DNA of 64,000 nucleotides from assembly GCF_008634025.1 (NCBI RefSeq), contig NZ_PDCM01000002.1, positions 1,922,001 through 1,986,000 on the forward strand, written 5' to 3'. This document shows, one piece after another, positions 1 to 64,000 of this stretch. Position 1 is the first letter of the stretch. Every line of letters begins with the position of its first letter. The notes beneath the pieces are model-generated. The model did not search any database and had not been told where the DNA came from. It worked only from the letters and a program-made list of their open reading frames with translations. The translations under genes were made by a program, and so were the position numbers. The DNA comes from Streptomyces albofaciens JCM 4342 (lineage in GTDB: Bacteria; Actinomycetota; Actinomycetes; Streptomycetales; Streptomycetaceae).

Positions 1-436
1 GTCGCCCTTCCGACGCGGCACGATGGCCTGCACCGGCATCGAGTTCTGCAAGCTGGCGATCGTCGAGACCAAGGGCCGCGGTGCCGCGCTCATCGACGAA
101 CTGGAGCGCCGGATGCCGGACTTCGAGGAGCCGATCACCATCAACCTCAACGGCTGCCCGAACGCCTGCGCCCGCATCCAGACCGCGGACATCGGCCTCA
201 AGGGCCAGCTGGTGCTGGACGCCGACGGCAACCAGGTCGAGGGCTACCAGGTGCACCTCGGCGGCGCGCTCGGCCTCCAGGCGGGCTTCGGCCGCAAGGT
301 CCGCGGCCTGAAGGTCACCGCGGCGGAGCTGCCGGACTACGTGGAGCGGGTGCTGACCAACTTTCAGGAGCAGCGCGAGGAGGGCGAGCGGTTCGCCACC
401 TGGGCCGCCCGCGCGGACGAGGGAGCGCTGAAGTGA
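1..436 (+). CDS. sirA: Nitrite/sulfite reductase, C-terminal part (start lies before the window)
   Basis: This is the last roughly 144 residues of an assimilatory siroheme-Fe4S4 reductase, which reduces sulfite to sulfide with six electrons in the cytoplasm. The cluster and siroheme ligands are visible: an ACTGIEFC segment with two cysteines six apart at visible residues about 10 and 16, then NGCPNAC at about 50-56, giving the family pattern CX5C...CX3C. Sulfite rather than nitrite is inferred because the next genes are cysH, cysC, cysD and cysN. The stop TGA overlaps the GTG start of the next gene, so the two are translationally coupled. The N-terminal ferredoxin-like half and the promoter are outside the window. 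Confidence 0.93.
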   Translation, partial: SPFRRGTMACTGIEFCKLAIVETKGRGAALIDELERRMPDFEEPITINLNGCPNACARIQTADIGLKGQLVLDADGNQVEGYQVHLGGALGLQAGFGRKVRGLKVTAAELPDYVERVLTNFQEQREEGERFATWAARADEGALK

Positions 437-630
437 GCGAGCGGGCCGCGCCGTTCTACTGCCCGTACTGCGGGGACGAGGACCTGCGCCCTTCCGGAGA
501 AGGGCACGGTGCGTGGGAATGCGGGGCGTGCAACCGCGCGTTCCGGCTCTCGTTCCTCGGACTGCTGGCCAAGGGCGTCACCGCCCCGGCCGGGCAGGCA
601 GCCAACCGCCAAGGGGGCAGCGAGATATGA
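433..630 (+). CDS. Small zinc-ribbon protein of the sulfate assimilation operon
   Basis: This 65-residue protein starts at a GTG that overlaps the preceding stop (GTGA), and its own stop overlaps the cysH ATG (ATGA), so it is firmly embedded in the operon. It has two CXXC pairs, CPYC near residue 10 and CGAC near residue 31, consistent with one structural zinc, and a short hydrophobic stretch (FRLSFLGLLA) after them. I do not know an assigned function. Its fixed position between sulfite reductase and APS reductase suggests a role tied to one of those iron-sulfur enzymes or to redox partner binding, but this is inference only. Confidence 0.85.
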   Translation: MSERAAPFYCPYCGDEDLRPSGEGHGAWECGACNRAFRLSFLGLLAKGVTAPAGQAANRQGGSEI

Positions 631-1334
631 CGGTGACTCAGCACCGTACGGAAGACGAACTGGCCGCGCTCGCCGAGCGGGCCGGACGCGACCTGGAGGA
701 CGCCTCCCCGTTGGAGATCCTCACCTGGGCCGCCGAGACCTTCGGCAGGCGCTTCTGCGTCACCTCCTCCATGGAGGACGCGGTCGTCGCCCACCTGGCC
801 TCGCGCGCCTTCCCCGGCGTGGACGTGGTCTTCCTCGACACCGGCTACCACTTCCCCGAGACCATCGGCACCCGCGACGCGGTGGACGCGGTGATGGACG
901 TCAACGTCATCACCCTCACCCCGCGGCAGACGGTGGCCGAGCAGGACGCCGAGTACGGGCCGAAGCTGCACGACCGCGACCCGGACCTGTGCTGCGCGCT
1001 GCGCAAGGTCAAGCCCCTCGAAGAGGGCCTGGCCGGCTACGACGCCTGGGCGACCGGGCTGCGCCGCGACGAGTCGCCGACCCGCGCGAACACCCCCGTG
1101 GTGGGCTGGGACGCGCGGCGCCGCAAGGTGAAGATCGCGCCGATCGCGCGCTGGACGCAGGACGACGTGGACGCGTACGTGGCCGAACACGGCGTGCTGA
1201 CCAACCCGCTGCTGACCGACGGCTACGCCTCGGTCGGCTGCGCGCCCTGCACCCGGCGGGTGCTGGCGGGCGAGGACGCGCGGGCCGGCCGCTGGGCCGG
1301 CCGCGACAAGACCGAATGCGGGCTGCACGGATGA
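627..1334 (+). CDS. cysH: Phosphoadenylyl-/adenylyl-sulfate reductase (thioredoxin)
   Basis: This 235-residue enzyme reduces activated sulfate to sulfite using thioredoxin. The start is the ATG at 627, coupled to the previous stop. A PP-loop-type N-terminal region (FCVTSSMEDAVVAHLA) is followed by CCALRKVKPLEEGL near residue 121, then CAPCTRRV near residue 208 and the C-terminal catalytic motif KTECGLHG. The CC plus CXXC cysteines are the Fe4S4 ligands of the assimilatory APS-reductase subgroup, so adenylyl sulfate is the likelier substrate even though an APS kinase gene follows. Its TGA overlaps a downstream ATG at 1331, one of two candidate cysC starts. Confidence 0.95.
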   Translation: MTVTQHRTEDELAALAERAGRDLEDASPLEILTWAAETFGRRFCVTSSMEDAVVAHLASRAFPGVDVVFLDTGYHFPETIGTRDAVDAVMDVNVITLTPRQTVAEQDAEYGPKLHDRDPDLCCALRKVKPLEEGLAGYDAWATGLRRDESPTRANTPVVGWDARRRKVKIAPIARWTQDDVDAYVAEHGVLTNPLLTDGYASVGCAPCTRRVLAGEDARAGRWAGRDKTECGLHG

Positions 1335-1402
1335 GCGGCCCCGGGGTGTCCGGCCACGGTGCGCCGGATCACGAGGACATACAGGACCTTCGGGAGCGGA
1401 AG

Positions 1403-1936
1403 ATGACGGGCGCCACGGTGTGGCTGACCGGACTGCCCAGTGCCGGCAAGACCACGATCGCGTACGCGCTGGCGGAGCGGCTGCGGGGCGAGGGCCACCG
1501 CGTCGAGGTGCTGGACGGTGACGAGATCCGCGAGTTCCTCTCGGCGGGGCTGGGCTTCAGCCGGGAGGACCGGCACACCAACGTGCAGCGCATCGGCTTC
1601 GTCGCCGAACTCCTGGCGAGCAACGGCGTCAAGGCCCTGGTGCCGGTGATCGCGCCGTACGCGAACTCGCGGGAGGCGGTGCGCAAGCGGCACCAGCACG
1701 AGGGCACGCCGTACCTGGAGGTGCACGTCGCCACGCCCGTCGAGGTGTGCTCCGAGCGGGACGTGAAGGGCCTGTACGCGAAGCAGGCGGCCGGTGAGAT
1801 CTCCGGGCTGACCGGCGTCGACGACCCGTACGAGGAGCCCGAGTCACCGGATCTGCGGCTGGTGACGCACGACCGGACCGTGCAGGAGTCCGCGGCGGCG
1901 CTGCACGCGCTGCTCACCGAGAGGGGACTGGCATGA
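1403..1936 (+). CDS. cysC: Adenylylsulfate kinase
   Basis: CysC phosphorylates adenylyl sulfate to PAPS. The 177-residue product begins MTGATVWLTGLPSAGKTT, with the P-loop GLPSAGKT close to the N-terminus as is normal for the family, then DGDEIRE, the FSREDR substrate segment, and RDVKGLYAKQAAGE. I chose the ATG at 1403 because it fits the usual family N-terminus and has GGGAG eight bases upstream. An in-frame ATG at 1331, overlapping the cysH stop, would add a 24-residue polar extension and cannot be excluded. The stop overlaps the cysD ATG. Having both this kinase and an APS-type CysH is common in streptomycetes. Confidence 0.93.
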   Translation: MTGATVWLTGLPSAGKTTIAYALAERLRGEGHRVEVLDGDEIREFLSAGLGFSREDRHTNVQRIGFVAELLASNGVKALVPVIAPYANSREAVRKRHQHEGTPYLEVHVATPVEVCSERDVKGLYAKQAAGEISGLTGVDDPYEEPESPDLRLVTHDRTVQESAAALHALLTERGLA

Positions 1937-2904
1937 CGACGGCCGCTGCCGTGAGCGAGAGCGCCGGGGGCTCCGGCGGACCGGGCGGGGGCGGGGACGC
2001 CGACAACCCGTACGCGCTCAGCCACCTGGACGCGCTGGAGTCCGAGGCGGTGCACATCTTCCGCGAGGTGGCGGGCGAGTTCGAGCGGCCGGTGATCCTC
2101 TTCTCCGGCGGCAAGGACTCGATCGTCATGCTGCACCTGGCGCTGAAGGCGTTCGCGCCCGCGCCGGTGCCGTTCGCGCTGCTGCACGTGGACACCGGGC
2201 ACAACTTCCCCGAGGTGCTGGACTACCGCGACCGTACGGTGGCCCGGCACGGGCTGCGGCTGCACGTCGCCTCCGTACAGGACTTCATCGACCGCGGCGA
2301 GCTGCGCGAGCGCCCCGACGGCACCCGCAACCCCCTCCAGACCGTGCCGCTGCTGCACGCCATCGAGTCGAACCGCTTCGACGCGGTGTTCGGCGGCGGG
2401 CGGCGCGACGAGGAGAAGGCGCGCGCCAAGGAGCGGGTGTTCTCGCTGCGCGACGAGTTCGGCGGCTGGGACCCGCGCCGCCAGCGCCCGGAGCTGTGGC
2501 AGCTGTACAACGGCCGGCACTCCCCCGGCGAGCACGTCCGCGTCTTCCCGCTGTCCAACTGGACCGAGCTGGACGTGTGGCAGTACATCGCCCGCGAGAA
2601 GATCGAGCTGCCCGCCATCTACTACGCCCACGAGCGCGAGGTCTTCGCCCGGGGCGGCATGTGGCTGGCGCCCGGCGAATGGGGCGGTCCCAAGGACGGC
2701 GAGACCGTCGAGACGCGTCTGGTGCGCTACCGCACCGTCGGTGACATGTCCTGCACCGGCGCCGTCGACTCCGACGCGGCCACCATCGAGGCCGTCATCG
2801 CGGAGATCGCCGCCTCCCGGCTCACCGAGCGGGGCGCGACGCGGGCCGACGACAAGCTGTCCGAGGCCGCCATGGAGGACCGCAAGCGCGAGGGGTACTT
2901 CTAA
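1933..2904 (+). CDS. cysD: Sulfate adenylyltransferase subunit 2
   Basis: CysD is the catalytic subunit of ATP sulfurylase and forms adenylyl sulfate from ATP and sulfate, driven by the CysN GTPase. The 323-residue protein has the PP-loop FSGGKDSIVML near residue 57, the LLHVDTGHNFPE segment, FGGGRRDEEKARAKER, and the C-terminal RYRTVGDMSCTGAVDS region. The C-terminus KREGYF matches the usual CysD end. The first 25 residues are Gly/Ala-rich and longer than in enterobacterial CysD. The gene overlaps cysC by four bases and is followed two bases later by cysN. Confidence 0.97.
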   Translation: MTTAAAVSESAGGSGGPGGGGDADNPYALSHLDALESEAVHIFREVAGEFERPVILFSGGKDSIVMLHLALKAFAPAPVPFALLHVDTGHNFPEVLDYRDRTVARHGLRLHVASVQDFIDRGELRERPDGTRNPLQTVPLLHAIESNRFDAVFGGGRRDEEKARAKERVFSLRDEFGGWDPRRQRPELWQLYNGRHSPGEHVRVFPLSNWTELDVWQYIAREKIELPAIYYAHEREVFARGGMWLAPGEWGGPKDGETVETRLVRYRTVGDMSCTGAVDSDAATIEAVIAEIAASRLTERGATRADDKLSEAAMEDRKREGYF

Positions 2905-2906
2905 CC

Positions 2907-4256
2907 ATGAGCACGATTGTCGACCCGGTCGACGTGGCCGCCACGGCCACCTCACTGCTGCGCTTCGCCACCGCCGGCTCGGTGGACGACGGCAAGTCCA
3001 CCCTGGTCGGGCGGCTGCTGCACGATTCGAAGTCGGTGCTGGCCGACCAGCTCGAAGCGGTCGAGCGGGCCTCGCTGGGCCGCGGCCAGGAGGCCCCGGA
3101 CCTCGCGCTGCTGACCGACGGGCTGCGGGCCGAGCGGGAGCAGGGCATCACCATCGATGTCGCCTACCGCTACTTCGCCACGCCCCGGCGCCGCTTCATC
3201 CTGGCCGACACCCCCGGCCATGTGCAGTACACCCGCAACATGGTCACCGGCGCCTCCACCGCCGAACTGGCCGTGGTGCTGGTCGACGCCCGCAACGGCG
3301 TCGTCGAGCAGACCCGCCGGCACGCCGCCGTCGCCGCGCTGCTGCGCGTCCCGCACGTCGTGCTGGCCGTCAACAAGATGGACCTGGTGGACTACGCCGA
3401 GCCGGTCTTCGCGGCGATCGCCGAGGAGTTCACCGCGTACGCCGCGTCGCTGGGCGTACCGGAGATCACCGCCATCCCGATCTCCGCGCTGGCGGGCGAC
3501 AACGTCGTGACGCCGTCCACGAACATGGACTGGTACGGCGGCCCGACCGTGCTGGAGCACCTGGAGACCGTCCCGGTGGTGGCCGACCCCTCCGAGGACC
3601 CGGCCCGCTTCCCGGTGCAGTACGTCATCCGCCCGCAGACCCCCGAACTGCCCGACTACCGCGGCTACGCGGGCCAGATCGCCTCCGGCGTGCTGCGCGT
3701 CGGCGACGCCGTGACGGTGCTGCCGTCGGGCCGGACCAGCACCATCGAGGCGCTGGACGTGCTGGGCGAGGCGGTGGACGTGGCCTGGGCGCCGCAGTCG
3801 GTGACCGTACGGCTCGCCGACGACCTCGACATCTCGCGCGGCGACCTGATCGCCCCGGCCGCGGCCCCGCCCGCCACCACGCAGGACGTCGAGGCGACCG
3901 TCTGCCACGTCGCGGACCGGCCGCTGAAGACCGGCCAGCGGGTGCTGCTCAAGCACACCACCCGTACGGTCAAGGCGATCGTCAAGGACATCCCGTCCCG
4001 GCTGACGCTGGCCGACCTCTCCCAGCACCCGGCGCCCGGCGAGCTGGCCGCCAACGACATCGGCCGGGTCGTGCTGCGCACCGCCGAGCCGCTGGCCCTG
4101 GACCCGTACGCCGACTCCCGGCGCACCGGATCGTTCCTGCTCATCGACCCGGCGGACGGCACCACGCTGACCGCGGGGATGGCCGGGTCGGCGTTCGCCG
4201 AGGCGGCCGAGGCCGCGGCGGCGGCCGCGGACGACGACGCGGAATGGGACTTCTGA
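2907..4256 (+). CDS. cysN: Sulfate adenylyltransferase subunit 1 (GTPase)
   Basis: CysN couples GTP hydrolysis to adenylyl sulfate formation by CysD. The 449-residue product is an EF-Tu-like translational GTPase: G1 motif AGSVDDGKSTLVGRLL near residue 27, EQGITIDVAYRYF (switch I), DTPGHVQYTRNM (G3) near residue 99, NKMD (G4) near residue 155, then two beta-barrel domains. It is the single-domain form, not fused to CysC as in some bacteria, which agrees with the separate upstream cysC. The C-terminus has an alanine-rich stretch before a final DAEWDF. Confidence 0.97.
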   Translation: MSTIVDPVDVAATATSLLRFATAGSVDDGKSTLVGRLLHDSKSVLADQLEAVERASLGRGQEAPDLALLTDGLRAEREQGITIDVAYRYFATPRRRFILADTPGHVQYTRNMVTGASTAELAVVLVDARNGVVEQTRRHAAVAALLRVPHVVLAVNKMDLVDYAEPVFAAIAEEFTAYAASLGVPEITAIPISALAGDNVVTPSTNMDWYGGPTVLEHLETVPVVADPSEDPARFPVQYVIRPQTPELPDYRGYAGQIASGVLRVGDAVTVLPSGRTSTIEALDVLGEAVDVAWAPQSVTVRLADDLDISRGDLIAPAAAPPATTQDVEATVCHVADRPLKTGQRVLLKHTTRTVKAIVKDIPSRLTLADLSQHPAPGELAANDIGRVVLRTAEPLALDPYADSRRTGSFLLIDPADGTTLTAGMAGSAFAEAAEAAAAAADDDAEWDF

Positions 4257-4257
4257 C

Positions 4258-4374
4258 ATGACCGGTTCCCTGGCCCTGGACGCCTTCTCGACGTTCGCGA
4301 AGGAGGGCGGCCGGATCGGCAGCGGCGCCCTGGGCAGCGGCCAGGGCGGCGTCGGGCGATGTGTGCGCCGATGA
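4258..4374 (+). CDS. Possible 38-residue small ORF after cysN
   Basis: An ATG two bases after the cysN stop opens a 38-codon frame beginning MTGSLALDAFSTFAKEGG and ending in CVRR. I do not recognise it. The interval of 211 bases between cysN and the sulfonate-binding protein has no other content that I can name. The close spacing to cysN would permit translation, but there is no clear Shine-Dalgarno sequence and the frame is short enough to be chance in GC-rich DNA. Confidence 0.2.
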   Translation: MTGSLALDAFSTFAKEGGRIGSGALGSGQGGVGRCVRR

Positions 4375-4467
4375 GGTACCACCGCCTGCCCCTTCCCCGC
4401 CATTCCACCGCTCTGCCGGGCCCGCCCTAGGCGCTGACCGCCCGGCCCTCCGAGAGGACCCCCTCCC

Positions 4468-5574
4468 GTGCCTGCCGTACGACGCCTCCGCCTCCTCGCG
4501 GCCGCCGCCACCGTCCCCCTTCTGCTGGGCGCGCTCGGCGCGTGCGGGTACGGCTCCCGCGCCAAGCAGGACGGCCAGGGCGCGGTCGCGGCCAAGGGCC
4601 CGAAGATCGACGGGCTCGACCGGGTGAAGGTCGGCTACTTCGCCAACACCACGCACGCGACCGCGCTGGTCGGCGACCAGAAGGGGTTCTTCCAGAAGGA
4701 ACTGGGCGGCACGAAGTTCGCGCCCTCGGTGTTCAACGCGGGGCCGGCGGAGATCGAGGCGCTGAACTCCGGCGCCATCGACATCGGCTGGATCGGCCCC
4801 TCCCCCGCCATCAACGGGTGGACCACCTCGAAGGGCAAGAGCCTGCGGATCATCTCGGGCTCGGCGTCCGGCGGCGTGTCACTGGTGGTCGACCCGAAGA
4901 AGATAAAGAGCCTGGACGACCTGAAGGGCAAGACCGTCGCCACGCCGCAGCTGGGCAACACTCAGGACGTGGCGCTGCTGAACTACCTGGCGGAGAAGGG
5001 CTACCGGGTCGACGCCACCACCGGCAAGGGCGACGTGACCGTCCAGCGCACCGAGAACAAGGTCACGCCGGTCGCCTTCCGGCAGGGCAGCATCGACGCC
5101 GCCTGGGTGCCCGAGCCGACCGCCTCCAAGCTGGTCGCCGAGGGCGGCCGGGTGCTGCTGGACGAGAAGAAGCTGTGGAAGGACGGCAAGTTCGTCATCA
5201 CGAACGTGATCGTCTCGCAGAAGTTCCTCAAGGAACACCCCAAGGCCGTCGAAGCGGTGCTGCGCGGCTCGGTGAAGACCAACACCTACATCAGGACCCA
5301 CCCGGCCGAGGCCAGGCAGGCGCTCAACGACAAGCTGGCCACCGCGGCCGGCAAGGCGCTGCCGGCCGACGTCATCGATCCGGCGTTCCGCAACACCGAC
5401 GTCACCGACGACCCGCTGGCCGCCACCCTCCGGCAGGAGGCGGACCACGCGGTGCGGGCCGGCCTGCTGAAGAAGCCCGACCTCAAGGGCATCTACGACC
5501 TCACGCTCCTCAACAAGGTGCTCAAGGCCGAGGGCAAGCCGGCGGTGGACGACGCCGGCCTCGGCACCAAGTAG
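4468..5574 (+). CDS. Sulfonate-type ABC transporter substrate-binding lipoprotein
   Basis: This SsuA/TauA-like solute receptor would capture alkanesulfonates or taurine outside the membrane. The 368-residue protein starts at GTG 4468 with GAGAGGA upstream. It has a lipoprotein signal, RRLRLLAAAATVPLLLGA followed by the lipobox LGAC, placing lipidated Cys near residue 28. The mature part has the NMT1/SsuA pattern: VKVGYFANTTHATAL, an INSGAIDIGWIG-like segment (LNSGAIDIGWIGPSPA), and RQGSIDAAWVPEP. Location directly after cysN and before an ATPase and permease supports organosulfur uptake. The exact substrate cannot be read from sequence. Confidence 0.92.
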   Translation: MPAVRRLRLLAAAATVPLLLGALGACGYGSRAKQDGQGAVAAKGPKIDGLDRVKVGYFANTTHATALVGDQKGFFQKELGGTKFAPSVFNAGPAEIEALNSGAIDIGWIGPSPAINGWTTSKGKSLRIISGSASGGVSLVVDPKKIKSLDDLKGKTVATPQLGNTQDVALLNYLAEKGYRVDATTGKGDVTVQRTENKVTPVAFRQGSIDAAWVPEPTASKLVAEGGRVLLDEKKLWKDGKFVITNVIVSQKFLKEHPKAVEAVLRGSVKTNTYIRTHPAEARQALNDKLATAAGKALPADVIDPAFRNTDVTDDPLAATLRQEADHAVRAGLLKKPDLKGIYDLTLLNKVLKAEGKPAVDDAGLGTK

Positions 5575-5606
5575 TCCGCCGCACGCATCCCCAGGAGGTG
5601 ACACCG

Positions 5607-6449
5607 ATGACGACCACCACGCTCAGCAAGCCCGGCACCCGGCCGTCCGCCCCGGCGGACGCGGGCGGCGCGGCCGCTTCGTACGCCGCTCGCATCGACC
5701 ATGTCTCGAAGTCGTTCGGCCGCCCCGGCGCGCAGCAGCACGTGCTGGACGACATCAGCATCGATGTCGCGCCGGGCGAGTTCGTCTGTCTGCTGGGGGC
5801 GTCGGGCTGCGGCAAGTCGACCCTGCTCAACCTCGTCGCCGGGCTGGACCGGCCCTCCGCGGGCAGCATCGAGACGCCCGGCGGCCGGCCCGCCCTGATG
5901 TTCCAGGAGCATGCGCTGTTCCCGTGGCTGACCGCGGGCCGCAACATCGAACTGGCGCTGCGGCTGCGCGGGGTGCCGCGCGCGGAGCGGCGTCCGGAGG
6001 CGGAGCGGCTGCTGGAACTCGTACGGCTCAAGGGTGCCTACGGCAAGCGCGTGCACGAGCTGTCCGGCGGCATGCGGCAGCGGGTCGCGATGGCCCGCGC
6101 GCTGGCGCAGGACAGCCGGCTGCTCCTGATGGACGAGCCGTTCGCGGCGCTCGACGCGATCACGCGCGACGTCCTGCACGACGAACTGACCCGCATCTGG
6201 CAGGAGTCCGACGACGGCGCCGCCGGCAGCGGCGGCCTGTCCGTCCTGTTCGTCACCCACAACGTGCGGGAGGCGGTGCGGCTCGCCGAGCGGGTGGTGC
6301 TGCTGTCCTCCCGGCCCGGCCGGATCGCCCGCGAGTGGACCGTGGACATCCCGCATCCGCGGCGCATCGAGGACGCGGCGGTCGCCGACCTTTCCGTAGA
6401 GATCACCGAACAGCTCCGTGGGGAGATCCGCCGCCATGGCCAGCACTGA
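5607..6449 (+). CDS. Sulfonate-type ABC transporter ATP-binding protein
   Basis: This 280-residue cytoplasmic ATPase (SsuB/TauB group) energises import through the permease encoded next. The start ATG at 5607 has a strong AGGAGGTG six bases upstream. Motifs in order: Walker A GASGCGKST near residue 71, Q-loop FQEHALFPWL, ABC signature LSGGMRQR near residue 151, Walker B LLLMDEP, and H-loop FVTHNVREA. The N-terminal 25 residues are a low-complexity extension. The gene overlaps the permease gene by 14 bases. Confidence 0.95.
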   Translation: MTTTTLSKPGTRPSAPADAGGAAASYAARIDHVSKSFGRPGAQQHVLDDISIDVAPGEFVCLLGASGCGKSTLLNLVAGLDRPSAGSIETPGGRPALMFQEHALFPWLTAGRNIELALRLRGVPRAERRPEAERLLELVRLKGAYGKRVHELSGGMRQRVAMARALAQDSRLLLMDEPFAALDAITRDVLHDELTRIWQESDDGAAGSGGLSVLFVTHNVREAVRLAERVVLLSSRPGRIAREWTVDIPHPRRIEDAAVADLSVEITEQLRGEIRRHGQH

Positions 6450-7389
6450 GACCGGGACGGCCGCCGAGGCCGCCGCAGCCGCCGACGAGCCGGTGGCGAA
6501 CGCGACACCGGCCGCCGCCGAGCCCGGCGGCTCCGCCGACCTGGCCGGGCTGGAAGCCGGTCTGGACGCCCTGGACACCACCGTCACCGACCGGCAGCCC
6601 TGGCTGCGCAGGCTCGGCGCCAAGGCGGTGCCGCCGGTCGTCGCCGTCGCCCTCGTCCTCCTCCTGTGGCAGCTCGCCTACCACTTCGAGGTCAAGGACC
6701 ACTACCTGCTGCCCAGCCCGGTCGATGTCGCCCGGTCGCTCCAGGACAAGTGGCTCGAAGGCACCCTGCTCGACTACGTGTGGACCAGCGTGTCGCGCGG
6801 CGCGCTCGGCTTCCTGGCCTCGGTGGTGATCGGCACGCCGCTGGGCCTGCTCGTCGCCCGGGTCAAGCCGGTACGGGCCGCGATCGGGCCCATCCTCAGC
6901 GGCCTCCAGTCGCTGCCCTCGGTGGCGTGGGTGCCCGCCGCCATCATCTGGTTCGGCCTGAGCGACGCCACGATCTACGCGGTGGTGCTGCTCGGCGCGG
7001 TCCCCTCGATCGCCAACGGCCTGGTCGCCGGCGTCGACCAGATCTCGCCGCTCTACCTGCGCGCGGGCCGTACCATCGGCGCGCGCGGGCTGACCGGCGT
7101 CCGGCACGTCCTGCTGCCCGCCGCGCTGCCCGGCTACCTCGCCGGCCTCAAGCAGGGCTGGGCGTTCTCCTGGCGCTCCCTGATGGCCGCCGAACTCATC
7201 GTCAACGCCGCCGATCTGGGCACCGGCCTCGGCCAGCTCCTCGAACAGGGCCGTGAGCTCCAGGACATGTCCTGGGTGCTGTCCGCCATCCTCCTCATCC
7301 TCGTCGTCGGCATCGGCATCGAGCTGCTGATCTTCGCGCCGCTGGAGCGGCGGGTGCTGCGCAGCCGCGGCCTGCTGGTCAAGAGCTGA
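6436..7389 (+). CDS. Sulfonate-type ABC transporter permease
   Basis: This 317-residue inner-membrane permease (SsuC/TauC group) has an alanine-rich cytoplasmic N-terminus of about 60 residues, then about six hydrophobic segments beginning AVPPVVAVALVLLLWQLAY. The ATPase-coupling EAA loop is AGRTIGARGLTGVRHVLLPAALPG. The ATG at 6436 is chosen because GGGAG precedes it at normal distance; a GTG at 6418 is in frame but lacks a site. The gene overlaps the ATPase gene and is followed three bases later by the chelatase. Confidence 0.94.
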   Translation: MASTETGTAAEAAAAADEPVANATPAAAEPGGSADLAGLEAGLDALDTTVTDRQPWLRRLGAKAVPPVVAVALVLLLWQLAYHFEVKDHYLLPSPVDVARSLQDKWLEGTLLDYVWTSVSRGALGFLASVVIGTPLGLLVARVKPVRAAIGPILSGLQSLPSVAWVPAAIIWFGLSDATIYAVVLLGAVPSIANGLVAGVDQISPLYLRAGRTIGARGLTGVRHVLLPAALPGYLAGLKQGWAFSWRSLMAAELIVNAADLGTGLGQLLEQGRELQDMSWVLSAILLILVVGIGIELLIFAPLERRVLRSRGLLVKS

Positions 7390-7392
7390 CCC

Positions 7393-8151
7393 ATGACCGT
7401 ACGACCGGCCCTCCTCGTCGTCGCCCACGGCAGCCGCGACCCGCGGCACGCCGCGACCGTCACCGCGCTGTGCGCGCGGGCCCGGTCGCTGCGCCCCGGC
7501 CTGCGCGTCGAGGTCGCCTTCCTCGACTTCAACGCGCCGAGTGTGCCCCGGGCGCTGGAGCGGCTGGCGGCGGACGGCGTACGGGAGGTGGTGGCCCTGC
7601 CGCTGCTGCTGACCCGCGCCTTCCACGCCAAGACGGACATCCCGGCCGTCCTGCGGGAGGCCGGTGCGCGGCTCCCCGGGCTCACGGTCCGCCAGGCCGG
7701 CGTACTGGGCCCGTCCCCCCTGCTCACGGCCGCCCTGGAGCGACGGCTGTACGAGGCCGGGCTGCGGCCCGGCGACCGGCGCTCGACCGGGGTCGTGCTG
7801 GCCTCGGCGGGCTCCTCCGACCCGGAGGCGATCGCAGTGATCGCTGAAATCGCGCGGGAGTGGCGGCGTACCACCGGTTGGTACTCCGTGCGGCCTGCGT
7901 TCGCCTCCGCTTCCCTCCCCCGCACGGCGGACGCCGTACGGGCCCTGCGGGCCGACGGCGCCGAACGCGTCGCCGTCGCCCCGTACGTCATCGCCCCCGG
8001 CTTCCTCCCGGACCGCATCGCCCGCGGCGCCGAGGAGGCCGGGGCCGATGTCCTCGCGGGCGTTCTGGGTCCGGCGCCGGAGGTGGCGCGGCTGCTGGTG
8101 CGGCGGTACGAGGAGGCGCTGCGCCGGGAGGCGCTGGCGCCTGCTGCCTGA
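7393..8151 (+). CDS. Sirohydrochlorin ferrochelatase-like protein (CbiX/SirB family)
   Basis: The 252-residue protein belongs to the CbiX class II chelatases and probably inserts Fe2+ into sirohydrochlorin to make siroheme for the sulfite reductase at the front of the operon. It shows VVAHGSRDPRHAAT at the N-terminus with the metal-binding His, RAFHAKTDIPAVL with the second expected His near residue 77, and a weaker second half (LASAGSSDPEA), so it is the two-domain bacterial form. Cobalt insertion for B12 is possible but the sulfur operon context favours siroheme. The stop converges on the next gene with only 10 bases between. Confidence 0.9.
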   Translation: MTVRPALLVVAHGSRDPRHAATVTALCARARSLRPGLRVEVAFLDFNAPSVPRALERLAADGVREVVALPLLLTRAFHAKTDIPAVLREAGARLPGLTVRQAGVLGPSPLLTAALERRLYEAGLRPGDRRSTGVVLASAGSSDPEAIAVIAEIAREWRRTTGWYSVRPAFASASLPRTADAVRALRADGAERVAVAPYVIAPGFLPDRIARGAEEAGADVLAGVLGPAPEVARLLVRRYEEALRREALAPAA

Positions 8152-8161
8152 CCGGCGTCCG

Positions 8162-8668
8162 TCAGCGGCGCGGCGGCAGCCGATGCAGTTCCACGTCCGT
8201 GAGCCGCCCCTCTCCCACCCGCGCCGTCATGTACGTGCAGTACGGCTGCCGCCTGCGGTCGGTCGGTGAGCCGGGGTTGAGCAGGCGGAGGCGGCCGTCT
8301 TCGGTGGTGGTGTCCCAGGGGATGTGGCTGTGGCCGAAGACCAGGACGTCCAGGTCCGGGTACCGTTCGGCGCAGCGGCGTTCGCGGCCCTGTTTCTGGC
8401 CGGTCTCGTGGACCACGCCCCAGCGCAGGCCGCCGAGTTCGGCGTACGCCACCTCCGGCAGGCGGGCGCGCAGCTCCGGGCCGTCGTTGTTGCCGTACAC
8501 GCCGATGAGCCGGCGGGAGCGGTCCTCCAGGAGGTCCAGCGTGGCGGTGTCCACCCAGTCCCCGGCGTGTACGACCACGTCGGCGCGGGCCACCTGCTCC
8601 AGCAGCTCCGGCGGCAGGGCCTTGGCGCGTTTGGGCAGGTGGGTGTCGGACATCAGCAGCAGGCGCAC
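8162..8668 (-). CDS. YfcE-type metallophosphoesterase
   Basis: This 168-residue calcineurin-like phosphoesterase has the complete metal-site series: SDTH at residue 7, HAGDWVD near 34, YGNNDGP near 59, VHETG near 89 in place of the usual GHxxG-type element, FGHSHIP near 115 and LNPGS near 130. The family hydrolyses phosphodiesters in the cytoplasm with Mn2+. The substrate is unknown. It is convergent with the chelatase gene and about 35 bases downstream of the CocE-type hydrolase gene on the same strand, so it may be the last gene of that operon. Confidence 0.9.
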   Translation of the reverse strand: MRLLLMSDTHLPKRAKALPPELLEQVARADVVVHAGDWVDTATLDLLEDRSRRLIGVYGNNDGPELRARLPEVAYAELGGLRWGVVHETGQKQGRERRCAERYPDLDVLVFGHSHIPWDTTTEDGRLRLLNPGSPTDRRRQPYCTYMTARVGEGRLTDVELHRLPPRR

Positions 8669-8703
8669 GGGCCGACCGTACCTCTCTCACGGGCGGACGC
8701 GGC

Positions 8704-10737
8704 TCACAGGCAGTCGCGCGGGATCGTCTCGTTCCAGGTGCGGGAGAAGACGCGGCGGTCGTTCTCGTAGCCGTCCAGGGTGGCGTCCACGGTGAACTGC
8801 TTCTCGTCGCACCGCACCTTCTGGTGGGTGACCACCCGTACGTCCCAGTCGCCGCGCCGGAAGCGCATGGTCCACCGGGTCTCGCCGGTGGCGGAGGTGA
8901 AGTCGTCGGCGACGGTCGCGTAGCGCTCGTAGGCGCGGCGGCCGACCTCCATGCCGGTGTCCTCCAGGCGGGCCAGCCCGCGGTCCTTGACGATCTCCAG
9001 CTCGGAGTTGTAGTCGATCAGGTCGCGCCTGACCTCCCAGCGCTCCTCCGGCGCGGTCAGCTGGGTGGCGGTCAGCGGCCGGGTGCCCTCCGGCTCGCCG
9101 AACGGGCGCGGCGGCAGCCGGTCGGGTTCGGTGGTGGGCCGCACCGGCAGTGTCAGGGTGCTGGTGCCCTCGTACACGGTCAGCATGGCGGGCCGGGGCG
9201 GCGGCCAGGCCAGCGGCCAGTACGAGGTGGACAGCGACAGGCGGATGCGGTGGCCGGGCGGGAACGCCTGGGCGCAGCCGTTGAGCTGGACGGTGGCCCG
9301 GTAGCGGCGGCCGGGCTCCAGGGGCTCCGGATCGCCGATCGTCTCGTGGTGGGCGAGGTTGAGCACACCGTAGGTGACCCGGGTGGCCCGGCCGTCGGGG
9401 GACACGTCGGAGAGCCGGGCGGCGACCATGGCGACCGGTTCGCTGACCGACAGGTCGAGTTCGACGGTGGGCGAGCCGAGGATCTCCACCCGTTCGGCGA
9501 GCCGGTCGCTGTCGAAGACCAGCGAGCCGCCGTCCTCCTCGCGCTGGTCGTACGGCAGGTCCGGCGGCGCGTTGTAGGAGGCCCACTTGCCGGCGAACTG
9601 GCCGACGGACAGCGGCGACTGCACGGTCAGCACCCCGCAGCCGCGGTCGCCGCACTCCTCGCCGTCGGCGCCGATCCGGTGCCGGAAGAGCGGGCGGGAG
9701 GCGGAGCGGATGTGCGGGGAGGGCCAGTCGGGCTCGCCGACCCAGCGTCCCGGCCGGGTCTCGTAGGAGGTGGACGGCGGCACGCTGTCCTGCATCCAGG
9801 CGCTGAGCATGGGGCCGTCCATGACGTTGTTGTCCACGCCCTTGAGCCAGTGGTCGAACCAGCGCACGACCTCCTGGAGGTAGCCGATCGCGGGGCCCGG
9901 TTCGCCCAGGTGGGGGAACTTGTGCGACCACGGGCCGATCAGGCCCTTGCGCGGTACGTCGAGGTTGGCCAGCAGCCGGGTGACGGCGTTGGAGTAGCCG
10001 TCGGCCCAGCCGCTGGAGGCGAGCACCGGGCAGCGTACCGAGCGGTAGTCCTCGCAGACCGAGGCGTGCCGCCAGTAGGCGTCGCGGCGCTGGTGGCTGA
10101 GCCACTCCACGGCCCACGGCCGGGTGTTCTCCAGCCGCTCGTGCCACATCCGCCGCCAGCGGCCGCCCACCACGGCCGGGTCGGGCGGGCAGGTGCCGTA
10201 GGCGAACATGGTGCCCGCCTCGGCCAGGTTGTCGGAGAGCAGCTGGCCGCCCATGTAGTGCATGTCGTCGGCGTACCGGTCGTCGGTGAAGGACGCGATG
10301 ACGATGGCGCGCAGGCTCGGGGGCTGCCGGGCGGCGACCTGGAGGGCGGCGAAGGCGCCCCAGGAGATACCCATCATGCCGGTGGTGCCGTCGCACCAGG
10401 GCTGTGCGGCCAGCCAGGCGAGCACGTCCTCGGCGTCGGCCTGCTCCTGTTCCAGGTACTCGTCCCGCAGCACGCCCTCCGACTCGCCGGTGCCGCGCAG
10501 GTCGACGCGGACGCAGGCGTAGCCGTGGCCGGCGATGTAGGGGTGGTGGATGGAGTCGCGTACGGCGGTCAGGTCCCCCTTGCGGTACGGGATGTACTCC
10601 AGCACCGCCGGCACCGGCTCCTCGTCCGAGGCCGTGGGGCGCCAGATGCGCGCCGACAGGCGGGTGCCGTCGGAGACGGGGATGGTGACGTGGTCCTCCT
10701 CCGCCGTGGCGCAGGGCAGATTGCTCACGTAACGCAT
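8704..10737 (-). CDS. CocE/NonD family hydrolase (X-Pro dipeptidyl-peptidase S15 fold)
   Basis: This 677-residue enzyme is an alpha/beta hydrolase with the S15/CocE layout. The nucleophile lies in MGISWGAFAALQ (GXSXG variant GISWG), a His candidate is in WSHKFPH, and a C-terminal jelly-roll domain of about 250 residues follows (FPPGHRIRLSLSTSYWP is typical). Members cleave X-Pro peptides, cocaine esters or glutaryl amides; the real substrate here is unknown. No signal peptide is visible. It lies 62 bases downstream of the ATP-grasp gene on the same strand, suggesting co-transcription. Confidence 0.92.
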   Translation of the reverse strand: MRYVSNLPCATAEEDHVTIPVSDGTRLSARIWRPTASDEEPVPAVLEYIPYRKGDLTAVRDSIHHPYIAGHGYACVRVDLRGTGESEGVLRDEYLEQEQADAEDVLAWLAAQPWCDGTTGMMGISWGAFAALQVAARQPPSLRAIVIASFTDDRYADDMHYMGGQLLSDNLAEAGTMFAYGTCPPDPAVVGGRWRRMWHERLENTRPWAVEWLSHQRRDAYWRHASVCEDYRSVRCPVLASSGWADGYSNAVTRLLANLDVPRKGLIGPWSHKFPHLGEPGPAIGYLQEVVRWFDHWLKGVDNNVMDGPMLSAWMQDSVPPSTSYETRPGRWVGEPDWPSPHIRSASRPLFRHRIGADGEECGDRGCGVLTVQSPLSVGQFAGKWASYNAPPDLPYDQREEDGGSLVFDSDRLAERVEILGSPTVELDLSVSEPVAMVAARLSDVSPDGRATRVTYGVLNLAHHETIGDPEPLEPGRRYRATVQLNGCAQAFPPGHRIRLSLSTSYWPLAWPPPRPAMLTVYEGTSTLTLPVRPTTEPDRLPPRPFGEPEGTRPLTATQLTAPEERWEVRRDLIDYNSELEIVKDRGLARLEDTGMEVGRRAYERYATVADDFTSATGETRWTMRFRRGDWDVRVVTHQKVRCDEKQFTVDATLDGYENDRRVFSRTWNETIPRDCL

Positions 10738-10799
10738 GCGGCGACCTTCTCCTCACTGTCGTGCACCGGCGCCGCAGCCACGCGGACCGGCCGTCCGGT

Positions 10800-12098
10800 T
10801 CAGCCGTCCCGGCCGCCGGGCCGGGTCCGCTCGCAGGCCAGGTCCAGAGCTGCCACGCAGTGGTCGTACTTCTCGCGCAGCTCCTCCTCACTGTCGCCCC
10901 CGGTGAAGACATGGGCCAGTTCGAAGCTGTAGCTGTCCTGCTCCGCCATCTCGGCCAGGTGCTGGCCCGGCCGGGGGATCACGTGGATCCGCGTGCCCGG
11001 GATCCGCCTCTCGATGCGCGCGATCTCCTCGTGGGTGGGCACCTTGCGGGCGACGCCGTCGGCGAACCACCGGTAGTACCACTTGGCGGCCGTCTTGTAG
11101 CGGCCCGCGCGGTGCGGCATGGACGGGTCCTCGCCGAGGGCGAGGCGCAGCATGGCGTGGTGGTTGGGCGCGCCGTCGACGTACTGGAACAGTTCGGCGT
11201 GCGACTGGGAGTGCCGGGGGTTGACCTCCAGCACGTTGATCGCGTCGGTGTGCGGGTCGTAGAAGTACTCGATGCTGAAGGTCGCCTCCTGCATGCCGAT
11301 CTGCCGCATGACGCGGACGGAGACGTCGCGCAGCCGGCGCAGGACGGGCTCGGGGAGCGTTGAGGGGTACTGGTGGCGCAGGAAGGACGAGCTGTCGGGG
11401 TAGTCGATGGAGTCCAGTACGCCGTAGACCGTGACCTCGCCGTCGTGGACGTAGCCCTCGACCGCCACCTGGATGCCGGACAGTTCCTCCTCCGCGAGGC
11501 AGACCTGGCCGCCGACGCCCGTCATTTCGGGCGGCAGGTCGAGGCGGCGGAGGATGTCCTCGAACGGGCGGCCGACGCGGCCGATGCCTTTGCGGATCCT
11601 GGCGACCGCCGCGCGGAACTCCGCCTCGTCCCGTGCGCCGAAGGCCAGCTCCGAGGAGTACGCGAGGGCGGGCTTGAGCCACATGGGGAAGCGGACGCCC
11701 TCGGGCGGGCGCGGGTCGGGCGTGTCGAGGTCGACGCGGCCGAAGCGCGGGTGGGTGTCGACGGCCTTCTCCTGCTCCAGGCGGCTCCAGTACTTGTGCT
11801 CGCACTTGACGACCGACTCCAGGCCGGTGCTGCGGGTGCCGTAGCGCTCGCTCAGGATCGGTACGAAGGTGCTGACGGGGAAGTCCCAGTAGCCGACGAT
11901 CGCGTCGATGGTGCCGTCGAAGGAGTCCAGGATGCCCTGGGCCTTTTCCAGGAGGTCGGGTACGGAGATCTCACCCCCCTGGAGCTCACCGTGGGTGAGC
12001 AGCGGGTGGAAGCGGTACCGCTCCGCGTCGGGCACGTCGCGCAGGGCGGGGAGGTTCCTCTCCTCCAGGCCCAGTACGAAGATGTTCTTCCCGCTCAC
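10800..12098 (-). CDS. ATP-grasp domain ligase
   Basis: The 432-residue product has an ATP-grasp fold: a lysine-bearing nucleotide site near MWLKPALAYSSELAFG, a glycine-rich loop region GIGRVGRPFEDIL, and the metal-binding EVNPRHSQSHAELFQYV near residue 290. The family joins a carboxylate to an amine or thiol through an acyl phosphate. The first 130 residues form a pre-ATP-grasp domain (FVLGLEERNLPALRDV). The GTG start has GAGGAGG upstream. Pairing with a CocE/S15-type hydrolase suggests an amide- or peptide-forming step with a matching hydrolase, but the substrate is not recognisable. Confidence 0.88.
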   Translation of the reverse strand: MSGKNIFVLGLEERNLPALRDVPDAERYRFHPLLTHGELQGGEISVPDLLEKAQGILDSFDGTIDAIVGYWDFPVSTFVPILSERYGTRSTGLESVVKCEHKYWSRLEQEKAVDTHPRFGRVDLDTPDPRPPEGVRFPMWLKPALAYSSELAFGARDEAEFRAAVARIRKGIGRVGRPFEDILRRLDLPPEMTGVGGQVCLAEEELSGIQVAVEGYVHDGEVTVYGVLDSIDYPDSSSFLRHQYPSTLPEPVLRRLRDVSVRVMRQIGMQEATFSIEYFYDPHTDAINVLEVNPRHSQSHAELFQYVDGAPNHHAMLRLALGEDPSMPHRAGRYKTAAKWYYRWFADGVARKVPTHEEIARIERRIPGTRIHVIPRPGQHLAEMAEQDSYSFELAHVFTGGDSEEELREKYDHCVAALDLACERTRPGGRDG

Positions 12099-12307
12099 CT
12101 GTCCTCCTCGGGCTCACGCGCTGCGGGAGGACGCGGGTACCCCTGCGGTTGCCGCCCATTCGCGGCGCGGCGCGGCCCGGGCCAGGGGCCGGGGCATCGC
12201 CCCCGGACAGGACTTTCGTCCGATTAATCCCGTAATGGTCGGGTACTGGAGGGGCGGCCACCGGCAGGCCGCCGGACGGCACCCCACTCCCCCAACCGGA
12301 GGATCCC

Positions 12308-12502
12308 ATGAGCGACACCAACCCGATCGAGCTGCAGAAGGCCCTCAAGGGCGCCCACTACCCGGCGAGCAAGGACGACCTGGTCTCGTGCGCCGAGGGC
12401 AACCACGCGGACAGCGGCATGCGGGACAAGATTTCCAGCATCCCCAGCAAGAGCTACGAGAACCCGGCCGAGGTGGAGAAGGCCGTGTTCAAGGACCGGT
12501 AG
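12308..12502 (+). CDS. DUF2795 domain protein
   Basis: This 64-residue protein matches the DUF2795 family of small actinobacterial proteins, with the typical IELQKALKGAHYPASKDDLV beginning and PSKSYENPAEVEKAV end. Function is unknown. It has a good GGAGGATCCC leader just before its ATG. The 5' region contains a 7-bp stem-loop (12253-12259 with 12267-12273). The gene is divergent from the ATP-grasp operon and ends just before a strong terminator shared with the MFS gene. Confidence 0.88.
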   Translation: MSDTNPIELQKALKGAHYPASKDDLVSCAEGNHADSGMRDKISSIPSKSYENPAEVEKAVFKDR

Positions 12503-12530
12503 CGGCGCCGCGCGACAGCCCGTCACGACG

Positions 12531-12566
12531 CCGGGGCCGGCGGGACGGGCGTCCCGCCGGCCCCGG
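12531..12566. terminator. Bidirectional intrinsic terminator
   Basis: A perfect 16-bp GC-rich stem (arms 12531-12546 and 12551-12566) with a GGGC loop lies between the convergent DUF2795 and MFS genes. It lacks a T-run, as is usual for streptomycete terminators. Confidence 0.75.
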
Positions 12567-12588
12567 CCGGGCGTCCCGCGTCCGGGCG

Positions 12589-14070
12589 TCAGGCCACGGA
12601 CCGGTACTCCGCCGCCACGGCGGGCGCGGGGGCGGGGGCGGGCGTCGCCAGCCAGGCGATCCGCTCGCGGGAGCGCAGCAGCGCGCCCGCGCCGATCGCC
12701 ACCGCGATGATCAGGCCGCCGGCCACCAGGGCGCCGCGGGCACCGGCCACCTCCATCAGGAGGCCCAGCAGCGGCGGGGCCACCAGGCCCCACACCGTGC
12801 TCGCGCTGCGCCACACGCCCAGCACCCGGCCGCGCATGTTCGGCGGCGGGTCCGTCTGGAGCACCGTCGTACCGGCGGTGTCGGAGACCGACTCCACCAC
12901 CGACATCGGCAGCACCAGCACGAGCAGCACGAGCAGCGACGGGGACAGCCCGGCGAAGACCTGGAGCAGCGCACCGGCCGCGGCCAGCGCGCCGACCAGC
13001 TTGACCGAGGGGTTGCGCAGCCGCGCGGCGAGGACCGCGCCGACGATGCCGCCCGCGGCCAGTACGGACGAGACGGTGCCGAACGCGCCGGCGCCCGCCG
13101 CGAGCGGCCCGGTGACCAGGACGGCCAGGGTCAGCTGGTAGTTCCGGCCGAAGATCGCGCTGAGCCCGGTGATGGCGGCCAGCGCGACCAGCCGCGGCCG
13201 GCGCATGAAGAAGGCGAGTCCGTCCCGGGCCCGGTCGCCGACCTCCGGCTCCGCCGCCCCCACGGACGCGACGGCCTCCTCCGTGCCCTGCGGACTCTTC
13301 GCGGGCGCCCGCAGCGCCTCGCCCACCGGCTTCAGGAAGGGGATGACGGCCGCGACGAACAGGAAGGACAGGCCGTTGGCCGCATAGGCGGCGCCGGTGC
13401 CGAGGAAGCCGACGGCGACACCGGCCAGGGCCGTACCGCCGAGCCGCCCCACGCTGTGCACCAGCGAGCCGACGGCGATCGCGGAGGGCACGTCCTCCCG
13501 GCGTACCAGGTCGTTGCCGAGCAGGGCGGTGGCCGGGCCGTCCACCGTGGCGACCAGGCCGGTGACGGCGGCCAGCGCCATCAGCAGCCCGTAGTTCAGC
13601 TGGTCGGTGGCGACCAGGACCGCGGTGGCGAAGGCGACCAGGCCCAGCACGGCCTGGCTCAGCCCGGCCGTGAGCTTACGGGGCCAGCGGTCGACGGCGG
13701 CACCGCCGAACAGCCCCATGATCAGGCCGGGGCCCGCCTGCACGGACAGCGACAGACCGGTGGCCGCCGCGGAACCGGTGAGCTGGAGCACCAGCAGGTT
13801 CTGCACGGTCAGCTGCATCCAGGTGCCGGCGTTGGACACCAGGTTGGCCACCGACCACCAGCGCATGCTGCGGTAGCGCAGCGACCGCCACGGCGCGTGG
13901 TCGGCGCCGCCGCCGGACGGCTTGCGGCCCAGCAGGTACCGGAAGCCGCCGAGACGCCGGCGCAGATTTTTCTCGGTTTCGAGTGTTTCGGGGGTTTCCG
14001 GGGCGGGAATCGACTCGTGGGACTCCGCTTGCGCCGGGACACGGGCAGCGGATCGAACAGGCAAAGACAC
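12589..14070 (-). CDS. MFS transporter, drug-exporter-like
   Basis: This membrane protein has about 12 hydrophobic segments starting at RSMRWWSVANLVSNAGTWMQ, and the MFS_3/enterobactin-exporter-like signatures MGLFGGAAVDRWPRK (loop 2-3) and TVDGPATALLGNDLVRREDVPSA. Such proteins export small molecules by proton antiport; the substrate is unknown. The start is uncertain. The frame is open from a GTG at 14145, but codons before about 13980 have low third-position GC, so I use the GTG at 14070; neither has a good ribosome site. The product is then 493 residues. Confidence 0.88.
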   Translation of the reverse strand: MSLPVRSAARVPAQAESHESIPAPETPETLETEKNLRRRLGGFRYLLGRKPSGGGADHAPWRSLRYRSMRWWSVANLVSNAGTWMQLTVQNLLVLQLTGSAAATGLSLSVQAGPGLIMGLFGGAAVDRWPRKLTAGLSQAVLGLVAFATAVLVATDQLNYGLLMALAAVTGLVATVDGPATALLGNDLVRREDVPSAIAVGSLVHSVGRLGGTALAGVAVGFLGTGAAYAANGLSFLFVAAVIPFLKPVGEALRAPAKSPQGTEEAVASVGAAEPEVGDRARDGLAFFMRRPRLVALAAITGLSAIFGRNYQLTLAVLVTGPLAAGAGAFGTVSSVLAAGGIVGAVLAARLRNPSVKLVGALAAAGALLQVFAGLSPSLLVLLVLVLPMSVVESVSDTAGTTVLQTDPPPNMRGRVLGVWRSASTVWGLVAPPLLGLLMEVAGARGALVAGGLIIAVAIGAGALLRSRERIAWLATPAPAPAPAVAAEYRSVA

Positions 14071-14284
14071 AGGCGCGAGAACTTCGTGAAGAGCCCAGCA
14101 GGCTCGGAGAGCGGCTCGGCGGGCACGGAGCACGACTGCGTGCACACCATGGGCGCCGATTCGGTCGGAATGCCGGCCTCACTCCGGTCCGCGGACGACG
14201 GACCCTTCCAGGCACAGCAATCCCACATGTTCACAGACGCCTCGGGGGCGGGGGAAGAGCGGCCCCCGCCCCAGGCGTGCGGAA

Positions 14285-14323
14285 ACCCCCCGGATCCCTT
14301 GGGGCACAAGGGATCCGGGGGGT
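14285..14323 (-). terminator. Intrinsic terminator after the toxin-antitoxin operon
   Basis: A perfect 16-bp stem (14285-14300 with 14308-14323, core GGATCC) and 7-base loop lies 60 bases downstream of the PIN gene stop and upstream of the MFS gene. It should isolate the MFS gene from toxin-antitoxin transcription. Confidence 0.75.
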
Positions 14324-14382
14324 GGGTGGGGTTGCTCACAAGAGGGGCGGGAGCGCCAGGACAGGAGGCGCCGGCCCCCGGT

Positions 14383-14763
14383 TCAGGGAGTCAGGTCGAG
14401 GACGCGGACCGGCCGGCCCTCCCACTGCTTGGGCAGCGTCGTGGCGATGACCGCCCCGCTCGGCCGGTCGGGTGTCGGCTGCGCGGCGTACTGGGCATGC
14501 GCCGCCGCCCAGGTCTGCTCGTGCGCCACCGCCAAGGCGGCCGGCAGGTCCAGGTCGAGGACGGTGATGCCGGGCAGAGCGGCGAGGTGTTCGGCCGTTC
14601 CGGGGCGGGCCCGGTCGGCTTCGACCAGGGCGCACGCCGGGGCGTAGAGGAACCAGTCCGCCTCGGCGTGCGCCCGGTGGATCAGCCGCGAGACGATGAT
14701 GTTGCCCCGTCCGGCCGCGGCCATGGCCGTGTCGTCGAGGACGACGTGCATCGGTTCGCTCAC
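14383..14763 (-). CDS. PIN-domain toxin of a VapBC-like pair
   Basis: The 126-residue product resembles a PIN-fold ribonuclease toxin. After VSEP it begins MHVVLDDTAMAAAGRGN, with the first acidic pair (DD) near residue 10, a central PACALVEADRARP with Glu about 50, and a C-terminal TLPKQWEGRPVRVLDL. The usual last Asp is not obvious, so the active site is incomplete or divergent. The GTG at 14763 overlaps the antitoxin stop (GTGA). Position after an RHH antitoxin gene supports the assignment more strongly than the motifs do. Confidence 0.75.
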   Translation of the reverse strand: MSEPMHVVLDDTAMAAAGRGNIIVSRLIHRAHAEADWFLYAPACALVEADRARPGTAEHLAALPGITVLDLDLPAALAVAHEQTWAAAHAQYAAQPTPDRPSGAVIATTLPKQWEGRPVRVLDLTP

Positions 14764-15020
14764 CGGCCGGCCGCCCGGGCCAGGCGTCGGTCGAGTTCCT
14801 CGTCCAGGCTCCGCTCCTCGTCCGGGCTCGGGTCGTAGCCCGTCCACTGGCGCAGTGCCGCGCGGGCCTTCTCGGCCTGCTCGGCCCGCTCCTGCGGGGT
14901 CAGCAGGGTGTCGGCGAGGCGGGCCAGGTAGGCCCGCAGCGACAGGCCTTCTCCGGCGGCTATCGCGGCCAGCCGCTCCTTGGCTTCCTCCGGCATCCGG
15001 ACGTTGGCGTCAGCCATCAT
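14760..15020 (-). CDS. RHH-type antitoxin
   Basis: The 86-residue protein has an N-terminal ribbon-helix-helix segment (ADANVRMPEEAKERLAAIA then GLSLRAYLARLADTLL) that should dimerise and bind DNA, and a charged C-terminal tail (PSPDEERSLDEELDRRLARA) of the kind that wraps a PIN toxin. The ATG at 15020 follows GGAG; a GTG at 15035 is also in frame. The toxin gene overlaps its stop. It probably represses its own promoter through the palindrome just upstream. Confidence 0.82.
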   Translation of the reverse strand: MMADANVRMPEEAKERLAAIAAGEGLSLRAYLARLADTLLTPQERAEQAEKARAALRQWTGYDPSPDEERSLDEELDRRLARAAGR

Positions 15021-15042
15021 CGTGCTCCTCTCCACCGTCCAG

Positions 15043-15070
15043 CTTATGGGTACGGGTACGTACCCGTAAA
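15043..15070 (-). promoter_or_regulatory. Toxin-antitoxin promoter with palindromic operator
   Basis: An 18-bp perfect palindrome, TACGGGTACGTACCCGTA at 15051-15068, sits between a possible -35 (TTTACG, 15070-15065) and -10 (CATAAG, 15048-15043) on the minus strand with a 16-bp spacer. An extra GGGTAC half-site (15048-15053) adjoins it. This is the expected arrangement for RHH antitoxin autorepression. The palindrome is seen; its function is inferred. Confidence 0.6.
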
Positions 15071-15277
15071 GGCGCTTCCGGCGCCCGGCTTACGGAGCGG
15101 CCCCGGCGGACACCCGGAACCGGCGGGCCCCCGGCGGCCCAGCGGTCGCGAGGCTCCGGAGGTGACCACACATTGGTGTCAGCGGTCCGCGCCGTGAAAG
15201 GCGGCCCGCGCCGTTCCGTACCGCCCTTCGCCGACGGCCCCGCACATCAGGAACCCGCACGCCAAGGAGGACCACGT

Positions 15278-16495
15278 ATGACCCCGGCCCGCCCGACCCC
15301 GCTCCCCCGCGCCGACCGGCCGCGGATCCTCGTTCTCCGGGCGCTCGGCCTCGGGGACCTGCTGACGGCGGTGCCCGCGTTGCGGGCGCTGCGTACCGCG
15401 TTTCCGCGGCACGAGCTGGTGCTGGCGGCGCCCGGCCGGCTGGCCGAGGCCGCCGCGGCGACGGGTGTGGTCGACCGGCTGCTGCCCGCGTCGGCGCCCG
15501 GCCGCGGCGTGCCGCGGGCGGTGGACTGGGACGGCCCGCCCCCGGCGATCGCCGTGGACCTGCACGGCAACGGGCCGGCCAGCCATCTGCCGCTGCTGGC
15601 GCTGCGCCCGGTCCGGCTGTTCGCGTACGCGCATCCCGCGATGCCCCGCCTCCTGGGCCCGGTCTGGCGCGAGGACGAGCACGAGCGCAGCCGGTGGTGC
15701 CGTCTGCTGACCTGGTACGGCGTTCCGGCGGATCCGGACGATCTGCGGATCGACGCGCCGCCGGGCCCGTCCCCGGCGCCGGGCGCGGTGGTGGTGCACC
15801 CGGGCGCGGACGCGGTGGCGCGCCGCTGGCCGCCGGAGCGCTTCGCCGCGGTGGCGCACGCGCTGCACCGGGCGGGGCACCGCGTCGTCCTGACCGCCGG
15901 GGCCGGTGAGGGGCCGCTCGCCCGGCAGGTGGCCGTGCAGGCCGGGCTGCCGCCGTCGGCGGTTCTGGGCGGCTCGGCGGACGTGCCGTTCGGGGAGCTG
16001 GCGGCGCTGGTCGCGCAGGCCCGTGCGGTGATCGTGGGCGATACCGGGCTCGCGCATCTGGCCAGCGCGCTCGGCACGCCGTCCGTGGTGCTCTTCGGGC
16101 CGGTCGCGCCCCGGCTGTGGGGCCCGCCGCGGCTGCCCCGGCACCGGGCGCTGTGGCATCCGGGCCACCTGGACCGGGCCCGCCCGGGCGACGCGCACGG
16201 GGAGCAGCCGGACGGACGGCTGCTGCGGATCACCGCGGCGGAGGTGCTGACGGCGGTGGCGCGGCTGCCGGAGCCGGTGCGGCGGCCCGAGAACGTACGG
16301 CGGACACCGGCCGTGTGGCGGCCGGAGTCCGTAGGGCCGGACGAGCCCGTGCGGTCGGCCGAGCCCGTGCGTCCGGGCGAATCCGTACCTCCGGACGAGC
16401 CCGTACGACCGGCCGAGCCCGTATCGCGGCCGGAGCCGGAGGACGTGCCGGATTCGGCGCCGGATTCGGCGCCGGTCTCGGTGCCGGCGCCGTGA
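15278..16495 (+). CDS. Glycosyltransferase family 9 (heptosyltransferase-like)
   Basis: This 405-residue protein is related to the ADP-heptose:LPS heptosyltransferases. It starts RILVLRALGLGDLLTAVPAL, the typical GT9 nucleotide-independent N-terminal loop, and has VVHPGADAVARRWPPERFAAVA and the donor-binding VGDTGLAHLASALGTPSVVLFGP. The ATG at 15278 follows AAGGAGG by seven bases. The last 75 residues are an unusual Pro/Glu/Val repeat tail (EPVRSAEPVRPGESVPP and similar). It opens a one-strand glycan cluster that also contains heptose-nucleotide genes; its stop overlaps the next start. Confidence 0.92.
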   Translation: MTPARPTPLPRADRPRILVLRALGLGDLLTAVPALRALRTAFPRHELVLAAPGRLAEAAAATGVVDRLLPASAPGRGVPRAVDWDGPPPAIAVDLHGNGPASHLPLLALRPVRLFAYAHPAMPRLLGPVWREDEHERSRWCRLLTWYGVPADPDDLRIDAPPGPSPAPGAVVVHPGADAVARRWPPERFAAVAHALHRAGHRVVLTAGAGEGPLARQVAVQAGLPPSAVLGGSADVPFGELAALVAQARAVIVGDTGLAHLASALGTPSVVLFGPVAPRLWGPPRLPRHRALWHPGHLDRARPGDAHGEQPDGRLLRITAAEVLTAVARLPEPVRRPENVRRTPAVWRPESVGPDEPVRSAEPVRPGESVPPDEPVRPAEPVSRPEPEDVPDSAPDSAPVSVPAP

Positions 16496-17454
16496 CGGCC
16501 CCGGAGCAGCGGCGCGCCCCCGTGCCCCCGCCGGCCCGCCGGGTCCTGCTCACCGGCTGGTTCAGCTTTCTGCACGGCGAGGTGACGGCCGGGGACATGC
16601 TCGCGGCCGAGGCCGTGCAGGACGCGCTGCGCGGTGCCGGGATCGCGTACGACACGGCCTGGTCGCCGGTGTTCCGGCCGGAGGGGCTGCGTCTGGACGA
16701 CGCCGATCCCGCGGCCTTCACCGACGTGGTCTTCGCCTGCGGGCCGGTGCACTCGCGGCCCACGCCGGACGGCGGGCCGAGCCCGCTGCTCGCGCTGCAC
16801 GAACGGTTCGCCGGGTGCCGCCGGGTCGCCGTCGGCGTGTCCGTACCCGATCCGGACGATCCGGCGGTGGCCCGGTTCGACGAGGTGCTGGCCCGGGACG
16901 TGGCCGGGCGGCGGACCGGGGCGCAGGACCTGAGCCTGCGGGCCCCGGCGCCGCGCGGCGTGCCGCTCGTCGGTGTGGTGCTGACCGGCGGGCAGCACGA
17001 GTACGGCGCCCGGCGGCGGCACGAGGAGGTCACGGAGCGGCTGACGGACTGGCTGGGGACGGTGGAAGCGGCCCGCCTGCCGCTGGACACCCGGCTGGAC
17101 TCGCGCGACTGGCGGCTGCCCGCGACGCCGGACGAACTGCACGCGGTGCTGGCCCGGCTGGACGTGGTGGTGACGACCCGGCTGCACGGCATGGTCCTGG
17201 CGCTGCGCGCGGGCACCCCGGCGCTCGCCGTCGATCCCGTCGAGGGCGGTGCGAAGGTCAGCGCGCAGGCGGCGGCGCTGGGCTGGCCGGCCGTACTGCG
17301 CTGCGAGCAGGCCGGGAAAGGGGAGCTGGACCGGCTGTTCGCCTGGTGCCTGTCGCCGCAGGGCCGGGCTCAGACGGGGCCGCACACGCTGGCGCCGGAG
17401 GGGGACGGGCTGCTCGACGGGCTGCTGCGGTCGCTGGCTCGGACATACGGGTGA
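16492..17454 (+). CDS. Polysaccharide pyruvyl transferase family protein
   Basis: The 320-residue protein has the PS_pyruv_trans pattern: LLTGWFSFLHGEVTAGDMLAA at the N-terminus, VVFACGPVHSRPTPDGG, and the C-terminal signature TTRLHGMVLALRAGTPALAV. Such enzymes move pyruvate from phosphoenolpyruvate to a sugar hydroxyl pair, or form related fold enzymes with other substrates. The GTG at 16492 overlaps the upstream stop (GTGA). It likely decorates the glycan made by this cluster with an acidic ketal. Confidence 0.88.
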   Translation: MTAPEQRRAPVPPPARRVLLTGWFSFLHGEVTAGDMLAAEAVQDALRGAGIAYDTAWSPVFRPEGLRLDDADPAAFTDVVFACGPVHSRPTPDGGPSPLLALHERFAGCRRVAVGVSVPDPDDPAVARFDEVLARDVAGRRTGAQDLSLRAPAPRGVPLVGVVLTGGQHEYGARRRHEEVTERLTDWLGTVEAARLPLDTRLDSRDWRLPATPDELHAVLARLDVVVTTRLHGMVLALRAGTPALAVDPVEGGAKVSAQAAALGWPAVLRCEQAGKGELDRLFAWCLSPQGRAQTGPHTLAPEGDGLLDGLLRSLARTYG

Positions 17455-17681
17455 CTGTGCGGCGGTGGCCGGGCCGGGGAGCCGGGGCCCCGCTCCCTCG
17501 ACGCACCGGAATTGACTGGCCACGCGCGGCCACCGGGAAGCAACGGGTGGGAAAGCCCGTCATGCGGCGACTTTTCAGCTTAAGCGATGCCAGGCGTGTG
17601 CGCAGCGTCGCCGAGCGTGACGTTTTCTCCGGGGCTGGAGTGGCACCCGATGCCCGGTAGCCCCTAGCCGAGGGAGATCCC

Positions 17682-18644
17682 ATGAACGCCGCCCTGTCCC
17701 GGAACTGGAAACACGCCGTGGTGACCGGCGGCGCGGGTTTCGTCGGCTCGCATCTGTGCACCGCCCTGCTGGCCCAGGGCGCCGCGGTGACCTGCGTCGA
17801 CGACTTGAGTACCGGAGCGCGGGAGAACATAGCCCACCTCAAGGGCCGTTCCGGGTTCACCTTCGTGGAGGCCGATGTCACCGAGCCGTTCCGCATCGGG
17901 CGCGAGGTGGACCTCGTCCTGCACTTCGCCTCCCCCGCCTCCCCTGCCGACTACCTGCGCCTGCCCCTGCACACGCTGGACACCGGCAGTCTGGGCACGC
18001 GCAACGCGCTCGCGGTGGCCCGCGCGCACGGGGCGCGCTTCGTCCTCGCCTCGACCTCGGAGGTGTACGGCGATCCGCAGCAGCATCCGCAGAGCGAGTC
18101 GTACTGGGGCAATGTCAACCCGATCGGCCCCCGGAGCGTGTACGACGAGGCGAAACGTTTCGGCGAGGCGCTGACGACCGCCGAGGCGGGCACCCACGGC
18201 ACCGACACCGGCATCGTGCGGCTGTTCAACACCTACGGGCCGCGGATGCGGGGGCACGACGGCCGGGCGGTGCCGACGTTCATCCGGCAGGCCCTGGCGG
18301 GCGAGCCGCTCACCGTCACCGGGGACGGGCGGCAGACCCGCTCCCTGTGCCACGTGGACGACACCGTACGGGGTGTCCTCGCGGTGGCCGCCTCCGATCT
18401 GCGCGGCCCGGTCAACCTGGGCAACCCGGTCGAGATCACCATGCTCGGCCTGGCCCGGCTGATCACCGAACTGACCGGCTCCCGCTCCGAGATCCGCTTC
18501 ATCGAACGGCCCACGGACGACCCCGCGGTCCGCTGCCCCGACATCACCCTGGCCCGCGGCAAGCTCCAGTGGGAGCCCGAGGTGGCGGCCCGGGACGGTC
18601 TGGCGCGGACCGTCGACTGGTTCCGCAGGCGGCAGGGGGCCTGA
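17682..18644 (+). CDS. NAD-dependent epimerase/dehydratase, UDP-glucuronate decarboxylase type
   Basis: The 320-residue short-chain dehydrogenase has the Rossmann motif [44 protein letters not shown] with the catalytic Tyr and Lys of YXXXK, and [14 protein letters not shown]. The [16 protein letters not shown] string is characteristic of UDP-glucuronate decarboxylase (UXS), which makes UDP-xylose. It is less like HldD, so it probably does not epimerise ADP-heptose. GAGGGAGATCCC precedes the ATG. The preceding 227-base gap contains a TTGACT and an AT-richer stretch and may hold the promoter of the rest of the cluster. Confidence 0.9.
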
Positions 18645-18746
18645 CCCGGCGCCGGTTCCGGCCGGGCCGCAGCCCCCGGCGTCCGGGCCGCCCCGACCGG
18701 GCGCGGCCGGCCGCCGTCCATCCCGACGAAAGGCCAGCGAACTGCC

Positions 18747-20543
18747 ATGCGCATTCTCGGCATCAACGCGCTCTTCCACGACCCCGCCGCCGCCCTCGTC
18801 GTCGACGGGCAGACCGTCGCCGCCGCCGAGGAGGAACGCTTCTCGCGGCGCAAACACGGCAAGCGGCCGGTGCCCTTCTCCGCCTGGGAGACGCCCGACC
18901 AGGCCGCCGCCTGGTGCCTGGCCACGGCCGGCCTGCGCCCCGAGGACCTGGACGCGGTGGCGTACTCCTTCGATCCCCGGCTCGCCCGGCCCGCCGAGCG
19001 GATGGGGCTGGACGACCCCTGGGACCACCTGCGCCTGACGTACGCGCGCGAGGCCCCCGGGTTCCTCAGGACGGCGCTGCCGGGGCTCGATCCGGAGCGG
19101 GTGCGGTTCGTGCCGCACCACATGGCGCACGCCGCGTCCGCCGCGTTCGCCGCGCCGGACGCCGACACCTGCTCGGTGCTGGTGCTCGACGGCCGCGGCG
19201 AGGCGACCTCGCACCTGGCCGCGCAGCGCGTACAGGGCAAGCTGGAGCCGCTGTACGGGCAGGAGCTGCCGCACTCGCTCGGCCTGGTCTACGAGGAGCT
19301 GACCGCGCACCTCGGGTTCCTGCGCTCCTCGGACGAGTTCAAGGTGATGGCGCTGGCCTCGTACGGCACTCCGCGGATGCTGCCCGAGCTGCGCCGCCAC
19401 GTGTACCCGACGGGCGACGGCGGATTCCACGCCGCGCACGTGCCGTGGAGCGACCTGTGCGTGCCGCGCGCCCCGGAGGAGCCGTGGAGCCAGGCGCACG
19501 CCGATCTCGCGGCCAGTGCCCAGCTGGTCCTGGAGGAGACGCTGCTCGACCTGGCCCGCTGGCTGCACGGCCGCACGCACGACAGTGTGCTGACGCTGGC
19601 CGGCGGGGTGGCGCTGAACTGTGTGGCCAACGCGCGGATCGCGCGCGAGGGTCCGTTCGACCGGGTGTGGGTGCAGCCCGCGGCCGGTGACGCGGGCACC
19701 GCGCTCGGCGGCGCGCTGCTGCTGAGCGCCGACGGCGGCGAGGAGCCCGCGCCGATGCCCGGCGCCGACCTGGGCCGCGGCTGGTCCGACGCGGAGCTGG
19801 AGGCGTGGCTGCGGACCGCCGCCGTGCCGTTCGAGCGGCCGCAGGACATCGCCGCGACCGTCGCGGAGGCGCTGGCCGAGAACGCCGTCGTGGCCTGGTT
19901 CCAGGGGCGTTCGGAGTACGGGCCGCGGGCGCTCGGCCACCGCTCCCTGATGGCGCACCCGGGCCACTCCGCGAACCTGGAGCGGCTCAACGACGTCAAG
20001 GGGCGCGAGCAGTTCCGGCCGGTGGCCCCGATGGTGCTCGCCGACCGGGCGGGCCAGATCTTCGACGGGCAGCTGCCCAGCCCCTACATGCTCTTCGTGC
20101 ACGACGTGGCGAAGGAGTGGCGGGAGCGCATCCCGGCCGTGGTGCACGTGGACGGCACCGCCCGCATCCAGACCGTGGACCCGGCCGACGAGCCGCTGGT
20201 GGCCCGGATGCTGGCCGAGTTCGAGCGCCGTACCGGACTGCCCGTCGTCGTCAACACGAGCCTGAACACCGCGGGCCGGCCGATGGTCGACGACCCGCGG
20301 GACGCGCTGGAGTGCTTCGGCTCCACGCCGGTGGACCTGCTGGCCATCGGCCCGTTCGCGGTGCGGCGGGAGGAGTTCTTCGCCGCCGGGAACCGCTCGG
20401 CGCGGCGCCCGGCCGAGGTGCTGTCGTTCCCGTCGGGGCACGAGGAGACGGTGGCGCCCGCCTCGTACGACCGGCTGGCGGAGACCGCGTCCCTGCCGAT
20501 CGCGGGGCCGGTCGCGGGCAGCGGTGAGGAGGCGGTCCGATGA
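18747..20543 (+). CDS. Carbamoyltransferase (NodU/CmcH/TobZ type)
   Basis: This 598-residue enzyme transfers carbamoyl from carbamoyl phosphate through an adenylate to a sugar hydroxyl. The N-terminal Kae1-like domain starts ILGINALFHDPAAALVVDG and contains the metal ligands VPHHMAHAASAAF near residue 126; the C-terminal YrdC-like domain has GRSEYGPRALGHRSLMAHP near residue 390. The last 60 residues are an extension. It overlaps the next glycosyltransferase by four bases, fixing it in the glycan operon. Confidence 0.94.
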   Translation: MRILGINALFHDPAAALVVDGQTVAAAEEERFSRRKHGKRPVPFSAWETPDQAAAWCLATAGLRPEDLDAVAYSFDPRLARPAERMGLDDPWDHLRLTYAREAPGFLRTALPGLDPERVRFVPHHMAHAASAAFAAPDADTCSVLVLDGRGEATSHLAAQRVQGKLEPLYGQELPHSLGLVYEELTAHLGFLRSSDEFKVMALASYGTPRMLPELRRHVYPTGDGGFHAAHVPWSDLCVPRAPEEPWSQAHADLAASAQLVLEETLLDLARWLHGRTHDSVLTLAGGVALNCVANARIAREGPFDRVWVQPAAGDAGTALGGALLLSADGGEEPAPMPGADLGRGWSDAELEAWLRTAAVPFERPQDIAATVAEALAENAVVAWFQGRSEYGPRALGHRSLMAHPGHSANLERLNDVKGREQFRPVAPMVLADRAGQIFDGQLPSPYMLFVHDVAKEWRERIPAVVHVDGTARIQTVDPADEPLVARMLAEFERRTGLPVVVNTSLNTAGRPMVDDPRDALECFGSTPVDLLAIGPFAVRREEFFAAGNRSARRPAEVLSFPSGHEETVAPASYDRLAETASLPIAGPVAGSGEEAVR

Positions 20544-21592
20544 CCGCGCCGACCACCGACTACGTGGTGGTGATCCCGACGCTCGGGCGGCCGAGCCTGA
20601 CGGCGTGCCTGCGCGCGCTGGCCGCGGCCGAGGGGCCGCCGCCGCTCCAGGTCGTGCTGGTGGACGACCGGGCGCTGGACGACTGCACCCCGCTGCCGGC
20701 CGAGATCCCGGAGGCGCTGCGCGACCGGACGAAGATCGTCCCGGGCTGCGCGCGCGGCCCGGCGGCGGCCCGCAACGCGGGCTGGCGGGCGGCGGACGCC
20801 ACGCCGTGGGTGGTCTTCCTGGACGACGACGTGGTGCCGGGCCCCTCCTGGGGTACGGACCTGGCCGCCGACCTCGCCGCCGCGTCGCCGCGTACGGCCG
20901 GGATCACCGCGCGGATCGCCGTGCCGGTGCCCGTCGACCGCCGCTCGACGGACTGGGAGCGCAACACCGCGGGGCTGGCCACCGCCAAGTGGATCACCGC
21001 GGACATGGCGTACCGGCGGGACGCGCTGGAGTCCGTGGACGGCTTCGACGAACGCTTCCGGCGCGCCTTCCGGGAGGACGCCGATCTGGCGCTGCGGGTG
21101 CTGGCGGCCGGCTGGGCGCTGGCGTCCGGCACCCGCCGCACCACGCACCCGGTGCGTCCGGCCGACCGCTGGGTCTCCGTACGGCTCCAGGCGGGCAACG
21201 CCGACGACGTGCTGATGACCCGCCGGCACGGCCGGGACTGGTGGCACCACGCGGACGCGCCGCGCGGCCGGCTGCCGTGGCACCTGGCGGTGACCGCGGC
21301 GGCGGGTGCCTCGCTGGTGTGTGCCGCGGCCGGGCGGCGGCAGGCGGCGGCGGTGCTGGCCGGGCTGTGGCTGGGCGGTACGGCGGAGTTCGCGTGGGCG
21401 CGGATCGCGCCGGGCCCGCGGACCCGGGAGGAGGTGGTGACGATGGCGGTGACCAGCGTGCTGATCCCGCCGTCGGCGGCGGGGCACTGGCTGCGCGGCC
21501 TGGTGCGGCACCGCCGGGTGGCGCCGCTGAGCGTGCGGCCCGCGCCCGCGGTGCCGCAGGCTCTGCCGGAGCCGGTGCCGGAGCGGGTGTAG
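20540..21592 (+). CDS. Glycosyltransferase family 2, membrane-anchored
   Basis: The 350-residue protein has a GT-A fold: YVVVIPTLGRPSLTACL, a DXD-like FLDDDVVPGPSW near residue 95, and WERNTAGLATAKWITADMAYRR followed by GFDERFRRAFREDADLALR, a typical acceptor/catalytic region. The C-terminal third has two or more hydrophobic stretches (LAVTAAAGASLVCAAAG, AAVLAGLWLGG), so it is probably membrane-attached. The donor sugar cannot be read. Confidence 0.9.
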   Translation: MTAPTTDYVVVIPTLGRPSLTACLRALAAAEGPPPLQVVLVDDRALDDCTPLPAEIPEALRDRTKIVPGCARGPAAARNAGWRAADATPWVVFLDDDVVPGPSWGTDLAADLAAASPRTAGITARIAVPVPVDRRSTDWERNTAGLATAKWITADMAYRRDALESVDGFDERFRRAFREDADLALRVLAAGWALASGTRRTTHPVRPADRWVSVRLQAGNADDVLMTRRHGRDWWHHADAPRGRLPWHLAVTAAAGASLVCAAAGRRQAAAVLAGLWLGGTAEFAWARIAPGPRTREEVVTMAVTSVLIPPSAAGHWLRGLVRHRRVAPLSVRPAPAVPQALPEPVPERV

Positions 21593-21595
21593 CCG

Positions 21596-22297
21596 GTGAA
21601 CAGGCATCAGGACACCGCGCCGGGCGCCCGTGCGGCGACGGCGGTCGCGGACCCGGCGGCGGAGCGCGAGGAGGCCGGGCGCCTGTGGCTGTACGCGCCG
21701 GGGCGGCAGGCCCCCGAGCGGGTGCCGGTCCCCACCCGGCCGCCGTCCGGCGACGCCGGCCCGCTGGAGGCGGTGCTGTTCGACCGGGACGGGACGCTGG
21801 TGGCCGATGTGCCGTACAACGGCGACCCGTCGCTGGTGGAGCCGATGCCCGGCGCGCGGGAGGCCGTGGCGGCGCTGCGGGCCCGCGGCCTGAGGGTGGG
21901 CGTGGTGAGCAACCAGTCCGGCGTCGCGCGCGGCCTGCTGACGGGTGACCAGGTGGCCGCCGTACGGCGGGAGATCGACGCGCGGTTCGGGCCGTTCGAC
22001 GTGTGGGCCGTGTGCCCGCACGGGCCCGGGGACCGCTGCGGCTGCCGCAAGCCCGCGCCCGGCCTGGTCCTCGCCGCCTGCGCACACCTCGGCGTCCGCC
22101 CCGCGCGTACCGCCGTGGTCGGCGACATCGGCGCGGACGTGGGCGCGGCGCTGGCCGCCGGGGCGCGCGGGGTGCTCGTCCCGACGCCGATGACGCGGGC
22201 GGAGGAGGTCGTCGCGGCCCGCGCGTACGCACGCGATCTGCCGGGCGCCGTACGGCTGTTGCTGGGCGGCCGGAGCACCGGGGAGGGCGCCGTATGA
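21596..22297 (+). CDS. gmhB: HAD-IIIA phosphatase, D-glycero-heptose-1,7-bisphosphate phosphatase-like
   Basis: GmhB removes the 7-phosphate from heptose 1,7-bisphosphate between the two HldE steps. The 233-residue protein has LFDRDGTLVADVPYNGDP (motif I), VVSNQSGVARGLL (motif II), CPHGPGDRCGCRKPAPG carrying the CXH...CXC zinc loop typical of GmhB, and VVGDIGADVGAALAAGA (motif III/IV). An extra N-terminal 55 residues precede the catalytic core. A GTG start lies three bases after the preceding stop. Histidinol phosphatase is the alternative, but gmhA and hldE in the same cluster support heptose. Confidence 0.87.
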   Translation: MNRHQDTAPGARAATAVADPAAEREEAGRLWLYAPGRQAPERVPVPTRPPSGDAGPLEAVLFDRDGTLVADVPYNGDPSLVEPMPGAREAVAALRARGLRVGVVSNQSGVARGLLTGDQVAAVRREIDARFGPFDVWAVCPHGPGDRCGCRKPAPGLVLAACAHLGVRPARTAVVGDIGADVGAALAAGARGVLVPTPMTRAEEVVAARAYARDLPGAVRLLLGGRSTGEGAV

Positions 22298-23391
22298 CCT
22301 CGGCCCCGCGGACGCTCGTCGTCCGGCTGGACAGCGCGGGTGATGTGCTGCTGGCCGGTCCGGCGGTACGCGCCGTGGCGGCGGGCTCGTCGTACACCGC
22401 GCTGCTGTGCGGCCCGCTGGGCGAGCGGGCGGCGCGGCTGCTGCCCGGTGTGGACGAGGTGATCGTGCACGACGCGCCGTGGGTGGGCCTGCGGCCCGCG
22501 CCGGTGGACCGGCGGGTCACGGAGAAGCTGGTCGACACCCTGGCGGCGGGCCGGTTCGACCGGGCGCTGGTGCTCGTCTCGTACCACCAGAGCCCGCTGC
22601 CGGCCGCGCTGCTGCTCAAGCTCGCCGGGGTCGGCTGGGTCGCGGCGGACAGCGTGGACTACCCCGGCGCGCTGCTGGACCTGCGGCACCACCGCAAGCC
22701 GCACCGGCACGAGGCCGAGGCGGCGCTCGACCTCGCGCGGGACGCCGGGTTCGCCCTGCCGCCCGGCGACGACGGCGCCCTCGGCGTCCTGCCGCCGCCC
22801 GACACCTCTCCCCTGACCGGCCCCGACCCGTACGTGGTGCTGCACCCGGGCGCGGCGGTGCCGGCCCGTGCCTGGAGTGCCGCGCGGGCGGCCCGGGCGG
22901 CGGGCGCGCTGAGCGCGGCGGGCCACCGCGTCGTCGTCACCGGCGGGCCCGGCGAACGGGAGCTGACCGCCGCCGTCGCGGGCGGCCACGCGCTGGACCT
23001 CGGCGGGCGCACCGATGTGCACCAGCTCGCCGGGGTGCTGGCGGGCGCGCGGGCCGTGGTCGTCGGCAACACCGGCCCCGCGCACCTGGCGGCCGCCGTG
23101 CGCACACCGGTCGTCTGCCTGTTCGCGCCGGTGGTGCCCGCGCGGCTGTGGGCGCCGTACGGCGTGCCGCACATCCTGCTGGGCGACCAGGACGCGCCGT
23201 GCGCGGGCAGCCGTGCCCGGCGCTGCCCGGTGCCCGGACACCCCTGTCTCGACACGGTCAGCGACACCGCGCTGCTCGCGGCCGTGTCCCGGCTGACCGG
23301 CCCGGGACGGCCGTCGGTGCCCTCCGCGCCCGGCCGTACGGACCGTTCCGCAGCGGCTCCCGACGACACCGAACGAGGTGCGACTGTATGA
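22294..23391 (+). CDS. Glycosyltransferase family 9 (second heptosyltransferase-like)
   Basis: The 365-residue protein is a second GT9 enzyme: LVVRLDSAGDVLLAGPAVRAV at the start, VVLHPGAAVPARAWSAARAARA, and VVGNTGPAHLAAAVRTPVVCLFAP in the donor site. A Cys-rich CAGSRARRCPVPGHPCLD near residue 310 is also found in some GT9 proteins. It overlaps gmhB by four bases and the next glycosyltransferase by four. With the first GT9 gene it suggests at least two heptose residues, or heptose added in two linkages. Confidence 0.92.
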   Translation: MTSAPRTLVVRLDSAGDVLLAGPAVRAVAAGSSYTALLCGPLGERAARLLPGVDEVIVHDAPWVGLRPAPVDRRVTEKLVDTLAAGRFDRALVLVSYHQSPLPAALLLKLAGVGWVAADSVDYPGALLDLRHHRKPHRHEAEAALDLARDAGFALPPGDDGALGVLPPPDTSPLTGPDPYVVLHPGAAVPARAWSAARAARAAGALSAAGHRVVVTGGPGERELTAAVAGGHALDLGGRTDVHQLAGVLAGARAVVVGNTGPAHLAAAVRTPVVCLFAPVVPARLWAPYGVPHILLGDQDAPCAGSRARRCPVPGHPCLDTVSDTALLAAVSRLTGPGRPSVPSAPGRTDRSAAAPDDTERGATV

Positions 23392-24353
23392 ACATCCTGC
23401 TCTGGCATGTCCACGGATCGTGGACGACCGCGTTCGTCCAGGGGCCGCACACCTATCTGGTGCCGGTCACCCCGGACCGGGGCCCCGACGGGCTGGGCCG
23501 CGCCCGTACCTTCCCGTGGCCCGAATCGGTGGTGGAGAAGACCCCGGCGGAGCTGCGGCACACCCCGGTCGACCTGGTCGTGCTCCAGCGTCCGCACGAG
23601 GCGGAGCTGGCGGAGCGCTGGCTGGGCGGGCGCCGTCCCGGCCGGGACGTGCCCGCCGTCTACCTGGAGCACAACGCGCCGGACGGCGACGTGCCGCACA
23701 CCCGCCACCCGTACGCCGACCGGGACGACCTGACGCTGGTGCACGTCACCCACTTCAACCGGCTGTTCTGGGACAACGGCGGCACCCGTACGGAAGTGAT
23801 CGAGCACGGCATCGTGGACCCCGGCCACCTCTACACCGGGGCCGTCGAACGCGCCGCGGTCGTGGTCAACGAGCCGGTCCGGCGCGGCCGTACGGTCGGC
23901 ACCGACCTGCTGCCCGAGCTGTCGGCCGCCGCCCCGCTGGACGTCTTCGGCATGCGCACCGACGGGCTCGCCGAGCATCTGGGCCTGCCACCGGACCGCT
24001 GCCGCACGGCCGACCTGCCACAGGCCGACCTGCACGCGGCGATGGCGCAGCGGCGGCTCTACCTGCACCCGGTGCGCTGGACCTCGCTGGGCCTGTCGCT
24101 GCTGGAGGCCATGCACCTGGGCATGCCGGTGGTGGCCCTGGCCACCACCGAGGCCGCCGAAGCGGTGCGGCCCGGCACCGGCACCCTCTCCAACCGGCCC
24201 GAAGTCCTGGCCCGGGCCGCCCGGACGTACCTGGAGGACCCCGACGCGGCGGCCGAGGACGGCGCGCGGGCCCGCCAGGCGGCGCTGGAGCGCTACGGGC
24301 TCAAGCGCTTCCTGCACGACTGGGAACGCCTGATCACGGAGGTGCGGACATGA
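23388..24353 (+). CDS. Glycosyltransferase, GT-B fold (group 1 type)
   Basis: The 321-residue protein starts MNILLWHVHGSWTTAFVQG and ends with a GT-B donor half: LYLHPVRWTSLGLSLLEAMHLGMPVVALATTEAAEAV, the E-X7-E-like region of GT4 enzymes. YLEHNAPDGDVPHTRHP lies in the acceptor half. It is shorter than most GT4 proteins. Coupled by four-base overlaps on both sides. Donor and acceptor are unknown. Confidence 0.85.
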   Translation: MNILLWHVHGSWTTAFVQGPHTYLVPVTPDRGPDGLGRARTFPWPESVVEKTPAELRHTPVDLVVLQRPHEAELAERWLGGRRPGRDVPAVYLEHNAPDGDVPHTRHPYADRDDLTLVHVTHFNRLFWDNGGTRTEVIEHGIVDPGHLYTGAVERAAVVVNEPVRRGRTVGTDLLPELSAAAPLDVFGMRTDGLAEHLGLPPDRCRTADLPQADLHAAMAQRRLYLHPVRWTSLGLSLLEAMHLGMPVVALATTEAAEAVRPGTGTLSNRPEVLARAARTYLEDPDAAAEDGARARQAALERYGLKRFLHDWERLITEVRT

Positions 24354-25591
24354 CCACCCCGCTGCGTGACACCCCGCGCCTGTCCGTCGCGCTCGTGTCC
24401 GAGCACGCCAGCCCGCTGGCGGTGCTCGGCGGCGTCGACGCGGGCGGCCAGAACGTCCATGTCGCGCGCCTGGCCGGCGCGCTGGCCGACCGGGGGCACC
24501 GGGTGACGGTGTACACCCGGCGGGACGCCGCCGATCTGCCGGACGAGGTGGTGCTGCGGCCCGGTGTACGGGTCCGGCACGTCCCCGCCGGGCCGCCCCG
24601 GCACGTGCCCAAGGACTCCCTGCTGCCGTACATGACCGCGTTCGGCGACCACCTGGCCGCCGAATGGCGGGTACGGGCGCCGGACCTGGTCCACTCGCAC
24701 TTCTGGATGTCCGGCCTGGCGGCGCTCCAGGCGACCCGCGAACTGGGGCTGCCGCTCGCCCACACGTACCACGCGCTGGGCACCGTCAAGCGCCGCCACC
24801 AGGGCGACGCCGACACCAGTCCGCGCTCCCGCGTCGCCTGCGAGGTCGAGGTGGGCGAGGGCTGCGACCGGGTGATCGCCACCTGCCGCGACGAGGTCGA
24901 CGAGCTGGCCCGGATGGGCATCGGCGACGGCAAGGTCAGCGTGGTGCCGTGCGGGGTGGACACCGCGCGCTTCACGCCGGACGGGCCGGTCGCCGACCAC
25001 AGCGCGCACCACCCGCTGCTGCTCCAGCTCGGCCGGCTCGTCCCGCGCAAGGGCGCGGAGGTGTCCGTCGCCGCGCTGGCCCGGCTGCCCGAGGCCCGGC
25101 TCGTCATCGCCGGCGGGCCGCCCGCCGACCGGCTCGACGAGGACCCGGAAGTACGGCGGCTGCGCGAACTCGCCCGCGCCGCCGGGGTGGCGGACCGGGT
25201 GAGCTTCATCGGCGGCGTGCCCTGCGAGGACGTACCGCCGCTGCTGCGCGCCGCCGACGTGGTGCTGTGCCCGGCGGACTACGAGCCGTTCGGCATCGTG
25301 CCGCTGGAGGCGATGGCCTGCGGGACGCCGGTGGTGGCCACCGCCGTCGGCGGGCAGCTGGACACCGTGGCCGACCCGGACTGCGGGCGGCTGGTGCCGC
25401 CGCGCGATCCGGCCGCGCTGGCCCACGCGGTCGGCGAACTGCTCATGGACGGCGAGCGGCGGGCCGCCTGCGGTGCCGCGGGCCGCCGGCGCGTACTGGC
25501 CCGGTACGGCTGGGACCAGGTCGCGGCCGGCACCGAAGTCGTCTACCGCGGCGTGCTGAGCCCGCGGCCCGCCGTCACCGAGGTGGCCTGA
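24350..25591 (+). CDS. Glycosyltransferase family 4 (sucrose-phosphate-synthase/MshA-like)
   Basis: This 413-residue enzyme has LVSEHASPLAVLGGVDAGGQ with the GGQ loop found in sucrose-phosphate synthase-like and MshA-like GT4 enzymes, LVHSHFWMSGLAAL, the central VSVVPCGVDTARFTP, LQLGRLVPRKG, and the catalytic DYEPFGIVPLEAMACGTPVVA. These bind an NDP-sugar and retain anomeric configuration. It is the best-conserved glycosyltransferase of the cluster. It is followed by a 114-base gap before gmhA. Confidence 0.92.
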   Translation: MTTPLRDTPRLSVALVSEHASPLAVLGGVDAGGQNVHVARLAGALADRGHRVTVYTRRDAADLPDEVVLRPGVRVRHVPAGPPRHVPKDSLLPYMTAFGDHLAAEWRVRAPDLVHSHFWMSGLAALQATRELGLPLAHTYHALGTVKRRHQGDADTSPRSRVACEVEVGEGCDRVIATCRDEVDELARMGIGDGKVSVVPCGVDTARFTPDGPVADHSAHHPLLLQLGRLVPRKGAEVSVAALARLPEARLVIAGGPPADRLDEDPEVRRLRELARAAGVADRVSFIGGVPCEDVPPLLRAADVVLCPADYEPFGIVPLEAMACGTPVVATAVGGQLDTVADPDCGRLVPPRDPAALAHAVGELLMDGERRAACGAAGRRRVLARYGWDQVAAGTEVVYRGVLSPRPAVTEVA

Positions 25592-25705
25592 CCCCTGTCC
25601 GCGGCCACGCCCGGCCGGCCGTCCTACGCCCTGACCCCGCCGCAGACGTGTGAAGGAGGTGCGGGCCCCCGGCGCCACCGGCGCCCCTGCGGGAGCCCGA
25701 CGACC

Positions 25706-26365
25706 ATGAGCCATCCTCTCGACGCCGCCCACCGCCACTGCCAGTCGCTCCAGGACGCGGTGCACCAGCTGCGCCGCCACCACCTGCGCCGGATAGCCGA
25801 GTGGGGGAACCAGCTCGGCGCCGTGCTGCCGGTGGGCGGCCGGCTGCTCGCCGCGGGCAACGGCGGCAGCGCCGCCCAGGCCCAGCATCTGACGGCCGAA
25901 CTCGTCGGCCGCTACCAGCACGACCGCCCCGCCTACTCGGCGATCGCCCTGCACGCGGAGACCTCCAGCGTCACCGCCATCGGCAACGACTACGGCTTCG
26001 AGCAGGTCTACGCCCGGCAGGTGGCCGCGCACGGCCGCCCCGGCGACATCCTCCTGCTGCTCTCCACCTCCGGCCGCAGCCGCAATCTGCTGGCCGCCGC
26101 CGAGACCGCGCGCGACGCGGAGCTGCGGGTGTGGGCGCTGACCGGGCCCCGGCCCAACCCGCTGGCCGACGCCGCCGACGAGGCGGTGTGCGTGCACTCC
26201 CCCAGCAGCGCGACGGTGCAGGAAGCGCACCTGATAGCGGTGCACATCCTGTGCGAGCACTTCGACGCCGTCAGCGCCGCGCCGCCGTCCGCGCCGTCCG
26301 CCTCGGACGTCCCGCTGGGAGCCGCGGTGGAAGTCGCGGTGGCGGACCGGGACGGTGCGCTGTGA
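25706..26365 (+). CDS. gmhA: SIS-domain phosphoheptose isomerase
   Basis: GmhA converts sedoheptulose 7-phosphate to D-glycero-D-manno-heptose 7-phosphate. The 219-residue protein has the SIS pattern with AAGNGGSAAQAQHLTAELVGRY, where GNGGSAxxAxH(x)xxEL is the GmhA signature, HAETSSVTAIGNDYGFE, and LSTSGRSRNLLAA. The C-terminal SPSSATVQEAHLIAVHILCE carries the conserved Gln and His. The length fits GmhA plus a 25-residue tail. A strong AAGGAGGT lies 45 bases before the ATG; the nearer GGGAG is the likely ribosome site. Confidence 0.92.
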   Translation: MSHPLDAAHRHCQSLQDAVHQLRRHHLRRIAEWGNQLGAVLPVGGRLLAAGNGGSAAQAQHLTAELVGRYQHDRPAYSAIALHAETSSVTAIGNDYGFEQVYARQVAAHGRPGDILLLLSTSGRSRNLLAAAETARDAELRVWALTGPRPNPLADAADEAVCVHSPSSATVQEAHLIAVHILCEHFDAVSAAPPSAPSASDVPLGAAVEVAVADRDGAL

Positions 26366-26399
26366 ACGCCCGGTGCGGCACCGGCCCCGGGAGGCGGCT

Positions 26400-27803
26400 G
26401 TGAGCGCCCGTCAGCCCCTGGTCGTCGTGGGGGACGTCCTGCTGGACCGGGACATCGACGGCGAGTCCTCGCGCCTGGCGCCGGACGCGCCCGCCCCGGT
26501 GGTGGATGTCACCGACGACCGCAGCCGGCCGGGCGGTGCGGGACTCGCCGCGGCGCTCGCCGCGCGCTCGGGACGCGAGGTGGTCCTGGTCGCCGCGCTG
26601 GGTCAGGACCCGGCGAGCGAGGCGGTACGGCGCGCGCTGCGCGGCGTCGTACGCCTGGTGGAGATCCCCCTGGACGGTCAACTGCCGGAGAAGACACGGG
26701 TGATGGCGTCCGGACGTCCCCTGGTGCGGTTCGACCGCGGCGGCGGGCGGCCGGGCGGGCCCGGGCCCGGGGTGCGCGAGGCGCTCGCCGGAGCGCGGGC
26801 CGTGCTCGTCGCCGATTACGGGCGGGGCACCGCGGCGGCGGTGCGCGACCTGCTCGCCGACGTGGCGCACCGGGTCCCGCTGCTGTGGGACCCGCACCCG
26901 AAGGGCGATCCGCCCGTGCCGGGCGCGCGGCTGGTCACGCCCAACGCCTCCGAAGCGCGCGCGCTGGCCTCCGGTGAGGACCGGTCACTGCACGCCTGTG
27001 CCGTACGGGGCGCCCAACTGGCCGCCGAATGGCAGGCCGCGGCCGTCGCGGTGACGCTCGGCGCGCGCGGCGCGCTGCTGGCCAGGGCGGGCAGCGACTC
27101 TCCGATGCTGGTGCCCGCGCCGTACCGGGCCGACGGCGACCCGTGCGGGGCGGGCGACTGCTTCGCCGCCACCGCGGCCGCCGCACTGGCCGACGGCGCG
27201 CTGCCCGAGGAAGCCGTGCAGCGGGCCGTCGCCGAAGCCGCCGCCTTCGTCGCGGCCGGCGGCGCGGGCAACCGGGCCCTGTGGCAGACCGCGCCACCGG
27301 CGGACCGGCCGGCGGCGGCGCGGCCCGACGACCCGTTCGAGCTGGCCCGGTGCGTACGGGCCAGGGGCGGCACGGTGGTCGCCACCGGCGGCTGCTTCGA
27401 CCTGCTGCACGCCGGGCACGTCGGCCTGCTGGAGAGCGCCCGGCGCATCGGCGACTGCCTCATCGTGTGCGTCAACTCCGACGCGTCCGTCACCCGCCTC
27501 AAGGGCCCGGGGCGGCCGCTGACCCGGGCGGCGGACCGCATCCGCGTCCTGGCCGGGCTGGGCAGCGTCGACGCCGTCGCGGTGTTCGAGGAGGACTCGC
27601 CCGTCGAGCTGCTGCGGCGGCTGCGGCCCGACGTATGGGTCAAGGGCGGCGACTACTCGGTGGACGCGCTGCCGGAGGCGGCCACGCTGCGGGAGTGGGG
27701 CGGCCAGGCCCTCGTCCTGCCGTACCTGGACGGCAGGTCGACGACCGCGCTGGCCCGGCGCGCGGCCCGCGCCGCCGCGCCGGGGCCGGAGGTCCGGCCG
27801 TGA
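26400..27803 (+). CDS. hldE: Bifunctional heptose-7-phosphate kinase / heptose-1-phosphate adenylyltransferase
   Basis: HldE phosphorylates heptose 7-phosphate at C1 and later adenylylates heptose 1-phosphate to ADP-heptose. The 467-residue protein has both domains: an N-terminal PfkB/ribokinase domain (VVVGDVLLDRDIDGESSRLAPDAP; anion hole GDPCGAGDCFAATAAAA) and a C-terminal cytidylyltransferase-fold domain from about residue 325 (VATGGCFDLLHAGHVGLLE with HXGH; GPGRPLTRAADRIRVLAGL). The length matches enterobacterial HldE. The GTG at 26400 follows GGGAGGCGG. The stop overlaps the next start. This is the strongest evidence that nucleotide-activated heptose is made. Confidence 0.94.
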   Translation: MSARQPLVVVGDVLLDRDIDGESSRLAPDAPAPVVDVTDDRSRPGGAGLAAALAARSGREVVLVAALGQDPASEAVRRALRGVVRLVEIPLDGQLPEKTRVMASGRPLVRFDRGGGRPGGPGPGVREALAGARAVLVADYGRGTAAAVRDLLADVAHRVPLLWDPHPKGDPPVPGARLVTPNASEARALASGEDRSLHACAVRGAQLAAEWQAAAVAVTLGARGALLARAGSDSPMLVPAPYRADGDPCGAGDCFAATAAAALADGALPEEAVQRAVAEAAAFVAAGGAGNRALWQTAPPADRPAAARPDDPFELARCVRARGGTVVATGGCFDLLHAGHVGLLESARRIGDCLIVCVNSDASVTRLKGPGRPLTRAADRIRVLAGLGSVDAVAVFEEDSPVELLRRLRPDVWVKGGDYSVDALPEAATLREWGGQALVLPYLDGRSTTALARRAARAAAPGPEVRP

Positions 27804-28723
27804 CCGCGCGGACGGTGGGGCTGCCCGGCGCCGTGGCCGCGCCGCAGGCCCGGCGCACCGCGCAGGTGGGCATCGTCATGATCACCAGGGACCGGCGCGA
27901 GCGGCTGCTCGGCACGCTGGAGCGGATCACGCGGCTGCCCGAGGAGCCGCCCGTGGTCGTCGTGGACAACGGCTCGTCGGACGGCACCGCGGCCGCCGTG
28001 CGCGAGCGCTTCCCCGCCGTACGGGTCCTGACGCCCGGCCGCAATCTCGGCGCGGTCGGCCGTACGTACGGAGCCGCCGCACTCGGCACGCCGCTCGTGG
28101 CGTTCAGCGACGACGACTCCTGGTGGGAGCCCGGCGCCCTGGCGCGGGCCGCCGAGGTGTTCGCGGCGCATCCGCGGCTGGGGCTGGCCGCCGCCGCGAC
28201 CCTGGTCGGTCCGGACGCCGGACCCGACCCGCTCAACGACGTGCTCGCCGCCTCCCCGCTGGGCCGCGAACCCGACCTGCCGGGGCCGTCCGTGCTCGGC
28301 TTCCTGGGCTGCGCCGCCGTCGCCCGCCGCGACGCCTTCCTGGAGGTCGGCGGCTACCACCCCGTACTCCACTTCGGTGCCGAGGAAACGCTGCTGGCCC
28401 TCGACTTGGAAGCGGCCGGCTGGGGCGTCGCCTACTGTCCCGCGCTCGTCGCCCGCCACCAGCCCGACGGCGCGGGCGGCGCACCGCGGCCGGGCCGCGC
28501 CGCCCAGGTGCGCCGCAACGTCCTGCTCACCGCGTGGCTGCGCCGCCCCCTGCGGCACGCCCTCGTGCGCACCGTGCGGCTGGCGCTGGACGCGCGTACT
28601 GACCCGGCGGCCCGGCTCGCCCTGGCCGGAGCCGTACGCCGGCTGCCGGCCGCGCTCGCGCGCCGACGGCTGCTGCCCGCGCCGGTGGAAGCCCGGGTGC
28701 GGGTGCTGGAGGGGGCGCCGTGA
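27800..28723 (+). CDS. Glycosyltransferase family 2 (first of a tandem pair)
   Basis: The 307-residue GT-A enzyme has VGIVMITRDRRERLLGTLER, VVVVDNGSSDGTAAAVRERF, and a DXD-bearing AFSDDDSWWEPGALARAAEVF near residue 100. FLGCAAVARRDAFLEVGGYHP and GAEETLLALDLEAAGWGVAY follow. The N-terminal 23 residues are an extra Ala/Arg segment. The next gene encodes a clear paralogue with the same DDDSWWEPGALA string. The GTG overlaps the hldE stop. Confidence 0.9.
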   Translation: MTARTVGLPGAVAAPQARRTAQVGIVMITRDRRERLLGTLERITRLPEEPPVVVVDNGSSDGTAAAVRERFPAVRVLTPGRNLGAVGRTYGAAALGTPLVAFSDDDSWWEPGALARAAEVFAAHPRLGLAAAATLVGPDAGPDPLNDVLAASPLGREPDLPGPSVLGFLGCAAVARRDAFLEVGGYHPVLHFGAEETLLALDLEAAGWGVAYCPALVARHQPDGAGGAPRPGRAAQVRRNVLLTAWLRRPLRHALVRTVRLALDARTDPAARLALAGAVRRLPAALARRRLLPAPVEARVRVLEGAP

Positions 28724-28758
28724 GCGTGGGCGCCGTGGCCGGAAACGGTCTCGGGACC

Positions 28759-28770
28759 GGTGACGTCACC
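28759..28770. promoter_or_regulatory. Perfect 12-bp palindrome upstream of the second GT2 gene
   Basis: GGTGACGTCACC lies in the 112-base gap between the two GT2 genes, preceded by the near-palindrome GGTCTCGGGACC. It could be a regulator site or a weak stem-loop. Only the symmetry is seen. Confidence 0.3.
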
Positions 28771-28835
28771 CGGGCGCCCCGGAGTACGCCGAGGAACCGC
28801 AGCCGCACGCCCGCACCGACCCGAGGAAGCCTCCC

Positions 28836-29783
28836 GTGACCACCGATCCCCGCACCACCGTCATCGTCATCACCCACAACCGCAGCGACGACCTGCTGCA
28901 CACCCTGGACCGGCTCGCCGAACTGCCCGAGAAGCCACCGGTCATCGTGGTGGACAACGGCTCCACCGACGGCAGCGCGTCCGCCGTCCGCCGCCACCCC
29001 CTCGCGCCGCGGCTGATCCCGCTGGCGCACAACACCGGGGCGGTGGGGCGCAATCTGGCGGCGCGGGTGGCGACCACGCCGTACCTGGCGTTCTGCGACG
29101 ACGACTCGTGGTGGGAGCCCGGCGCGCTGGCCGGGGCCGCCGACCTGCTGGACGCGCACGGGCGACTGGGCGCGGTGACCGCGCGCATCATGGTTCACCC
29201 GCATCCGGACGCCCCGGAGGCGGGCGGCGCGGCGGACGGCGGCCCCGGCGAGCCGTTCGAGGACCCGATCGTCCAGGAGCTGCGGCACTCGCCGCTGCCC
29301 GCGCCCTCCTGGCTGCCCGGACCCGCGCTCGGGTCCTTCCTCGCGGCGGCGACCGTGCTGCGCGCCGACGCCTTCCGGGCGGCGGGCGGCTTCTCGCCCC
29401 GGCTGGTGCTGGGCGGCGAGGAGGAGCTGCTCGCCGCCGACCTCGCGGCCGACGGCTGGTGGCTCGCGTACGCCGACCGGCTCACCGTCCACCACCGGGC
29501 GTCGCCGCACCGCGACGCGACGCTGCGCCGGCGCCAGGGCATCCGCAACACGCTGTGGTTCACCTGGCTGCGCCGGCCGCTGCCGGCCGCGGTACGCCGT
29601 ACCCGGACGCTCGTCTCGACGGTGCCCCGCGACGCGGTGTCGGTACGGGCGTTCGCCGAGGCGGTCGGCGGTCTGCCGTGGGTGCTGCGGGAACGGCGCC
29701 CGGTGCCGCGGGAGGTGGAGGGCCGGCTGCGGCTGCTGGAGGCGCCGCAGCGGGAGTCCACGGCGCGGCGCTACTGCGGCTGA
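28836..29783 (+). CDS. Glycosyltransferase family 2 (second of a tandem pair)
   Basis: The 315-residue GT-A enzyme has TTVIVITHNRSDDLLHTLDR, VIVVDNGSTDGSASAVRRH, AFCDDDSWWEPGALAGAADLL with the DXD, and LGGEEELLAADLAADGWWLAY. It shares order and wording with the preceding gene, so the two arose by tandem duplication and diverged in acceptor regions. GAGGAAGC precedes the ATG. It is the last gene of the glycan cluster and is followed by a tandem repeat array. Confidence 0.9.
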   Translation: MTTDPRTTVIVITHNRSDDLLHTLDRLAELPEKPPVIVVDNGSTDGSASAVRRHPLAPRLIPLAHNTGAVGRNLAARVATTPYLAFCDDDSWWEPGALAGAADLLDAHGRLGAVTARIMVHPHPDAPEAGGAADGGPGEPFEDPIVQELRHSPLPAPSWLPGPALGSFLAAATVLRADAFRAAGGFSPRLVLGGEEELLAADLAADGWWLAYADRLTVHHRASPHRDATLRRRQGIRNTLWFTWLRRPLPAAVRRTRTLVSTVPRDAVSVRAFAEAVGGLPWVLRERRPVPREVEGRLRLLEAPQRESTARRYCG

Positions 29784-29861
29784 GACGGTGGCCCTTCGGC
29801 CGCTTCGGTGCCGCGGGCGCGGGCGGGCCCTCCCGTGTTCCCGGGTGCCGCGGCTGAGGCG

Positions 29862-30239
29862 GGCTTCGGCCGCTTCGGCGCCGCGGGCGGCCCTCCCGTG
29901 CTCCCGGATGCCCCGGCTGAGGCGGGCTTCGGCCGCTTCGGCGCCGCGGGCGGCCCTCCCGTGCTCCCGGATGCCCCGGCTGAGGCGGGCTTCGGCCGCT
30001 TCGGCGCCGCGGGCGGCCCTCCCGTGCTCCCGGATGCCCCGGCTGAGGCGGGCTTCGGCCGCTTCGGCGCCGCGGGCGGCCCTCCCGTGCTCCCGGATGC
30101 CCCGGCTGAGGCGGGCTTCGGCCGCTTCGGCGCCGCGGGCGGCCCTCCCGTGCTCCCGGATGCCCCGGCTGAGGCGGGCTTCGGCCGCTTCGGCGCCGCG
30201 GGCGGCCCTCCCGTGCTCCCGGGTGCCGCGGCCGTGGAC
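29862..30239. repeat. 63-bp tandem repeat array, six copies plus a degenerate leading copy
   Basis: Six head-to-tail 63-bp units start at 29862, 29925, 29988, 30051, 30114 and 30177; the middle ones are identical and the last is diverged at its end. A degenerate copy with extra bases precedes them from about 29791. The unit begins GGCTTCGGCCGCTTCGGCG and contains the mini-hairpin GCCG-CTT-CGGC. Because 63 is a multiple of three and the unit has no stops, three reading frames stay open through it, but none has a convincing start or family. The array lies between the convergent glycan cluster and protease gene. Confidence 0.9.
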
Positions 30240-30246
30240 AGCACGA

Positions 30247-30289
30247 CGCCGGCCGTCGCGCCCCGTGGGGGCGAGCGCGACGGCCGGCG
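30247..30289. terminator. Strong intrinsic terminator beside the repeat array
   Basis: A perfect 15-bp stem (30247-30261 with 30275-30289) encloses a 13-base loop that itself contains CCC/GGG. It lies 25 bases beyond the protease stop and next to the repeat array, so it probably serves the protease gene and perhaps both directions. Confidence 0.75.
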
Positions 30290-30313
30290 GCCGGAGCCGA
30301 ACGGACGGGGAGG

Positions 30314-31540
30314 TTACTTCTCGCCGACCTTCAGCAGCTTGTTGGGCGTGCCCTGGCTCGGGTTCTTGATCTTGTCGGCCGTGGCGCCGTCGGTCAGCGC
30401 CTTGGCGACCGCGTCCGGCTTGGCGTCCTTGTGGGCGCTCAGGTAGACCGCGGCGGCGCCCGCGACGTGCGGGGTGGCCATGGACGTACCGGAGATGGTC
30501 TTGGTGCCCTGGTCGCTGTCGTTCCAGTCCGAGGTGATGTCCGAACCCGGCGCGTAGAGGTCCACGGCGCTGCCATAGTTGGAGAAGTCGGACTGCTCGT
30601 CGGTGTTGGTGCTGGAGGCGACCGTGATGGCCTCCTCGACCCGCGCCGGGGAGCCCTGGCCCGCGTCGGTGGACTCGTTGCCCGCCGCCACGGCGAAGGT
30701 GACGCCGGAGGCGACCGCCTTCTGCACCGCCGCGTCCAGCGCCTCGTCGGCGCCGCCGCCCAGCGACATGTTGGCGACCGACGGGCCCTTGTGGTTCTTG
30801 GTGACCCAGTCGATGCCGGCGACGACCTGCTCGGTGGAGCCGGAGCCCTGGTCGTCCAGCACGCGCACGGCCACGATCTTGGCCTTCTTGGCGACGCCGT
30901 GCGCCTTGCCGGCGATGGTGCCCGCGACGTGGGTGCCGTGGCCGTTGCCGTCGGTGGCGTCGTTGTCGCCGTCCACCGCGTCGAAGCCGGAGGACGCGCG
31001 GCCCTCGAAGTCCTGGTGCGAGGTGCGCACACCGGTGTCGATGACGTACGCGGTGACGCCCTCGCCCGCGCTGTCGGGGTAGCTGTACTTCTTGTCGCCC
31101 TGGGTGTCCGCCTGGTCGATGCGGTCCAGGCCCCACGACGGCGGGTTGTCCTGGACGGCGTTGACGTGGAACTTCTTGTTCTGCACGACCTTGTCGACGG
31201 CCGGGTCGGCGGCCAGCCGGCGGGCCTCCTCGGCGCTGAGGCCGGTGGCGGAGAAGCCGTTCAGCGCGGCGGAGTAGGTCCGCTTGACCTCGCCGCCGTA
31301 CTTGTCGGCCAGGTCCTTGTTCTGCTCGGCCTGCACCGCGGCGCCGCGGACCGAGTTCTTGAGCATGACGATGTAGCTGCCGCTGACGGCGCCCTTGGCC
31401 TCGGCGCCGTACACCGTGCCCTCGGCGGGCGACGCGCCCGCGGTGACCGCGGTGACGGTGGCGATGCCGCCGGCCGCGACCACCGCGGATATCGCGGTGA
31501 CGAGCCGCTTCTTGCTGGAACGCTTGTGAGCGTGAGCCAT
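30314..31540 (-). CDS. Secreted subtilisin-family (S8) serine protease
   Basis: This 408-residue preproprotein has a signal peptide (KKRLVTAISAVVAAGGIATVTAV, residues about 10-34), an inhibitor_I9 propeptide (YIVMLKNSV...NGFSATGLS, about 55-125), then a proteinase-K-like S8 domain. The triad is Asp168 in VIDTGV, His201 in GHGTHVAG and Ser353 in GTSMATPHVAG, with oxyanion Asn288 in AAGNES. The ATG at 31540 follows GAGGAG. It has no C-terminal extra domain. It should be exported, self-process and act extracellularly as a broad protease. Confidence 0.96.
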   Translation of the reverse strand: MAHAHKRSSKKRLVTAISAVVAAGGIATVTAVTAGASPAEGTVYGAEAKGAVSGSYIVMLKNSVRGAAVQAEQNKDLADKYGGEVKRTYSAALNGFSATGLSAEEARRLAADPAVDKVVQNKKFHVNAVQDNPPSWGLDRIDQADTQGDKKYSYPDSAGEGVTAYVIDTGVRTSHQDFEGRASSGFDAVDGDNDATDGNGHGTHVAGTIAGKAHGVAKKAKIVAVRVLDDQGSGSTEQVVAGIDWVTKNHKGPSVANMSLGGGADEALDAAVQKAVASGVTFAVAAGNESTDAGQGSPARVEEAITVASSTNTDEQSDFSNYGSAVDLYAPGSDITSDWNDSDQGTKTISGTSMATPHVAGAAAVYLSAHKDAKPDAVAKALTDGATADKIKNPSQGTPNKLLKVGEK

Positions 31541-31574
31541 TCGAGGGTTCTCCTCGTTCGGGATGTGGGGGGAA

Positions 31575-31698
31575 AACGTTGCGCAACAGCCCGGACGGAG
31601 AACAAGATCTCCGCCGGGCTGGCTCGAAACCCTGTCGGATTGACGCGACCAATTCAAGGCCGACCGGGCGTTGTGAGATAGACAACAACGTTGCGTAA
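31575..31698. promoter_or_regulatory. Duplicated AACGTTGCGYAA element around the protease promoter
   Basis: AACGTTGCGCAA (31575-31586) and AACGTTGCGTAA (31687-31698) lie 112 bases apart, one in the presumed leader and one upstream of the putative -35. The first contains the palindrome GTTGCGCAAC. Two copies flanking a promoter could be a regulator pair for looping; this is inferred. Confidence 0.35.
31629..31657 (-). promoter_or_regulatory. Putative promoter of the subtilisin gene
   Basis: On the minus strand TTGAAT (31657-31652) and CAGGGT (31634-31629) are separated by 17 bp, close to the streptomycete housekeeping pattern. Transcription would start near 31622, giving a leader of about 80 bases. 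Confidence 0.4.
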
Positions 31699-32108
31699 TT
31701 GCAAAGGACCGCAGAAGGGGTCAAATGCTCCCCCGCACCACCGGACGGTGGGTCAACTCCGTTTACATTCCGGCAACATGGCGCAGGTCAGGGGCGGTGC
31801 GAGCCATCCAGTTACCTGCGGTACGGAGGCCGTCCGGCCGAATGCCGGGAGCCCCGCCCGGCGTTGCGGCGCAGCGGCGGGCAAGGGGGCGGCGCGGCTT
31901 TCTTTACGGGTCAACAATCCCCCGCCCAGGCGCGCCTCAATCATCGGCGCACCCCCGTCCGGGAGTGACGCCACTCACTTTGCGCCACCCCCGGCCCAAT
32001 CCATCATTGACGCACCGCATTTCCTCCGGCACGCCACGCTACGGACGCCGTGCACCACGCGTCCTACTTATTGGGAATGCGCCGATATTCCGTTACAGAA
32101 CACCCACT

Positions 32109-33338
32109 TCACCTCTGAGGCAGCTCGGCCTCGATGAGGTCCGCCGCGCGCTTCGCACCGCCCTCCGCCGCCACTTCCCGCCGAAGCCGTTGCGAAGCGG
32201 CCGCCACCCGCGGATCGTTCACCAGGCTCAGCACCGCCTCACGCAGGACCTGCGCGGTGGCCTCCTCCTTCGGGACGTGCCGGGCCACCCCGAGCCCCTG
32301 GAGGATGTCCGCGTTCATGAACTGGTCGACGGCCTGCGGCACGCACACCATCGGCACCCCGTTGGCCAGCCCCTCCTGGCTGCCGCCCATCCCCGCGTGG
32401 GTGACGAACGCGTCGGCCTGCCGCAGCACGGCGAGCTGCGGCACCCAGCGGTGGACCTCGAAGTTGTCCGGGATCACGCCGAGTTCGGACATCTCGACGT
32501 GCTTGCCGACCTGGAGCACCACATGCCAGCCCGGCAGGCCGCCGAACGCCTCGATGCACTCCCGATAGAAACCGGGCTCCTTGGTGAAGGAGGAGCCGAG
32601 CGAGACGAGGAGCACCTTCGCGTCCGCGGCGAGGCCCGCCGGCCGCCGCCAGTCGCCCTGGTGGCCGCGGTCGCCCTGGCAGGCGCCGACGAAGGTGAAC
32701 CGGGTGTGATCGACGCGGTCGGCGTGCGGCTGCATGGCGCGCGGGATCAGGGCGAGGCCGCGGGCGGGCCGGGTCGCGATCCGTTCCGGGTCGGTGACCT
32801 CGGACATGCCCTGCTCGTCGAGCCAGCCGCGGAAGCGCTCGTAGTACGCGCGGCCGCGCTCGGTGCCGCGATCGACGCCCATCCGCTCGCCCATCTCGGC
32901 CTCGAAGCCCTCCCAGACGAGCATGTGCGGGGCGAGCTGCACGGCGGGCACGCCCCAGCGGTGGGCGAGGACCTGCGCGGGATAGGCGGTGGTGTCGTGG
33001 AGGACGAGATCCGGCTCGTCGCCCTCGTAGGCCGCGGCGAGCTGCGGCAGGGCCTGGATGGCGTCGTCGAGGAACATGTTCATGGCGTTGAGCAGTTCGG
33101 CGCCCCACTGCGCCGGGTCCTCGTCGGTGGGCAGCGTCGAGTTCCAGAACTTCGGCTCGGCTCCGGTCGCGGCGACGGTCTCGGCGAAGGACGGGGGGAT
33201 GGCGTAGGTGACGCGGTGCCCCCGGGCGACGAGTTCCCGGATGACCTCCAGGCTGGGGTTGACGTGCCCGTGGGCGGCGATGCTGAACATCGCGATGTGG
33301 GCGGGCCGGTGGGTGCGGGCGGTCGGTAAAGGACTCAT
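32109..33338 (-). CDS. Macrolide-type glycosyltransferase (MGT family)
   Basis: This 409-residue GT-B (GT1) enzyme resembles OleD/MgtA, which inactivate macrolides by adding glucose from UDP-glucose. It has [20 protein letters not shown] with the catalytic His near residue 24, [20 protein letters not shown], and the UDP-sugar motif [24 protein letters not shown] followed by [17 protein letters not shown]. No polyketide genes are nearby, so it is more likely a detoxification enzyme than part of a biosynthetic cluster. The ATG at 33338 has no ribosome site and lies seven bases from a -10-like sequence, so the mRNA may be leaderless. Confidence 0.93.
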
Positions 33339-33345
33339 GTCCGGA

Positions 33346-33382
33346 ACCGTAAGCGAGACGGTGCGTCTCGCGCAATCGTTGC
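33346..33382 (-). promoter_or_regulatory. Promoter with overlapping operator for the macrolide glycosyltransferase
   Basis: On the minus strand TTGCGC (33375-33370) and TACGGT (33351-33346) are 18 bp apart. A perfect 19-bp inverted repeat, GCGAGACG-GTG-CGTCTCGC (33353-33371), fills the spacer, and a second one, GCAA-TCG-TTGC (33372-33382), covers the -35. This is the layout of a TetR- or MarR-type repressed promoter; the regulator is not in the window. Confidence 0.55.
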
Positions 33383-33411
33383 AAAGGGTGCCGGGGCGGA
33401 CCGGAGTGGCG

Positions 33412-33590
33412 GCGCCGGTCCGGTACGGGAGTGGCGGTATCGGTACGGGGATGCCGGTCCTGTACGGGGATGGCGGTCCGGGTACGGGGATGCCGGTCCT
33501 GTACGGGGTGGCGGTATCGATACGGAGGTGGGGGTATCGGCACGGGGGTGGCGGTATCGGTACGGGGATGCCGGTATCGGTACGGGACGG
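33412..33590. repeat. Degenerate tandem repeat, unit about 18-21 bp
   Basis: About nine imperfect units of the type GGTATCGGTACGGGGATG fill most of the 337-base gap between the ABC operon end and the macrolide glycosyltransferase promoter. Unit length varies (18-21 bp), so no frame is kept. No gene is supported in this gap. Confidence 0.8.
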
Positions 33591-33675
33591 AGCGGCGGCA
33601 CCTGTGCGGGCCGCCTGCGCGCCCCCGGGGCCGCCGGTATGCGTACGGGCCGCCGCCGGGCCCGGTGCGCGGCCG

Positions 33676-34995
33676 TCAGCGCTGATACCGGGCCAGCACC
33701 AGGTTCCCGTCGTGGACGAGGCGTCGGCGCAGCTCGTCCAGGCCGATCGCACCGCTGTAGTACTCCTGGAACCCCGGCGTCGCGATCTTGTCCTTCCACT
33801 CCGGGTAGCCGCGCACCGACTGCGCGGGGGCGGCCCGCAGCGTGTCCGCGAGGGCCGTGCCCGTCGCCCAGCCGTACCGGTCCTCGCGCAGCTCCGGCGC
33901 CTTCAGCGCTTCCCGGCCGGTCGGCAGCATCCAGTCCCCCAGGGCGAGCCGGACCATGTTGGGCGGCCTCAGCAGGAAGTCGACGAACGCCATCGCCTCC
34001 TCCTTGCGGGGACAGTCCGCCGAGATCGACAGGGTCTGCGGGCTGACGCCCTGGACCGCGCCGGCGGCCCCCCGGGGCGCGGGCAGCACCGTCCACTCGA
34101 AGTCCTTCGGCGCCTGCTGCGCGATCTGCTGCCGGTAGGAGAAGCCGAGCGGCAGGATCGCGTACCGGCCGGCGAAGAAGCCGGGCAGCGTGTCGGCGCC
34201 GCCCATGCCCAGGGTCGTACGGGCCGCGCTGCACACGACGTTGACCTGGTCGTGGATGGTGCGCGGCACCACCTGGCCGGCGGCGTCGAACCGCACCTCG
34301 GCCCGGCCGTCCGGGCGGCGCCGGAAGATCCGGCCGCCGGTGGACAGGGCGAGGTTGAGCGTGACGGAGACCGGTTCCTTCAGCGGCCAGGCCACGCCGT
34401 ACCCGCCGCCGCCCGACAGCTCCTTCGCCACCGCCCCGAACTCCTCCCACGTCCAGGGCTCCCCGGCGGTCGGCACGCGCACCCCGGAGCGCCGCAGCTT
34501 CACGCCGTCGGCGATCAGGACGCGCGGCTCCTGGAGGAAGGGGACGCCGTACACCCGGCCGCCGAACGTCCCCGACTCCCAGCTGCGCGCCGGGATGTCG
34601 TCCTTCAGGCGCCGGGGAAGGAGGCCGGTCAGGTCGGCGAGGTAGCCGCCGTAGGCGAAGTCCGCGAGGTCGTCGGACGCGTCGTGGATGATGTCCGGCG
34701 CCTCGCCGCCCTCGAAGGAGGTCAGCAGCTGGTCGTGGACGGTCGGCCAGGCTCCCTGCACGTACTGGACGGGAATGTCCGGGTGCAGGCGGTTCCACTC
34801 CGCGACCAGCTGCCTGTTGGCGTCCACGGACTCCTTCTGCCAGGCCAGCGACTGGAAGCGGAGCACGCTCCGGCCGTCCTTGCCACGCCGCCCGCCGCCG
34901 CCCGAACAGCCGGGCAGCAGGGCGGCGGCGGGCAGGGCCGCCGCGGCGGCGAGGAGGGCACGGCGGCGGGGGCCGCCGTCGCGGGGCACGCGCAT
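33676..34995 (-). CDS. Sugar ABC transporter substrate-binding lipoprotein
   Basis: The 439-residue solute receptor (family 1, MalE-like) has a short lipoprotein signal with twin Arg: [29 protein letters not shown], lipobox LPGC with Cys near residue 28. Domain signs include [34 protein letters not shown] and [16 protein letters not shown]. It would bind an oligosaccharide at the outer membrane face. The ATG shares its A with the upstream permease stop (TGATG). It is the last gene of a three-gene importer operon. Confidence 0.92.
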
Positions 34996-35879
34996 CAGTT
35001 CTTCACCGCCCCGGCCAGCATGCCGCCGGTGATCCGGCGCTGGATGACGGCGAACAGCAGCAGGCTGGGCAGCGTGGCGAGCAGGGCCGCCGCGGCGAGC
35101 GGGCCGAGGTCGGCGACGCCCTCGGCCCCGAGGAAGTGGGTCAGCACGACCGGCATCGTCTGCTTCTCCGGCGACTTGAGCAGGACGAGCGCGAAGAAGA
35201 ACTCGTTCCACGCGGTGATGAACGCGAACAGGCCCGTGGCGACGATCCCGGGCGCCAGCAGCGGCCCGGTGACCGAGACGAGGGTGCGCAGCCGGCCCGC
35301 GCCGTCCACCGCCGCGGCCTCCTCCAGCTCCGGCGGTACGGCCCGTACGTAGCCGGTCAGCATCCACAGCGCGAACGGCAGCGACCACACGACGTACACC
35401 AGGACCAGCCCGGCCCGGGCGTCGACGAGGTGGAGGGCCTTCAGGACCAGGAAGAGCGGGATGATCAGCAGGACCAGCGGGAACGCCTGGCTGACCACGA
35501 CCCACCCGGTCGCCGCCCGCGCGAAGCGGGTGCGCAGGCGCGCGAGGACATAGGCCATCGGGGTCGCCAGGACGATCGCGACCAGCGCCGAGACGGCGGC
35601 GGCCAGCAGGCTGTTGGCGGCGGCCCGGAGCAGCGGCTGCTCGTCGAAGGCCGTACGGAAGTTGTCCAGCGTCGGCGCCCGCGGGATCCAGGTGGGGTGC
35701 AGGGTGCCCAGTTCGCGCGGCGGTTTGAAGGCGGTGGAGACCAGCCAGAGGAAGGGGAAGGCGAGGAAGACCAGATAGCAGAGCAGGGCCAGATACTGCC
35801 CGGCCCGGCCGGCGGTACGGCGGGTGACCCGGCGGCGTCCGGGCCACGAGGACTCGCGGGGCGGGACATCCTGGGTCAT
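34995..35879 (-). CDS. Carbohydrate ABC transporter permease (MalG type)
   Basis: This 294-residue membrane protein has about six transmembrane segments beginning YLALLCYLVFLAFPFLWLVS. The coupling loop is EEAAAVDGAGRLRTLVSVTGP, matching the MalG EAA motif. FKPPRELGTLHPTWIPRAPTLDN is the typical periplasmic-loop start of this family. It overlaps the upstream permease gene by four bases and the downstream receptor gene by one. Confidence 0.94.
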   Translation of the reverse strand: MTQDVPPRESSWPGRRRVTRRTAGRAGQYLALLCYLVFLAFPFLWLVSTAFKPPRELGTLHPTWIPRAPTLDNFRTAFDEQPLLRAAANSLLAAAVSALVAIVLATPMAYVLARLRTRFARAATGWVVVSQAFPLVLLIIPLFLVLKALHLVDARAGLVLVYVVWSLPFALWMLTGYVRAVPPELEEAAAVDGAGRLRTLVSVTGPLLAPGIVATGLFAFITAWNEFFFALVLLKSPEKQTMPVVLTHFLGAEGVADLGPLAAAALLATLPSLLLFAVIQRRITGGMLAGAVKN

Positions 35880-36802
35880 CGGTCCTCCCCCTCTCCCCTC
35901 AGCCGTCGTGAGAGATAGACGGCCAGCAGGACGGCGATGACCGCGACCATGGCCAGCCCCATCGCGGCGGCGTAACCGAACTGTCCGTACCGGAACGCCT
36001 CCTCGTACGCGAACAGCATCGGCAGCCGGGTGCGGCCGCCGGGGCCGCCGTCGGTCAGCACGAAGACCAGCGCGAAGGAGTTGAAGTTCCAGATGAAATT
36101 GAGTGATGAGATGGCCAGGGCCACCGGCTTGATCGCGGGCCAGGTGACCGTACGGAAGCGGCGCCAGGCCCCGGCACCGTCCATGGCGGCGGCCTCGTGC
36201 AGTTCGCGCGGCACGTTCTGGAGTCCGGCGAGGAGCGTGACGGTGGTCTGCGGCATGCCCGCCCAGACACCGACGACGACCACGGCGAGGAGCGCGGTGG
36301 CCGTACCGCTCAGCCAGTCCACCCCCTCGTCCGGTCCGAGCCCGAGGCTGCGCAGCGTCTCGTTCAGGACGCCCGCGTCCGGGTGGTAGACCAGCCGCCA
36401 CATGATGCCCACCACCACCTCGGGCATCGCCCAGGGGACGATCGCCAGGGCACGGGCCAGCCAGCGCAGGCGCAGGTCCTGGCCGAGCAGCAGCGCCAGC
36501 CCGAGGGCGAGGAGGAACTGCGGGACCGTGACGCCCACCGCCCACACCAGGCCGATCCGGAACGAGTCCCAGAACAGGGTGTCCTGGAGCAGGTCCGAGA
36601 AGTTCAGCAGGCCGACCCACCGGGTGGCCTCCGTACGCCCGGACTGCGCGTCGGTGAACGCCAGCGCGATCCCGTACAGCAGCGGGCCCACGCTCAGCAC
36701 CAGGATCGGGATCAGCGCGGGCGCCACCAGGAACCAGGTACCGCGCGCGGACAGGTGGGCGGAGCCGTGGGCCGGGCCGCGGGCGGCCACCGCCCCTTTC
36801 AC
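35876..36802 (-). CDS. Carbohydrate ABC transporter permease (MalF type)
   Basis: The 308-residue membrane protein has an N-terminal segment WFLVAPALIPILVLSVGPLLYG and the coupling loop ELHEAAAMDGAGAWRRFRTVTWP. The GTG at 36802 is chosen because GGGAG lies eight bases upstream; an in-frame TTG at 36889 would add 29 residues of low-complexity sequence. It is the first gene of the importer operon. No ATPase gene is present, so the shared MsiK-type ATPase encoded elsewhere probably energises it, as is known for streptomycete sugar importers. Confidence 0.93.
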   Translation of the reverse strand: MKGAVAARGPAHGSAHLSARGTWFLVAPALIPILVLSVGPLLYGIALAFTDAQSGRTEATRWVGLLNFSDLLQDTLFWDSFRIGLVWAVGVTVPQFLLALGLALLLGQDLRLRWLARALAIVPWAMPEVVVGIMWRLVYHPDAGVLNETLRSLGLGPDEGVDWLSGTATALLAVVVVGVWAGMPQTTVTLLAGLQNVPRELHEAAAMDGAGAWRRFRTVTWPAIKPVALAISSLNFIWNFNSFALVFVLTDGGPGGRTRLPMLFAYEEAFRYGQFGYAAAMGLAMVAVIAVLLAVYLSRRLRGEGEDR

Positions 36803-37119
36803 CCCCTTTGCTCCCGTACGCCCTCGCCACCGTCCGAGCTCCTCCGAGCCCTCCGTAACCCCCGCCCTCTCCGGACCTGCTGGCCCCAACGCGACTCCCC
36901 CGTCTGCTCACCCGGACGGCACCGCCGACCGCGAACGATTCCGCCCAGGACGCCACCGACCACCACGAACGGACCAGCCCGCCCGGGCGGAACGGGGCAG
37001 GTGACCGCCGTCATCGTCATGACGGCACCCGCCGCAGTCAAGCACCGGGCACCACCCGGCTGCCGGGGGCCGGGACCTGCGACACTGGTGCCGATCACGC
37101 ACCGCAGGAGGCCGCCCGC
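36803..37119. other. 317-base divergent intergenic region
   Basis: This region separates the sugar importer operon from the phosphotransferase gene and should contain both promoters. A perfect inverted repeat at 37007-37026 is listed separately. I saw no supported gene. The minus-strand frame is open up to 36889 as a possible extension of the permease. Confidence 0.5.
37007..37026. promoter_or_regulatory. Perfect inverted repeat in the divergent region
   Basis: GCCGTCAT-CGTC-ATGACGGC is an 8-bp perfect inverted repeat with a 4-base spacer, 94 bases before the phosphotransferase start and about 200 before the importer start. It could be a sugar-regulator operator or a small hairpin. Confidence 0.35.
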
Positions 37120-38010
37120 ATGACCGCACCGAGCACCACCCCGTTCACGGAGGCGCACGCCCGGGGCATCCTGGCCGCGGCCGGACGGCCCGACGCCGCC
37201 GCCGGCGCCCGGCTGCTGTCCCTCGGCGAGAACGCGGTCTTCGCCCTGGGTGACGGCGGTCCGGTCGTACGGGTCGGACGCAGCGCCGAACTCCTGGAAC
37301 GCGCCGAGCGGGAGCTGCGCGTCGCCGTATGGCTGGCGGAACAGGGCGTGCCCGCCGTGCGCGCGGCCGAGCCGACGGCCCGGCTGGTGAACGGTCACCC
37401 GGTCACCTTCTGGGAGCGGCTGCCGGAACCCGTACGCCCCGCCGAACCGGCCGACCTGGCCGCCCTGCTGCGCCTGGTGCACGCGCTGCCCGAGCCGCCG
37501 TTCACCCTCCCCCGGCGTGATCTGCTGGGCGGTGTGGAACGCTGGCTGCGGCTGGCCGGCGACGCGGTCTCGGCGCGGGACGCCGATTATCTGCGGGGCC
37601 GCCGCGACGCGTTCGCCGCTGCCGCCACCGCGCTGGAACCGCATCTGCCGCGCGGTCCCGTCCACGGTGACGCGCTGACCCGCAACGTCCATGTGGGCCC
37701 CGACGGCCCGGTGCTCGTCGACCTCGAAACCTTCTCCTCCGATCTGCGGGAACACGATCTCGTCGTGATGGCCCTCAGCCGCGACCGCTACGGCCTGCCC
37801 GCCGCGGCGTACGACACGTTCGTGCGGGTCTACGGCTGGGACGTGCGCGACTGGGAGGGCTGTGCGGTGCTGCGCGGGTCCCGGGAGACGGCCAGCTGCG
37901 CCTGGGTCTCCCAGCACGCACCCGGCAATCCCGCCGCCCTCGAAGAATTCCGCCGCCGTATCGCGTCCCTCCGCGAGGGCGACACGACCGTGCGGTGGTA
38001 TCCCTTCTGA
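37120..38010 (+). CDS. Aminoglycoside phosphotransferase-family kinase
   Basis: The 296-residue protein has the APH fold: a nucleotide-binding N-lobe (LLSLGENAVFALGDGGPVVRVGR), the catalytic loop VHGDALTRNVHVG near residue 183 and the metal-binding VLVDLETFSSD near residue 198. The fold phosphorylates many small molecules, so drug resistance should not be assumed. CAGGAGG precedes the ATG at normal distance. It is convergent with the exonuclease gene. Confidence 0.9.
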   Translation: MTAPSTTPFTEAHARGILAAAGRPDAAAGARLLSLGENAVFALGDGGPVVRVGRSAELLERAERELRVAVWLAEQGVPAVRAAEPTARLVNGHPVTFWERLPEPVRPAEPADLAALLRLVHALPEPPFTLPRRDLLGGVERWLRLAGDAVSARDADYLRGRRDAFAAAATALEPHLPRGPVHGDALTRNVHVGPDGPVLVDLETFSSDLREHDLVVMALSRDRYGLPAAAYDTFVRVYGWDVRDWEGCAVLRGSRETASCAWVSQHAPGNPAALEEFRRRIASLREGDTTVRWYPF

Positions 38011-38045
38011 CGCTCCGGCGGCCGGGTTCCTCCTCGTGATGGGGC

Positions 38046-38078
38046 GGGACCCTCCTGACTGCCGCGTTCCAGGGTCCC
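38046..38078. terminator. Bidirectional terminator hairpin
   Basis: GGGACCCT (38046-38053) pairs with AGGGTCCC (38071-38078) across a 17-base loop in the 72-base gap between convergent genes. Confidence 0.55.
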
Positions 38079-38082
38079 TTCC

Positions 38083-38853
38083 TCACACACCGCCGCGCGT
38101 GGGCGACGCCTGCGTCGGTCGTCCCTCGGCGCGGTCGCGCGACTGCTGGTACGGGATCAGCGGCCAGGCCGCCTCGACTATCGCCGCCGGGTCACCGGAG
38201 CGGCGCAGATACCGCTGGAACGAAGCGGCCTGCTCGGCTGCCGCCTTCTCCTGGAGGGCGTGCAGCGCCGCCGGCGCCGTCCCGGCCACCGCCGGGTGCC
38301 GCTCACCGATCCGCCGCGCCACACCGGCCGCGGCCACCGCGTCCGCACCCGCTTCGTGCGCGGCCTCCAGCGGGACGCCGTAATGCGCGCAGAGGGCCTG
38401 GAGCGTCCGCTTGCCCTTGCGGTAGCGGTCGACGTGCTTGTCCAGCACCAAGGGGTCGATGACCGGGGCGGGCCGGCGACCGAGCCGCTCGGCGAGCGTC
38501 CGCAGGCCGTGGCGGCGGCACTCGCGGTCCAGCAGCGAGAGGTCGTACCGCGCGTTCATGACCACCAGCGGTATGCCCGCCTCCAGCGCGCCGGCGAGGG
38601 ACCGGGTGATCTCCTCTATGCCGTCCGCCGCGGCCCGGCCGTGGGCCCGGACGTGAGCGGTCGTCAGGCCGTGTATGGCCGTGGCCTCCTCGGGCACCGG
38701 TACGCCGGGGTCGAGCAGCCAGGTCTCCCGCAGGGCCTCCCGGCCGTCCGCCTCCACCCTGATGAGCGCGGCGGTGACGATGCGGTCCTGCTCGACGTCC
38801 GTGCCGGTGGTCTCCAAGTCGAAGCTGACGAGCAGCCCTTGATGCCAGCCCAT
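38083..38853 (-). CDS. DEDDh 3'-5' exonuclease (DnaQ-like)
   Basis: This 256-residue nuclease has the exonuclease motifs: FDLETTGTD (Exo I, Asp and Glu near residues 11 and 13), ATAIHGLTTAHV, VVMNARYDLSLLDRE (Exo II Asp) and LEAAHEAGADAVAAAGVARR (Exo III His and Asp). It is a stand-alone epsilon-like protein, as is common in Streptomyces, and may act in repair or RNA turnover. The C-terminal 60 residues are outside the nuclease fold. Confidence 0.93.
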   Translation of the reverse strand: MGWHQGLLVSFDLETTGTDVEQDRIVTAALIRVEADGREALRETWLLDPGVPVPEEATAIHGLTTAHVRAHGRAAADGIEEITRSLAGALEAGIPLVVMNARYDLSLLDRECRRHGLRTLAERLGRRPAPVIDPLVLDKHVDRYRKGKRTLQALCAHYGVPLEAAHEAGADAVAAAGVARRIGERHPAVAGTAPAALHALQEKAAAEQAASFQRYLRRSGDPAAIVEAAWPLIPYQQSRDRAEGRPTQASPTRGGV

Positions 38854-39044
38854 GACGGCCTCCTTCGGTGTTGCTTCCCCCGTGTTCCCCTACTCTCCCA
38901 CGCGACACTGACAACGCCCCGCCCCGCCCGCCCTTCGGCCGTTCCCGCCGTCAGGTCGCGGAGTTGCCGTACGAGCCGGGCGGGCGGCCCACCGCGCGCC
39001 CCACCCGTACGACCGGATGCACCGAGCCGCCCGGGCACGGCATC

Positions 39045-42000
39045 TCACGCACCCCCGCCCGCCTCCCGCACCAGTTCCTCGGCCGACATCGTGGTGCCCT
39101 CTTCGAAGGCCGTGGTGAAGGCGGTGTCGCTGCCCAGGCCCTCGCGGGTGCGGGCCGTGATGCGGTCCACGTCCCAGCGTTCGGCGGGTGGCAGGGGGGT
39201 GCCCACCGCCGCGCGGGTGGCGGTGGCGTGGCCGAGGAGGCGGGCGGCGTGGGCGCAGTGGCCGGCGAGGGACCGGGCGCCGGCCAGGCCTTCCAGGGCG
39301 AGGGCCACCGCGCGCGGGTCGCCGGTGGCGCGGGCCGCCTCGTAGCCGTCGAGGTGGCGGCGGCGGGCCGCTTCGGCGTCGCCGCGCAGTTCGGCGGTGA
39401 AGCCCAGTTCGGCGAGGATCAGGGCCGTACCGGGGTCGCCGTCCCTGCTGCGGCACCACTCCAGCCAGCGCGCGTGGTGCCGTTCGGCGTCGTCGAGGCG
39501 GCCCGCGCGCCGGGCGCCGATGCCCAGGCCGGTCTCGGCGAACATCTCGCCGCGCCGGTGCGACTGCTCGGCGGCCAGCCGCAGCCCCCGTTCGTGGTGT
39601 GCGCGCGCCGCCTCCAGGTCACCGGTCAGCAGGGCGATACGGCCGAGGCCGGAGTGCTTGTACGACGCCTGGATCCACAGGCCCAGTTCCTCGGCGCCGC
39701 GCAGGCCGTCCCGGTGCAGCCGGGCGGCGCGCTCGTAGTCGCCGCTGATCTCGGCCAGCGTGCCGAGCACCTCGGCCGCCTGCAACTGGCCCCACCGGTC
39801 GCCCAGTTCCCGGAAGAGGGCCGCGCTCTCCTCGGCGTCCCGCAGGCGCGCCGCGGTCCCCTCGCGTGCGGCGCCGGGGGCCGCGTACTGCCCCTGGGCG
39901 CGGCTGCTGAGGACGGCCGCCGTGCCCCAGCGGTCGCCGAGCGTCCGGAAGGCCGCCAGCGCGCGCGACAGCCGTTCGCGGGCCACTGCCGGGTCGCCCA
40001 GTCCGACCTGGGCGTAGGTCAGGAACCACAGGGCCCAGGCGTGGTCTGGGGACGACCCGTCGCCCGCCCTGCTCTCCGCCCCGTGATCCGGCTCGTCGCC
40101 GTACTGTTTCAGTACGGCGTCGGCCCGCGCCACCGGATCGGTGTCGCTGCCTGCCAGCGAAGCCATACCGACCTGCCAGACCATGGCCCGCAGCCGCAGC
40201 CCGTCGGGCACGGAGGAGGATGCCGCCGCGTCCAGTGCCATCGCCAGCGCGCGCCCCGCCTCGCCGAGACGGCCGCGCAGGAACCAGTACCAGCACAGGG
40301 CGTTGACCAAGCGCAGCGCGCGCTCCGCCGCGCCCTCCTGGACCGCGCTGTCCAGGGCCATGCGCAGGTTGGCGGTCTCCGCGTCGAGCCGCGCCAGCCA
40401 TTCGCGCTGCCCTTCCCCGTACAGGAAGGGTTCCGCGCGTTCGGCCAGCGAGGTGTGGTGGACGCTGTGGCGCCGCCGCACCGCCTCCCACTCGCCCGCC
40501 TCGCGGAGCTGTTCCAGGCAGTACGCGGCAACCGACTCCAGCAGACGGTAGCGCGGGCCGTACGGGCTCTCCGCAACCACCACCAGGGAGCGGTCCACCA
40601 GCCGCGCCAGCAGGGCCGCCACTTCCCCGGACCGTACGCCGCCGCCCGCGCACACCTCCTCGGCCGCGCGGAGCGTGCAGCCGTCGGCGTGGACGGCGAG
40701 CCGCCGCAGCACGGCCCGTTCGTCCTCGGTCAGCAGCTCCCAGCTCCAGTCGATCATCGCGCGCAAGGTCTGCTGGCGCGGCGGCGCGCCGCGGCGGCCC
40801 GCGCTCAGCAGCCGGAACCGGTCGTCCAGCCGCGCGCTCAGCTCCCGTACGCCGAGGGCCCGTACGCGGGTCGCGGCCAGTTCCAGCGCGAGCGGGATGC
40901 CGTCGAGGCGGCGGCAGATGTCCGCGACCGCCGCCGCGTTGCTCCGGCCCGGCGCGTCCCGCGCGTCCAGCGTGAAGCCGGGGGCGGTGGCTGCCGCGCG
41001 CGCCGCGAAAAGGGCGACGGCGTCGGCCTGGTCCAGCGGCGGCACCGGCCGGACCCGCTCACCGGCCAGCCCGAGCAGTTCCTGGCTGGTCGCCAGCACC
41101 CGCAGGCCGGGAGCGGCTGCCAGCAGCTTCGCAGTGACCTCGGCGACCGCGTCGACGACGTGTTCGCAGTTGTCGAGCAGCAGGAGCAGCCGTTTGTCGC
41201 GCACCGCGCCCGCCAGGCGCTCGACGGCCGGGCCGGAGGCCGCGCCCTCGCGTACGCCCAGCACCGCGAGCACCGCTTCGGCCAGTTCGGCGGCCGTGCG
41301 CGCCGCCGTACGGCCGCCCTCCGCGCCGCCCGGCCGTCCCAGCGCCGCCAGTTCCACCAGCAGGACGCCGTCCGGGAAACCGGCGGGGTCGTCCGCGAGC
41401 CGCTGCGCGGCCTCCAGCGCCAGCCGCGTCTTGCCCACCCCGCCCGGCCCGGTCAGCGTCACCAGCCGGCCCGCCTCCAGGAGCGCTCGGACGTCACGCA
41501 CCGCGGCGTCCCGCCCGACGAGTCCGGTGAGGGCGGTGGGGAGGTTGGTGCGGGGAGAAGCGGCGGGGCGAGCACCGGTGGCGGTACGGGCCGGAGGGCG
41601 GCGTTCCGCTTCCTGTTCACCTCGGCTCCCACCCGCCAGCCCGGGGTCCTGTTCCAGCATCGCCTGGTGGAGAGCCGTCAGCTCGGGCCCCGGATCGACA
41701 CCCAGCTCCTCGGCCAGCCGCTCGCGCAGGGCGGCGTACGCGGCCAGTGCCTCGCCCTGCCGTCCCGTGCCGTACAGGGCGCGCAGGTGCAGCGCGCACA
41801 ATCGTTCGCGCAGCGGGTGCCGGGCCACCAGCTCGGCCAGTTCGCCGGCCAGCGGGCCGTGCTCACCCAGCTCCAGCCGGGCCGCGGCCTGTTCCTCCAG
41901 CGCCGTCAGCCGCTGCTCCTCAAGGCGGCCGGCCGCGGCCCGTACGAAGGGCGCGTCCCCGCAACCGGCGAAGGCCGGGCCGCGCCACAGGCCCAGCGCC

Positions 42001-42383
42001 TCGGTGAGCAGCGCGGCGCGCTCTCCCGGGTCCGGACTTCCGTACGCGCGGGCCGTGAGCGCGGCGAACCGGCCGGCGTCCACCGCGTCGGCGGCGACGT
42101 CCAGCTGGTAGCCGGGCGGGCGCGCGGCGACCAGCGCGCGGCCGCCCGGCCCGGCCGTCTCCAGGGCACGGCGCAGCTGCGACACCTTGGCCTGGAGCGC
42201 GCCGGCGGGGTTGGTCGGCAGCCGCTCGTCCCACAGGGCGTCGATGAGCCGGGCGGTGCCGACGGGCCGCCCCTGGTGGGCGAGCAGCGCGGCCAGCAGG
42301 GCCCGCACCTTCCGTTCGGGTACCCGTACGGGCCGTCCGTCCGCCGCCCACACTTCCACCGGCCCGAGCACGCCGAATCGCAT
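39045..42383 (-). CDS. AfsR/SARP-family regulator with NB-ARC and TPR-like domains
   Basis: This 1,112-residue regulator begins MRFGVLGPVEVWAADGRPV, an OmpR-like winged-helix DNA-binding domain (1-95), then a bacterial transcriptional activation domain (95-240). A linker leads to an NB-ARC ATPase domain with P-loop GPGGVGKTRLALE near residue 312 and LLLLDNCEHVVD (Walker B). A long helical C-terminal region with TPR-like repeats follows. These proteins activate secondary metabolism or other pathways after an ATP-dependent switch. A TACCGT lies six bases before the ATG without a ribosome site, so translation may be leaderless. No biosynthetic cluster adjoins it. Confidence 0.93.
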   Translation of the reverse strand: MRFGVLGPVEVWAADGRPVRVPERKVRALLAALLAHQGRPVGTARLIDALWDERLPTNPAGALQAKVSQLRRALETAGPGGRALVAARPPGYQLDVAADAVDAGRFAALTARAYGSPDPGERAALLTEALGLWRGPAFAGCGDAPFVRAAAGRLEEQRLTALEEQAAARLELGEHGPLAGELAELVARHPLRERLCALHLRALYGTGRQGEALAAYAALRERLAEELGVDPGPELTALHQAMLEQDPGLAGGSRGEQEAERRPPARTATGARPAASPRTNLPTALTGLVGRDAAVRDVRALLEAGRLVTLTGPGGVGKTRLALEAAQRLADDPAGFPDGVLLVELAALGRPGGAEGGRTAARTAAELAEAVLAVLGVREGAASGPAVERLAGAVRDKRLLLLLDNCEHVVDAVAEVTAKLLAAAPGLRVLATSQELLGLAGERVRPVPPLDQADAVALFAARAAATAPGFTLDARDAPGRSNAAAVADICRRLDGIPLALELAATRVRALGVRELSARLDDRFRLLSAGRRGAPPRQQTLRAMIDWSWELLTEDERAVLRRLAVHADGCTLRAAEEVCAGGGVRSGEVAALLARLVDRSLVVVAESPYGPRYRLLESVAAYCLEQLREAGEWEAVRRRHSVHHTSLAERAEPFLYGEGQREWLARLDAETANLRMALDSAVQEGAAERALRLVNALCWYWFLRGRLGEAGRALAMALDAAASSSVPDGLRLRAMVWQVGMASLAGSDTDPVARADAVLKQYGDEPDHGAESRAGDGSSPDHAWALWFLTYAQVGLGDPAVARERLSRALAAFRTLGDRWGTAAVLSSRAQGQYAAPGAAREGTAARLRDAEESAALFRELGDRWGQLQAAEVLGTLAEISGDYERAARLHRDGLRGAEELGLWIQASYKHSGLGRIALLTGDLEAARAHHERGLRLAAEQSHRRGEMFAETGLGIGARRAGRLDDAERHHARWLEWCRSRDGDPGTALILAELGFTAELRGDAEAARRRHLDGYEAARATGDPRAVALALEGLAGARSLAGHCAHAARLLGHATATRAAVGTPLPPAERWDVDRITARTREGLGSDTAFTTAFEEGTTMSAEELVREAGGGA

Positions 42384-42488
42384 GCCGCAACGGTACCCGG
42401 CCACCCCGCCCGCACCGGCCGGCACCTGCGCGGCGGTGGCGGCGGGGTGCCCGCCGCAGCTGCCGCGCACGTCTGCTGTGCCTGTGCC

Positions 42489-42626
42489 ATGGACGGCACC
42501 GGAACCCCTCCCGCAACGGAAGCACGCCTCCTGCCCGTCCTCCAAGCCCTGGCCGCCCGCGAGCCGCTGTTCCACCGCCCCGAGCAGGGAACGCCCGTAC
42601 AGAACACCACCGGAAACACGGCCTGA
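42489..42626 (+). pseudogene. Possible truncated DUF4440-like gene start (45 codons)
   Basis: An ATG frame on the plus strand, in the 254-base gap between the SARP and HEPN genes, encodes a 45-residue peptide containing LQALAAREPLFHRPEQGT. The REPLFHRPE-x-GT string is what I associate with the N-terminus of streptomycete DUF4440 (SnoaL-like) proteins, which are about 120 residues. Here a stop follows soon after, so this looks like a remnant. There is no clear ribosome site. A short independent gene is the alternative. Confidence 0.35.
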
Positions 42627-42637
42627 GGCCCGCCCCC

Positions 42638-43903
42638 TCACGACACCGGCCGGCTGTCCGCCCAGACGTTCTCGAACTCCTCCCGGTATGTCTCGAAAAG
42701 ACCGTGGTCGTCCTCCCGGTCCGCGCCCTGGCGGAGCACCTCGCGGCCGCCGCCGCGCAGGACCAGGACCGGTGACTCCATGCCGCGGCTGCGGCGCAGG
42801 TACGACTGGACGACGGCCACGCCGTCCGGGCCGTCGCCGTCGACCAGGTAGGCCGTGAAGCGGGGGGTCTCGTCGAAGACCTGGATCTCGAAGGCGCCGG
42901 GGTCGCGCAGCCGGGCCCGTACCCGCCGCATGTGCAGGATGTTCATCTCGATGGAGCGGCTCATCTCGCCCTTCTTCAGGCCCAGTTCCCGCTCGCGGCG
43001 GCGGACCGCGCTGCTGGCGGGGTTGAGGAAGAGCAGGCGGACGCGGCAGCCGGACTCGGCGAGGCGGACCATGCGGCGGCCGGAGTAGTTCTGCACGAGG
43101 AGGTTGAGGCCGATGCCGATGGCGTCCAGGCGGCGGGCGCCGCCGAAGAGGTCCTCGGCGGGCAGCTGCCGCTGGAGGCGGACCCGGTCGGTGTGGACGC
43201 CGACGACGTCCGCGTACCGGTCGCCGACCAGGTCCTCCACCGCGTCGATGGGCAGCCGTCCGGCGGTGCGGGTGCCGATGCCGGAGCCGAGTATGTCCAG
43301 CAGCCGGGCGGAGGCCCTCTCCGCCTGGGCGAGGACGGTAGGGGTCAGGGAGCGGTTGCGGGAGACGATGTTGCGGGCCACCTCCAGCTCGTCCAGGGCC
43401 AGCTCCACCTCCCGCCGGTCGTCGAAGTACGGTTCGAAGCAGGGCCAGTGCTGCACCATCAGCTCGCGCAGCTGCGGGAGCGTCAGGAAGCTGAGGATGT
43501 TGTCGTCGGCGGGGTCGAGCAGGTAGCCCTTGCGGCGGCTGACCTCGCGGACCGCCACCGCGCGCTGGACCCACTCCTGGCCGGTGGGCCCGGCGGCGGC
43601 GATAACCCACTCGTCGCCGTGCACCGGCTCGTAGACGGGGCACAGCACCGCGGCCACGACGGCCCGCAGCCGCTGTTCGACGAGGTTCAGCCAGATGTAG
43701 GCGCGCCCGGCCCGCCGGGCGCGCGTGCGCACCTCGCTCCAGGCCTCGGCGCCCCAGTCCAGCTCCGCGCCGATCTCCATCGGCCGGGCCAGGGACACCG
43801 TCCCGGGCGGGGCGTCGACGGAGCCGCCGTCGTGTCCCTCATGACCGTCCTGGCCGTCATGGCCGTCGTCACCAGGGGGCAACTCCAGCCCGCCCGAGCT
43901 CAC
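42638..43903 (-). CDS. SAV2148-family HEPN domain protein
   Basis: The 421-residue protein matches the SAV2148-type HEPN family of streptomycetes: GLELPPGDDGHDGQDG N-terminus, SLARPMEIGAELDWGAEAW, AYIWLNLVEQRLRAVVAAVL and VREVSRRKGYLLDPADDN. HEPN folds are often RNases in toxin or defence systems, but the function of this family is unknown to me. The C-terminal half, from SGIGTRTAGRLPIDAVEDL on, is basic and helical (SAVRRRERELGLKKGEMSRS) and not recognised. The GTG at 43903 follows GGAAGG; in-frame codons upstream give a poor N-terminus. Confidence 0.85.
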   Translation of the reverse strand: MSSGGLELPPGDDGHDGQDGHEGHDGGSVDAPPGTVSLARPMEIGAELDWGAEAWSEVRTRARRAGRAYIWLNLVEQRLRAVVAAVLCPVYEPVHGDEWVIAAAGPTGQEWVQRAVAVREVSRRKGYLLDPADDNILSFLTLPQLRELMVQHWPCFEPYFDDRREVELALDELEVARNIVSRNRSLTPTVLAQAERASARLLDILGSGIGTRTAGRLPIDAVEDLVGDRYADVVGVHTDRVRLQRQLPAEDLFGGARRLDAIGIGLNLLVQNYSGRRMVRLAESGCRVRLLFLNPASSAVRRRERELGLKKGEMSRSIEMNILHMRRVRARLRDPGAFEIQVFDETPRFTAYLVDGDGPDGVAVVQSYLRRSRGMESPVLVLRGGGREVLRQGADREDDHGLFETYREEFENVWADSRPVS

Positions 43904-44005
43904 CTGCGCACCGCCTTCCGAACCCCCGTGCCAACGATCAAGGCAGACTACTGCGGGTCCGGGAGGCGGTGCAGCAGGATGGATCGAGTCCCGCGCCAAC
44001 TCCCC

Positions 44006-45385
44006 TTATTCGACGTGACCGTTGTGTCCGGAAAGCTCGGGCGGAGTGAGCGGATTCATAGCGGTCACGTCGCGCGGGGCGAGCTGGAAGCCCTGCCAGT
44101 GGACGGGCATGGGCTCCTGGTCCTCGTCCCGGGCGATGTGGTGGTAGCCGATGTTGACCCACGCGATGGGGTGGCGCAGCGGCTGGCCGTTGACCCACCG
44201 GTCGACGCTGTCGCCCGCGCCGGTTCCGCAGTTCGCCAGGTTGTTGCTGGCGAACTGCTCGCATTTGTTGTACTCGGTGAAGTACACGTCGTGTCTGGTG
44301 AAGGCGCGCCCGGTGTACTTGCTGGAGCGGCCGGGGACGATCTCGTACGACCGGGGGTGGCCGTCCTTGTTCTTGCCGACGTTGCTGACCACCCGCCACC
44401 AGCGTGTCGGCCCGGCGTCGCCCGCCAGTTCCTTGGCCACCGGTGTGCGGACCGTCTTCGTCCTGGGCGCCTGCCCGGCGCCGCCCGGGGTGGTCGTCGA
44501 GTCGAACTGCTCGACGCGGTTGGCCGACGAGCCGTCCAGGCCGAAGTTCAGGCGCCAGAAGACGTTGTGGCTGTGGCTGGTGGCGTAGTCCTTGGCGCCC
44601 TTGCCGATCGGCCAGCCGCGGCCGTCGCCCGCGTCGTAGTCGGCGGGTGAGAGCGTGCCGGTGGCGCCGACCTGCATGTTCATCGTGCCGTCCGCGGAGA
44701 AGCGCCACTCGACGATGTATTCGTACCAGCCGGTCTTGTTGACCGTGTAGACGAGCAGGTCCTTGCCCTGGACCTGCTGGATCCTGGTCGTCTCCCCGGG
44801 GTAGCGGCCCAGGCGGTAGGCGTGGCCGCGGGCGCGGGTGGTGACGCACAGACCGTTGACGTACGGGTGCTGCGGGTCCCACGCTCCCGGCACCTTGACC
44901 GCCTTGATGGTGCCGCCGGGGCACTCCCCGGGGTCCAGCGTCTGCAGGCCCTGGGCGAAGCTCTGCCCGGTGAGGTCGTCGTACTCGTTGCCGCCGTCGT
45001 CGTACGGCACGTGGATCTGGGCCAGCTTCGCGGTGGTCAGCACCTGGATCGGCCGGGGCTCGCCCTTGGGCTGGTACGAGACGTTGTCCAGGACCAGCCC
45101 GGCGTTGGCCTCGTAGTGCCAGCACATGCGCCAAGTGGTGCCGCCTTCGAGGGTCTGCGTGATGCTGTACGGGGTACTGCACCCTGCGGCGGTGGGGGCG
45201 GGGGCCGCCGGCGCGGCCTGGGCGGCGGCCGGCCCGGCCGCCAGTGCCGCCGTGCCGAGCAGCAGCGGCGCGGCGAGCAGCGCGGCACTCCGGGCGCGGG
45301 CCCGGCGGGCGGGGACGGGAGGACGGACAGGGACCCGGACGGGTCCGTGGTGGACGCGGGCACGGCGGAAGGATCTTTCGTGCAT
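44006..45385 (-). CDS. Secreted copper amine oxidase-like catalytic domain protein
   Basis: The 459-residue protein has a Sec or Tat-like signal (residues 27-57, RRARARSAALLAAPLLLGTAA). The rest resembles the copper amine oxidase catalytic domain: VPYDDGGNEYDDLTG (catalytic-base region), a TLDPGECPGGTI counterpart of LGCDCLG, WYEY with Tyr221 as the topaquinone candidate, EWRFSADGTMNMQVGATGTL, HSH (His271, His273) and His416 of HIARDEDQEPMP as copper ligands, and QGFQLAPRDVTAMNP at the end. The Asn that normally precedes the topaquinone Tyr is Trp. AGGAG precedes the ATG. It follows a gene for N3-like domains, as if a full oxidase were split. Confidence 0.75.
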   Translation of the reverse strand: MHERSFRRARVHHGPVRVPVRPPVPARRARARSAALLAAPLLLGTAALAAGPAAAQAAPAAPAPTAAGCSTPYSITQTLEGGTTWRMCWHYEANAGLVLDNVSYQPKGEPRPIQVLTTAKLAQIHVPYDDGGNEYDDLTGQSFAQGLQTLDPGECPGGTIKAVKVPGAWDPQHPYVNGLCVTTRARGHAYRLGRYPGETTRIQQVQGKDLLVYTVNKTGWYEYIVEWRFSADGTMNMQVGATGTLSPADYDAGDGRGWPIGKGAKDYATSHSHNVFWRLNFGLDGSSANRVEQFDSTTTPGGAGQAPRTKTVRTPVAKELAGDAGPTRWWRVVSNVGKNKDGHPRSYEIVPGRSSKYTGRAFTRHDVYFTEYNKCEQFASNNLANCGTGAGDSVDRWVNGQPLRHPIAWVNIGYHHIARDEDQEPMPVHWQGFQLAPRDVTAMNPLTPPELSGHNGHVE

Positions 45386-45542
45386 GGAAACGCTCCTGTA
45401 CGACGATGAGACGGAAGCCGCGGAGGCTTCCGGGTACGCGGGTGCGAGGTGCCGCACGGTCCCCGCCGGACGGCGTCCGGCCCAGAGCGGGCGCGGTGGC
45501 CGTGCCGTGCTCGGTGACCGTGCCCGGGCGCTCCCGGGCGGC

Positions 45543-46343
45543 TCAGTCCAGCCGGCCGACCGTGCGCGCGCTCAGGTCGATCACGTAGCGCCGGGTGTCG
45601 ATCCACTGGCCGTTGCGCACCTTCGTGAAGAGCCGCACGCAGCGGTGCTGCCCGCAGGCGCGCAGCTTCTCCGGAGCCGGTCCTTCCGCCGCTCCGCGGT
45701 AGACGAAGCCGGTCACGGCCAGCTGGCCGGGGCCGGTGAGGGCCTTTCCGGTGGCGTGTTCGTAGTCCTTGCGCAGGCCCTCCCCCTCGGGCGCGGCGAT
45801 CAGCAGGCCGGCCGCCGCCTCGCTCTCCGCCCGGTCGGGCGGCGGCTGCACACCGTGCCGGCTGTCGGTCTTCTCCACCTTCCCCGTGGTGAGGTCGACG
45901 GTCTTGGTGATGTACGCGTCGGACCGGTAGTCGTAGAACGACACGTTCGCCCGGCGCGGCGGATCGGCGCGGCCGGACTCGTCCGGGCCCAGTTCGGCCA
46001 GGTCGGTGGTCAGCCGCTCCGGCCCCGGTCTGCCCCGGACGTCCTCGGTCGCGCCGCGGAACGTCGGGGGCACCGCCAGGGCCTGCGCCCGCGCGATCTC
46101 GTCGTCCGTGAGCGGGTCCCGGCCGACGCCCCGGCGCCCCTCGGCGGGGGCGCGCTCCACGGCCCCCGGCCGCACCTGGCCCGTCTGCGGTCCGGGGTCC
46201 GCCGCCGCGGCGGCCCGGCTCCCCCCGCCGGCCGCCCCCGCGTCCCCGGGCAGGGTCACCGCGGCCAGCGCGGCGGTACCCGCCAGCGCCACGGCCGCGC
46301 CCGCCACCACCTTGCCCAGGTGGCGGTGCATCATGTTGCGCAC
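45543..46343 (-). CDS. Secreted protein resembling the N2/N3 domains of copper amine oxidase
   Basis: The 266-residue product starts VRNMMHRHLGKVVAGAAVALAGTAALAAVTLPG, an export signal. After a low-complexity linker come LTDDEIARAQALAV (like the N2 start of copper amine oxidases) and DAYITKTVDLTTGKVEKTDSRH with GVQPPPDRAESEAA, which matches the N3 pattern VDLxxGxV...GVQPP. No catalytic domain is present; that part is encoded by the next gene downstream. The GTG at 46343 follows AGGGGGGAA; an ATG at 46364 is possible. Confidence 0.65.
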   Translation of the reverse strand: MRNMMHRHLGKVVAGAAVALAGTAALAAVTLPGDAGAAGGGSRAAAAADPGPQTGQVRPGAVERAPAEGRRGVGRDPLTDDEIARAQALAVPPTFRGATEDVRGRPGPERLTTDLAELGPDESGRADPPRRANVSFYDYRSDAYITKTVDLTTGKVEKTDSRHGVQPPPDRAESEAAAGLLIAAPEGEGLRKDYEHATGKALTGPGQLAVTGFVYRGAAEGPAPEKLRACGQHRCVRLFTKVRNGQWIDTRRYVIDLSARTVGRLD

Positions 46344-46581
46344 AGTTCCCCCCTGCTGCCTCATGGTGCTCGGCACACATCGGTCGTCCTGTACGACGAT
46401 CCGACTTCACCGCGGGTTGCCCGCCTTTCGGCGCAGATCGCGCGAAAAACCAGCCGAATTGGGCAGGTTGAAACACGGGACGAACGCAGCACCGTACGCA
46501 GCAATCGAACACGGCGACGCACGACCGACGTGATGCCTCCAGGCGTCGCGACGCCCATCGAGGAAGTGGAAGAGTCGACGC

Positions 46582-48882
46582 ATGCAGGTCTGGCCGGGAC
46601 AGATGTATCCCCTGGGTGCCACGTACGACGGTGCGGGCACCAACTTCGCGGTGTACTCCGAGACGGCGGAACGCATCGAGCTGTCACTGCTGCACGACGA
46701 CGGCTCGGAGACCGCCGTCGAACTGCGGGAGACCGACGCGTTCGTACGGCACGCCTACCTCCCCGGCATCATGCCGGGGCAGCGGTACGGCTTCCGGGTG
46801 CACGGCCCGTACAAACCGGAACGCGGTGCCCGGCACAACTCCGCCAAACTGCTGCTGGACCCGTACGCGAAGGCGGTCAGCGGCACCATCGACTGGGACG
46901 AGGCGGTGTACGGCTACCACTTCGGCAAGCCGGACAGCCGCAACGACCTGGACTCGGCGCCGCACACGATGACGTCGGTGGTGATCAATCCGTACTTCGA
47001 CTGGGGCGACGACCGCCCGCCGCGCACCGACTACCACGAGACGGTGCTCTACGAGGCGCACGTCAAGGGCCTGACCATGCTCCACCCGGACCTGCCGGAC
47101 GATCTGCGCGGCAGCTACGCGGCGCTGGCGCACCCCGCGGTGATCGAGCACCTGACCGAGCTGGGGGTCACGGCGCTGGAGCTGATGCCGGTGCACCAGT
47201 TCGTGCACGACCACCGGCTGGTCGACGCCGGGCTGGCGAACTACTGGGGCTACAACACCATCGGCTTCTTCGCCCCGCACAACGCGTACGCGTCCTGGGG
47301 CGACCGCGGGCAGCAGGTGCTGGAGTTCAAGTCCGCGGTGCGGGCGCTCCACGAGGCCGGCATCGAGGTCATCCTCGACGTGGTCTACAACCACACGGCG
47401 GAGGGCAACCACCTCGGTCCGACGCTGTCCTTCCGCGGCCTGGACAACGCCTCGTACTACCGGCTGGCCGAAGACCCCCGCTACTACATGGACACCACCG
47501 GCACCGGGAACTCCCTGCTGATGCGCAGCCCGCACGTCCTCCAGCTCATCATGGACTCGCTGCGCTACTGGGTGACGGAGATGCGGGTGGACGGATTCCG
47601 CTTCGACCTGGCGGCGACGCTGGCCCGGCAGTTCCACGAGGTGGACCGGCTGTCGTCGTTCTTCGACCTGGTGCAGCAGGACCCGGTGGTCAGCCAGGTC
47701 AAGCTGATCGCCGAGCCCTGGGACGTGGGCGAGGGCGGCTACCAGGTGGGGAACTTCCCGCCGCTGTGGACCGAGTGGAACGGCAAGTTCCGCGACACCG
47801 TACGGGACCTGTGGCGCGGCGAGCCGCGCACCCTGGCCGAGTTCGGCTCCCGGCTGACCGGCTCCTCCGACCTCTACCAGGGCGACGGCCGGCGACCGCT
47901 CGCCTCCATCAACTTCGTGACCTGCCACGACGGCTTCACCCTGCGCGACCTGGTCAGCTACGACGGCAAGCACAACGAGGCCAACGGCGAGGACAACAAG
48001 GACGGCGAGAGCTTCAACCGGTCCTGGAACTGCGGCGCCGAGGGGCCGACGGACGACCCCGCCGTTCAGGAGCTGCGGGCCCGCCAGATGCGCAACTTCA
48101 TCGCCACGCTGATGCTGTCGCAGGGCGTGCCGATGCTCAGCCACGGTGACGAGTTCGGGCGCACCCAGCGCGGCAACAACAACGCGTACTGCCAGGACAA
48201 CGAGCTGACGTGGGTGCGCTGGCCGGGCACCGGCGAGGGCGGCGGCTCCGGGACGGAGGCCGGAGCGGGGGGCGAGGCGGCGGCCGGGGACGAGGCCGGG
48301 ACGGCAGTGGAGGAGGCCGGAGCGGGGGGCGAGGCGGCGGCAGCGGACGAGGCCGGGCCGGAAGCGGACGAGGCCGGTGCGGCAGTCGAGGAGGCCCCGG
48401 AGCTCACGGCCGTCCGCAAGGAGGACGAGGAGTTCCTCGCCTTCGTCCGGCAGATGGTGTGGCTGCGGCGCGACCACCCGGTCTTCCGGCGGCGGCGCTT
48501 CTTCCACGGCCGCCCCATGGAGGGCACCCACGACGAGCTGTCCGACATCGCCTGGTTCACCGCGGAGGGCGAGGAGATGCGGCAGCGGGACTGGCAGGCG
48601 GCACACGCCAAGTCGCTGACGGTCTTCCTCAACGGCAGCGCGATCACCGAGCCGGGCCCGCGCGGCGAGCGGATCACGGACGACTCCTTCCTGCTGATGT
48701 TCAACGCGCACGCGGACGAGCGGGAGTTCACCGTGCCGGTCGACCACGGCCGCCAGTGGCAGGCGGTGGTGGACACCGCCCATCCGGAGGCGGTGGCCGA
48801 CGGCGGCGGCATCAAGGCCCAGGCCGGCGACCGCCTGCCGCTGCCGGGCCGCAGCATGCTGGTGCTGCAACGGCCCGCCTAG
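46582..48882 (+). CDS. glgX: Glycogen debranching enzyme GlgX
   Basis: GlgX hydrolyses alpha-1,6 branches of limit glycogen. The 766-residue GH13 enzyme has an N-terminal CBM48 (PLGATYDGAGTNFAVYSETA), then the catalytic barrel: VILDVVYNHTAEG (region I), VDGFRFDLA (region II, nucleophile Asp), LIAEPWDVG (III, Glu acid) and FVTCHDGFTLRDL (IV, His-Asp). After ELTWVRWPGTG, a roughly 60-residue Ala/Glu/Gly insertion with two 45-bp near-identical repeats interrupts the usual sequence. GGAAG precedes the ATG. It is followed by treY on the same strand. Confidence 0.95.
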   Translation: MQVWPGQMYPLGATYDGAGTNFAVYSETAERIELSLLHDDGSETAVELRETDAFVRHAYLPGIMPGQRYGFRVHGPYKPERGARHNSAKLLLDPYAKAVSGTIDWDEAVYGYHFGKPDSRNDLDSAPHTMTSVVINPYFDWGDDRPPRTDYHETVLYEAHVKGLTMLHPDLPDDLRGSYAALAHPAVIEHLTELGVTALELMPVHQFVHDHRLVDAGLANYWGYNTIGFFAPHNAYASWGDRGQQVLEFKSAVRALHEAGIEVILDVVYNHTAEGNHLGPTLSFRGLDNASYYRLAEDPRYYMDTTGTGNSLLMRSPHVLQLIMDSLRYWVTEMRVDGFRFDLAATLARQFHEVDRLSSFFDLVQQDPVVSQVKLIAEPWDVGEGGYQVGNFPPLWTEWNGKFRDTVRDLWRGEPRTLAEFGSRLTGSSDLYQGDGRRPLASINFVTCHDGFTLRDLVSYDGKHNEANGEDNKDGESFNRSWNCGAEGPTDDPAVQELRARQMRNFIATLMLSQGVPMLSHGDEFGRTQRGNNNAYCQDNELTWVRWPGTGEGGGSGTEAGAGGEAAAGDEAGTAVEEAGAGGEAAAADEAGPEADEAGAAVEEAPELTAVRKEDEEFLAFVRQMVWLRRDHPVFRRRRFFHGRPMEGTHDELSDIAWFTAEGEEMRQRDWQAAHAKSLTVFLNGSAITEPGPRGERITDDSFLLMFNAHADEREFTVPVDHGRQWQAVVDTAHPEAVADGGGIKAQAGDRLPLPGRSMLVLQRPA
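48256..48357 (+). repeat. Two 45-bp near-identical repeats inside glgX
   Basis: Copies at 48256-48300 and 48313-48357 differ at only two or three positions and are in phase (57-base offset, 19 codons). They encode EAGAGGEAAAGDEAG-type segments. They mark a recent in-frame expansion in a surface loop. Confidence 0.8.
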
Positions 48883-48898
48883 GCCGGGGGCCGCCGGT

Positions 48899-48993
48899 CC
48901 GGCTACGCCGTGAGCCGTAGGCCCGGCTCCGCCATTCCGGTGGTTCCTGGCGGGCCCGTGCGCTCCGGTCGGGGGCCCGTTCGGCGTAGCCGG
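48899..48993. terminator. Long inverted repeat after glgX
   Basis: CCGGCTACGCCG (48899-48910) is repeated inverted at 48982-48993, 17 bases after the glgX stop, with a 71-base loop region. A second perfect hairpin, CCCGGGC-GGT-GCCCGGG, lies at 49003-49019. Together they probably end glgX transcription before treY. The 302-base gap has no supported gene. Confidence 0.5.
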
Positions 48994-49184
48994 GACGCCC
49001 GGCCCGGGCGGTGCCCGGGAGGGACGGGCGGGGGCCTGCGGTCGGGGAACCGGCGAAGGTCGCCGCCCGGAGCCGCCCGGCGCGTACACCGGGGCCGCGC
49101 GCGCCGTGCCTGCGCGGCGCTCCAGCACCGGGGCGGCCCCGGCCGGATGAAACAACAAGCCGTCCGGCGGGTACGGGTGTTCCC

Positions 49185-51629
49185 ATGACGGCCGAATCCA
49201 GTGCGCCATCCACCGCCACTGCGCCACCCACCGCCACGTACCGGCTCCAGCTCCAGCCGGACCTGCCCTTCGCCGCGGCCGAGAAGGCCGTGCCGTACCT
49301 TGCCGCGCTGGGCGTCTCGCACCTCCACCTCTCCCCTGTCCTGGAGGCGGTGCCCGGTTCCACACACGGCTACGACGTGGTGGACCACGCGCGGGTGCGG
49401 GCCGAGCTGGGCGGCGAGGAGGGCCTGCGCGCGCTGGCCGCGACGGCCGCGGCGCACGGACTGCGGCTGGTGGTGGACATCGTGCCCAACCACATGGCCG
49501 TGCCCGCGCCGGAGTCGCTGAACGCCGCGCTCTGGGCGGTGCTGCGGGACGGCCCCGCGTCCCCGTACGCCCGCTGGTTCGACATCGACTGGGACGGCGG
49601 GCACAGCGGGCGGGTGCTGCTGCCGGTGCTGGGCGGGCGCCTGGGCGACGAACTGGGGAACATCCGGGTCGACGGTGACGTACTGCGCTACCACGACCAC
49701 GCCTTCCCCATCCGTCCCGGCACCGAAGGCCTGCCGCTGCCCCGCCTCCTGGACGCGCAGTGGTACCGCCTCGCCTGGTGGCGGCTGGCCCGCAGCGAGA
49801 TCAACTACCGGCGGTTCTTCACCATTTCGGAGCTGATCGGCGTACGGGTCGAGGACGAGGCGGTCTTCGAGGCGACCCACGCCACGCTCCTGCGGCTGCT
49901 GCGCGAGGGCGTCGTCGACGGGCTGCGCGTCGACCATCCGGACGGCCTGGCCGCCCCCGGCGACTACCTCGCCCGGCTGCACGCCGCCACCGGCGGGCGC
50001 TGGACGGTGGTCGAGAAGATCCTGACCGGCCGGGAGCGCCTGCCGTACGGCTGGGCGTGCGCGGGCACCACCGGCTACGACGCGCTGCGGCACCTCGACG
50101 GCCTGTTCGTCTGCCCGCTCGGCTCCGGCCGCCTGTTCACCGTCTACCGGGACTTCGTGGCGCCACTGGCGGACGCGGGCGGCGACTGGGAGGAAACGGT
50201 ACGCCGCGCCGCCTACGAGGTCGTCACCCACGACCTCGCCGCGGAGGTCGAACGGCTGGTGCGGACCGCCGGGCGGATCAGCGACCAGGCGTCCCACCAG
50301 GGCGACCACGCGCCCTGGGCCCTGCGCACCGCCATCCGGGAACTGCTGGTACGGCTGCCCGTCTACCGGCCGTACGCCACCGACCGCGCCGGGGCGCGGG
50401 ACCCGCAGCGCGGCCGGCAGGACGCGGCGATGCTGGCCGAGGCCGCCGCCCGGGCGCGTACGGTCTTCCGCGCGCCGGAGGAGGCGCTGGCCGTGGACCT
50501 GGTGCGCGACCTGGCGCTCGGCCTGCTCGGGGACGGCCCCGACTGCGAGGACTTCTGCGCCCGCTTCGCCCAGACCTCCTCCGCGCTGCGCGCCAAGTCC
50601 GTGGAGGACACCGCGTTCTACCGCTACGTACCGCTGCTGTCGGCCTGCGAGGTGGGGGCCGACCCGGGGGCGCCCACGGTGGGTGTGGACACCTTCCACG
50701 CGTACTGCGCCCGTATCCAGCGGGACTGGCCGCTGACCTCGACGGTGCTCTCGACGCACGACACCAAGCGCAGCGCCGACGTGCGGGCGCGGATCGCGGT
50801 GCTGACCGAGTGCCCGGAGCGCTGGCGGGACCTGCTGCGCCGGGTGTCCGCCGGCCCGGGCGAGGGCCCGCAGCCGCCGGACCAGCACCTGGCGTGGACG
50901 GCCTGGCAGACCGCCTTCGGCCTGGGCAAGCCGTCCGCCGAACGGCTGATCCCGTCGGTGCTCAAGGCCGTACGGGAGGCCGGGCTGCGGACCTCCTGGA
51001 CGGAGCGGGACGCCGAGTACGAGGAGGCGGTCGGCGAGTTCCTGCGCGCGGGGCCGTGCGGCCCGGCGGCGTCCTCGCTCACCGAGCTGGCAGCCGATCT
51101 CGCGCCGTACATCCGCGCCAACGTGCTGAGCGCGGCGCTCCTCCACCTGACGATGCCCGGCGTGCCCGACCTCTACCAGGGCACCGAGACCGAGTACACG
51201 GCCCTGGTCGACCCGGACAACCGCCGCCCGCCGCGGCTGCGCGCCGATCTGCTCACCGAACTGGACGACGGGACCGGCCCGCAGGACCTCTCCGCGGAGA
51301 AGCTGCTGCTGACGGCCAGGGCGCTGCGCCTTCGCCGCGACCGTCCCGAGTGGTTCGGCGTCCACGGCACGTACGCCCCCCTGCACGCCGACGGTTCGGC
51401 CGCCGGTCACTGCCTGGCCTTCGCCCGCGCCGGACGGGCCGTGACGGTGGCCACGCGCCTCTCCCTCCGGCTGGCCGAGGACGGCGGCTGGCGCGACACG
51501 GAACTGACCCTCCCGGGCCCGGGTCCGTGGCACGACGTGCTCACCGGCCGGACGGTCCCGGGGCCGGTGGTCTGCCTGCGCGAGCTGCTGGCGCGGTACC
51601 CGGTGGCGCTGCTGGCGGGAGAGGGCTGA
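49185..51629 (+). CDS. treY: Malto-oligosyltrehalose synthase
   Basis: TreY isomerises the reducing-end glucose of maltodextrin into a trehalosyl unit. The 814-residue GH13 enzyme begins with TATYRLQLQPDLPFAAAEKAVPYL and has SHLHLSPVLEAVPGSTHGYDVVD, LVVDIVPNHMAV (region I), VDGLRVDHPDGLAAP (II), WTVVEKILTGRERLP (III) and LTSTVLSTHDTKRSADVRAR (IV). The ATG at 49185 is chosen over an upstream open frame whose sequence is low-complexity. Partner enzyme TreZ is encoded at 57109-58986, 5.5 kb away. Confidence 0.95.
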   Translation: MTAESSAPSTATAPPTATYRLQLQPDLPFAAAEKAVPYLAALGVSHLHLSPVLEAVPGSTHGYDVVDHARVRAELGGEEGLRALAATAAAHGLRLVVDIVPNHMAVPAPESLNAALWAVLRDGPASPYARWFDIDWDGGHSGRVLLPVLGGRLGDELGNIRVDGDVLRYHDHAFPIRPGTEGLPLPRLLDAQWYRLAWWRLARSEINYRRFFTISELIGVRVEDEAVFEATHATLLRLLREGVVDGLRVDHPDGLAAPGDYLARLHAATGGRWTVVEKILTGRERLPYGWACAGTTGYDALRHLDGLFVCPLGSGRLFTVYRDFVAPLADAGGDWEETVRRAAYEVVTHDLAAEVERLVRTAGRISDQASHQGDHAPWALRTAIRELLVRLPVYRPYATDRAGARDPQRGRQDAAMLAEAAARARTVFRAPEEALAVDLVRDLALGLLGDGPDCEDFCARFAQTSSALRAKSVEDTAFYRYVPLLSACEVGADPGAPTVGVDTFHAYCARIQRDWPLTSTVLSTHDTKRSADVRARIAVLTECPERWRDLLRRVSAGPGEGPQPPDQHLAWTAWQTAFGLGKPSAERLIPSVLKAVREAGLRTSWTERDAEYEEAVGEFLRAGPCGPAASSLTELAADLAPYIRANVLSAALLHLTMPGVPDLYQGTETEYTALVDPDNRRPPRLRADLLTELDDGTGPQDLSAEKLLLTARALRLRRDRPEWFGVHGTYAPLHADGSAAGHCLAFARAGRAVTVATRLSLRLAEDGGWRDTELTLPGPGPWHDVLTGRTVPGPVVCLRELLARYPVALLAGEG

Positions 51630-51737
51630 CGGGCGAGGGCTGACGGGCGACGCGTACGGACACGGCCGCGCGACGGCCGACCGGCCCGCACCGGCTCTTC
51701 GGCGCCTGGACGCGGGTCGCTCCGCTCCGCCGACCGG

Positions 51738-52616
51738 TCAGCAGCCGTTCTGCCGAGCCTCCCGGAGGAGGTCCACGAAGTGCTCGGCCGCGCCGGTGGG
51801 CGGCACACGGGAGAAGACGGTGATCTCGCGGCGCCACGGCGGGTCGGTGGGGACGGTGGTGCAGTCCAGGCCGGTGAGTTCGTGGGCGGCGGTGAGGAGG
51901 ACGCCCACGCCGGCCGCCGCCATGCGGACCGCCGTCGAGGTGTGCTGGGTGCGCACGGCGGTACGGGGTGTGAAGCCGGCGCGTTCGCACGCGACGTCCA
52001 GCCACCGCCGGCCCGCCACGACCGGCTCCAGCGCGCAGCGCACCCACGGGCGGTCGGCCACCTCCTCGATGCGCACGGCGGTACGGCCGGCGAGGGGGTC
52101 GCCGGGCGGCAGGACCAGCACCATCTCCTCCTCGCCCACGACCGTGACCGGCCCCGGCCACTCCCCGGGCCGCGGCCCGACCGCCACGTCGGCGACGCCG
52201 CGTGCCATGTGCTCGTACAGCTCGTCGGTGGTGGCGTACTCGTGCAGCACGAGGCGCACACCGCCGTACTCGCGCCCCCAGCGCACGCAGACCTCCGGGA
52301 GCACGCCGATGGCGTGCGCGTGCACCGTGGCGATGTGCAGTTCGCCGCCGCGTGCCGCGCCCGACGCCAGCGCGGCGCGGCGGGCCTGTTCGGCGCTGCG
52401 CACGGCGAGTTCGGCGTGCGGGAAATAGGCGCGCCCCATGGGCGTCAGCCGGACGCCGCGCGTCATCCGCTCCAGCAGCGGCCCGCCGACCTCCCGTTCG
52501 AGGGCCTTGATCTGGTGGGACAGGGCCGACTGCGTCACGTGCAGCAGCTCGGCCGCGCGCGTGAACGAGCCTTCCTCGACCACGGTGACCAGGTACTCCA
52601 TCTGCCGCAGACTCAT
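51738..52616 (-). CDS. LysR-family transcriptional regulator
   Basis: The 292-residue regulator has an N-terminal winged helix (MSLRQMEYLVTVVEEGSFTRAAELLHVTQSALSHQIKALE; recognition helix around residue 30) and a periplasmic-binding-type effector domain. The gene is divergent from the FAD-disulfide oxidoreductase gene with a 96-base gap containing a LysR-type site, so it probably controls that gene and itself. It converges on treY. Confidence 0.93.
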   Translation of the reverse strand: MSLRQMEYLVTVVEEGSFTRAAELLHVTQSALSHQIKALEREVGGPLLERMTRGVRLTPMGRAYFPHAELAVRSAEQARRAALASGAARGGELHIATVHAHAIGVLPEVCVRWGREYGGVRLVLHEYATTDELYEHMARGVADVAVGPRPGEWPGPVTVVGEEEMVLVLPPGDPLAGRTAVRIEEVADRPWVRCALEPVVAGRRWLDVACERAGFTPRTAVRTQHTSTAVRMAAAGVGVLLTAAHELTGLDCTTVPTDPPWRREITVFSRVPPTGAAEHFVDLLREARQNGC

Positions 52617-52639
52617 CCGGGCCGCTCCCCACCCTCCCC

Positions 52640-52654
52640 ATGAACGCTGTTCAT
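52640..52654. promoter_or_regulatory. LysR-type operator, T-N11-A dyad
   Basis: ATGAAC-GCT-GTTCAT is a perfect 15-bp interrupted palindrome fitting the LysR T-N11-A rule, 24 bases before the lysR start codon and 59 before the oxidoreductase start. A TCCATGGA palindrome follows at 52659-52666. Confidence 0.6.
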
Positions 52655-52712
52655 CGCCTCCATGGAAACATTGCCTTGGACTCATGGGCGGGCGGGGGCG
52701 GAGGCTGGCCGC

Positions 52713-54182
52713 ATGAGCGACATGAACAGCGGCGGTACCGGAGCGGGGGCCGCGCGCGGCGGCGAGACCGACGTGATCGTCATCGGCGGCGGCACGGGCG
52801 GCTACAGCACGGCCCTGCGGGCCGCCTCCCTCGGGCTGCGGGTGGTCCTCGCCGAGCGGGACCTGGTCGGCGGGACCTGTCTGCACCGCGGCTGCATCCC
52901 GAGCAAGGCGATGCTGCACGCGGCGGAACTGGTGGACGGCATCGCCGAGGCGCGCGAGCGCTGGGGCGTGAAGGCCACGCTCGACGGCGTCGACTGGGGC
53001 GCGCTGACGGCCACCCGGGACGACATCGTCAGGCGCAACCACCGGGGCGTGGAGGGGCACTTGGAGCGTGCCGGGGTGCGTGTGGTGCGCGGGAGCGCGC
53101 GCCTGACCGGCCCGCGCTCCGTGTACGTCGAAGCGCCGGACGGCGGGGAGTTCACCGCGCGGCGCGGCATCGTGCTCGCCACCGGCTCCCGCCCGCGCCT
53201 GCTCCCCGGCCTGGTGCCGGACGGCCGTACGGTCGTCACCAGCGACGACGCCCTGTTCGCGGCCGGCCTGCCGGACTCGGTCCTGGTGCTGGGCGGCGGC
53301 GCGATCGGTGTCGAGTACGCGTCCTTCCACCGGTCGATGGGCGCCCGGGTGACGCTCGTGGAAGCCGCCGCCCGGCTGCTGCCCCTGGAGGACGAGGAGG
53401 TGAGCCGCCACTTGGCGCGCGGCCTGAAGAAGCGCGGCATCACGGTCCGTACGGACTCCACGCTGACCGGCGTCGAGGTGACGGAGACCGGTGTACGGGC
53501 CACCGTGCGCACCCCCGGCGGCGAGCACGGCGTCGAGGCCGGGCGCCTGCTCGTCGCGGTCGGCCGGGTCCCGGTGACCGACGGCCTGGACCTGGCCGCG
53601 GCCGGTCTCGCCACCGACGGGCGCGGCTTCGTGCCGCCCGCCGACTGGTCCCGGCTGGAGACCGCCGTACCCGGCGTCCACGTCGTGGGCGACCTGCTGC
53701 CGCCGCCCTCTCCCGGCCTGGCGCACGCCTCGTTCGCGGAAGGCCTGCTGGTCGCCGAGACACTGGCCGGTGTGCCGTCCCGGCCGGTGGACCACGCGGC
53801 CGTGCCGCGCGTGACGTACTCCTCGCCGCAGACCGCCTCGGTCGGCCTGACCGAGGCCGAGGCCCGCGCCCGCGGCCTGGCGGTGCGGGTCAACACCATG
53901 CCGCTGACGGCTGTCGCCAAGGGCATGGTGCACGGACAGGGCGGCCTGGTGAAGGTCGTCGCGGCGGCGGACGGCGCGGGCGGCGAGGCCACCGGGACCG
54001 TACTCGGCGTCCATCTGGTCGGCCCGCACGTCTCGGAGATGATCGCCGAGAGCCAGCTGATCGTCGCCTGGGACGCCGAACCGTCCGATGTGGCGCAGCA
54101 CATCCACGCGCATCCGACGCTGTCGGAGGCGGTCGGCGAGACGTTCCTGACGCTGGCGGGGAGGGGACTGCACCAGCATTGA
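52713..54182 (+). CDS. Dihydrolipoyl dehydrogenase-like flavoprotein
   Basis: This 489-residue class I pyridine nucleotide-disulfide oxidoreductase has the FAD site VIVIGGGTGGYSTALRAA, redox disulfide GGTCLHRGCIPSKAML (Cys near residues 57 and 62), NAD site VLVLGGGAIGVEYASFHR and VHVVGDLLPPP, and the C-terminal active-site base HIHAHPTLSEAVGE (His-X4-Glu). These are lipoamide dehydrogenase features. No E1 or E2 genes are nearby, so it may be an accessory copy or act on another disulfide. The LysR regulator is divergent. Confidence 0.92.
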   Translation: MSDMNSGGTGAGAARGGETDVIVIGGGTGGYSTALRAASLGLRVVLAERDLVGGTCLHRGCIPSKAMLHAAELVDGIAEARERWGVKATLDGVDWGALTATRDDIVRRNHRGVEGHLERAGVRVVRGSARLTGPRSVYVEAPDGGEFTARRGIVLATGSRPRLLPGLVPDGRTVVTSDDALFAAGLPDSVLVLGGGAIGVEYASFHRSMGARVTLVEAAARLLPLEDEEVSRHLARGLKKRGITVRTDSTLTGVEVTETGVRATVRTPGGEHGVEAGRLLVAVGRVPVTDGLDLAAAGLATDGRGFVPPADWSRLETAVPGVHVVGDLLPPPSPGLAHASFAEGLLVAETLAGVPSRPVDHAAVPRVTYSSPQTASVGLTEAEARARGLAVRVNTMPLTAVAKGMVHGQGGLVKVVAAADGAGGEATGTVLGVHLVGPHVSEMIAESQLIVAWDAEPSDVAQHIHAHPTLSEAVGETFLTLAGRGLHQH

Positions 54183-54233
54183 GAGGCGGGGGCGGGCGTA
54201 CGGGGGAGCGTACGGGGCGGTGTACGAGCCCCC

Positions 54234-54437
54234 TCAGCGGCCGACGAACACCGACCGCGGCCGCGCGCCATCGACGATCAGGACGACGCCGGCCAACAGC
54301 ACCCCGCACGCCCCCTGTTCGGCCTCCAGCCACGCCGGAAACCCTCCGGGCAGCACGACGATGACGGCGACGGCCCGTCCGCCGCCGGTCCGTCGTCCGG
54401 CCGGACGAATCCCGGCCCCGGCCCGCCTCGGGGGCAC
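54234..54437 (-). CDS. Possible small membrane protein or gene remnant
   Basis: A 67-codon minus-strand frame from GTG 54437 shows high GC at codon position three and low GC at position two. It encodes two hydrophobic stretches (AVAVIVVLPGGFPAW and GVLLAGVVLIV) and ends SVFVGR. The first 22 residues are Arg/Gly-rich and no ribosome site is clear, so it could be the tail of a decayed gene. I do not recognise it. Confidence 0.25.
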   Translation of the reverse strand: MPPRRAGAGIRPAGRRTGGGRAVAVIVVLPGGFPAWLEAEQGACGVLLAGVVLIVDGARPRSVFVGR

Positions 54438-54522
54438 GCCGGGCGGGCCCGTACCGGATCACCAGGAGGACGGGAACTCCCGCGCGCGGATAACGGTTTG
54501 GCACTCCCCGTCCGCCGGGCTA

Positions 54523-54552
54523 AGTTAACCCGCCAGTTAACCTTTTTATGAT
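54523..54552 (+). promoter_or_regulatory. Double AGTTAACC element before the lipoprotein gene
   Basis: Two identical AGTTAACC octamers (54523-54530 and 54535-54542), each holding palindrome GTTAAC, are followed by TATGAT (54547-54552). They lie on the promoter side of the lipoprotein start. TATGAT is close to a consensus -10. A regulator binding both half-turn-spaced copies is plausible. Confidence 0.4.
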
Positions 54553-54563
54553 GGAAAGACGGT

Positions 54564-55295
54564 ATGGGTAAGTATAAGTGGGGTGCGGTGTCCGCCGTGC
54601 TCGCGATCGGTGTGCTCGCCGGCTGTTCGTCCGCCCCCGACAAGGGCGGCGACACCGCCGAGGACGCTTCGCCTTCCGCTTCGGCCGCGGCCTCGGCGAA
54701 CGCGGCGAAGAAGGACGCGACGCCGGACGGGAAGGCGGACCGGAAGAAGGACGGAAAGAAGGACGAGAAGGCGGCGGCCGGCTCGCCCGACGCGTGGAAG
54801 AAGGGCACCCGGGTCGGGGCCGCCGGCTCCCTCTGCGAGCTGCCGGTGTCGTTCGACGTGGCGAAGATGTGGCAGCCCAAGGGGCTCGCGCCCGAGGACG
54901 GGAAGCTGCTCGGCGAGTTCATGGGCCACAAGTCGGCCAGGGGCGCCTGTGAGATCGACGCCAAACCGGCGGGCCACATCGGCTTCCTCCGCGTGTGGAC
55001 CACGGACCCGACGAAGAAGTCGCCGCGCGAGGTGCTGGAGGAATTCACCGGCGAGCAGCCGAAGGTCGTCAAGAAGGAGTTCAGCGACACCAAGGCCGGC
55101 GAACTGCCCGCCGCGGAGGTCTCCTACACGACGAAGAGCCCCCTGAAGGACGAGCCCCAGCAGGAACGGGCGTTCGCGGTGGTGACGCCGAAGGGCGCGA
55201 CCATCGTTCATCTCGGCGGTTTCGACAACACCGAGCACAAGGAGATGCTCCCGGCGTACGAGGGGGCCAAGAAGTCGGTGACCCCGGAGTCCTGA
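54564..55295 (+). CDS. Putative lipoprotein of unknown function
   Basis: The 243-residue protein has a lipoprotein signal, KWGAVSAVLAIGVLAGCSS, with lipobox LAGC (Cys21). A 55-residue low-complexity segment (Ala/Ser then Lys/Asp/Gly-rich) leads to a folded part from GTRVGAAGSLCELPVSFDVAKMW. Only one cysteine pair (near residues 91 and 129) is visible. I do not recognise the family. GGAAAG precedes the ATG. It would sit on the outer membrane face. Confidence 0.85.
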   Translation: MGKYKWGAVSAVLAIGVLAGCSSAPDKGGDTAEDASPSASAAASANAAKKDATPDGKADRKKDGKKDEKAAAGSPDAWKKGTRVGAAGSLCELPVSFDVAKMWQPKGLAPEDGKLLGEFMGHKSARGACEIDAKPAGHIGFLRVWTTDPTKKSPREVLEEFTGEQPKVVKKEFSDTKAGELPAAEVSYTTKSPLKDEPQQERAFAVVTPKGATIVHLGGFDNTEHKEMLPAYEGAKKSVTPES

Positions 55296-55325
55296 CCCTT
55301 CCGGCCGGGCCCGGCCGCCCGCCGC

Positions 55326-55871
55326 CTATCCCTGCGTGAGGACGTACCCCACGCTCCCGAAAGCAACGTGGTCCCCCGGCCGCACCACTACCTCCCCCAC
55401 CACCCGGCGCCCGTTGACGCAGGTGCCGTTGGTGGAGCCGAGGTCGCGCAGGAGCCAGGTGCTGTCCGCGTTGCGGAGTTCGGCGTGGGAGCGGGAGACG
55501 GTGTCGTGGTTGAGGCGCAGGCCGGAGCCGGGAGCCCGGCCAATGAGGAGGGGGAACGGGCCCGGGGCGGGGAGCAGGAGTTTCGGCAGGCGCTCGCGCT
55601 GCCAGGCCCGGCGGACCGTGATGTTGAACGCCGACACCTTGCCCACCGCGCGCAGCACGGCGCCCTGCACCCGGCCGCGGGAGGCCAGGTCGGCGGTGGC
55701 GGCGTCGAGTTCGGCGTGCTGACGTGCGCTGAGCACCAGTTCCAGCCGCCGCAGGAAGGTGTCCTGGGACAGCCTGCCTTGCGCCGCGCCCTCGCGCAGC
55801 AGTTCCAAGGCGCGCTCCCGGTCGGCTTCCGACGGGCGCGCCGGTCGGGCCGGGAACTCCAGCGATGTCAT
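55326..55871 (-). CDS. DUF1707 and FHA domain protein
   Basis: The 181-residue protein starts with a DUF1707 segment (PSEADRERALELLREGAAQGRLSQ; FLRRLELVLSARQHAELDAATADL) and ends with a forkhead-associated domain: PLLIGRAPGSGLRLNHDTVSRSHAEL, LLRDLGSTNGTCVNGRRV. The GR, SRSH and NGT elements are the phosphothreonine-binding residues. It probably reads Ser/Thr-kinase signals. It converges on the lipoprotein gene with 30 bases between. Confidence 0.93.
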   Translation of the reverse strand: MTSLEFPARPARPSEADRERALELLREGAAQGRLSQDTFLRRLELVLSARQHAELDAATADLASRGRVQGAVLRAVGKVSAFNITVRRAWQRERLPKLLLPAPGPFPLLIGRAPGSGLRLNHDTVSRSHAELRNADSTWLLRDLGSTNGTCVNGRRVVGEVVVRPGDHVAFGSVGYVLTQG

Positions 55872-56030
55872 GCGGGTGATTGTCCGGCGCCCGTCGGCCG
55901 GTGTCCAGCCGACGAGGCCTGGGTGCGGGGTGGCCGCGGCCGGTGGTGGCCCGTCGAAAACCCCTGGTGTCCCGCCCGTCCTGCGGTTACGCTCACCGTC
56001 GGCCCGCGAGAAGGAGAGGAGGCGAGAGCC

Positions 56031-56087
56031 GTGTCGACGTACCTGTATGCGCGCTCCCGCCCCGTCCGGCGGGCTGTCCTGGGCTGA
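56031..56087 (+). CDS. 18-residue leader-peptide ORF before the GNAT gene
   Basis: GTG 56031 follows a strong AAGGAGAGGAGG and opens VSTYLYARSRPVRRAVLG, ending in TGA at 56087, 45 bases before the GNAT start. Its size, strong ribosome site and overlap with secondary structure are those of a regulatory leader. Arg is frequent (four of the last twelve). It has no Cys and does not match the usual cysteine leader peptides. Confidence 0.55.
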   Translation: MSTYLYARSRPVRRAVLG

Positions 56088-56107
56088 TCGCAGCCGATCG
56101 GGAGCGC
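56051..56107 (+). promoter_or_regulatory. Alternative stem-loops overlapping the leader peptide
   Basis: GCGCTCCCG (56051-56059) can pair with CGGGAGCGC (56099-56107), or the local hairpin CCCGCC/GGCGGG (56056-56061 with 56068-56073) can form instead; the two share bases and exclude each other. A third hairpin, GGCTG-ATCG-CAGCC, lies at 56082-56095. This resembles an attenuator, but its function is inferred. Confidence 0.4.
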
Positions 56108-56132
56108 GACCGCTGCCTTCCGAGAGGACATC

Positions 56133-57059
56133 ATGACCGGGTTGGTCTTCCGCGCGCTCAGCGAGAGCGACGCGCATCTCTTCCACACACTGGACGACCC
56201 CACCGCCGGCCTCGTCGGCCACCTGCCCTTCGGGCGTCGCTACGCGACCCTCGCCCAGGGCGGCCTGTACCGCCCCGAGTGGACCTGGGTCGCGCTGCGC
56301 GACGGCGTCGTCGTGGCCCGCGCCGCCTGGTGGGCCGGGCCGGACGACGCCCGCCCCGCCGCCCTGGACTGGTTCGACTTCGCGCCGGGCGAGTCGGACG
56401 CCGCCGCACGGCTGCTGCGCACCGCGCCCCTGCACGCCGAGTACGTCCTGCCGCTGCCGCCCGGCTGGCGCGACCAGAAGGCCGTACGGGACGCGGCACA
56501 CGCCCGGATGGACGCGGCCGCCGCGGCCGGGCTCGCACCGCTCGTCGAGCGGTTCCGCTACACCTGGACGCCCGCCTGCGGCCTGCCCGAGGCGCCGGGC
56601 CGGCTGGTGTTCCGGCCGGAGCCGGACGACGGGGTGATCCTGGACATTCTGCGGCGCGTCGAGACCGGCTCGCTGGACGCCCACGCCCGGAAGGCGATCG
56701 CCGAGGGAGGCGTGGAGCAGGCCGCGCGGGAGGAGCTGGACTTCTTCAACTGGTGCCCGTCGCCCCGCGACTGGTGGCGGGTCGCGTGGACCGCCGATCC
56801 CGCGCGGGGCGGCGAGGTCGTCGGGCTGCACGTGCCGGCCCGCAACCACCAGGTGCCGGTCATCGGGTTCGTCGGCCTGGTGCCGGAGCACCGCGGCCGG
56901 GGGTACGGCTACGACCTGCTCGTCGACTGCACCCGCCGCCTCGTGGCCGAGGGCGCGGAGACGGTCATCGGCGAAACGGACCAGCCGAACGTCCCGATGG
57001 CGTCGGCTTTCGCCAAGGCGGGGTACCCGATGACGCAGGAGCGTGCATTCTTCAGCTGA
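56133..57059 (+). CDS. GNAT-family N-acetyltransferase
   Basis: This 308-residue protein ends with a GNAT core: VIGFVGLVPEHRGRGYGYDLLVDCTRRLV, where Q/R-x-x-G-x-G/A is RGRGYG near residue 256, then NVPMASAFAKAGYP. The N-terminal half (to about residue 150) is a second divergent GNAT-like or substrate domain with TWVALRDGVVVARAAWW. Substrate unknown. GAGAGGA precedes the ATG. It may be controlled by the leader ORF upstream. Confidence 0.88.
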   Translation: MTGLVFRALSESDAHLFHTLDDPTAGLVGHLPFGRRYATLAQGGLYRPEWTWVALRDGVVVARAAWWAGPDDARPAALDWFDFAPGESDAAARLLRTAPLHAEYVLPLPPGWRDQKAVRDAAHARMDAAAAAGLAPLVERFRYTWTPACGLPEAPGRLVFRPEPDDGVILDILRRVETGSLDAHARKAIAEGGVEQAAREELDFFNWCPSPRDWWRVAWTADPARGGEVVGLHVPARNHQVPVIGFVGLVPEHRGRGYGYDLLVDCTRRLVAEGAETVIGETDQPNVPMASAFAKAGYPMTQERAFFS

Positions 57060-57108
57060 GGCCGGACGGGGCTTTCTTCGTCCGCGCGCCGGACGAAGGA
57101 GGACAGCC

Positions 57109-58986
57109 GTGCTCTTCGAGGTGTGGGCACCGGACGCCGAACGGGTCGCGCTGCATTTCGTGTCGCCCTACGGGCGCGCGGACGGAGCGGACGCGGAGGA
57201 CGGTGCGGCGGGCGCCGCGAACGGCGCCCTGACCACCGGACACGCCGTGGCGACCGGGTACGTCCCCACCGGGGCCGTGCCCGCCGAGCACGTCCCCATG
57301 GAGCGCCACCCCGGCCGCGCGGGCTGGTGGCGGGCCGACGTACCGGCCCGCCACGGGGACCGCTACGGCTTCCGCCTCGACGACGGGCCGCTCCTGCCCG
57401 ACCCGCGCTCGGCCCGGCAGCCCGAAGGGCCGGACGGGCCGAGCGCGGTCGTCGAGCACGGCCGGTTCGCCTGGCGGCACGCGTGGGGCGGGCGGCCCCT
57501 GCCGGGCGCGGTCCTGTACGAGTTGCACGTGGGCACGTTCACCCGCGCCGGCACCTTCGACGCGGCCGCCGAGCGCCTGCCGCACCTCGCCGGCCTGGGC
57601 ATCACCCACCTGGCGCTGATGCCGGTGTGCCCGTTCCCGGGGACGCACGGCTGGGGGTACGAGGGCGTCGCGCCCTGGGCCGTCCATGAACCGTACGGCG
57701 GGCCGGACGGGCTCAAGCGCCTGGTGGACGCCGCGCACGGGCACGGCCTGGGCGTCGTCCTGGACGTCGTGCACAATCATCTGGGCCCGTCCGGCAATCA
57801 CCTGCCCGCTTTCGGGCCGTACTTCACGGAGACCCACCACACCCCATGGGGCGCGGCGGTCAACCTCGACGCGCCCGGGTCGGACGAGGTGCGCGCGTAC
57901 TTCATCGGGAGCGCGCTCGCCTGGCTGCGGGACTACCGGATCGACGGGCTGCGGCTCGATGCCGTACACGCCCTGCACGACACCCGGGCCCGCCATTTCC
58001 TCGCCGACCTGTCCGGTGCGGTCGACGCGCTCGCCACACACCTGCGCCGCCCGCTCTTCCTGATCGCCGAGTCCGACCTCAACGATCCGCGCGTCCTCGC
58101 GCCGCGCTCCGGCGGCGGTCACGGTCTGCACGCGCAGTGGAACGACGACTTCCACCACAGCCTGCACACCGCGCTGACCGGCGAGTCCCAGGGCTACTAC
58201 GCCGACTTCGCGCGTGCCCCGCTCGCCGCCCTCGCCAAGACGCTGACCGGCGGCTTCTTCCACGACGGTACGTACTCCAGCTTCCGCGGCCGGCGGCACG
58301 GCAGCCCGCTGGACCGGCGCGCCACCGACGCCCACCGTCTGCTGGCCTATGCCCAGACGCACGACCAGATCGGCAACCGGGCGCTCGGCGACCGGCTGGC
58401 CGCCGGCCTCTCGCCCGGCCTGCTCGCGTGCGGCGCCGCGCTGGTGCTGTGCTCCCCGTTCACGCCGATGCTGTTCATGGGCGAGGAGTGGGGCGCCCGT
58501 ACGCCCTGGCAGTTCTTCACCGACCACACCGACCCGGAGCTGGCCGAGGCGGTACGCACCGGGCGCCGCCGCGAGTTCGCCGCGCACGGCTGGCGGGAGT
58601 CGGAGATCCCGGACCCGCAGGACCCGGCCACCCGGGACCGCTCCTGCCTGGACTGGTCGGAGCCGGAGCGGGAACCGCACGCCGCCCTGCTGGCCTGGAA
58701 CCGCGGCCTGCTCGCGGTGCGCGCCGCCCACCCGGAGCTGACCGACCCGGACATGACACGTACGGAGGTCACGTACGACGAGGAGGCCCGGTGGCTGTGT
58801 GTGCGGCGCGGGACGGTGCGCGTGGTGGTACGTCTGACCGGGGAGGGCACGGCCGAGGTGCCCGGGACCGGCGGGCGGGCACGGGTGCTGGCGGCGTGGC
58901 CGGACGCGGACGCGGTGGCGGCCGGCCCGGACGGCGTCCTTGGACTGCCGCCCGAGTCGGCCGCGGTGCTGAGGGAGGAGGAGTGA
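57109..58986 (+). CDS. treZ: Malto-oligosyltrehalose trehalohydrolase
   Basis: TreZ releases trehalose from the product of TreY. The 625-residue GH13 enzyme has an N-terminal CBM48-like domain (LFEVWAPDAERVALHFV), GAVLYELHVGTFTRAGTFDAAAERL, LGVVLDVVHNHLGPSG (region I), IDGLRLDAVHALHDT (II), LIAESDLNDPRV (III) and YAQTHDQIGNR (IV). An insertion of about 40 Ala/Gly/Asp-rich residues (near 25-65) makes it longer than usual. The GTG at 57109 follows AAGGAGGAC. Confidence 0.95.
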   Translation: MLFEVWAPDAERVALHFVSPYGRADGADAEDGAAGAANGALTTGHAVATGYVPTGAVPAEHVPMERHPGRAGWWRADVPARHGDRYGFRLDDGPLLPDPRSARQPEGPDGPSAVVEHGRFAWRHAWGGRPLPGAVLYELHVGTFTRAGTFDAAAERLPHLAGLGITHLALMPVCPFPGTHGWGYEGVAPWAVHEPYGGPDGLKRLVDAAHGHGLGVVLDVVHNHLGPSGNHLPAFGPYFTETHHTPWGAAVNLDAPGSDEVRAYFIGSALAWLRDYRIDGLRLDAVHALHDTRARHFLADLSGAVDALATHLRRPLFLIAESDLNDPRVLAPRSGGGHGLHAQWNDDFHHSLHTALTGESQGYYADFARAPLAALAKTLTGGFFHDGTYSSFRGRRHGSPLDRRATDAHRLLAYAQTHDQIGNRALGDRLAAGLSPGLLACGAALVLCSPFTPMLFMGEEWGARTPWQFFTDHTDPELAEAVRTGRRREFAAHGWRESEIPDPQDPATRDRSCLDWSEPEREPHAALLAWNRGLLAVRAAHPELTDPDMTRTEVTYDEEARWLCVRRGTVRVVVRLTGEGTAEVPGTGGRARVLAAWPDADAVAAGPDGVLGLPPESAAVLREEE

Positions 58987-59005
58987 CGCACCCCGGAGGG
59001 GGGAA

Positions 59006-59539
59006 TCAGCGCTGGAACTCCGCCACGAAGGTCTCGCAGAACGCCTTCAGGTCGTCCGGCTTGCGGCTGGTGATCAGCTTGTTCGGGCCGCCGGTGCAGA
59101 CCTTGACCTGCTCGTCCACCCAGGTGCCCCCGGCGTTGCGGACGTCCGTCCGCAGGCTGGGCCAGGAGGTCAGTGTACGGTCGCGGACCACGTCCGCCTC
59201 GATCAGCGTCCACGGCGCGTGGCAGATGGCCGCGACCGGCTTGCCCGCGTCGAAGAAGCCGCGGGCGAACGCCACGGCCTTCTCGTTCATCCGCAGCGCG
59301 TCCGGGTTGGCGACGCCGCCGGGCAGCACCAGCCCGTCGAAGTCGCCGACCTGCGCCTGGTCCACGGTCTGGTCGACGGGGAAGGTGTCCGCCTTGTCCA
59401 GGTGGTTGAACGCCTGCACACGGCCGGACTCGGTGGAGACCAGCTTCGGGGTGCCGCCCGCGTCGATCACCGCCTGCCACGGTTCGGTCAGCTCGACCTG
59501 TTCGATGCCTTCGGGTGCTACGAGAAACGCCACCTGCAT
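59006..59539 (-). CDS. DJ-1/PfpI family (type 1 glutamine amidotransferase-like) protein
   Basis: The 177-residue protein has the YhbO/PfpI pattern: FLVAPEGIEQVELTEPW with the conserved Glu near residue 15, VLPGGVANPDALR, and the nucleophile elbow AAICHAPWTL with Cys near residue 104. These proteins act as deglycases or stress proteins; protease activity is doubtful for most. It converges on treZ with 19 bases between and is divergent from the PucR gene. Confidence 0.92.
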   Translation of the reverse strand: MQVAFLVAPEGIEQVELTEPWQAVIDAGGTPKLVSTESGRVQAFNHLDKADTFPVDQTVDQAQVGDFDGLVLPGGVANPDALRMNEKAVAFARGFFDAGKPVAAICHAPWTLIEADVVRDRTLTSWPSLRTDVRNAGGTWVDEQVKVCTGGPNKLITSRKPDDLKAFCETFVAEFQR

Positions 59540-59724
59540 GGCCGTTCATCCTTTGCGTTCGTCTTGCGTACGAAGAGGTGTTCCCTCTGCGGTCTTCTTT
59601 TCGCATCCCCGATCACAACAGGGCAAAAACGTGCCAAATGGGATGTGATACGCCCTCGGAGAGCGGGTACCGGGATGTGCCGCCCCGCAAACGGACCCAC
59701 AACCCCAGTGGCCCGACTGTCCAC

Positions 59725-59755
59725 TATGACTTCACCTGATGGACACTGTGTCCAT
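59725..59755 (+). promoter_or_regulatory. -10-like TATGAC and perfect palindrome over the pucR start
   Basis: ATGGACAC-T-GTGTCCAT (59739-59755) is a 17-bp perfect palindrome beginning at the start codon, and TATGAC (59725-59730) lies eight bases before it. No Shine-Dalgarno sequence is present, so the mRNA may be leaderless, with an autorepression site at its very start. Confidence 0.5.
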
Positions 59756-61292
59756 GCCCTTGCGTATCGCCGACCTCCTCGCCCGGCCGGAGCTGAACCT
59801 GTCGGTCACCTACGACGTCCCGGCGGGACGGCTGGACCGTACGGTCGAGGCCGCGACCGTCTCCGACCTGCTGCATCCGGGCAAGTGGCTACAGGGCGGC
59901 GAGCTGCTGATGACGATCGGCCTGGTGCTGCCGATGGAGCCGGCGGCCTGCCGGGCGTACGTACAGGACGTGACCGAGGGCGGGGCGGCCTGCCTGGCCC
60001 TCGGGCTGGGCCGCGAACTCCCCTACCAGGAAGCCCCTGCACCGCTGGTCGAAGCCGCGCGCCAAATAGGTCTGCCGCTGCTGACGGTGCCCGACGAGGT
60101 GCCGTTCATCGCGGTCACCAAGGCGGTGTTCGACGCGCGCGCCGACGAGCAGCGCGCCGTGTTGCAGCGCGCGTTCGCGACGCAGCGGCGGCTCACCGCG
60201 GCGGCGACGGACAGCGGCCTCCAGCCGATGCTGGAGGAATGGACCGCCGCCACCGGGGTCGGCGCCACGGTGCTCGACCCGCTCGGGCGGCTGCTCGCCA
60301 CGGGCGGCGGACAGCCCGCCCCGCCACCGGCGGCGCGGGACCTCGTGGAACGGGTCGCCGCCCGCGGCCTGCGCGGCAGCGCGTCCAGTACGGCCGACGG
60401 CCGCCAGCTGGAAGTGCAGCCACTGGGCGCACGGCGGCTGCGCGGCCTGCTGCTGCTCACCGGCTCCCCGGACGCGGCAGCGCGCGCTGTGGTGCCCGGT
60501 CTGGTCTCGCTCCTCTCTCTGGAACTGGAGCGCCGCCACCTGATGGACGAGCCGGAGCGCCGCCGCAGGTCGGCGCTCCTCGCGGAGCTGCTGTCCGACG
60601 AGGAGGGCCCGGCGGGCCGCGCCCACGACCTCCTGGCCGCGGCCGGCCTGCACGACGACCGGGTGCGCGGCGTCGTGGTCGAGCCCCCTGCCGCGGGTCC
60701 GGCGGACAGCGGCCCGCACGACATCGCCGCCGACCTGGCCCTGGCCGTCCCCGGCGGTCTGGTCCGCGTCGCGGAGAGCGGACTCGTCGAGGCGGTGGTC
60801 GGCGCGGGGCTGGACGTACGGGACGTCCTGGGCCGGTTCGCGCCGCGCTGCCCCGCGGGCATCGGCCCGCTCACCCCGCCGGAGACCGTACGGGTCTCCC
60901 TGCGGCAGGCGGCCGGGCTGCTCGGCGTCAGCCGGGCGAGCGGAGTGCCCGAGGAGGCCCGGCAGTCCGCGGCCAGCCGGCTGCTGCTGGACCTCGGCGA
61001 CCGCCGTACGCTGCACGGTTACGCCGACGCCGTGCTCGGCCCGCTCGATCTCGCCGACCACGGCGAGGAGTTGCTGACCACGCTCGCCGCCTGGCTGGAG
61101 ACCGGCGGCGCGTGGGACGCCACCAGCCGCCGCCTCGGCGTGCACCGGCACACCGTACGCAACCGGCTCGACAAGGCCATGGACCTGACGGGCCGTCGCC
61201 TCGACGACCCCGACGACCGCTTCGACCTGTGGCTGGCCACCCGCATCCGCAGCGGCGGCGACATCCCGGCCGGCGGCCCCGGACGACTCTGA
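59739..61292 (+). CDS. PucR-family transcriptional regulator
   Basis: This 517-residue regulator has an N-terminal PucR domain (IADLLARPELNLSVTYDVPAG; LMTIGLVLPMEPAACRAYV), a central GGDEF-like CdaR region and a C-terminal PucR HTH: HRHTVRNRLDKAMDLTGRRLDDPDDRFDLWLATRIR. Known members control purine, amino acid or glycolate use. The ATG at 59739 is used; an ATG at 59754 is in frame and would remove five residues. It is divergent from the PfpI-like gene. Confidence 0.92.
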   Translation: MDTVSMPLRIADLLARPELNLSVTYDVPAGRLDRTVEAATVSDLLHPGKWLQGGELLMTIGLVLPMEPAACRAYVQDVTEGGAACLALGLGRELPYQEAPAPLVEAARQIGLPLLTVPDEVPFIAVTKAVFDARADEQRAVLQRAFATQRRLTAAATDSGLQPMLEEWTAATGVGATVLDPLGRLLATGGGQPAPPPAARDLVERVAARGLRGSASSTADGRQLEVQPLGARRLRGLLLLTGSPDAAARAVVPGLVSLLSLELERRHLMDEPERRRRSALLAELLSDEEGPAGRAHDLLAAAGLHDDRVRGVVVEPPAAGPADSGPHDIAADLALAVPGGLVRVAESGLVEAVVGAGLDVRDVLGRFAPRCPAGIGPLTPPETVRVSLRQAAGLLGVSRASGVPEEARQSAASRLLLDLGDRRTLHGYADAVLGPLDLADHGEELLTTLAAWLETGGAWDATSRRLGVHRHTVRNRLDKAMDLTGRRLDDPDDRFDLWLATRIRSGGDIPAGGPGRL

Positions 61293-61459
61293 GCCCCGGG
61301 TCCGCCGGTCCTCGGCCCTTCGCCCCGTCTCCGGCGGCCCGCCCGACGACCGCCTCCGCGCCCGGCGGGCCCCCTCACCACCGCCTCCGCGCCCCGGTGT
61401 GTCCAACAGCCCACCCCCCTGAATATCCCCATCGCCCTCTCCTGTCCTACCGTCAGGGG

Positions 61460-62365
61460 ATGCAGACCCCATGCTCCGAAGGAGACCGCACCGTCGAGGC
61501 CGACCGGGACGGGGCGGCGCCCGGCAGGCTGATGGCCATCAGTGACCTGCACATCCGCTATGAGGAGAACCGCGCCATCGTCGACCGGCTGCGGCCCGCG
61601 TCGGACGCCGACTGGCTGCTGGTGGCCGGGGACGTCGGTGAGTACGTCGAGGACATCCGCTGGGCGCTGACCGTGCTCAGCCGGCGCTTCGCCAAGGTGA
61701 TCTGGGTGCCCGGCAACCACGAACTGTGGACGCCGTCCAACGACCCCGTACAGCTGCGCGGCGTCCGGCGCTACGAGCACCTGGTGGCGATGTGCCGGGA
61801 GTTGGGCGTGCTGACGCCCGAGGACCCCTACCCGGTCTGGGAGGGCGAGGGCGGCCCGGCCGTGATCGCCCCGCTCTTCGCGCTGTACGACTACACCTTC
61901 CGCCCGCCCGGCACCCACACCAAGGAGGCGGCGCTGGCCGTCGCCGAGCAGGCCGGGGTGGTCTGCACGGACGAGTTCTTCCTCCACCCGGACCCGTACC
62001 CGACCAGGGAGGCGTGGTGCCGGGCCCGTGTGGCGGCCACCGAGGCCCGGCTCGCCGAGATCCCCGAGGACCTGCCCACCGTCCTGGTCAACCACTGGCC
62101 CATCGTCCGCGAGCCCACCGAGCCGCTGTGGCACCCGGAGTTCGCCCTGTGGTGCGGCACCGAAGCCACCGCCGACTGGCCCCGCCGCTTCCGCGCCGCC
62201 TCCGTCGTCTACGGCCACCTGCACATCCCGCGCACCATCGAGGTGGACGGCATCCCGCACATCGAGGTCTCCCTCGGCTACCCGCGCGAATGGCGCCGCC
62301 GCAAGGCGGCCCCGGGCCAGCAGGTGCAGATCCTGCCGGCGGTGGCGCGGGCGCCGCAGTTCTGA
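61460..62365 (+). CDS. Calcineurin-like metallophosphoesterase
   Basis: The 301-residue phosphoesterase has SDLHIRYEENR near residue 28, LLVAGDVGEYVEDI near 55, VPGNHELW near 84, LVNHWPIVREP near 210 and YGHLHIPRT near 252, the full dinuclear-metal set. Related actinomycete proteins have unknown substrates. A TACCGT lies six bases before the ATG without a ribosome site, so the message may be leaderless. It converges on msrB. Confidence 0.92.
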   Translation: MQTPCSEGDRTVEADRDGAAPGRLMAISDLHIRYEENRAIVDRLRPASDADWLLVAGDVGEYVEDIRWALTVLSRRFAKVIWVPGNHELWTPSNDPVQLRGVRRYEHLVAMCRELGVLTPEDPYPVWEGEGGPAVIAPLFALYDYTFRPPGTHTKEAALAVAEQAGVVCTDEFFLHPDPYPTREAWCRARVAATEARLAEIPEDLPTVLVNHWPIVREPTEPLWHPEFALWCGTEATADWPRRFRAASVVYGHLHIPRTIEVDGIPHIEVSLGYPREWRRRKAAPGQQVQILPAVARAPQF

Positions 62366-62393
62366 GGGGGCCGCGGGGCGTATCGAGCTGCAC

Positions 62394-62429
62394 GGCCGCC
62401 GGACCGGCTCCGCGCCGGGCCCGGCGGCC
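62394..62429. terminator. Bidirectional terminator between phosphoesterase and msrB
   Basis: GGCCGCCGG (62394-62402) pairs with CCGGCGGCC (62421-62429), a 9-bp GC stem with an 18-base loop, in the 99-base gap between convergent genes. Confidence 0.6.
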
Positions 62430-62464
62430 CCGGGACCGGCCCGCGGTGGGCGGGCCGGGCGGCC

Positions 62465-62872
62465 TCAGTCCGCGTCCGGCGTCAGCCGCACCGAGATCGA
62501 GTTGATGCAGTACCGCTGGTCGGTCGGGGTCGGGTAGCCCTCGCCCTCGAAGACGTGGCCGAGGTGGGAGCCGCAGCGGGCGCAGCGGACCTCCGTGCGG
62601 ACCATGCCGTGGGAGCGGTCCTCAAGGAGTTCCACGGCGTCGGTGTCCTTCGGGTCGTAGAAGGACGGCCAGCCGCAGTGGCTCTCGAACTTGGTCTCCG
62701 AGCGGAACAGTTCGGCGCCGCAGGCGCGGCAGGAGTAGACGCCCGCGGTCTTGGTGTCGGTGTACTCCCCGACGAACGCGGGCTCCGTGCCGCCCTGGCG
62801 CAGGACCTGGTACTCCTGCGGGGTCAGCTCGGCGCGCCACTGCTCGTCCGGCTTGTCGATCTCGTACGGCAT
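62465..62872 (-). CDS. msrB: Peptide-methionine (R)-S-oxide reductase
   Basis: MsrB repairs R-methionine sulfoxide using thioredoxin. The 135-residue protein has the two zinc CXXC pairs (CRAC near residue 48, CARC near 97), HCGWPSFYD, GHVFEGEGYPTPTDQRYCINS with the catalytic Cys near residue 121. The length matches the single-domain enzyme. It lies about 20 bases downstream of murC on the same strand. Confidence 0.97.
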   Translation of the reverse strand: MPYEIDKPDEQWRAELTPQEYQVLRQGGTEPAFVGEYTDTKTAGVYSCRACGAELFRSETKFESHCGWPSFYDPKDTDAVELLEDRSHGMVRTEVRCARCGSHLGHVFEGEGYPTPTDQRYCINSISVRLTPDAD

Positions 62873-62891
62873 ACCGTCCCTTTTCCTCAGG

Positions 62892-64000
62892 TCAGTTCTG
62901 CAGGCGCGCGAGGATCTGCGGGCCCAGTTCGGTCACGTCGCCCGCGCCCATGGTGAGAACAAGGTCGCCCGGCCGGACCATTCCTGCGACGACCTCGGGG
63001 ACGGCGGTCTTGTCCGGCTCGGCGGTCACCCGGGCGCCCGCGGCCTGGGCCGCGTCGATGATCAGGGCGCTCGTGATGCCGGGGATCGGGTCCTCACGGG
63101 CCGGGTAGATGTCGAGGACCACGGAGGCGTCGGCGAGGGCGAGCGCCTCGCCCATCTCCTTGCCCAGCTCCTGGGTGCGGGAGAAGAGGTGCGGCTGGAA
63201 GACGACCAGGACGCGGGAGCCGGCCGCGGCGCCGCGGATGGCCTCCAGGTCGGCGGTCATCTCGGTGGGGTGGTGGGCGTAGGAGTCGATGACCTGGACG
63301 CCGGCGGCCTCGCCCTGGAGCTGGAGGCGGCGCTTGACGCCGGTGTAGGTGCCGAGCGCGGAGGCCAGGTTGTGCGGCGGGAGGCCGAGCGCGGTGCCGG
63401 CGGCGAGGGCGGCGACGGCGTTCAGGGCGTAGTGCCGGCCGGGCACCGAGACGGTGAAGGTGAGGATCTTGCCGTTGGCGAGGGCGACGGTGACCTCGCT
63501 GGTCAGCCCGCGCTGGTTGATCTTGAGCACTCGTACGTCGGCGTCCTCGGCCTCGCCGTAGGTGACGGTCTCGATGTCGAGGCGGCCGGCGAGGCGGGAG
63601 GTCAGCTCGCGGGCGCCGGGGTGGTCGGCGGAGACGACGAGGGTGCCGCCGGGGCGGATGCGGGCGGCGAACGTCTCGAAGGACTCGTAGATCTCGTCCA
63701 TGGACGCGTAGTTGGCGTGGTGGTCCAGCTCCACGTTGAGGACGATGGCGACCTCGGGCGCGTACTTGTGGAAGCTGCGGTCGCTCTCGTCCGCCTCGGC
63801 GACGAAGATCTCGCCGCTGCCGTGCTCGGCGTTGGAGCCGGGGGCGTCCAGGTCGCCGCCGATCGCGTACGACGGGGACAGGCCGAGCGAGGCGAGGGAG
63901 ACGGCCAGCATGGAGGTGGTGGTCGTCTTGCCGTGGGTGCCGGCCACGGCGATCGGGCGCAGGCCGTCCATGAGGGAGGCGAGCGCGTCCGAGCGGTGCA
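62892..64000 (-). CDS. murC: UDP-N-acetylmuramate--L-alanine ligase, C-terminal part (start beyond the window)
   Basis: MurC adds L-Ala to UDP-MurNAc in peptidoglycan synthesis. About 369 residues are visible and the frame continues past the window edge. Motifs: AVAGTHGKTTTTSML (P-loop), VAEADESDRSFHKY, LNVELDHHANY, YAHHPTEMTADLEAI and VVFQPHLFSRT. The N-terminal Rossmann domain is cut. msrB follows closely and may be co-transcribed. Confidence 0.96.
   Translation of the reverse strand, partial: HRSDALASLMDGLRPIAVAGTHGKTTTTSMLAVSLASLGLSPSYAIGGDLDAPGSNAEHGSGEIFVAEADESDRSFHKYAPEVAIVLNVELDHHANYASMDEIYESFETFAARIRPGGTLVVSADHPGARELTSRLAGRLDIETVTYGEAEDADVRVLKINQRGLTSEVTVALANGKILTFTVSVPGRHYALNAVAALAAGTALGLPPHNLASALGTYTGVKRRLQLQGEAAGVQVIDSYAHHPTEMTADLEAIRGAAAGSRVLVVFQPHLFSRTQELGKEMGEALALADASVVLDIYPAREDPIPGITSALIIDAAQAAGARVTAEPDKTAVPEVVAGMVRPGDLVLTMGAGDVTELGPQILARLQN

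Follow-up and report, generated by a model that had tools for sequence, protein, structure and literature searches.

A rearranged orthologue of the cwg operon with predicted heptose and pentose pathways in Streptomyces albofaciens

Results

Gene content of the cluster

Inspection of the open reading frames in the window (the whole 64,000-nucleotide stretch of Streptomyces albofaciens JCM 4342 DNA analysed here) revealed 13 co-directional genes with strong third-position GC, all on the plus strand (15278 to 29783, Table 1). The sequence-only reading of this DNA had described a one-strand glycan cluster with GmhA, HldE and GmhB homologues, two GT9 proteins and many 4-base overlaps. The enzyme families were confirmed by profile search, and overlaps of 4 bases are present at five junctions (20540/20543, 22294/22297, 23388/23391, 24350/24353 and 27800/27803). 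Besides the two GT9 proteins, five further glycosyltransferases are encoded (GT2a, GT1x, GT4, GT2b and GT2c). All glycosyltransferases of the cluster look soluble, and none of the 13 products is an evident membrane protein. A profile scan of the cluster genes gave no recognisable polymerase, flippase, initiating transferase or ligase. Genes for PKS/NRPS, nucleoside or aminocyclitol biosynthesis were not found among the cluster and scanned flank genes (part of the window's genes), which agrees with the earlier statement on nucleoside and aminocyclitol genes.

Table 1. Features of the cluster and its surroundings, with positions in the window
Feature	Position	Strand	Evidence
MFS transporter, frequent neighbour, not in S. 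coelicolor-type locus	12589..13866	-	profile match
GT9a, GT9 protein	15278..16495	+	PF01075 80.5 bits; orthologue of tenth cwg gene, SCO6188 by count
Pyruvyltransferase-like protein	16522..17454	+	PF04230 44.6 bits; orthologue of cwg-adjoining gene, SCO6191 by count
Intergenic stretch before UXS, possible second promoter	17455..17681	+	sequence read
UXS, UDP-glucuronate decarboxylase	17682..18644	+	329.9 bits to human UXS1; cwgA / SCO6179 orthologue
O-carbamoyltransferase, NodU/TobZ family	18747..20543	+	PF16861 222.2, PF02543 170.6
GT2a, GT2 glycosyltransferase	20540..21592	+	PF00535
GmhB-like HAD-IIIA phosphatase	21596..22297	+	family profiles, conserved DxD and Cys/His positions
GT9b, GT9 protein	22294..23391	+	GT9 80.8 bits; cwgE / SCO6183 orthologue
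GT1x, group 1 glycosyltransferase	23388..24353	+	PF00534 44.9 bits
GT4 glycosyltransferase	24350..25591	+	PF00534 143.1 bits; SCO6185 orthologue
GmhA-like sedoheptulose 7-phosphate isomerase	25706..26365	+	SIS_2 83.2 bits
HldE, heptose 7-phosphate kinase + heptose 1-phosphate nucleotidyltransferase	26400..27803	+	domain profiles
GT2b, GT2 glycosyltransferase	27800..28723	+	PF00535 59.5 bits; 61% to S. coelicolor-type gene
GT2c, GT2 glycosyltransferase, last gene	28836..29783	+	PF00535 73.5 bits; 68% to S. coelicolor-type gene

Correspondence to the cwg operon

Gene content and sequence identity mark the cluster as the orthologue, in rearranged form, of the S. coelicolor cwg (cell wall glycan) operon, a textbook sigma-E target described in 2002. 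The operon comprises SCO6179 to SCO6190 (Hong et al. 2002, via the available parts of PMC6767563, PMC5839063 and PMC5882110). It is vancomycin-induced and partly sigma-E-dependent according to the accessible text of PMC6767563, and sco6183 is termed a putative heptosyl transferase in that of PMC5882110. The S. coelicolor-type stretch used for comparison was picked out by the exact published promoter together with gene number and order; the 29-base cwg promoter has an exact match in only one of 392 Streptomyces genomes, where it adjoins 12 genes in the cwg number and order. Orthologues of all 12 cwg genes are found in the cluster, 59-76% identical to this stretch (63% for GT9a, 67% for UXS), while the 13th gene, encoding the pyruvyltransferase-like protein (60%), matches the gene just past the 12-gene operon, which lies on the other strand in the S. 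coelicolor-type locus. In an HldE tree that used every third of the best 80 loci (of 530 relatives; L142 was left out because of its short match), 32 of 33 Streptomycetaceae rows form one supported clade, with the window type and the S. coelicolor type both inside. The sequence-only reading was thus right about the enzymes but overlooked that the operon had already been named, which makes the cluster less surprising than it stated.

Sigma-E control by analogy with S. coelicolor was rejected. A search of the window for the S. coelicolor cwg promoter, allowing up to three mismatches, found no site. A sigma-E-like pattern, a crude regular expression that other sigma-E sites could escape, occurred in 5 of 63 regions upstream of UXS against a shuffled mean of 3.5, so it showed no enrichment.

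Predicted heptose pathway

Residue and locus counts given below refer to the best 80 of 530 relatives, all near the window type; residue counts also take in the window copy and the S. coelicolor type. Among these best 80, 64 loci reach 15 kb or more; the 61 of them that hold UXS, carbamoyltransferase and HldE are termed spanning loci. Class-level loci are stretches of up to 20 kb from 20 of the 35 HldE-bearing genomes in the class sample.

The GmhA-like protein stays under the cut-off of the GmhA models (163.5 vs 209.45 bits) and reaches 132 bits to the solved phosphoheptose isomerase 5i01; the expected active-site positions are invariant in all 79 rows. Two class-level stretches out of 20, L124 and L128, gave no GmhA gene. 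The genome has a stronger SIS_2 match at another site, which was rejected as a second GmhA because it is a different sugar isomerase; two weaker SIS_2 matches also lie elsewhere. The adenylyltransferase domain of HldE exceeds the heptose-specific cut-off (183.7 vs 181.5), while the kinase domain (122.3 vs 345) and the whole bifunctional model (280.9 vs 521) are under theirs. For the GmhB-like protein the model is likewise under cut-off (104.7 vs 178), with the DxD and Cys/His positions conserved among the best 80 loci. Since the expected catalytic positions of GmhA, HldE and GmhB are all conserved in these relatives, chance resemblance is excluded. The GmhB gene is absent from 15 of 61 spanning loci, which were not accepted as broken pathways, because all five genomes searched have a homologue elsewhere (59-68% identical). 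The copy of genome G521 probably lies just past the end of its stretch (L025).

The HldE motif reads YLDGRSTT, compared with (F/L)XXGXSTT; owing to its first residue, Tyr, the latter is not matched letter for letter. The fifth place is taken by Arg446, found in 74 of 81 covered rows, and in the 15 of 20 class-level loci with a readable motif by Arg (11), His (3) or Gln (1). Arg at this place is reported to widen nucleotide use in an STTR5-type nucleotidyltransferase (available part of PMC11461863, on Tang et al. 2024).

No HldD over cut-off was found genome-wide (best 109.9 vs 274.6 bits), in line with the earlier claim that an HldD-like epimerase is missing. The protein at 17682, named there as a potential HldD, was rejected as such and came out as UXS. 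As both results point the same way, D-glycero-heptose is probably used directly, as made.

UXS, carbamoyltransferase and glycosyltransferases

UXS gave 329.9 bits to human UXS1, compared with 124.3 for the next non-UXS chain, and its closest solved relatives are UDP-glucuronate decarboxylases. The catalytic residues are kept among the best 80 loci (Tyr in 66, Lys in 65, Arg in 66 and Glu in 64 of 66 rows). Three nucleotide-sugar dehydrogenases over cut-off are encoded in the genome. The carbamoyltransferase matches both family domains (222.2 bits C-terminal, 170.6 N-terminal) and scores 287 bits against the chain of the novobiocin carbamoyltransferase. Of the 20 class-level loci, 13 have UXS, carbamoyltransferase and GT2a and seven have none of the three, a joint presence and absence that may be new. 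They are not strictly one module; six of 61 spanning loci have the former two without GT2a.

Both GT9 proteins (80.5 bits for GT9a, 80.8 for GT9b) are over Pfam's cut-off of 22 and under all NCBIfam heptosyltransferase cut-offs. GT9a keeps the donor-site Asp (Asp255) in all 56 covered rows. GT9b matches the GT9 family and also the fold, superposing on WaaF and WaaC, but in 59 of 59 rows it has Arg and Asn for WaaC Lys192 and Asp261, which we take to be donor-site residues. Given these differences, and since the stretches obtained for 10 of 61 spanning loci contain no GT9 gene, GT9 need not be the heptosyltransferase everywhere.

The pyruvyltransferase-like protein is the weakest family call (PF04230, 44.6 vs 25.3 bits, the best stretch covering only 38 residues) and is under the CsaB cut-off (22.6 vs 213.1). 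Its structural model is GT-B-like, and Foldseek returned many GT-B proteins with low TM-scores (yeast Pvg1p at rank 8), so that the fold search does not settle its activity; that no pyruvyltransferase was among the 50 matches listed is not evidence against such an activity.

Distribution

HldE was found in 52 of 150 Streptomyces genomes, the locus being patchy, and in 35 of 138 genomes of the class sample. When the genes were compared across Streptomyces genomes, as the sequence-only reading had suggested, GT4 and GmhA were constant (each in 61 of 61 spanning loci from the best 80 of 530 relatives), whereas the pyruvyltransferase-like gene was optional (15 of 61). A short-chain dehydrogenase gene adjoins HldE in 19 of 20 class-level loci, and four Streptomyces genomes are without it; this association outside Streptomyces may be new. 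Weaker short-chain dehydrogenase matches (29-39% identity) in 25 of 85 stretches searched were read as other members of that family.

Discussion

We consider it fairly probable that this rearranged cwg orthologue makes NDP-heptose and UDP-xylose for a cell-envelope oligosaccharide or glycopolymer, with the export machinery encoded elsewhere. To judge from the gene set, a carbamoylated and sometimes pyruvylated cell-envelope glycan containing heptose and pentose is the most likely product. The surface glycan of the sequence-only reading therefore stays the likeliest product. Its pyruvyl group does not belong to the core, the gene being infrequent and outside the S. coelicolor-type operon, and its "polymer" is unproven, given that genes for polymerisation, flipping, initiation or ligation could not be recognised at the locus. 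Several points weigh against the cwg glycan reading: the cluster has no membrane, polymerase or ligase gene, the S. coelicolor promoter is missing, the distribution is patchy, GmhA, GmhB and the HldE kinase domain score under their equivalog cut-offs, GT9b departs from WaaC, some loci are without GT9, and known Streptomyces wall polymers are without heptose as far as the available part of PMC11481543 goes. A chemical product of cwg was not found in the literature searched.

From what is known of the enzyme families, GmhA would convert sedoheptulose 7-phosphate to D-glycero-D-manno-heptose 7-phosphate, the HldE kinase domain would form the 1,7-bisphosphate and GmhB would take off the 7-phosphate. 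The nucleotidyltransferase domain of HldE would then yield ADP-heptose and, because of Arg446, perhaps also CDP- or UDP-heptose. UXS would decarboxylate UDP-glucuronate to UDP-xylose, its substrate coming from a nucleotide-sugar dehydrogenase whose gene lies elsewhere. One GT9 protein or both would transfer heptose, while GT4 and the group 1 glycosyltransferase probably act near the acceptor, since both occur with the heptose genes also in loci without UXS. UXS and the carbamoyltransferase, usually with GT2a, would add pentose and O-carbamoyl as a decoration separable from the rest, and the pyruvyltransferase-like protein would make an optional late change. The glycan would be made in the cytoplasm before export by the machinery encoded elsewhere.

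It is unlikely that the product is instead a small secreted, heptose-containing, carbamoylated glycoside, a specialised metabolite with the MFS neighbour as exporter. The MFS gene adjoins 48 of 61 spanning loci (from the best 80 of 530 relatives), antibiotic clusters are known to carry heptose genes and TobZ/GdmN-type carbamoyltransferases, and the soluble glycosyltransferases and patchy distribution would fit as well. However, the MFS gene is absent from all 20 class-level loci and from the S. coelicolor-type stretch, the scanned flank genes include no scaffold genes, and the regulation of cwg in S. coelicolor by vancomycin and envelope stress (accessible text of PMC6767563) argues for a wall component.

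A glycan on protein, with the GT9 enzymes as TibC-type heptosyltransferases and the other glycosyltransferases extending the sugar, is very unlikely. We regard it as highly improbable that the GmhA, HldE and GmhB relatives were recruited to a different sugar and no heptose is made. The sub-threshold equivalog scores of GmhA, GmhB and the HldE kinase domain would be in line with this, as would the departure of GT9b from WaaC at two donor-site positions. It is contradicted by the nucleotidyltransferase domain exceeding a heptose-specific cut-off, by the match of GmhA to solved phosphoheptose isomerases with its invariant active site, and by the retention of all three proteins together or within the same genome.

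Beyond this operon, actinomycetes might share an undescribed class of D-glycero-D-manno-heptose envelope glycans with a swappable pentose-plus-carbamoyl module, in which the HldE-linked short-chain dehydrogenase alters the heptose further outside Streptomyces, and these Gram-positive bacteria might contain CDP- and UDP-heptose besides ADP-heptose; we propose this tentatively and with some doubt. Although cwg is a known operon without a chemical product in the literature searched, its gene content points to heptose, pentose and carbamoyl groups. These predictions, with the sorting of core from optional genes, render the cwg product testable. In mammals, activated heptoses act as immune agonists (available part of PMC11461863), and the presence of a heptose route in many actinomycetes is therefore relevant to which bacteria can carry this signal.

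The cluster shares GmhA, HldE and GmhB homologues and GT9 proteins with the ADP-L-glycero-D-manno-heptose route of Gram-negative LPS (GmhA, HldE, GmhB, HldD, WaaC/WaaF), from which it differs in the Gram-positive host, the coupling to UXS and carbamoyltransferase and the lack of an HldD over cut-off. Heptose antibiotic clusters in Streptomyces include those of septacidin and hygromycin B. They likewise place heptose precursor genes in an actinomycete, whereas the scanned flank genes of the cluster described here include none for nucleoside or aminocyclitol synthesis, and the cwg-type order of the cluster is conserved across many species. The available part of PMC11461863 mentions septacidin, too, and covers the NDP-heptose enzymes that Tang et al. 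2024 describe from different kingdoms, with which HldE shares the kinase-nucleotidyltransferase architecture and the fifth-place Arg, but not the first motif residue (here Tyr) or the glycan-operon setting. Compared with cwg of S. coelicolor, the second GT9 gene and the pyruvyltransferase-like gene precede UXS here, in the same orientation, and the divergent deacetylase gene (SCO6178) was not found here, while nine of the 12 cwg genes keep the same order.

Identity of the cluster with the cwg operon

The 13-gene cluster of the window, in a genome of 9.25 Mb assigned to Streptomyces through its nearest relatives, is identified by gene content and sequence similarity as the cwg operon of S. coelicolor (SCO6179-6190, also named the cwg cluster in the accessible part of PMC5839063). 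A search of 392 Streptomyces genomes gave one exact match to the published 29-base cwg promoter, in a genome of 8.6 Mb, and the stretch adjoining the match (L086, S. coelicolor type) carries 12 genes, all with a counterpart in the window cluster (59-76% identity). The fifth L086 gene, a GT9, agrees with sco6183 (cwgE), a putative heptosyl transferase in the available text of PMC5882110, and the seventh, a GT4, with SCO6185, a glycosyltransferase in the portion of PMC4630627 at hand. The HldE tree comprised 51 rows, 33 labelled Streptomycetaceae, 32 of which fall into one supported clade (99/97) with L139 outside; this clade has two branches, one with 4 rows of the S. coelicolor type and one with 28 of the window type. 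It follows that the window cluster is an orthologue of the cwg operon, not a look-alike.

Codon statistics of the 13 genes are typical of real genes, and five junctions have 4-base overlaps. The families listed in the sequence-only reading were confirmed by Pfam and NCBIfam, and its observation of the cluster was correct; the operon had already been named.

Gene order of the clusters and positions of further features (window coordinates unless a locus is given)
Feature	Position	Strand	Description
Window cluster	15278-29783	+	13 genes
Genes 1-7		+	GT9 (GT9a), pyruvyltransferase-like, epimerase, carbamoyltransferase, GT2 (GT2a), GmhB-type HAD-IIIA, GT9 (GT9b)
Genes 8-13		+	group 1 GT, GT4, SIS (GmhA), HldE, GT2 (GT2b), GT2 (GT2c)
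L086 genes 1-12			UXS, carbamoyltransferase, GT2, GmhB, GT9, GT1, GT4, GmhA, HldE, GT9, GT2, GT2
Subtilase	30314-31540	-	I9 propeptide; faces cluster's end; mycosin-like, below mycosin model cut-off
Macrolide-type glycosyltransferase	32109-33290	-	macrolide-inactivating Mgt model 666.6 bits, just under cut-off 700; wider family's cut-off passed
Regulator	39045-42383	-	1112 residues, BTAD + AAA domains; adjoins next gene
SAV2148-like protein	42638-43903	-	HEPN + DUF5919
Short-chain dehydrogenase	L123:10767-11456		HldE-linked; same place in 18 other class-level loci
GmhA-HldE, one frame	L142:8084-10372		762 residues

Predicted heptose and UDP-sugar enzymes

GmhA scored up to 132 bits against solved phosphoheptose isomerases. 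The C-terminal half of HldE clears the cut-off of the NCBIfam model for a heptose-1-phosphate adenylyltransferase domain, its nearest solved chain being the putative cytidylyltransferase 5x9q (134 bits), while the HldE kinase domain, GmhA and GmhB are below their NCBIfam equivalog cut-offs. We infer heptose chemistry for the cwg-type operon. PMC11461863, which comments on Tang et al. 2024, reports in its accessible part that such enzymes can make CDP- and UDP-heptose too when the fifth residue of the motif (F/L)XXGXSTT is arginine. The window HldE has YLDGRSTT, with this arginine but with tyrosine at the first place. The residue at the arginine position was compared in 82 rows: the best 80 of 530 relatives, the HldE of the window itself and that of the S. 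coelicolor type. Of these, 81 were covered, with Arg in 74, His in 6 and Leu in 1.

The cluster epimerase is clearly a UXS, and three nucleotide-sugar dehydrogenase genes over cut-off are encoded elsewhere in the genome. The earlier statement that HldD is lacking was upheld genome-wide, the best matches staying below the HldD cut-off.

Distribution and gene content

HldE was found in 52 of 150 Streptomyces genomes (the window's own included) and in 35 of 138 class-sample genomes (20 of 68 genera). A second, more distant copy (approximately 39-43% identity to the window HldE) is present in G405, G443, G450, G461, G466 and other actinomycetes. In G112 and G117 the match is broken across two adjacent frames, which may reflect decayed genes or sequencing errors.

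From the best 80 of 530 relatives, 61 spanning loci were taken because they contain UXS, carbamoyltransferase and HldE. All 61 also have GT4 and GmhA, followed by GT2a and GT1 (55 each), GT9b (49), an MFS gene (48), GmhB and GT9a (46 each), GT2b (28), GT2c (20) and the pyruvyltransferase-like gene (15). For the 15 loci without GmhB, all five genomes searched have a homologue (59-68% identity).

Of 20 class-level stretches, drawn from the class-sample genomes, 19 are from other genera and one, L139, is from Streptomyces, without other cwg genes. Within these stretches, UXS, carbamoyltransferase and GT2a occurred all together in 13 and not at all in 7, and thus behave as a module, with exceptions in 6 of the 61 Streptomyces-type loci, where GT2a alone of the three is missing. 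A short-chain dehydrogenase of one family adjoins HldE in 19 of 20 class-level loci (in L136, HldE was missed by gene calling and detected by tblastn), the exception being L139. All 19 enzymes share a YxxxK pattern and are 61-81% identical; four Streptomyces genomes searched held no close copy (best 33-42% identity). The enzyme may modify an NDP-heptose. Both this linkage and the module pattern may go beyond published knowledge. GmhA and HldE apparently share one frame in L142, L139 (679 residues) and L127 (676 residues), and appear to be natural isomerase-kinase-nucleotidyltransferase fusions.

Regulation, product and comparison with S. coelicolor

The S. coelicolor sigma-E promoter of cwg was not found in the window. 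A sigma-E-like pattern occurred in 5 of 63 upstream regions, including the S. coelicolor type (shuffled mean 3.5, maximum 9); vancomycin or sigma-E control of the window cluster cannot be assumed.

A hydropathy scan, which gave eight membrane segments for an MFS control, revealed no clear segment in the 13 cluster proteins (one marginal window in three of them), so export and anchoring would be provided from elsewhere. No chemical structure of the cwg product was found in the literature searched; the available text of PMC11481543 names teichulosonic acid and poly(diglycosyl 1-phosphate) as Streptomyces wall polymers. In L086, a pyruvyltransferase-like gene follows the 12 genes on the opposite strand, whereas in the window a second GT9 and the pyruvyltransferase-like gene precede UXS.
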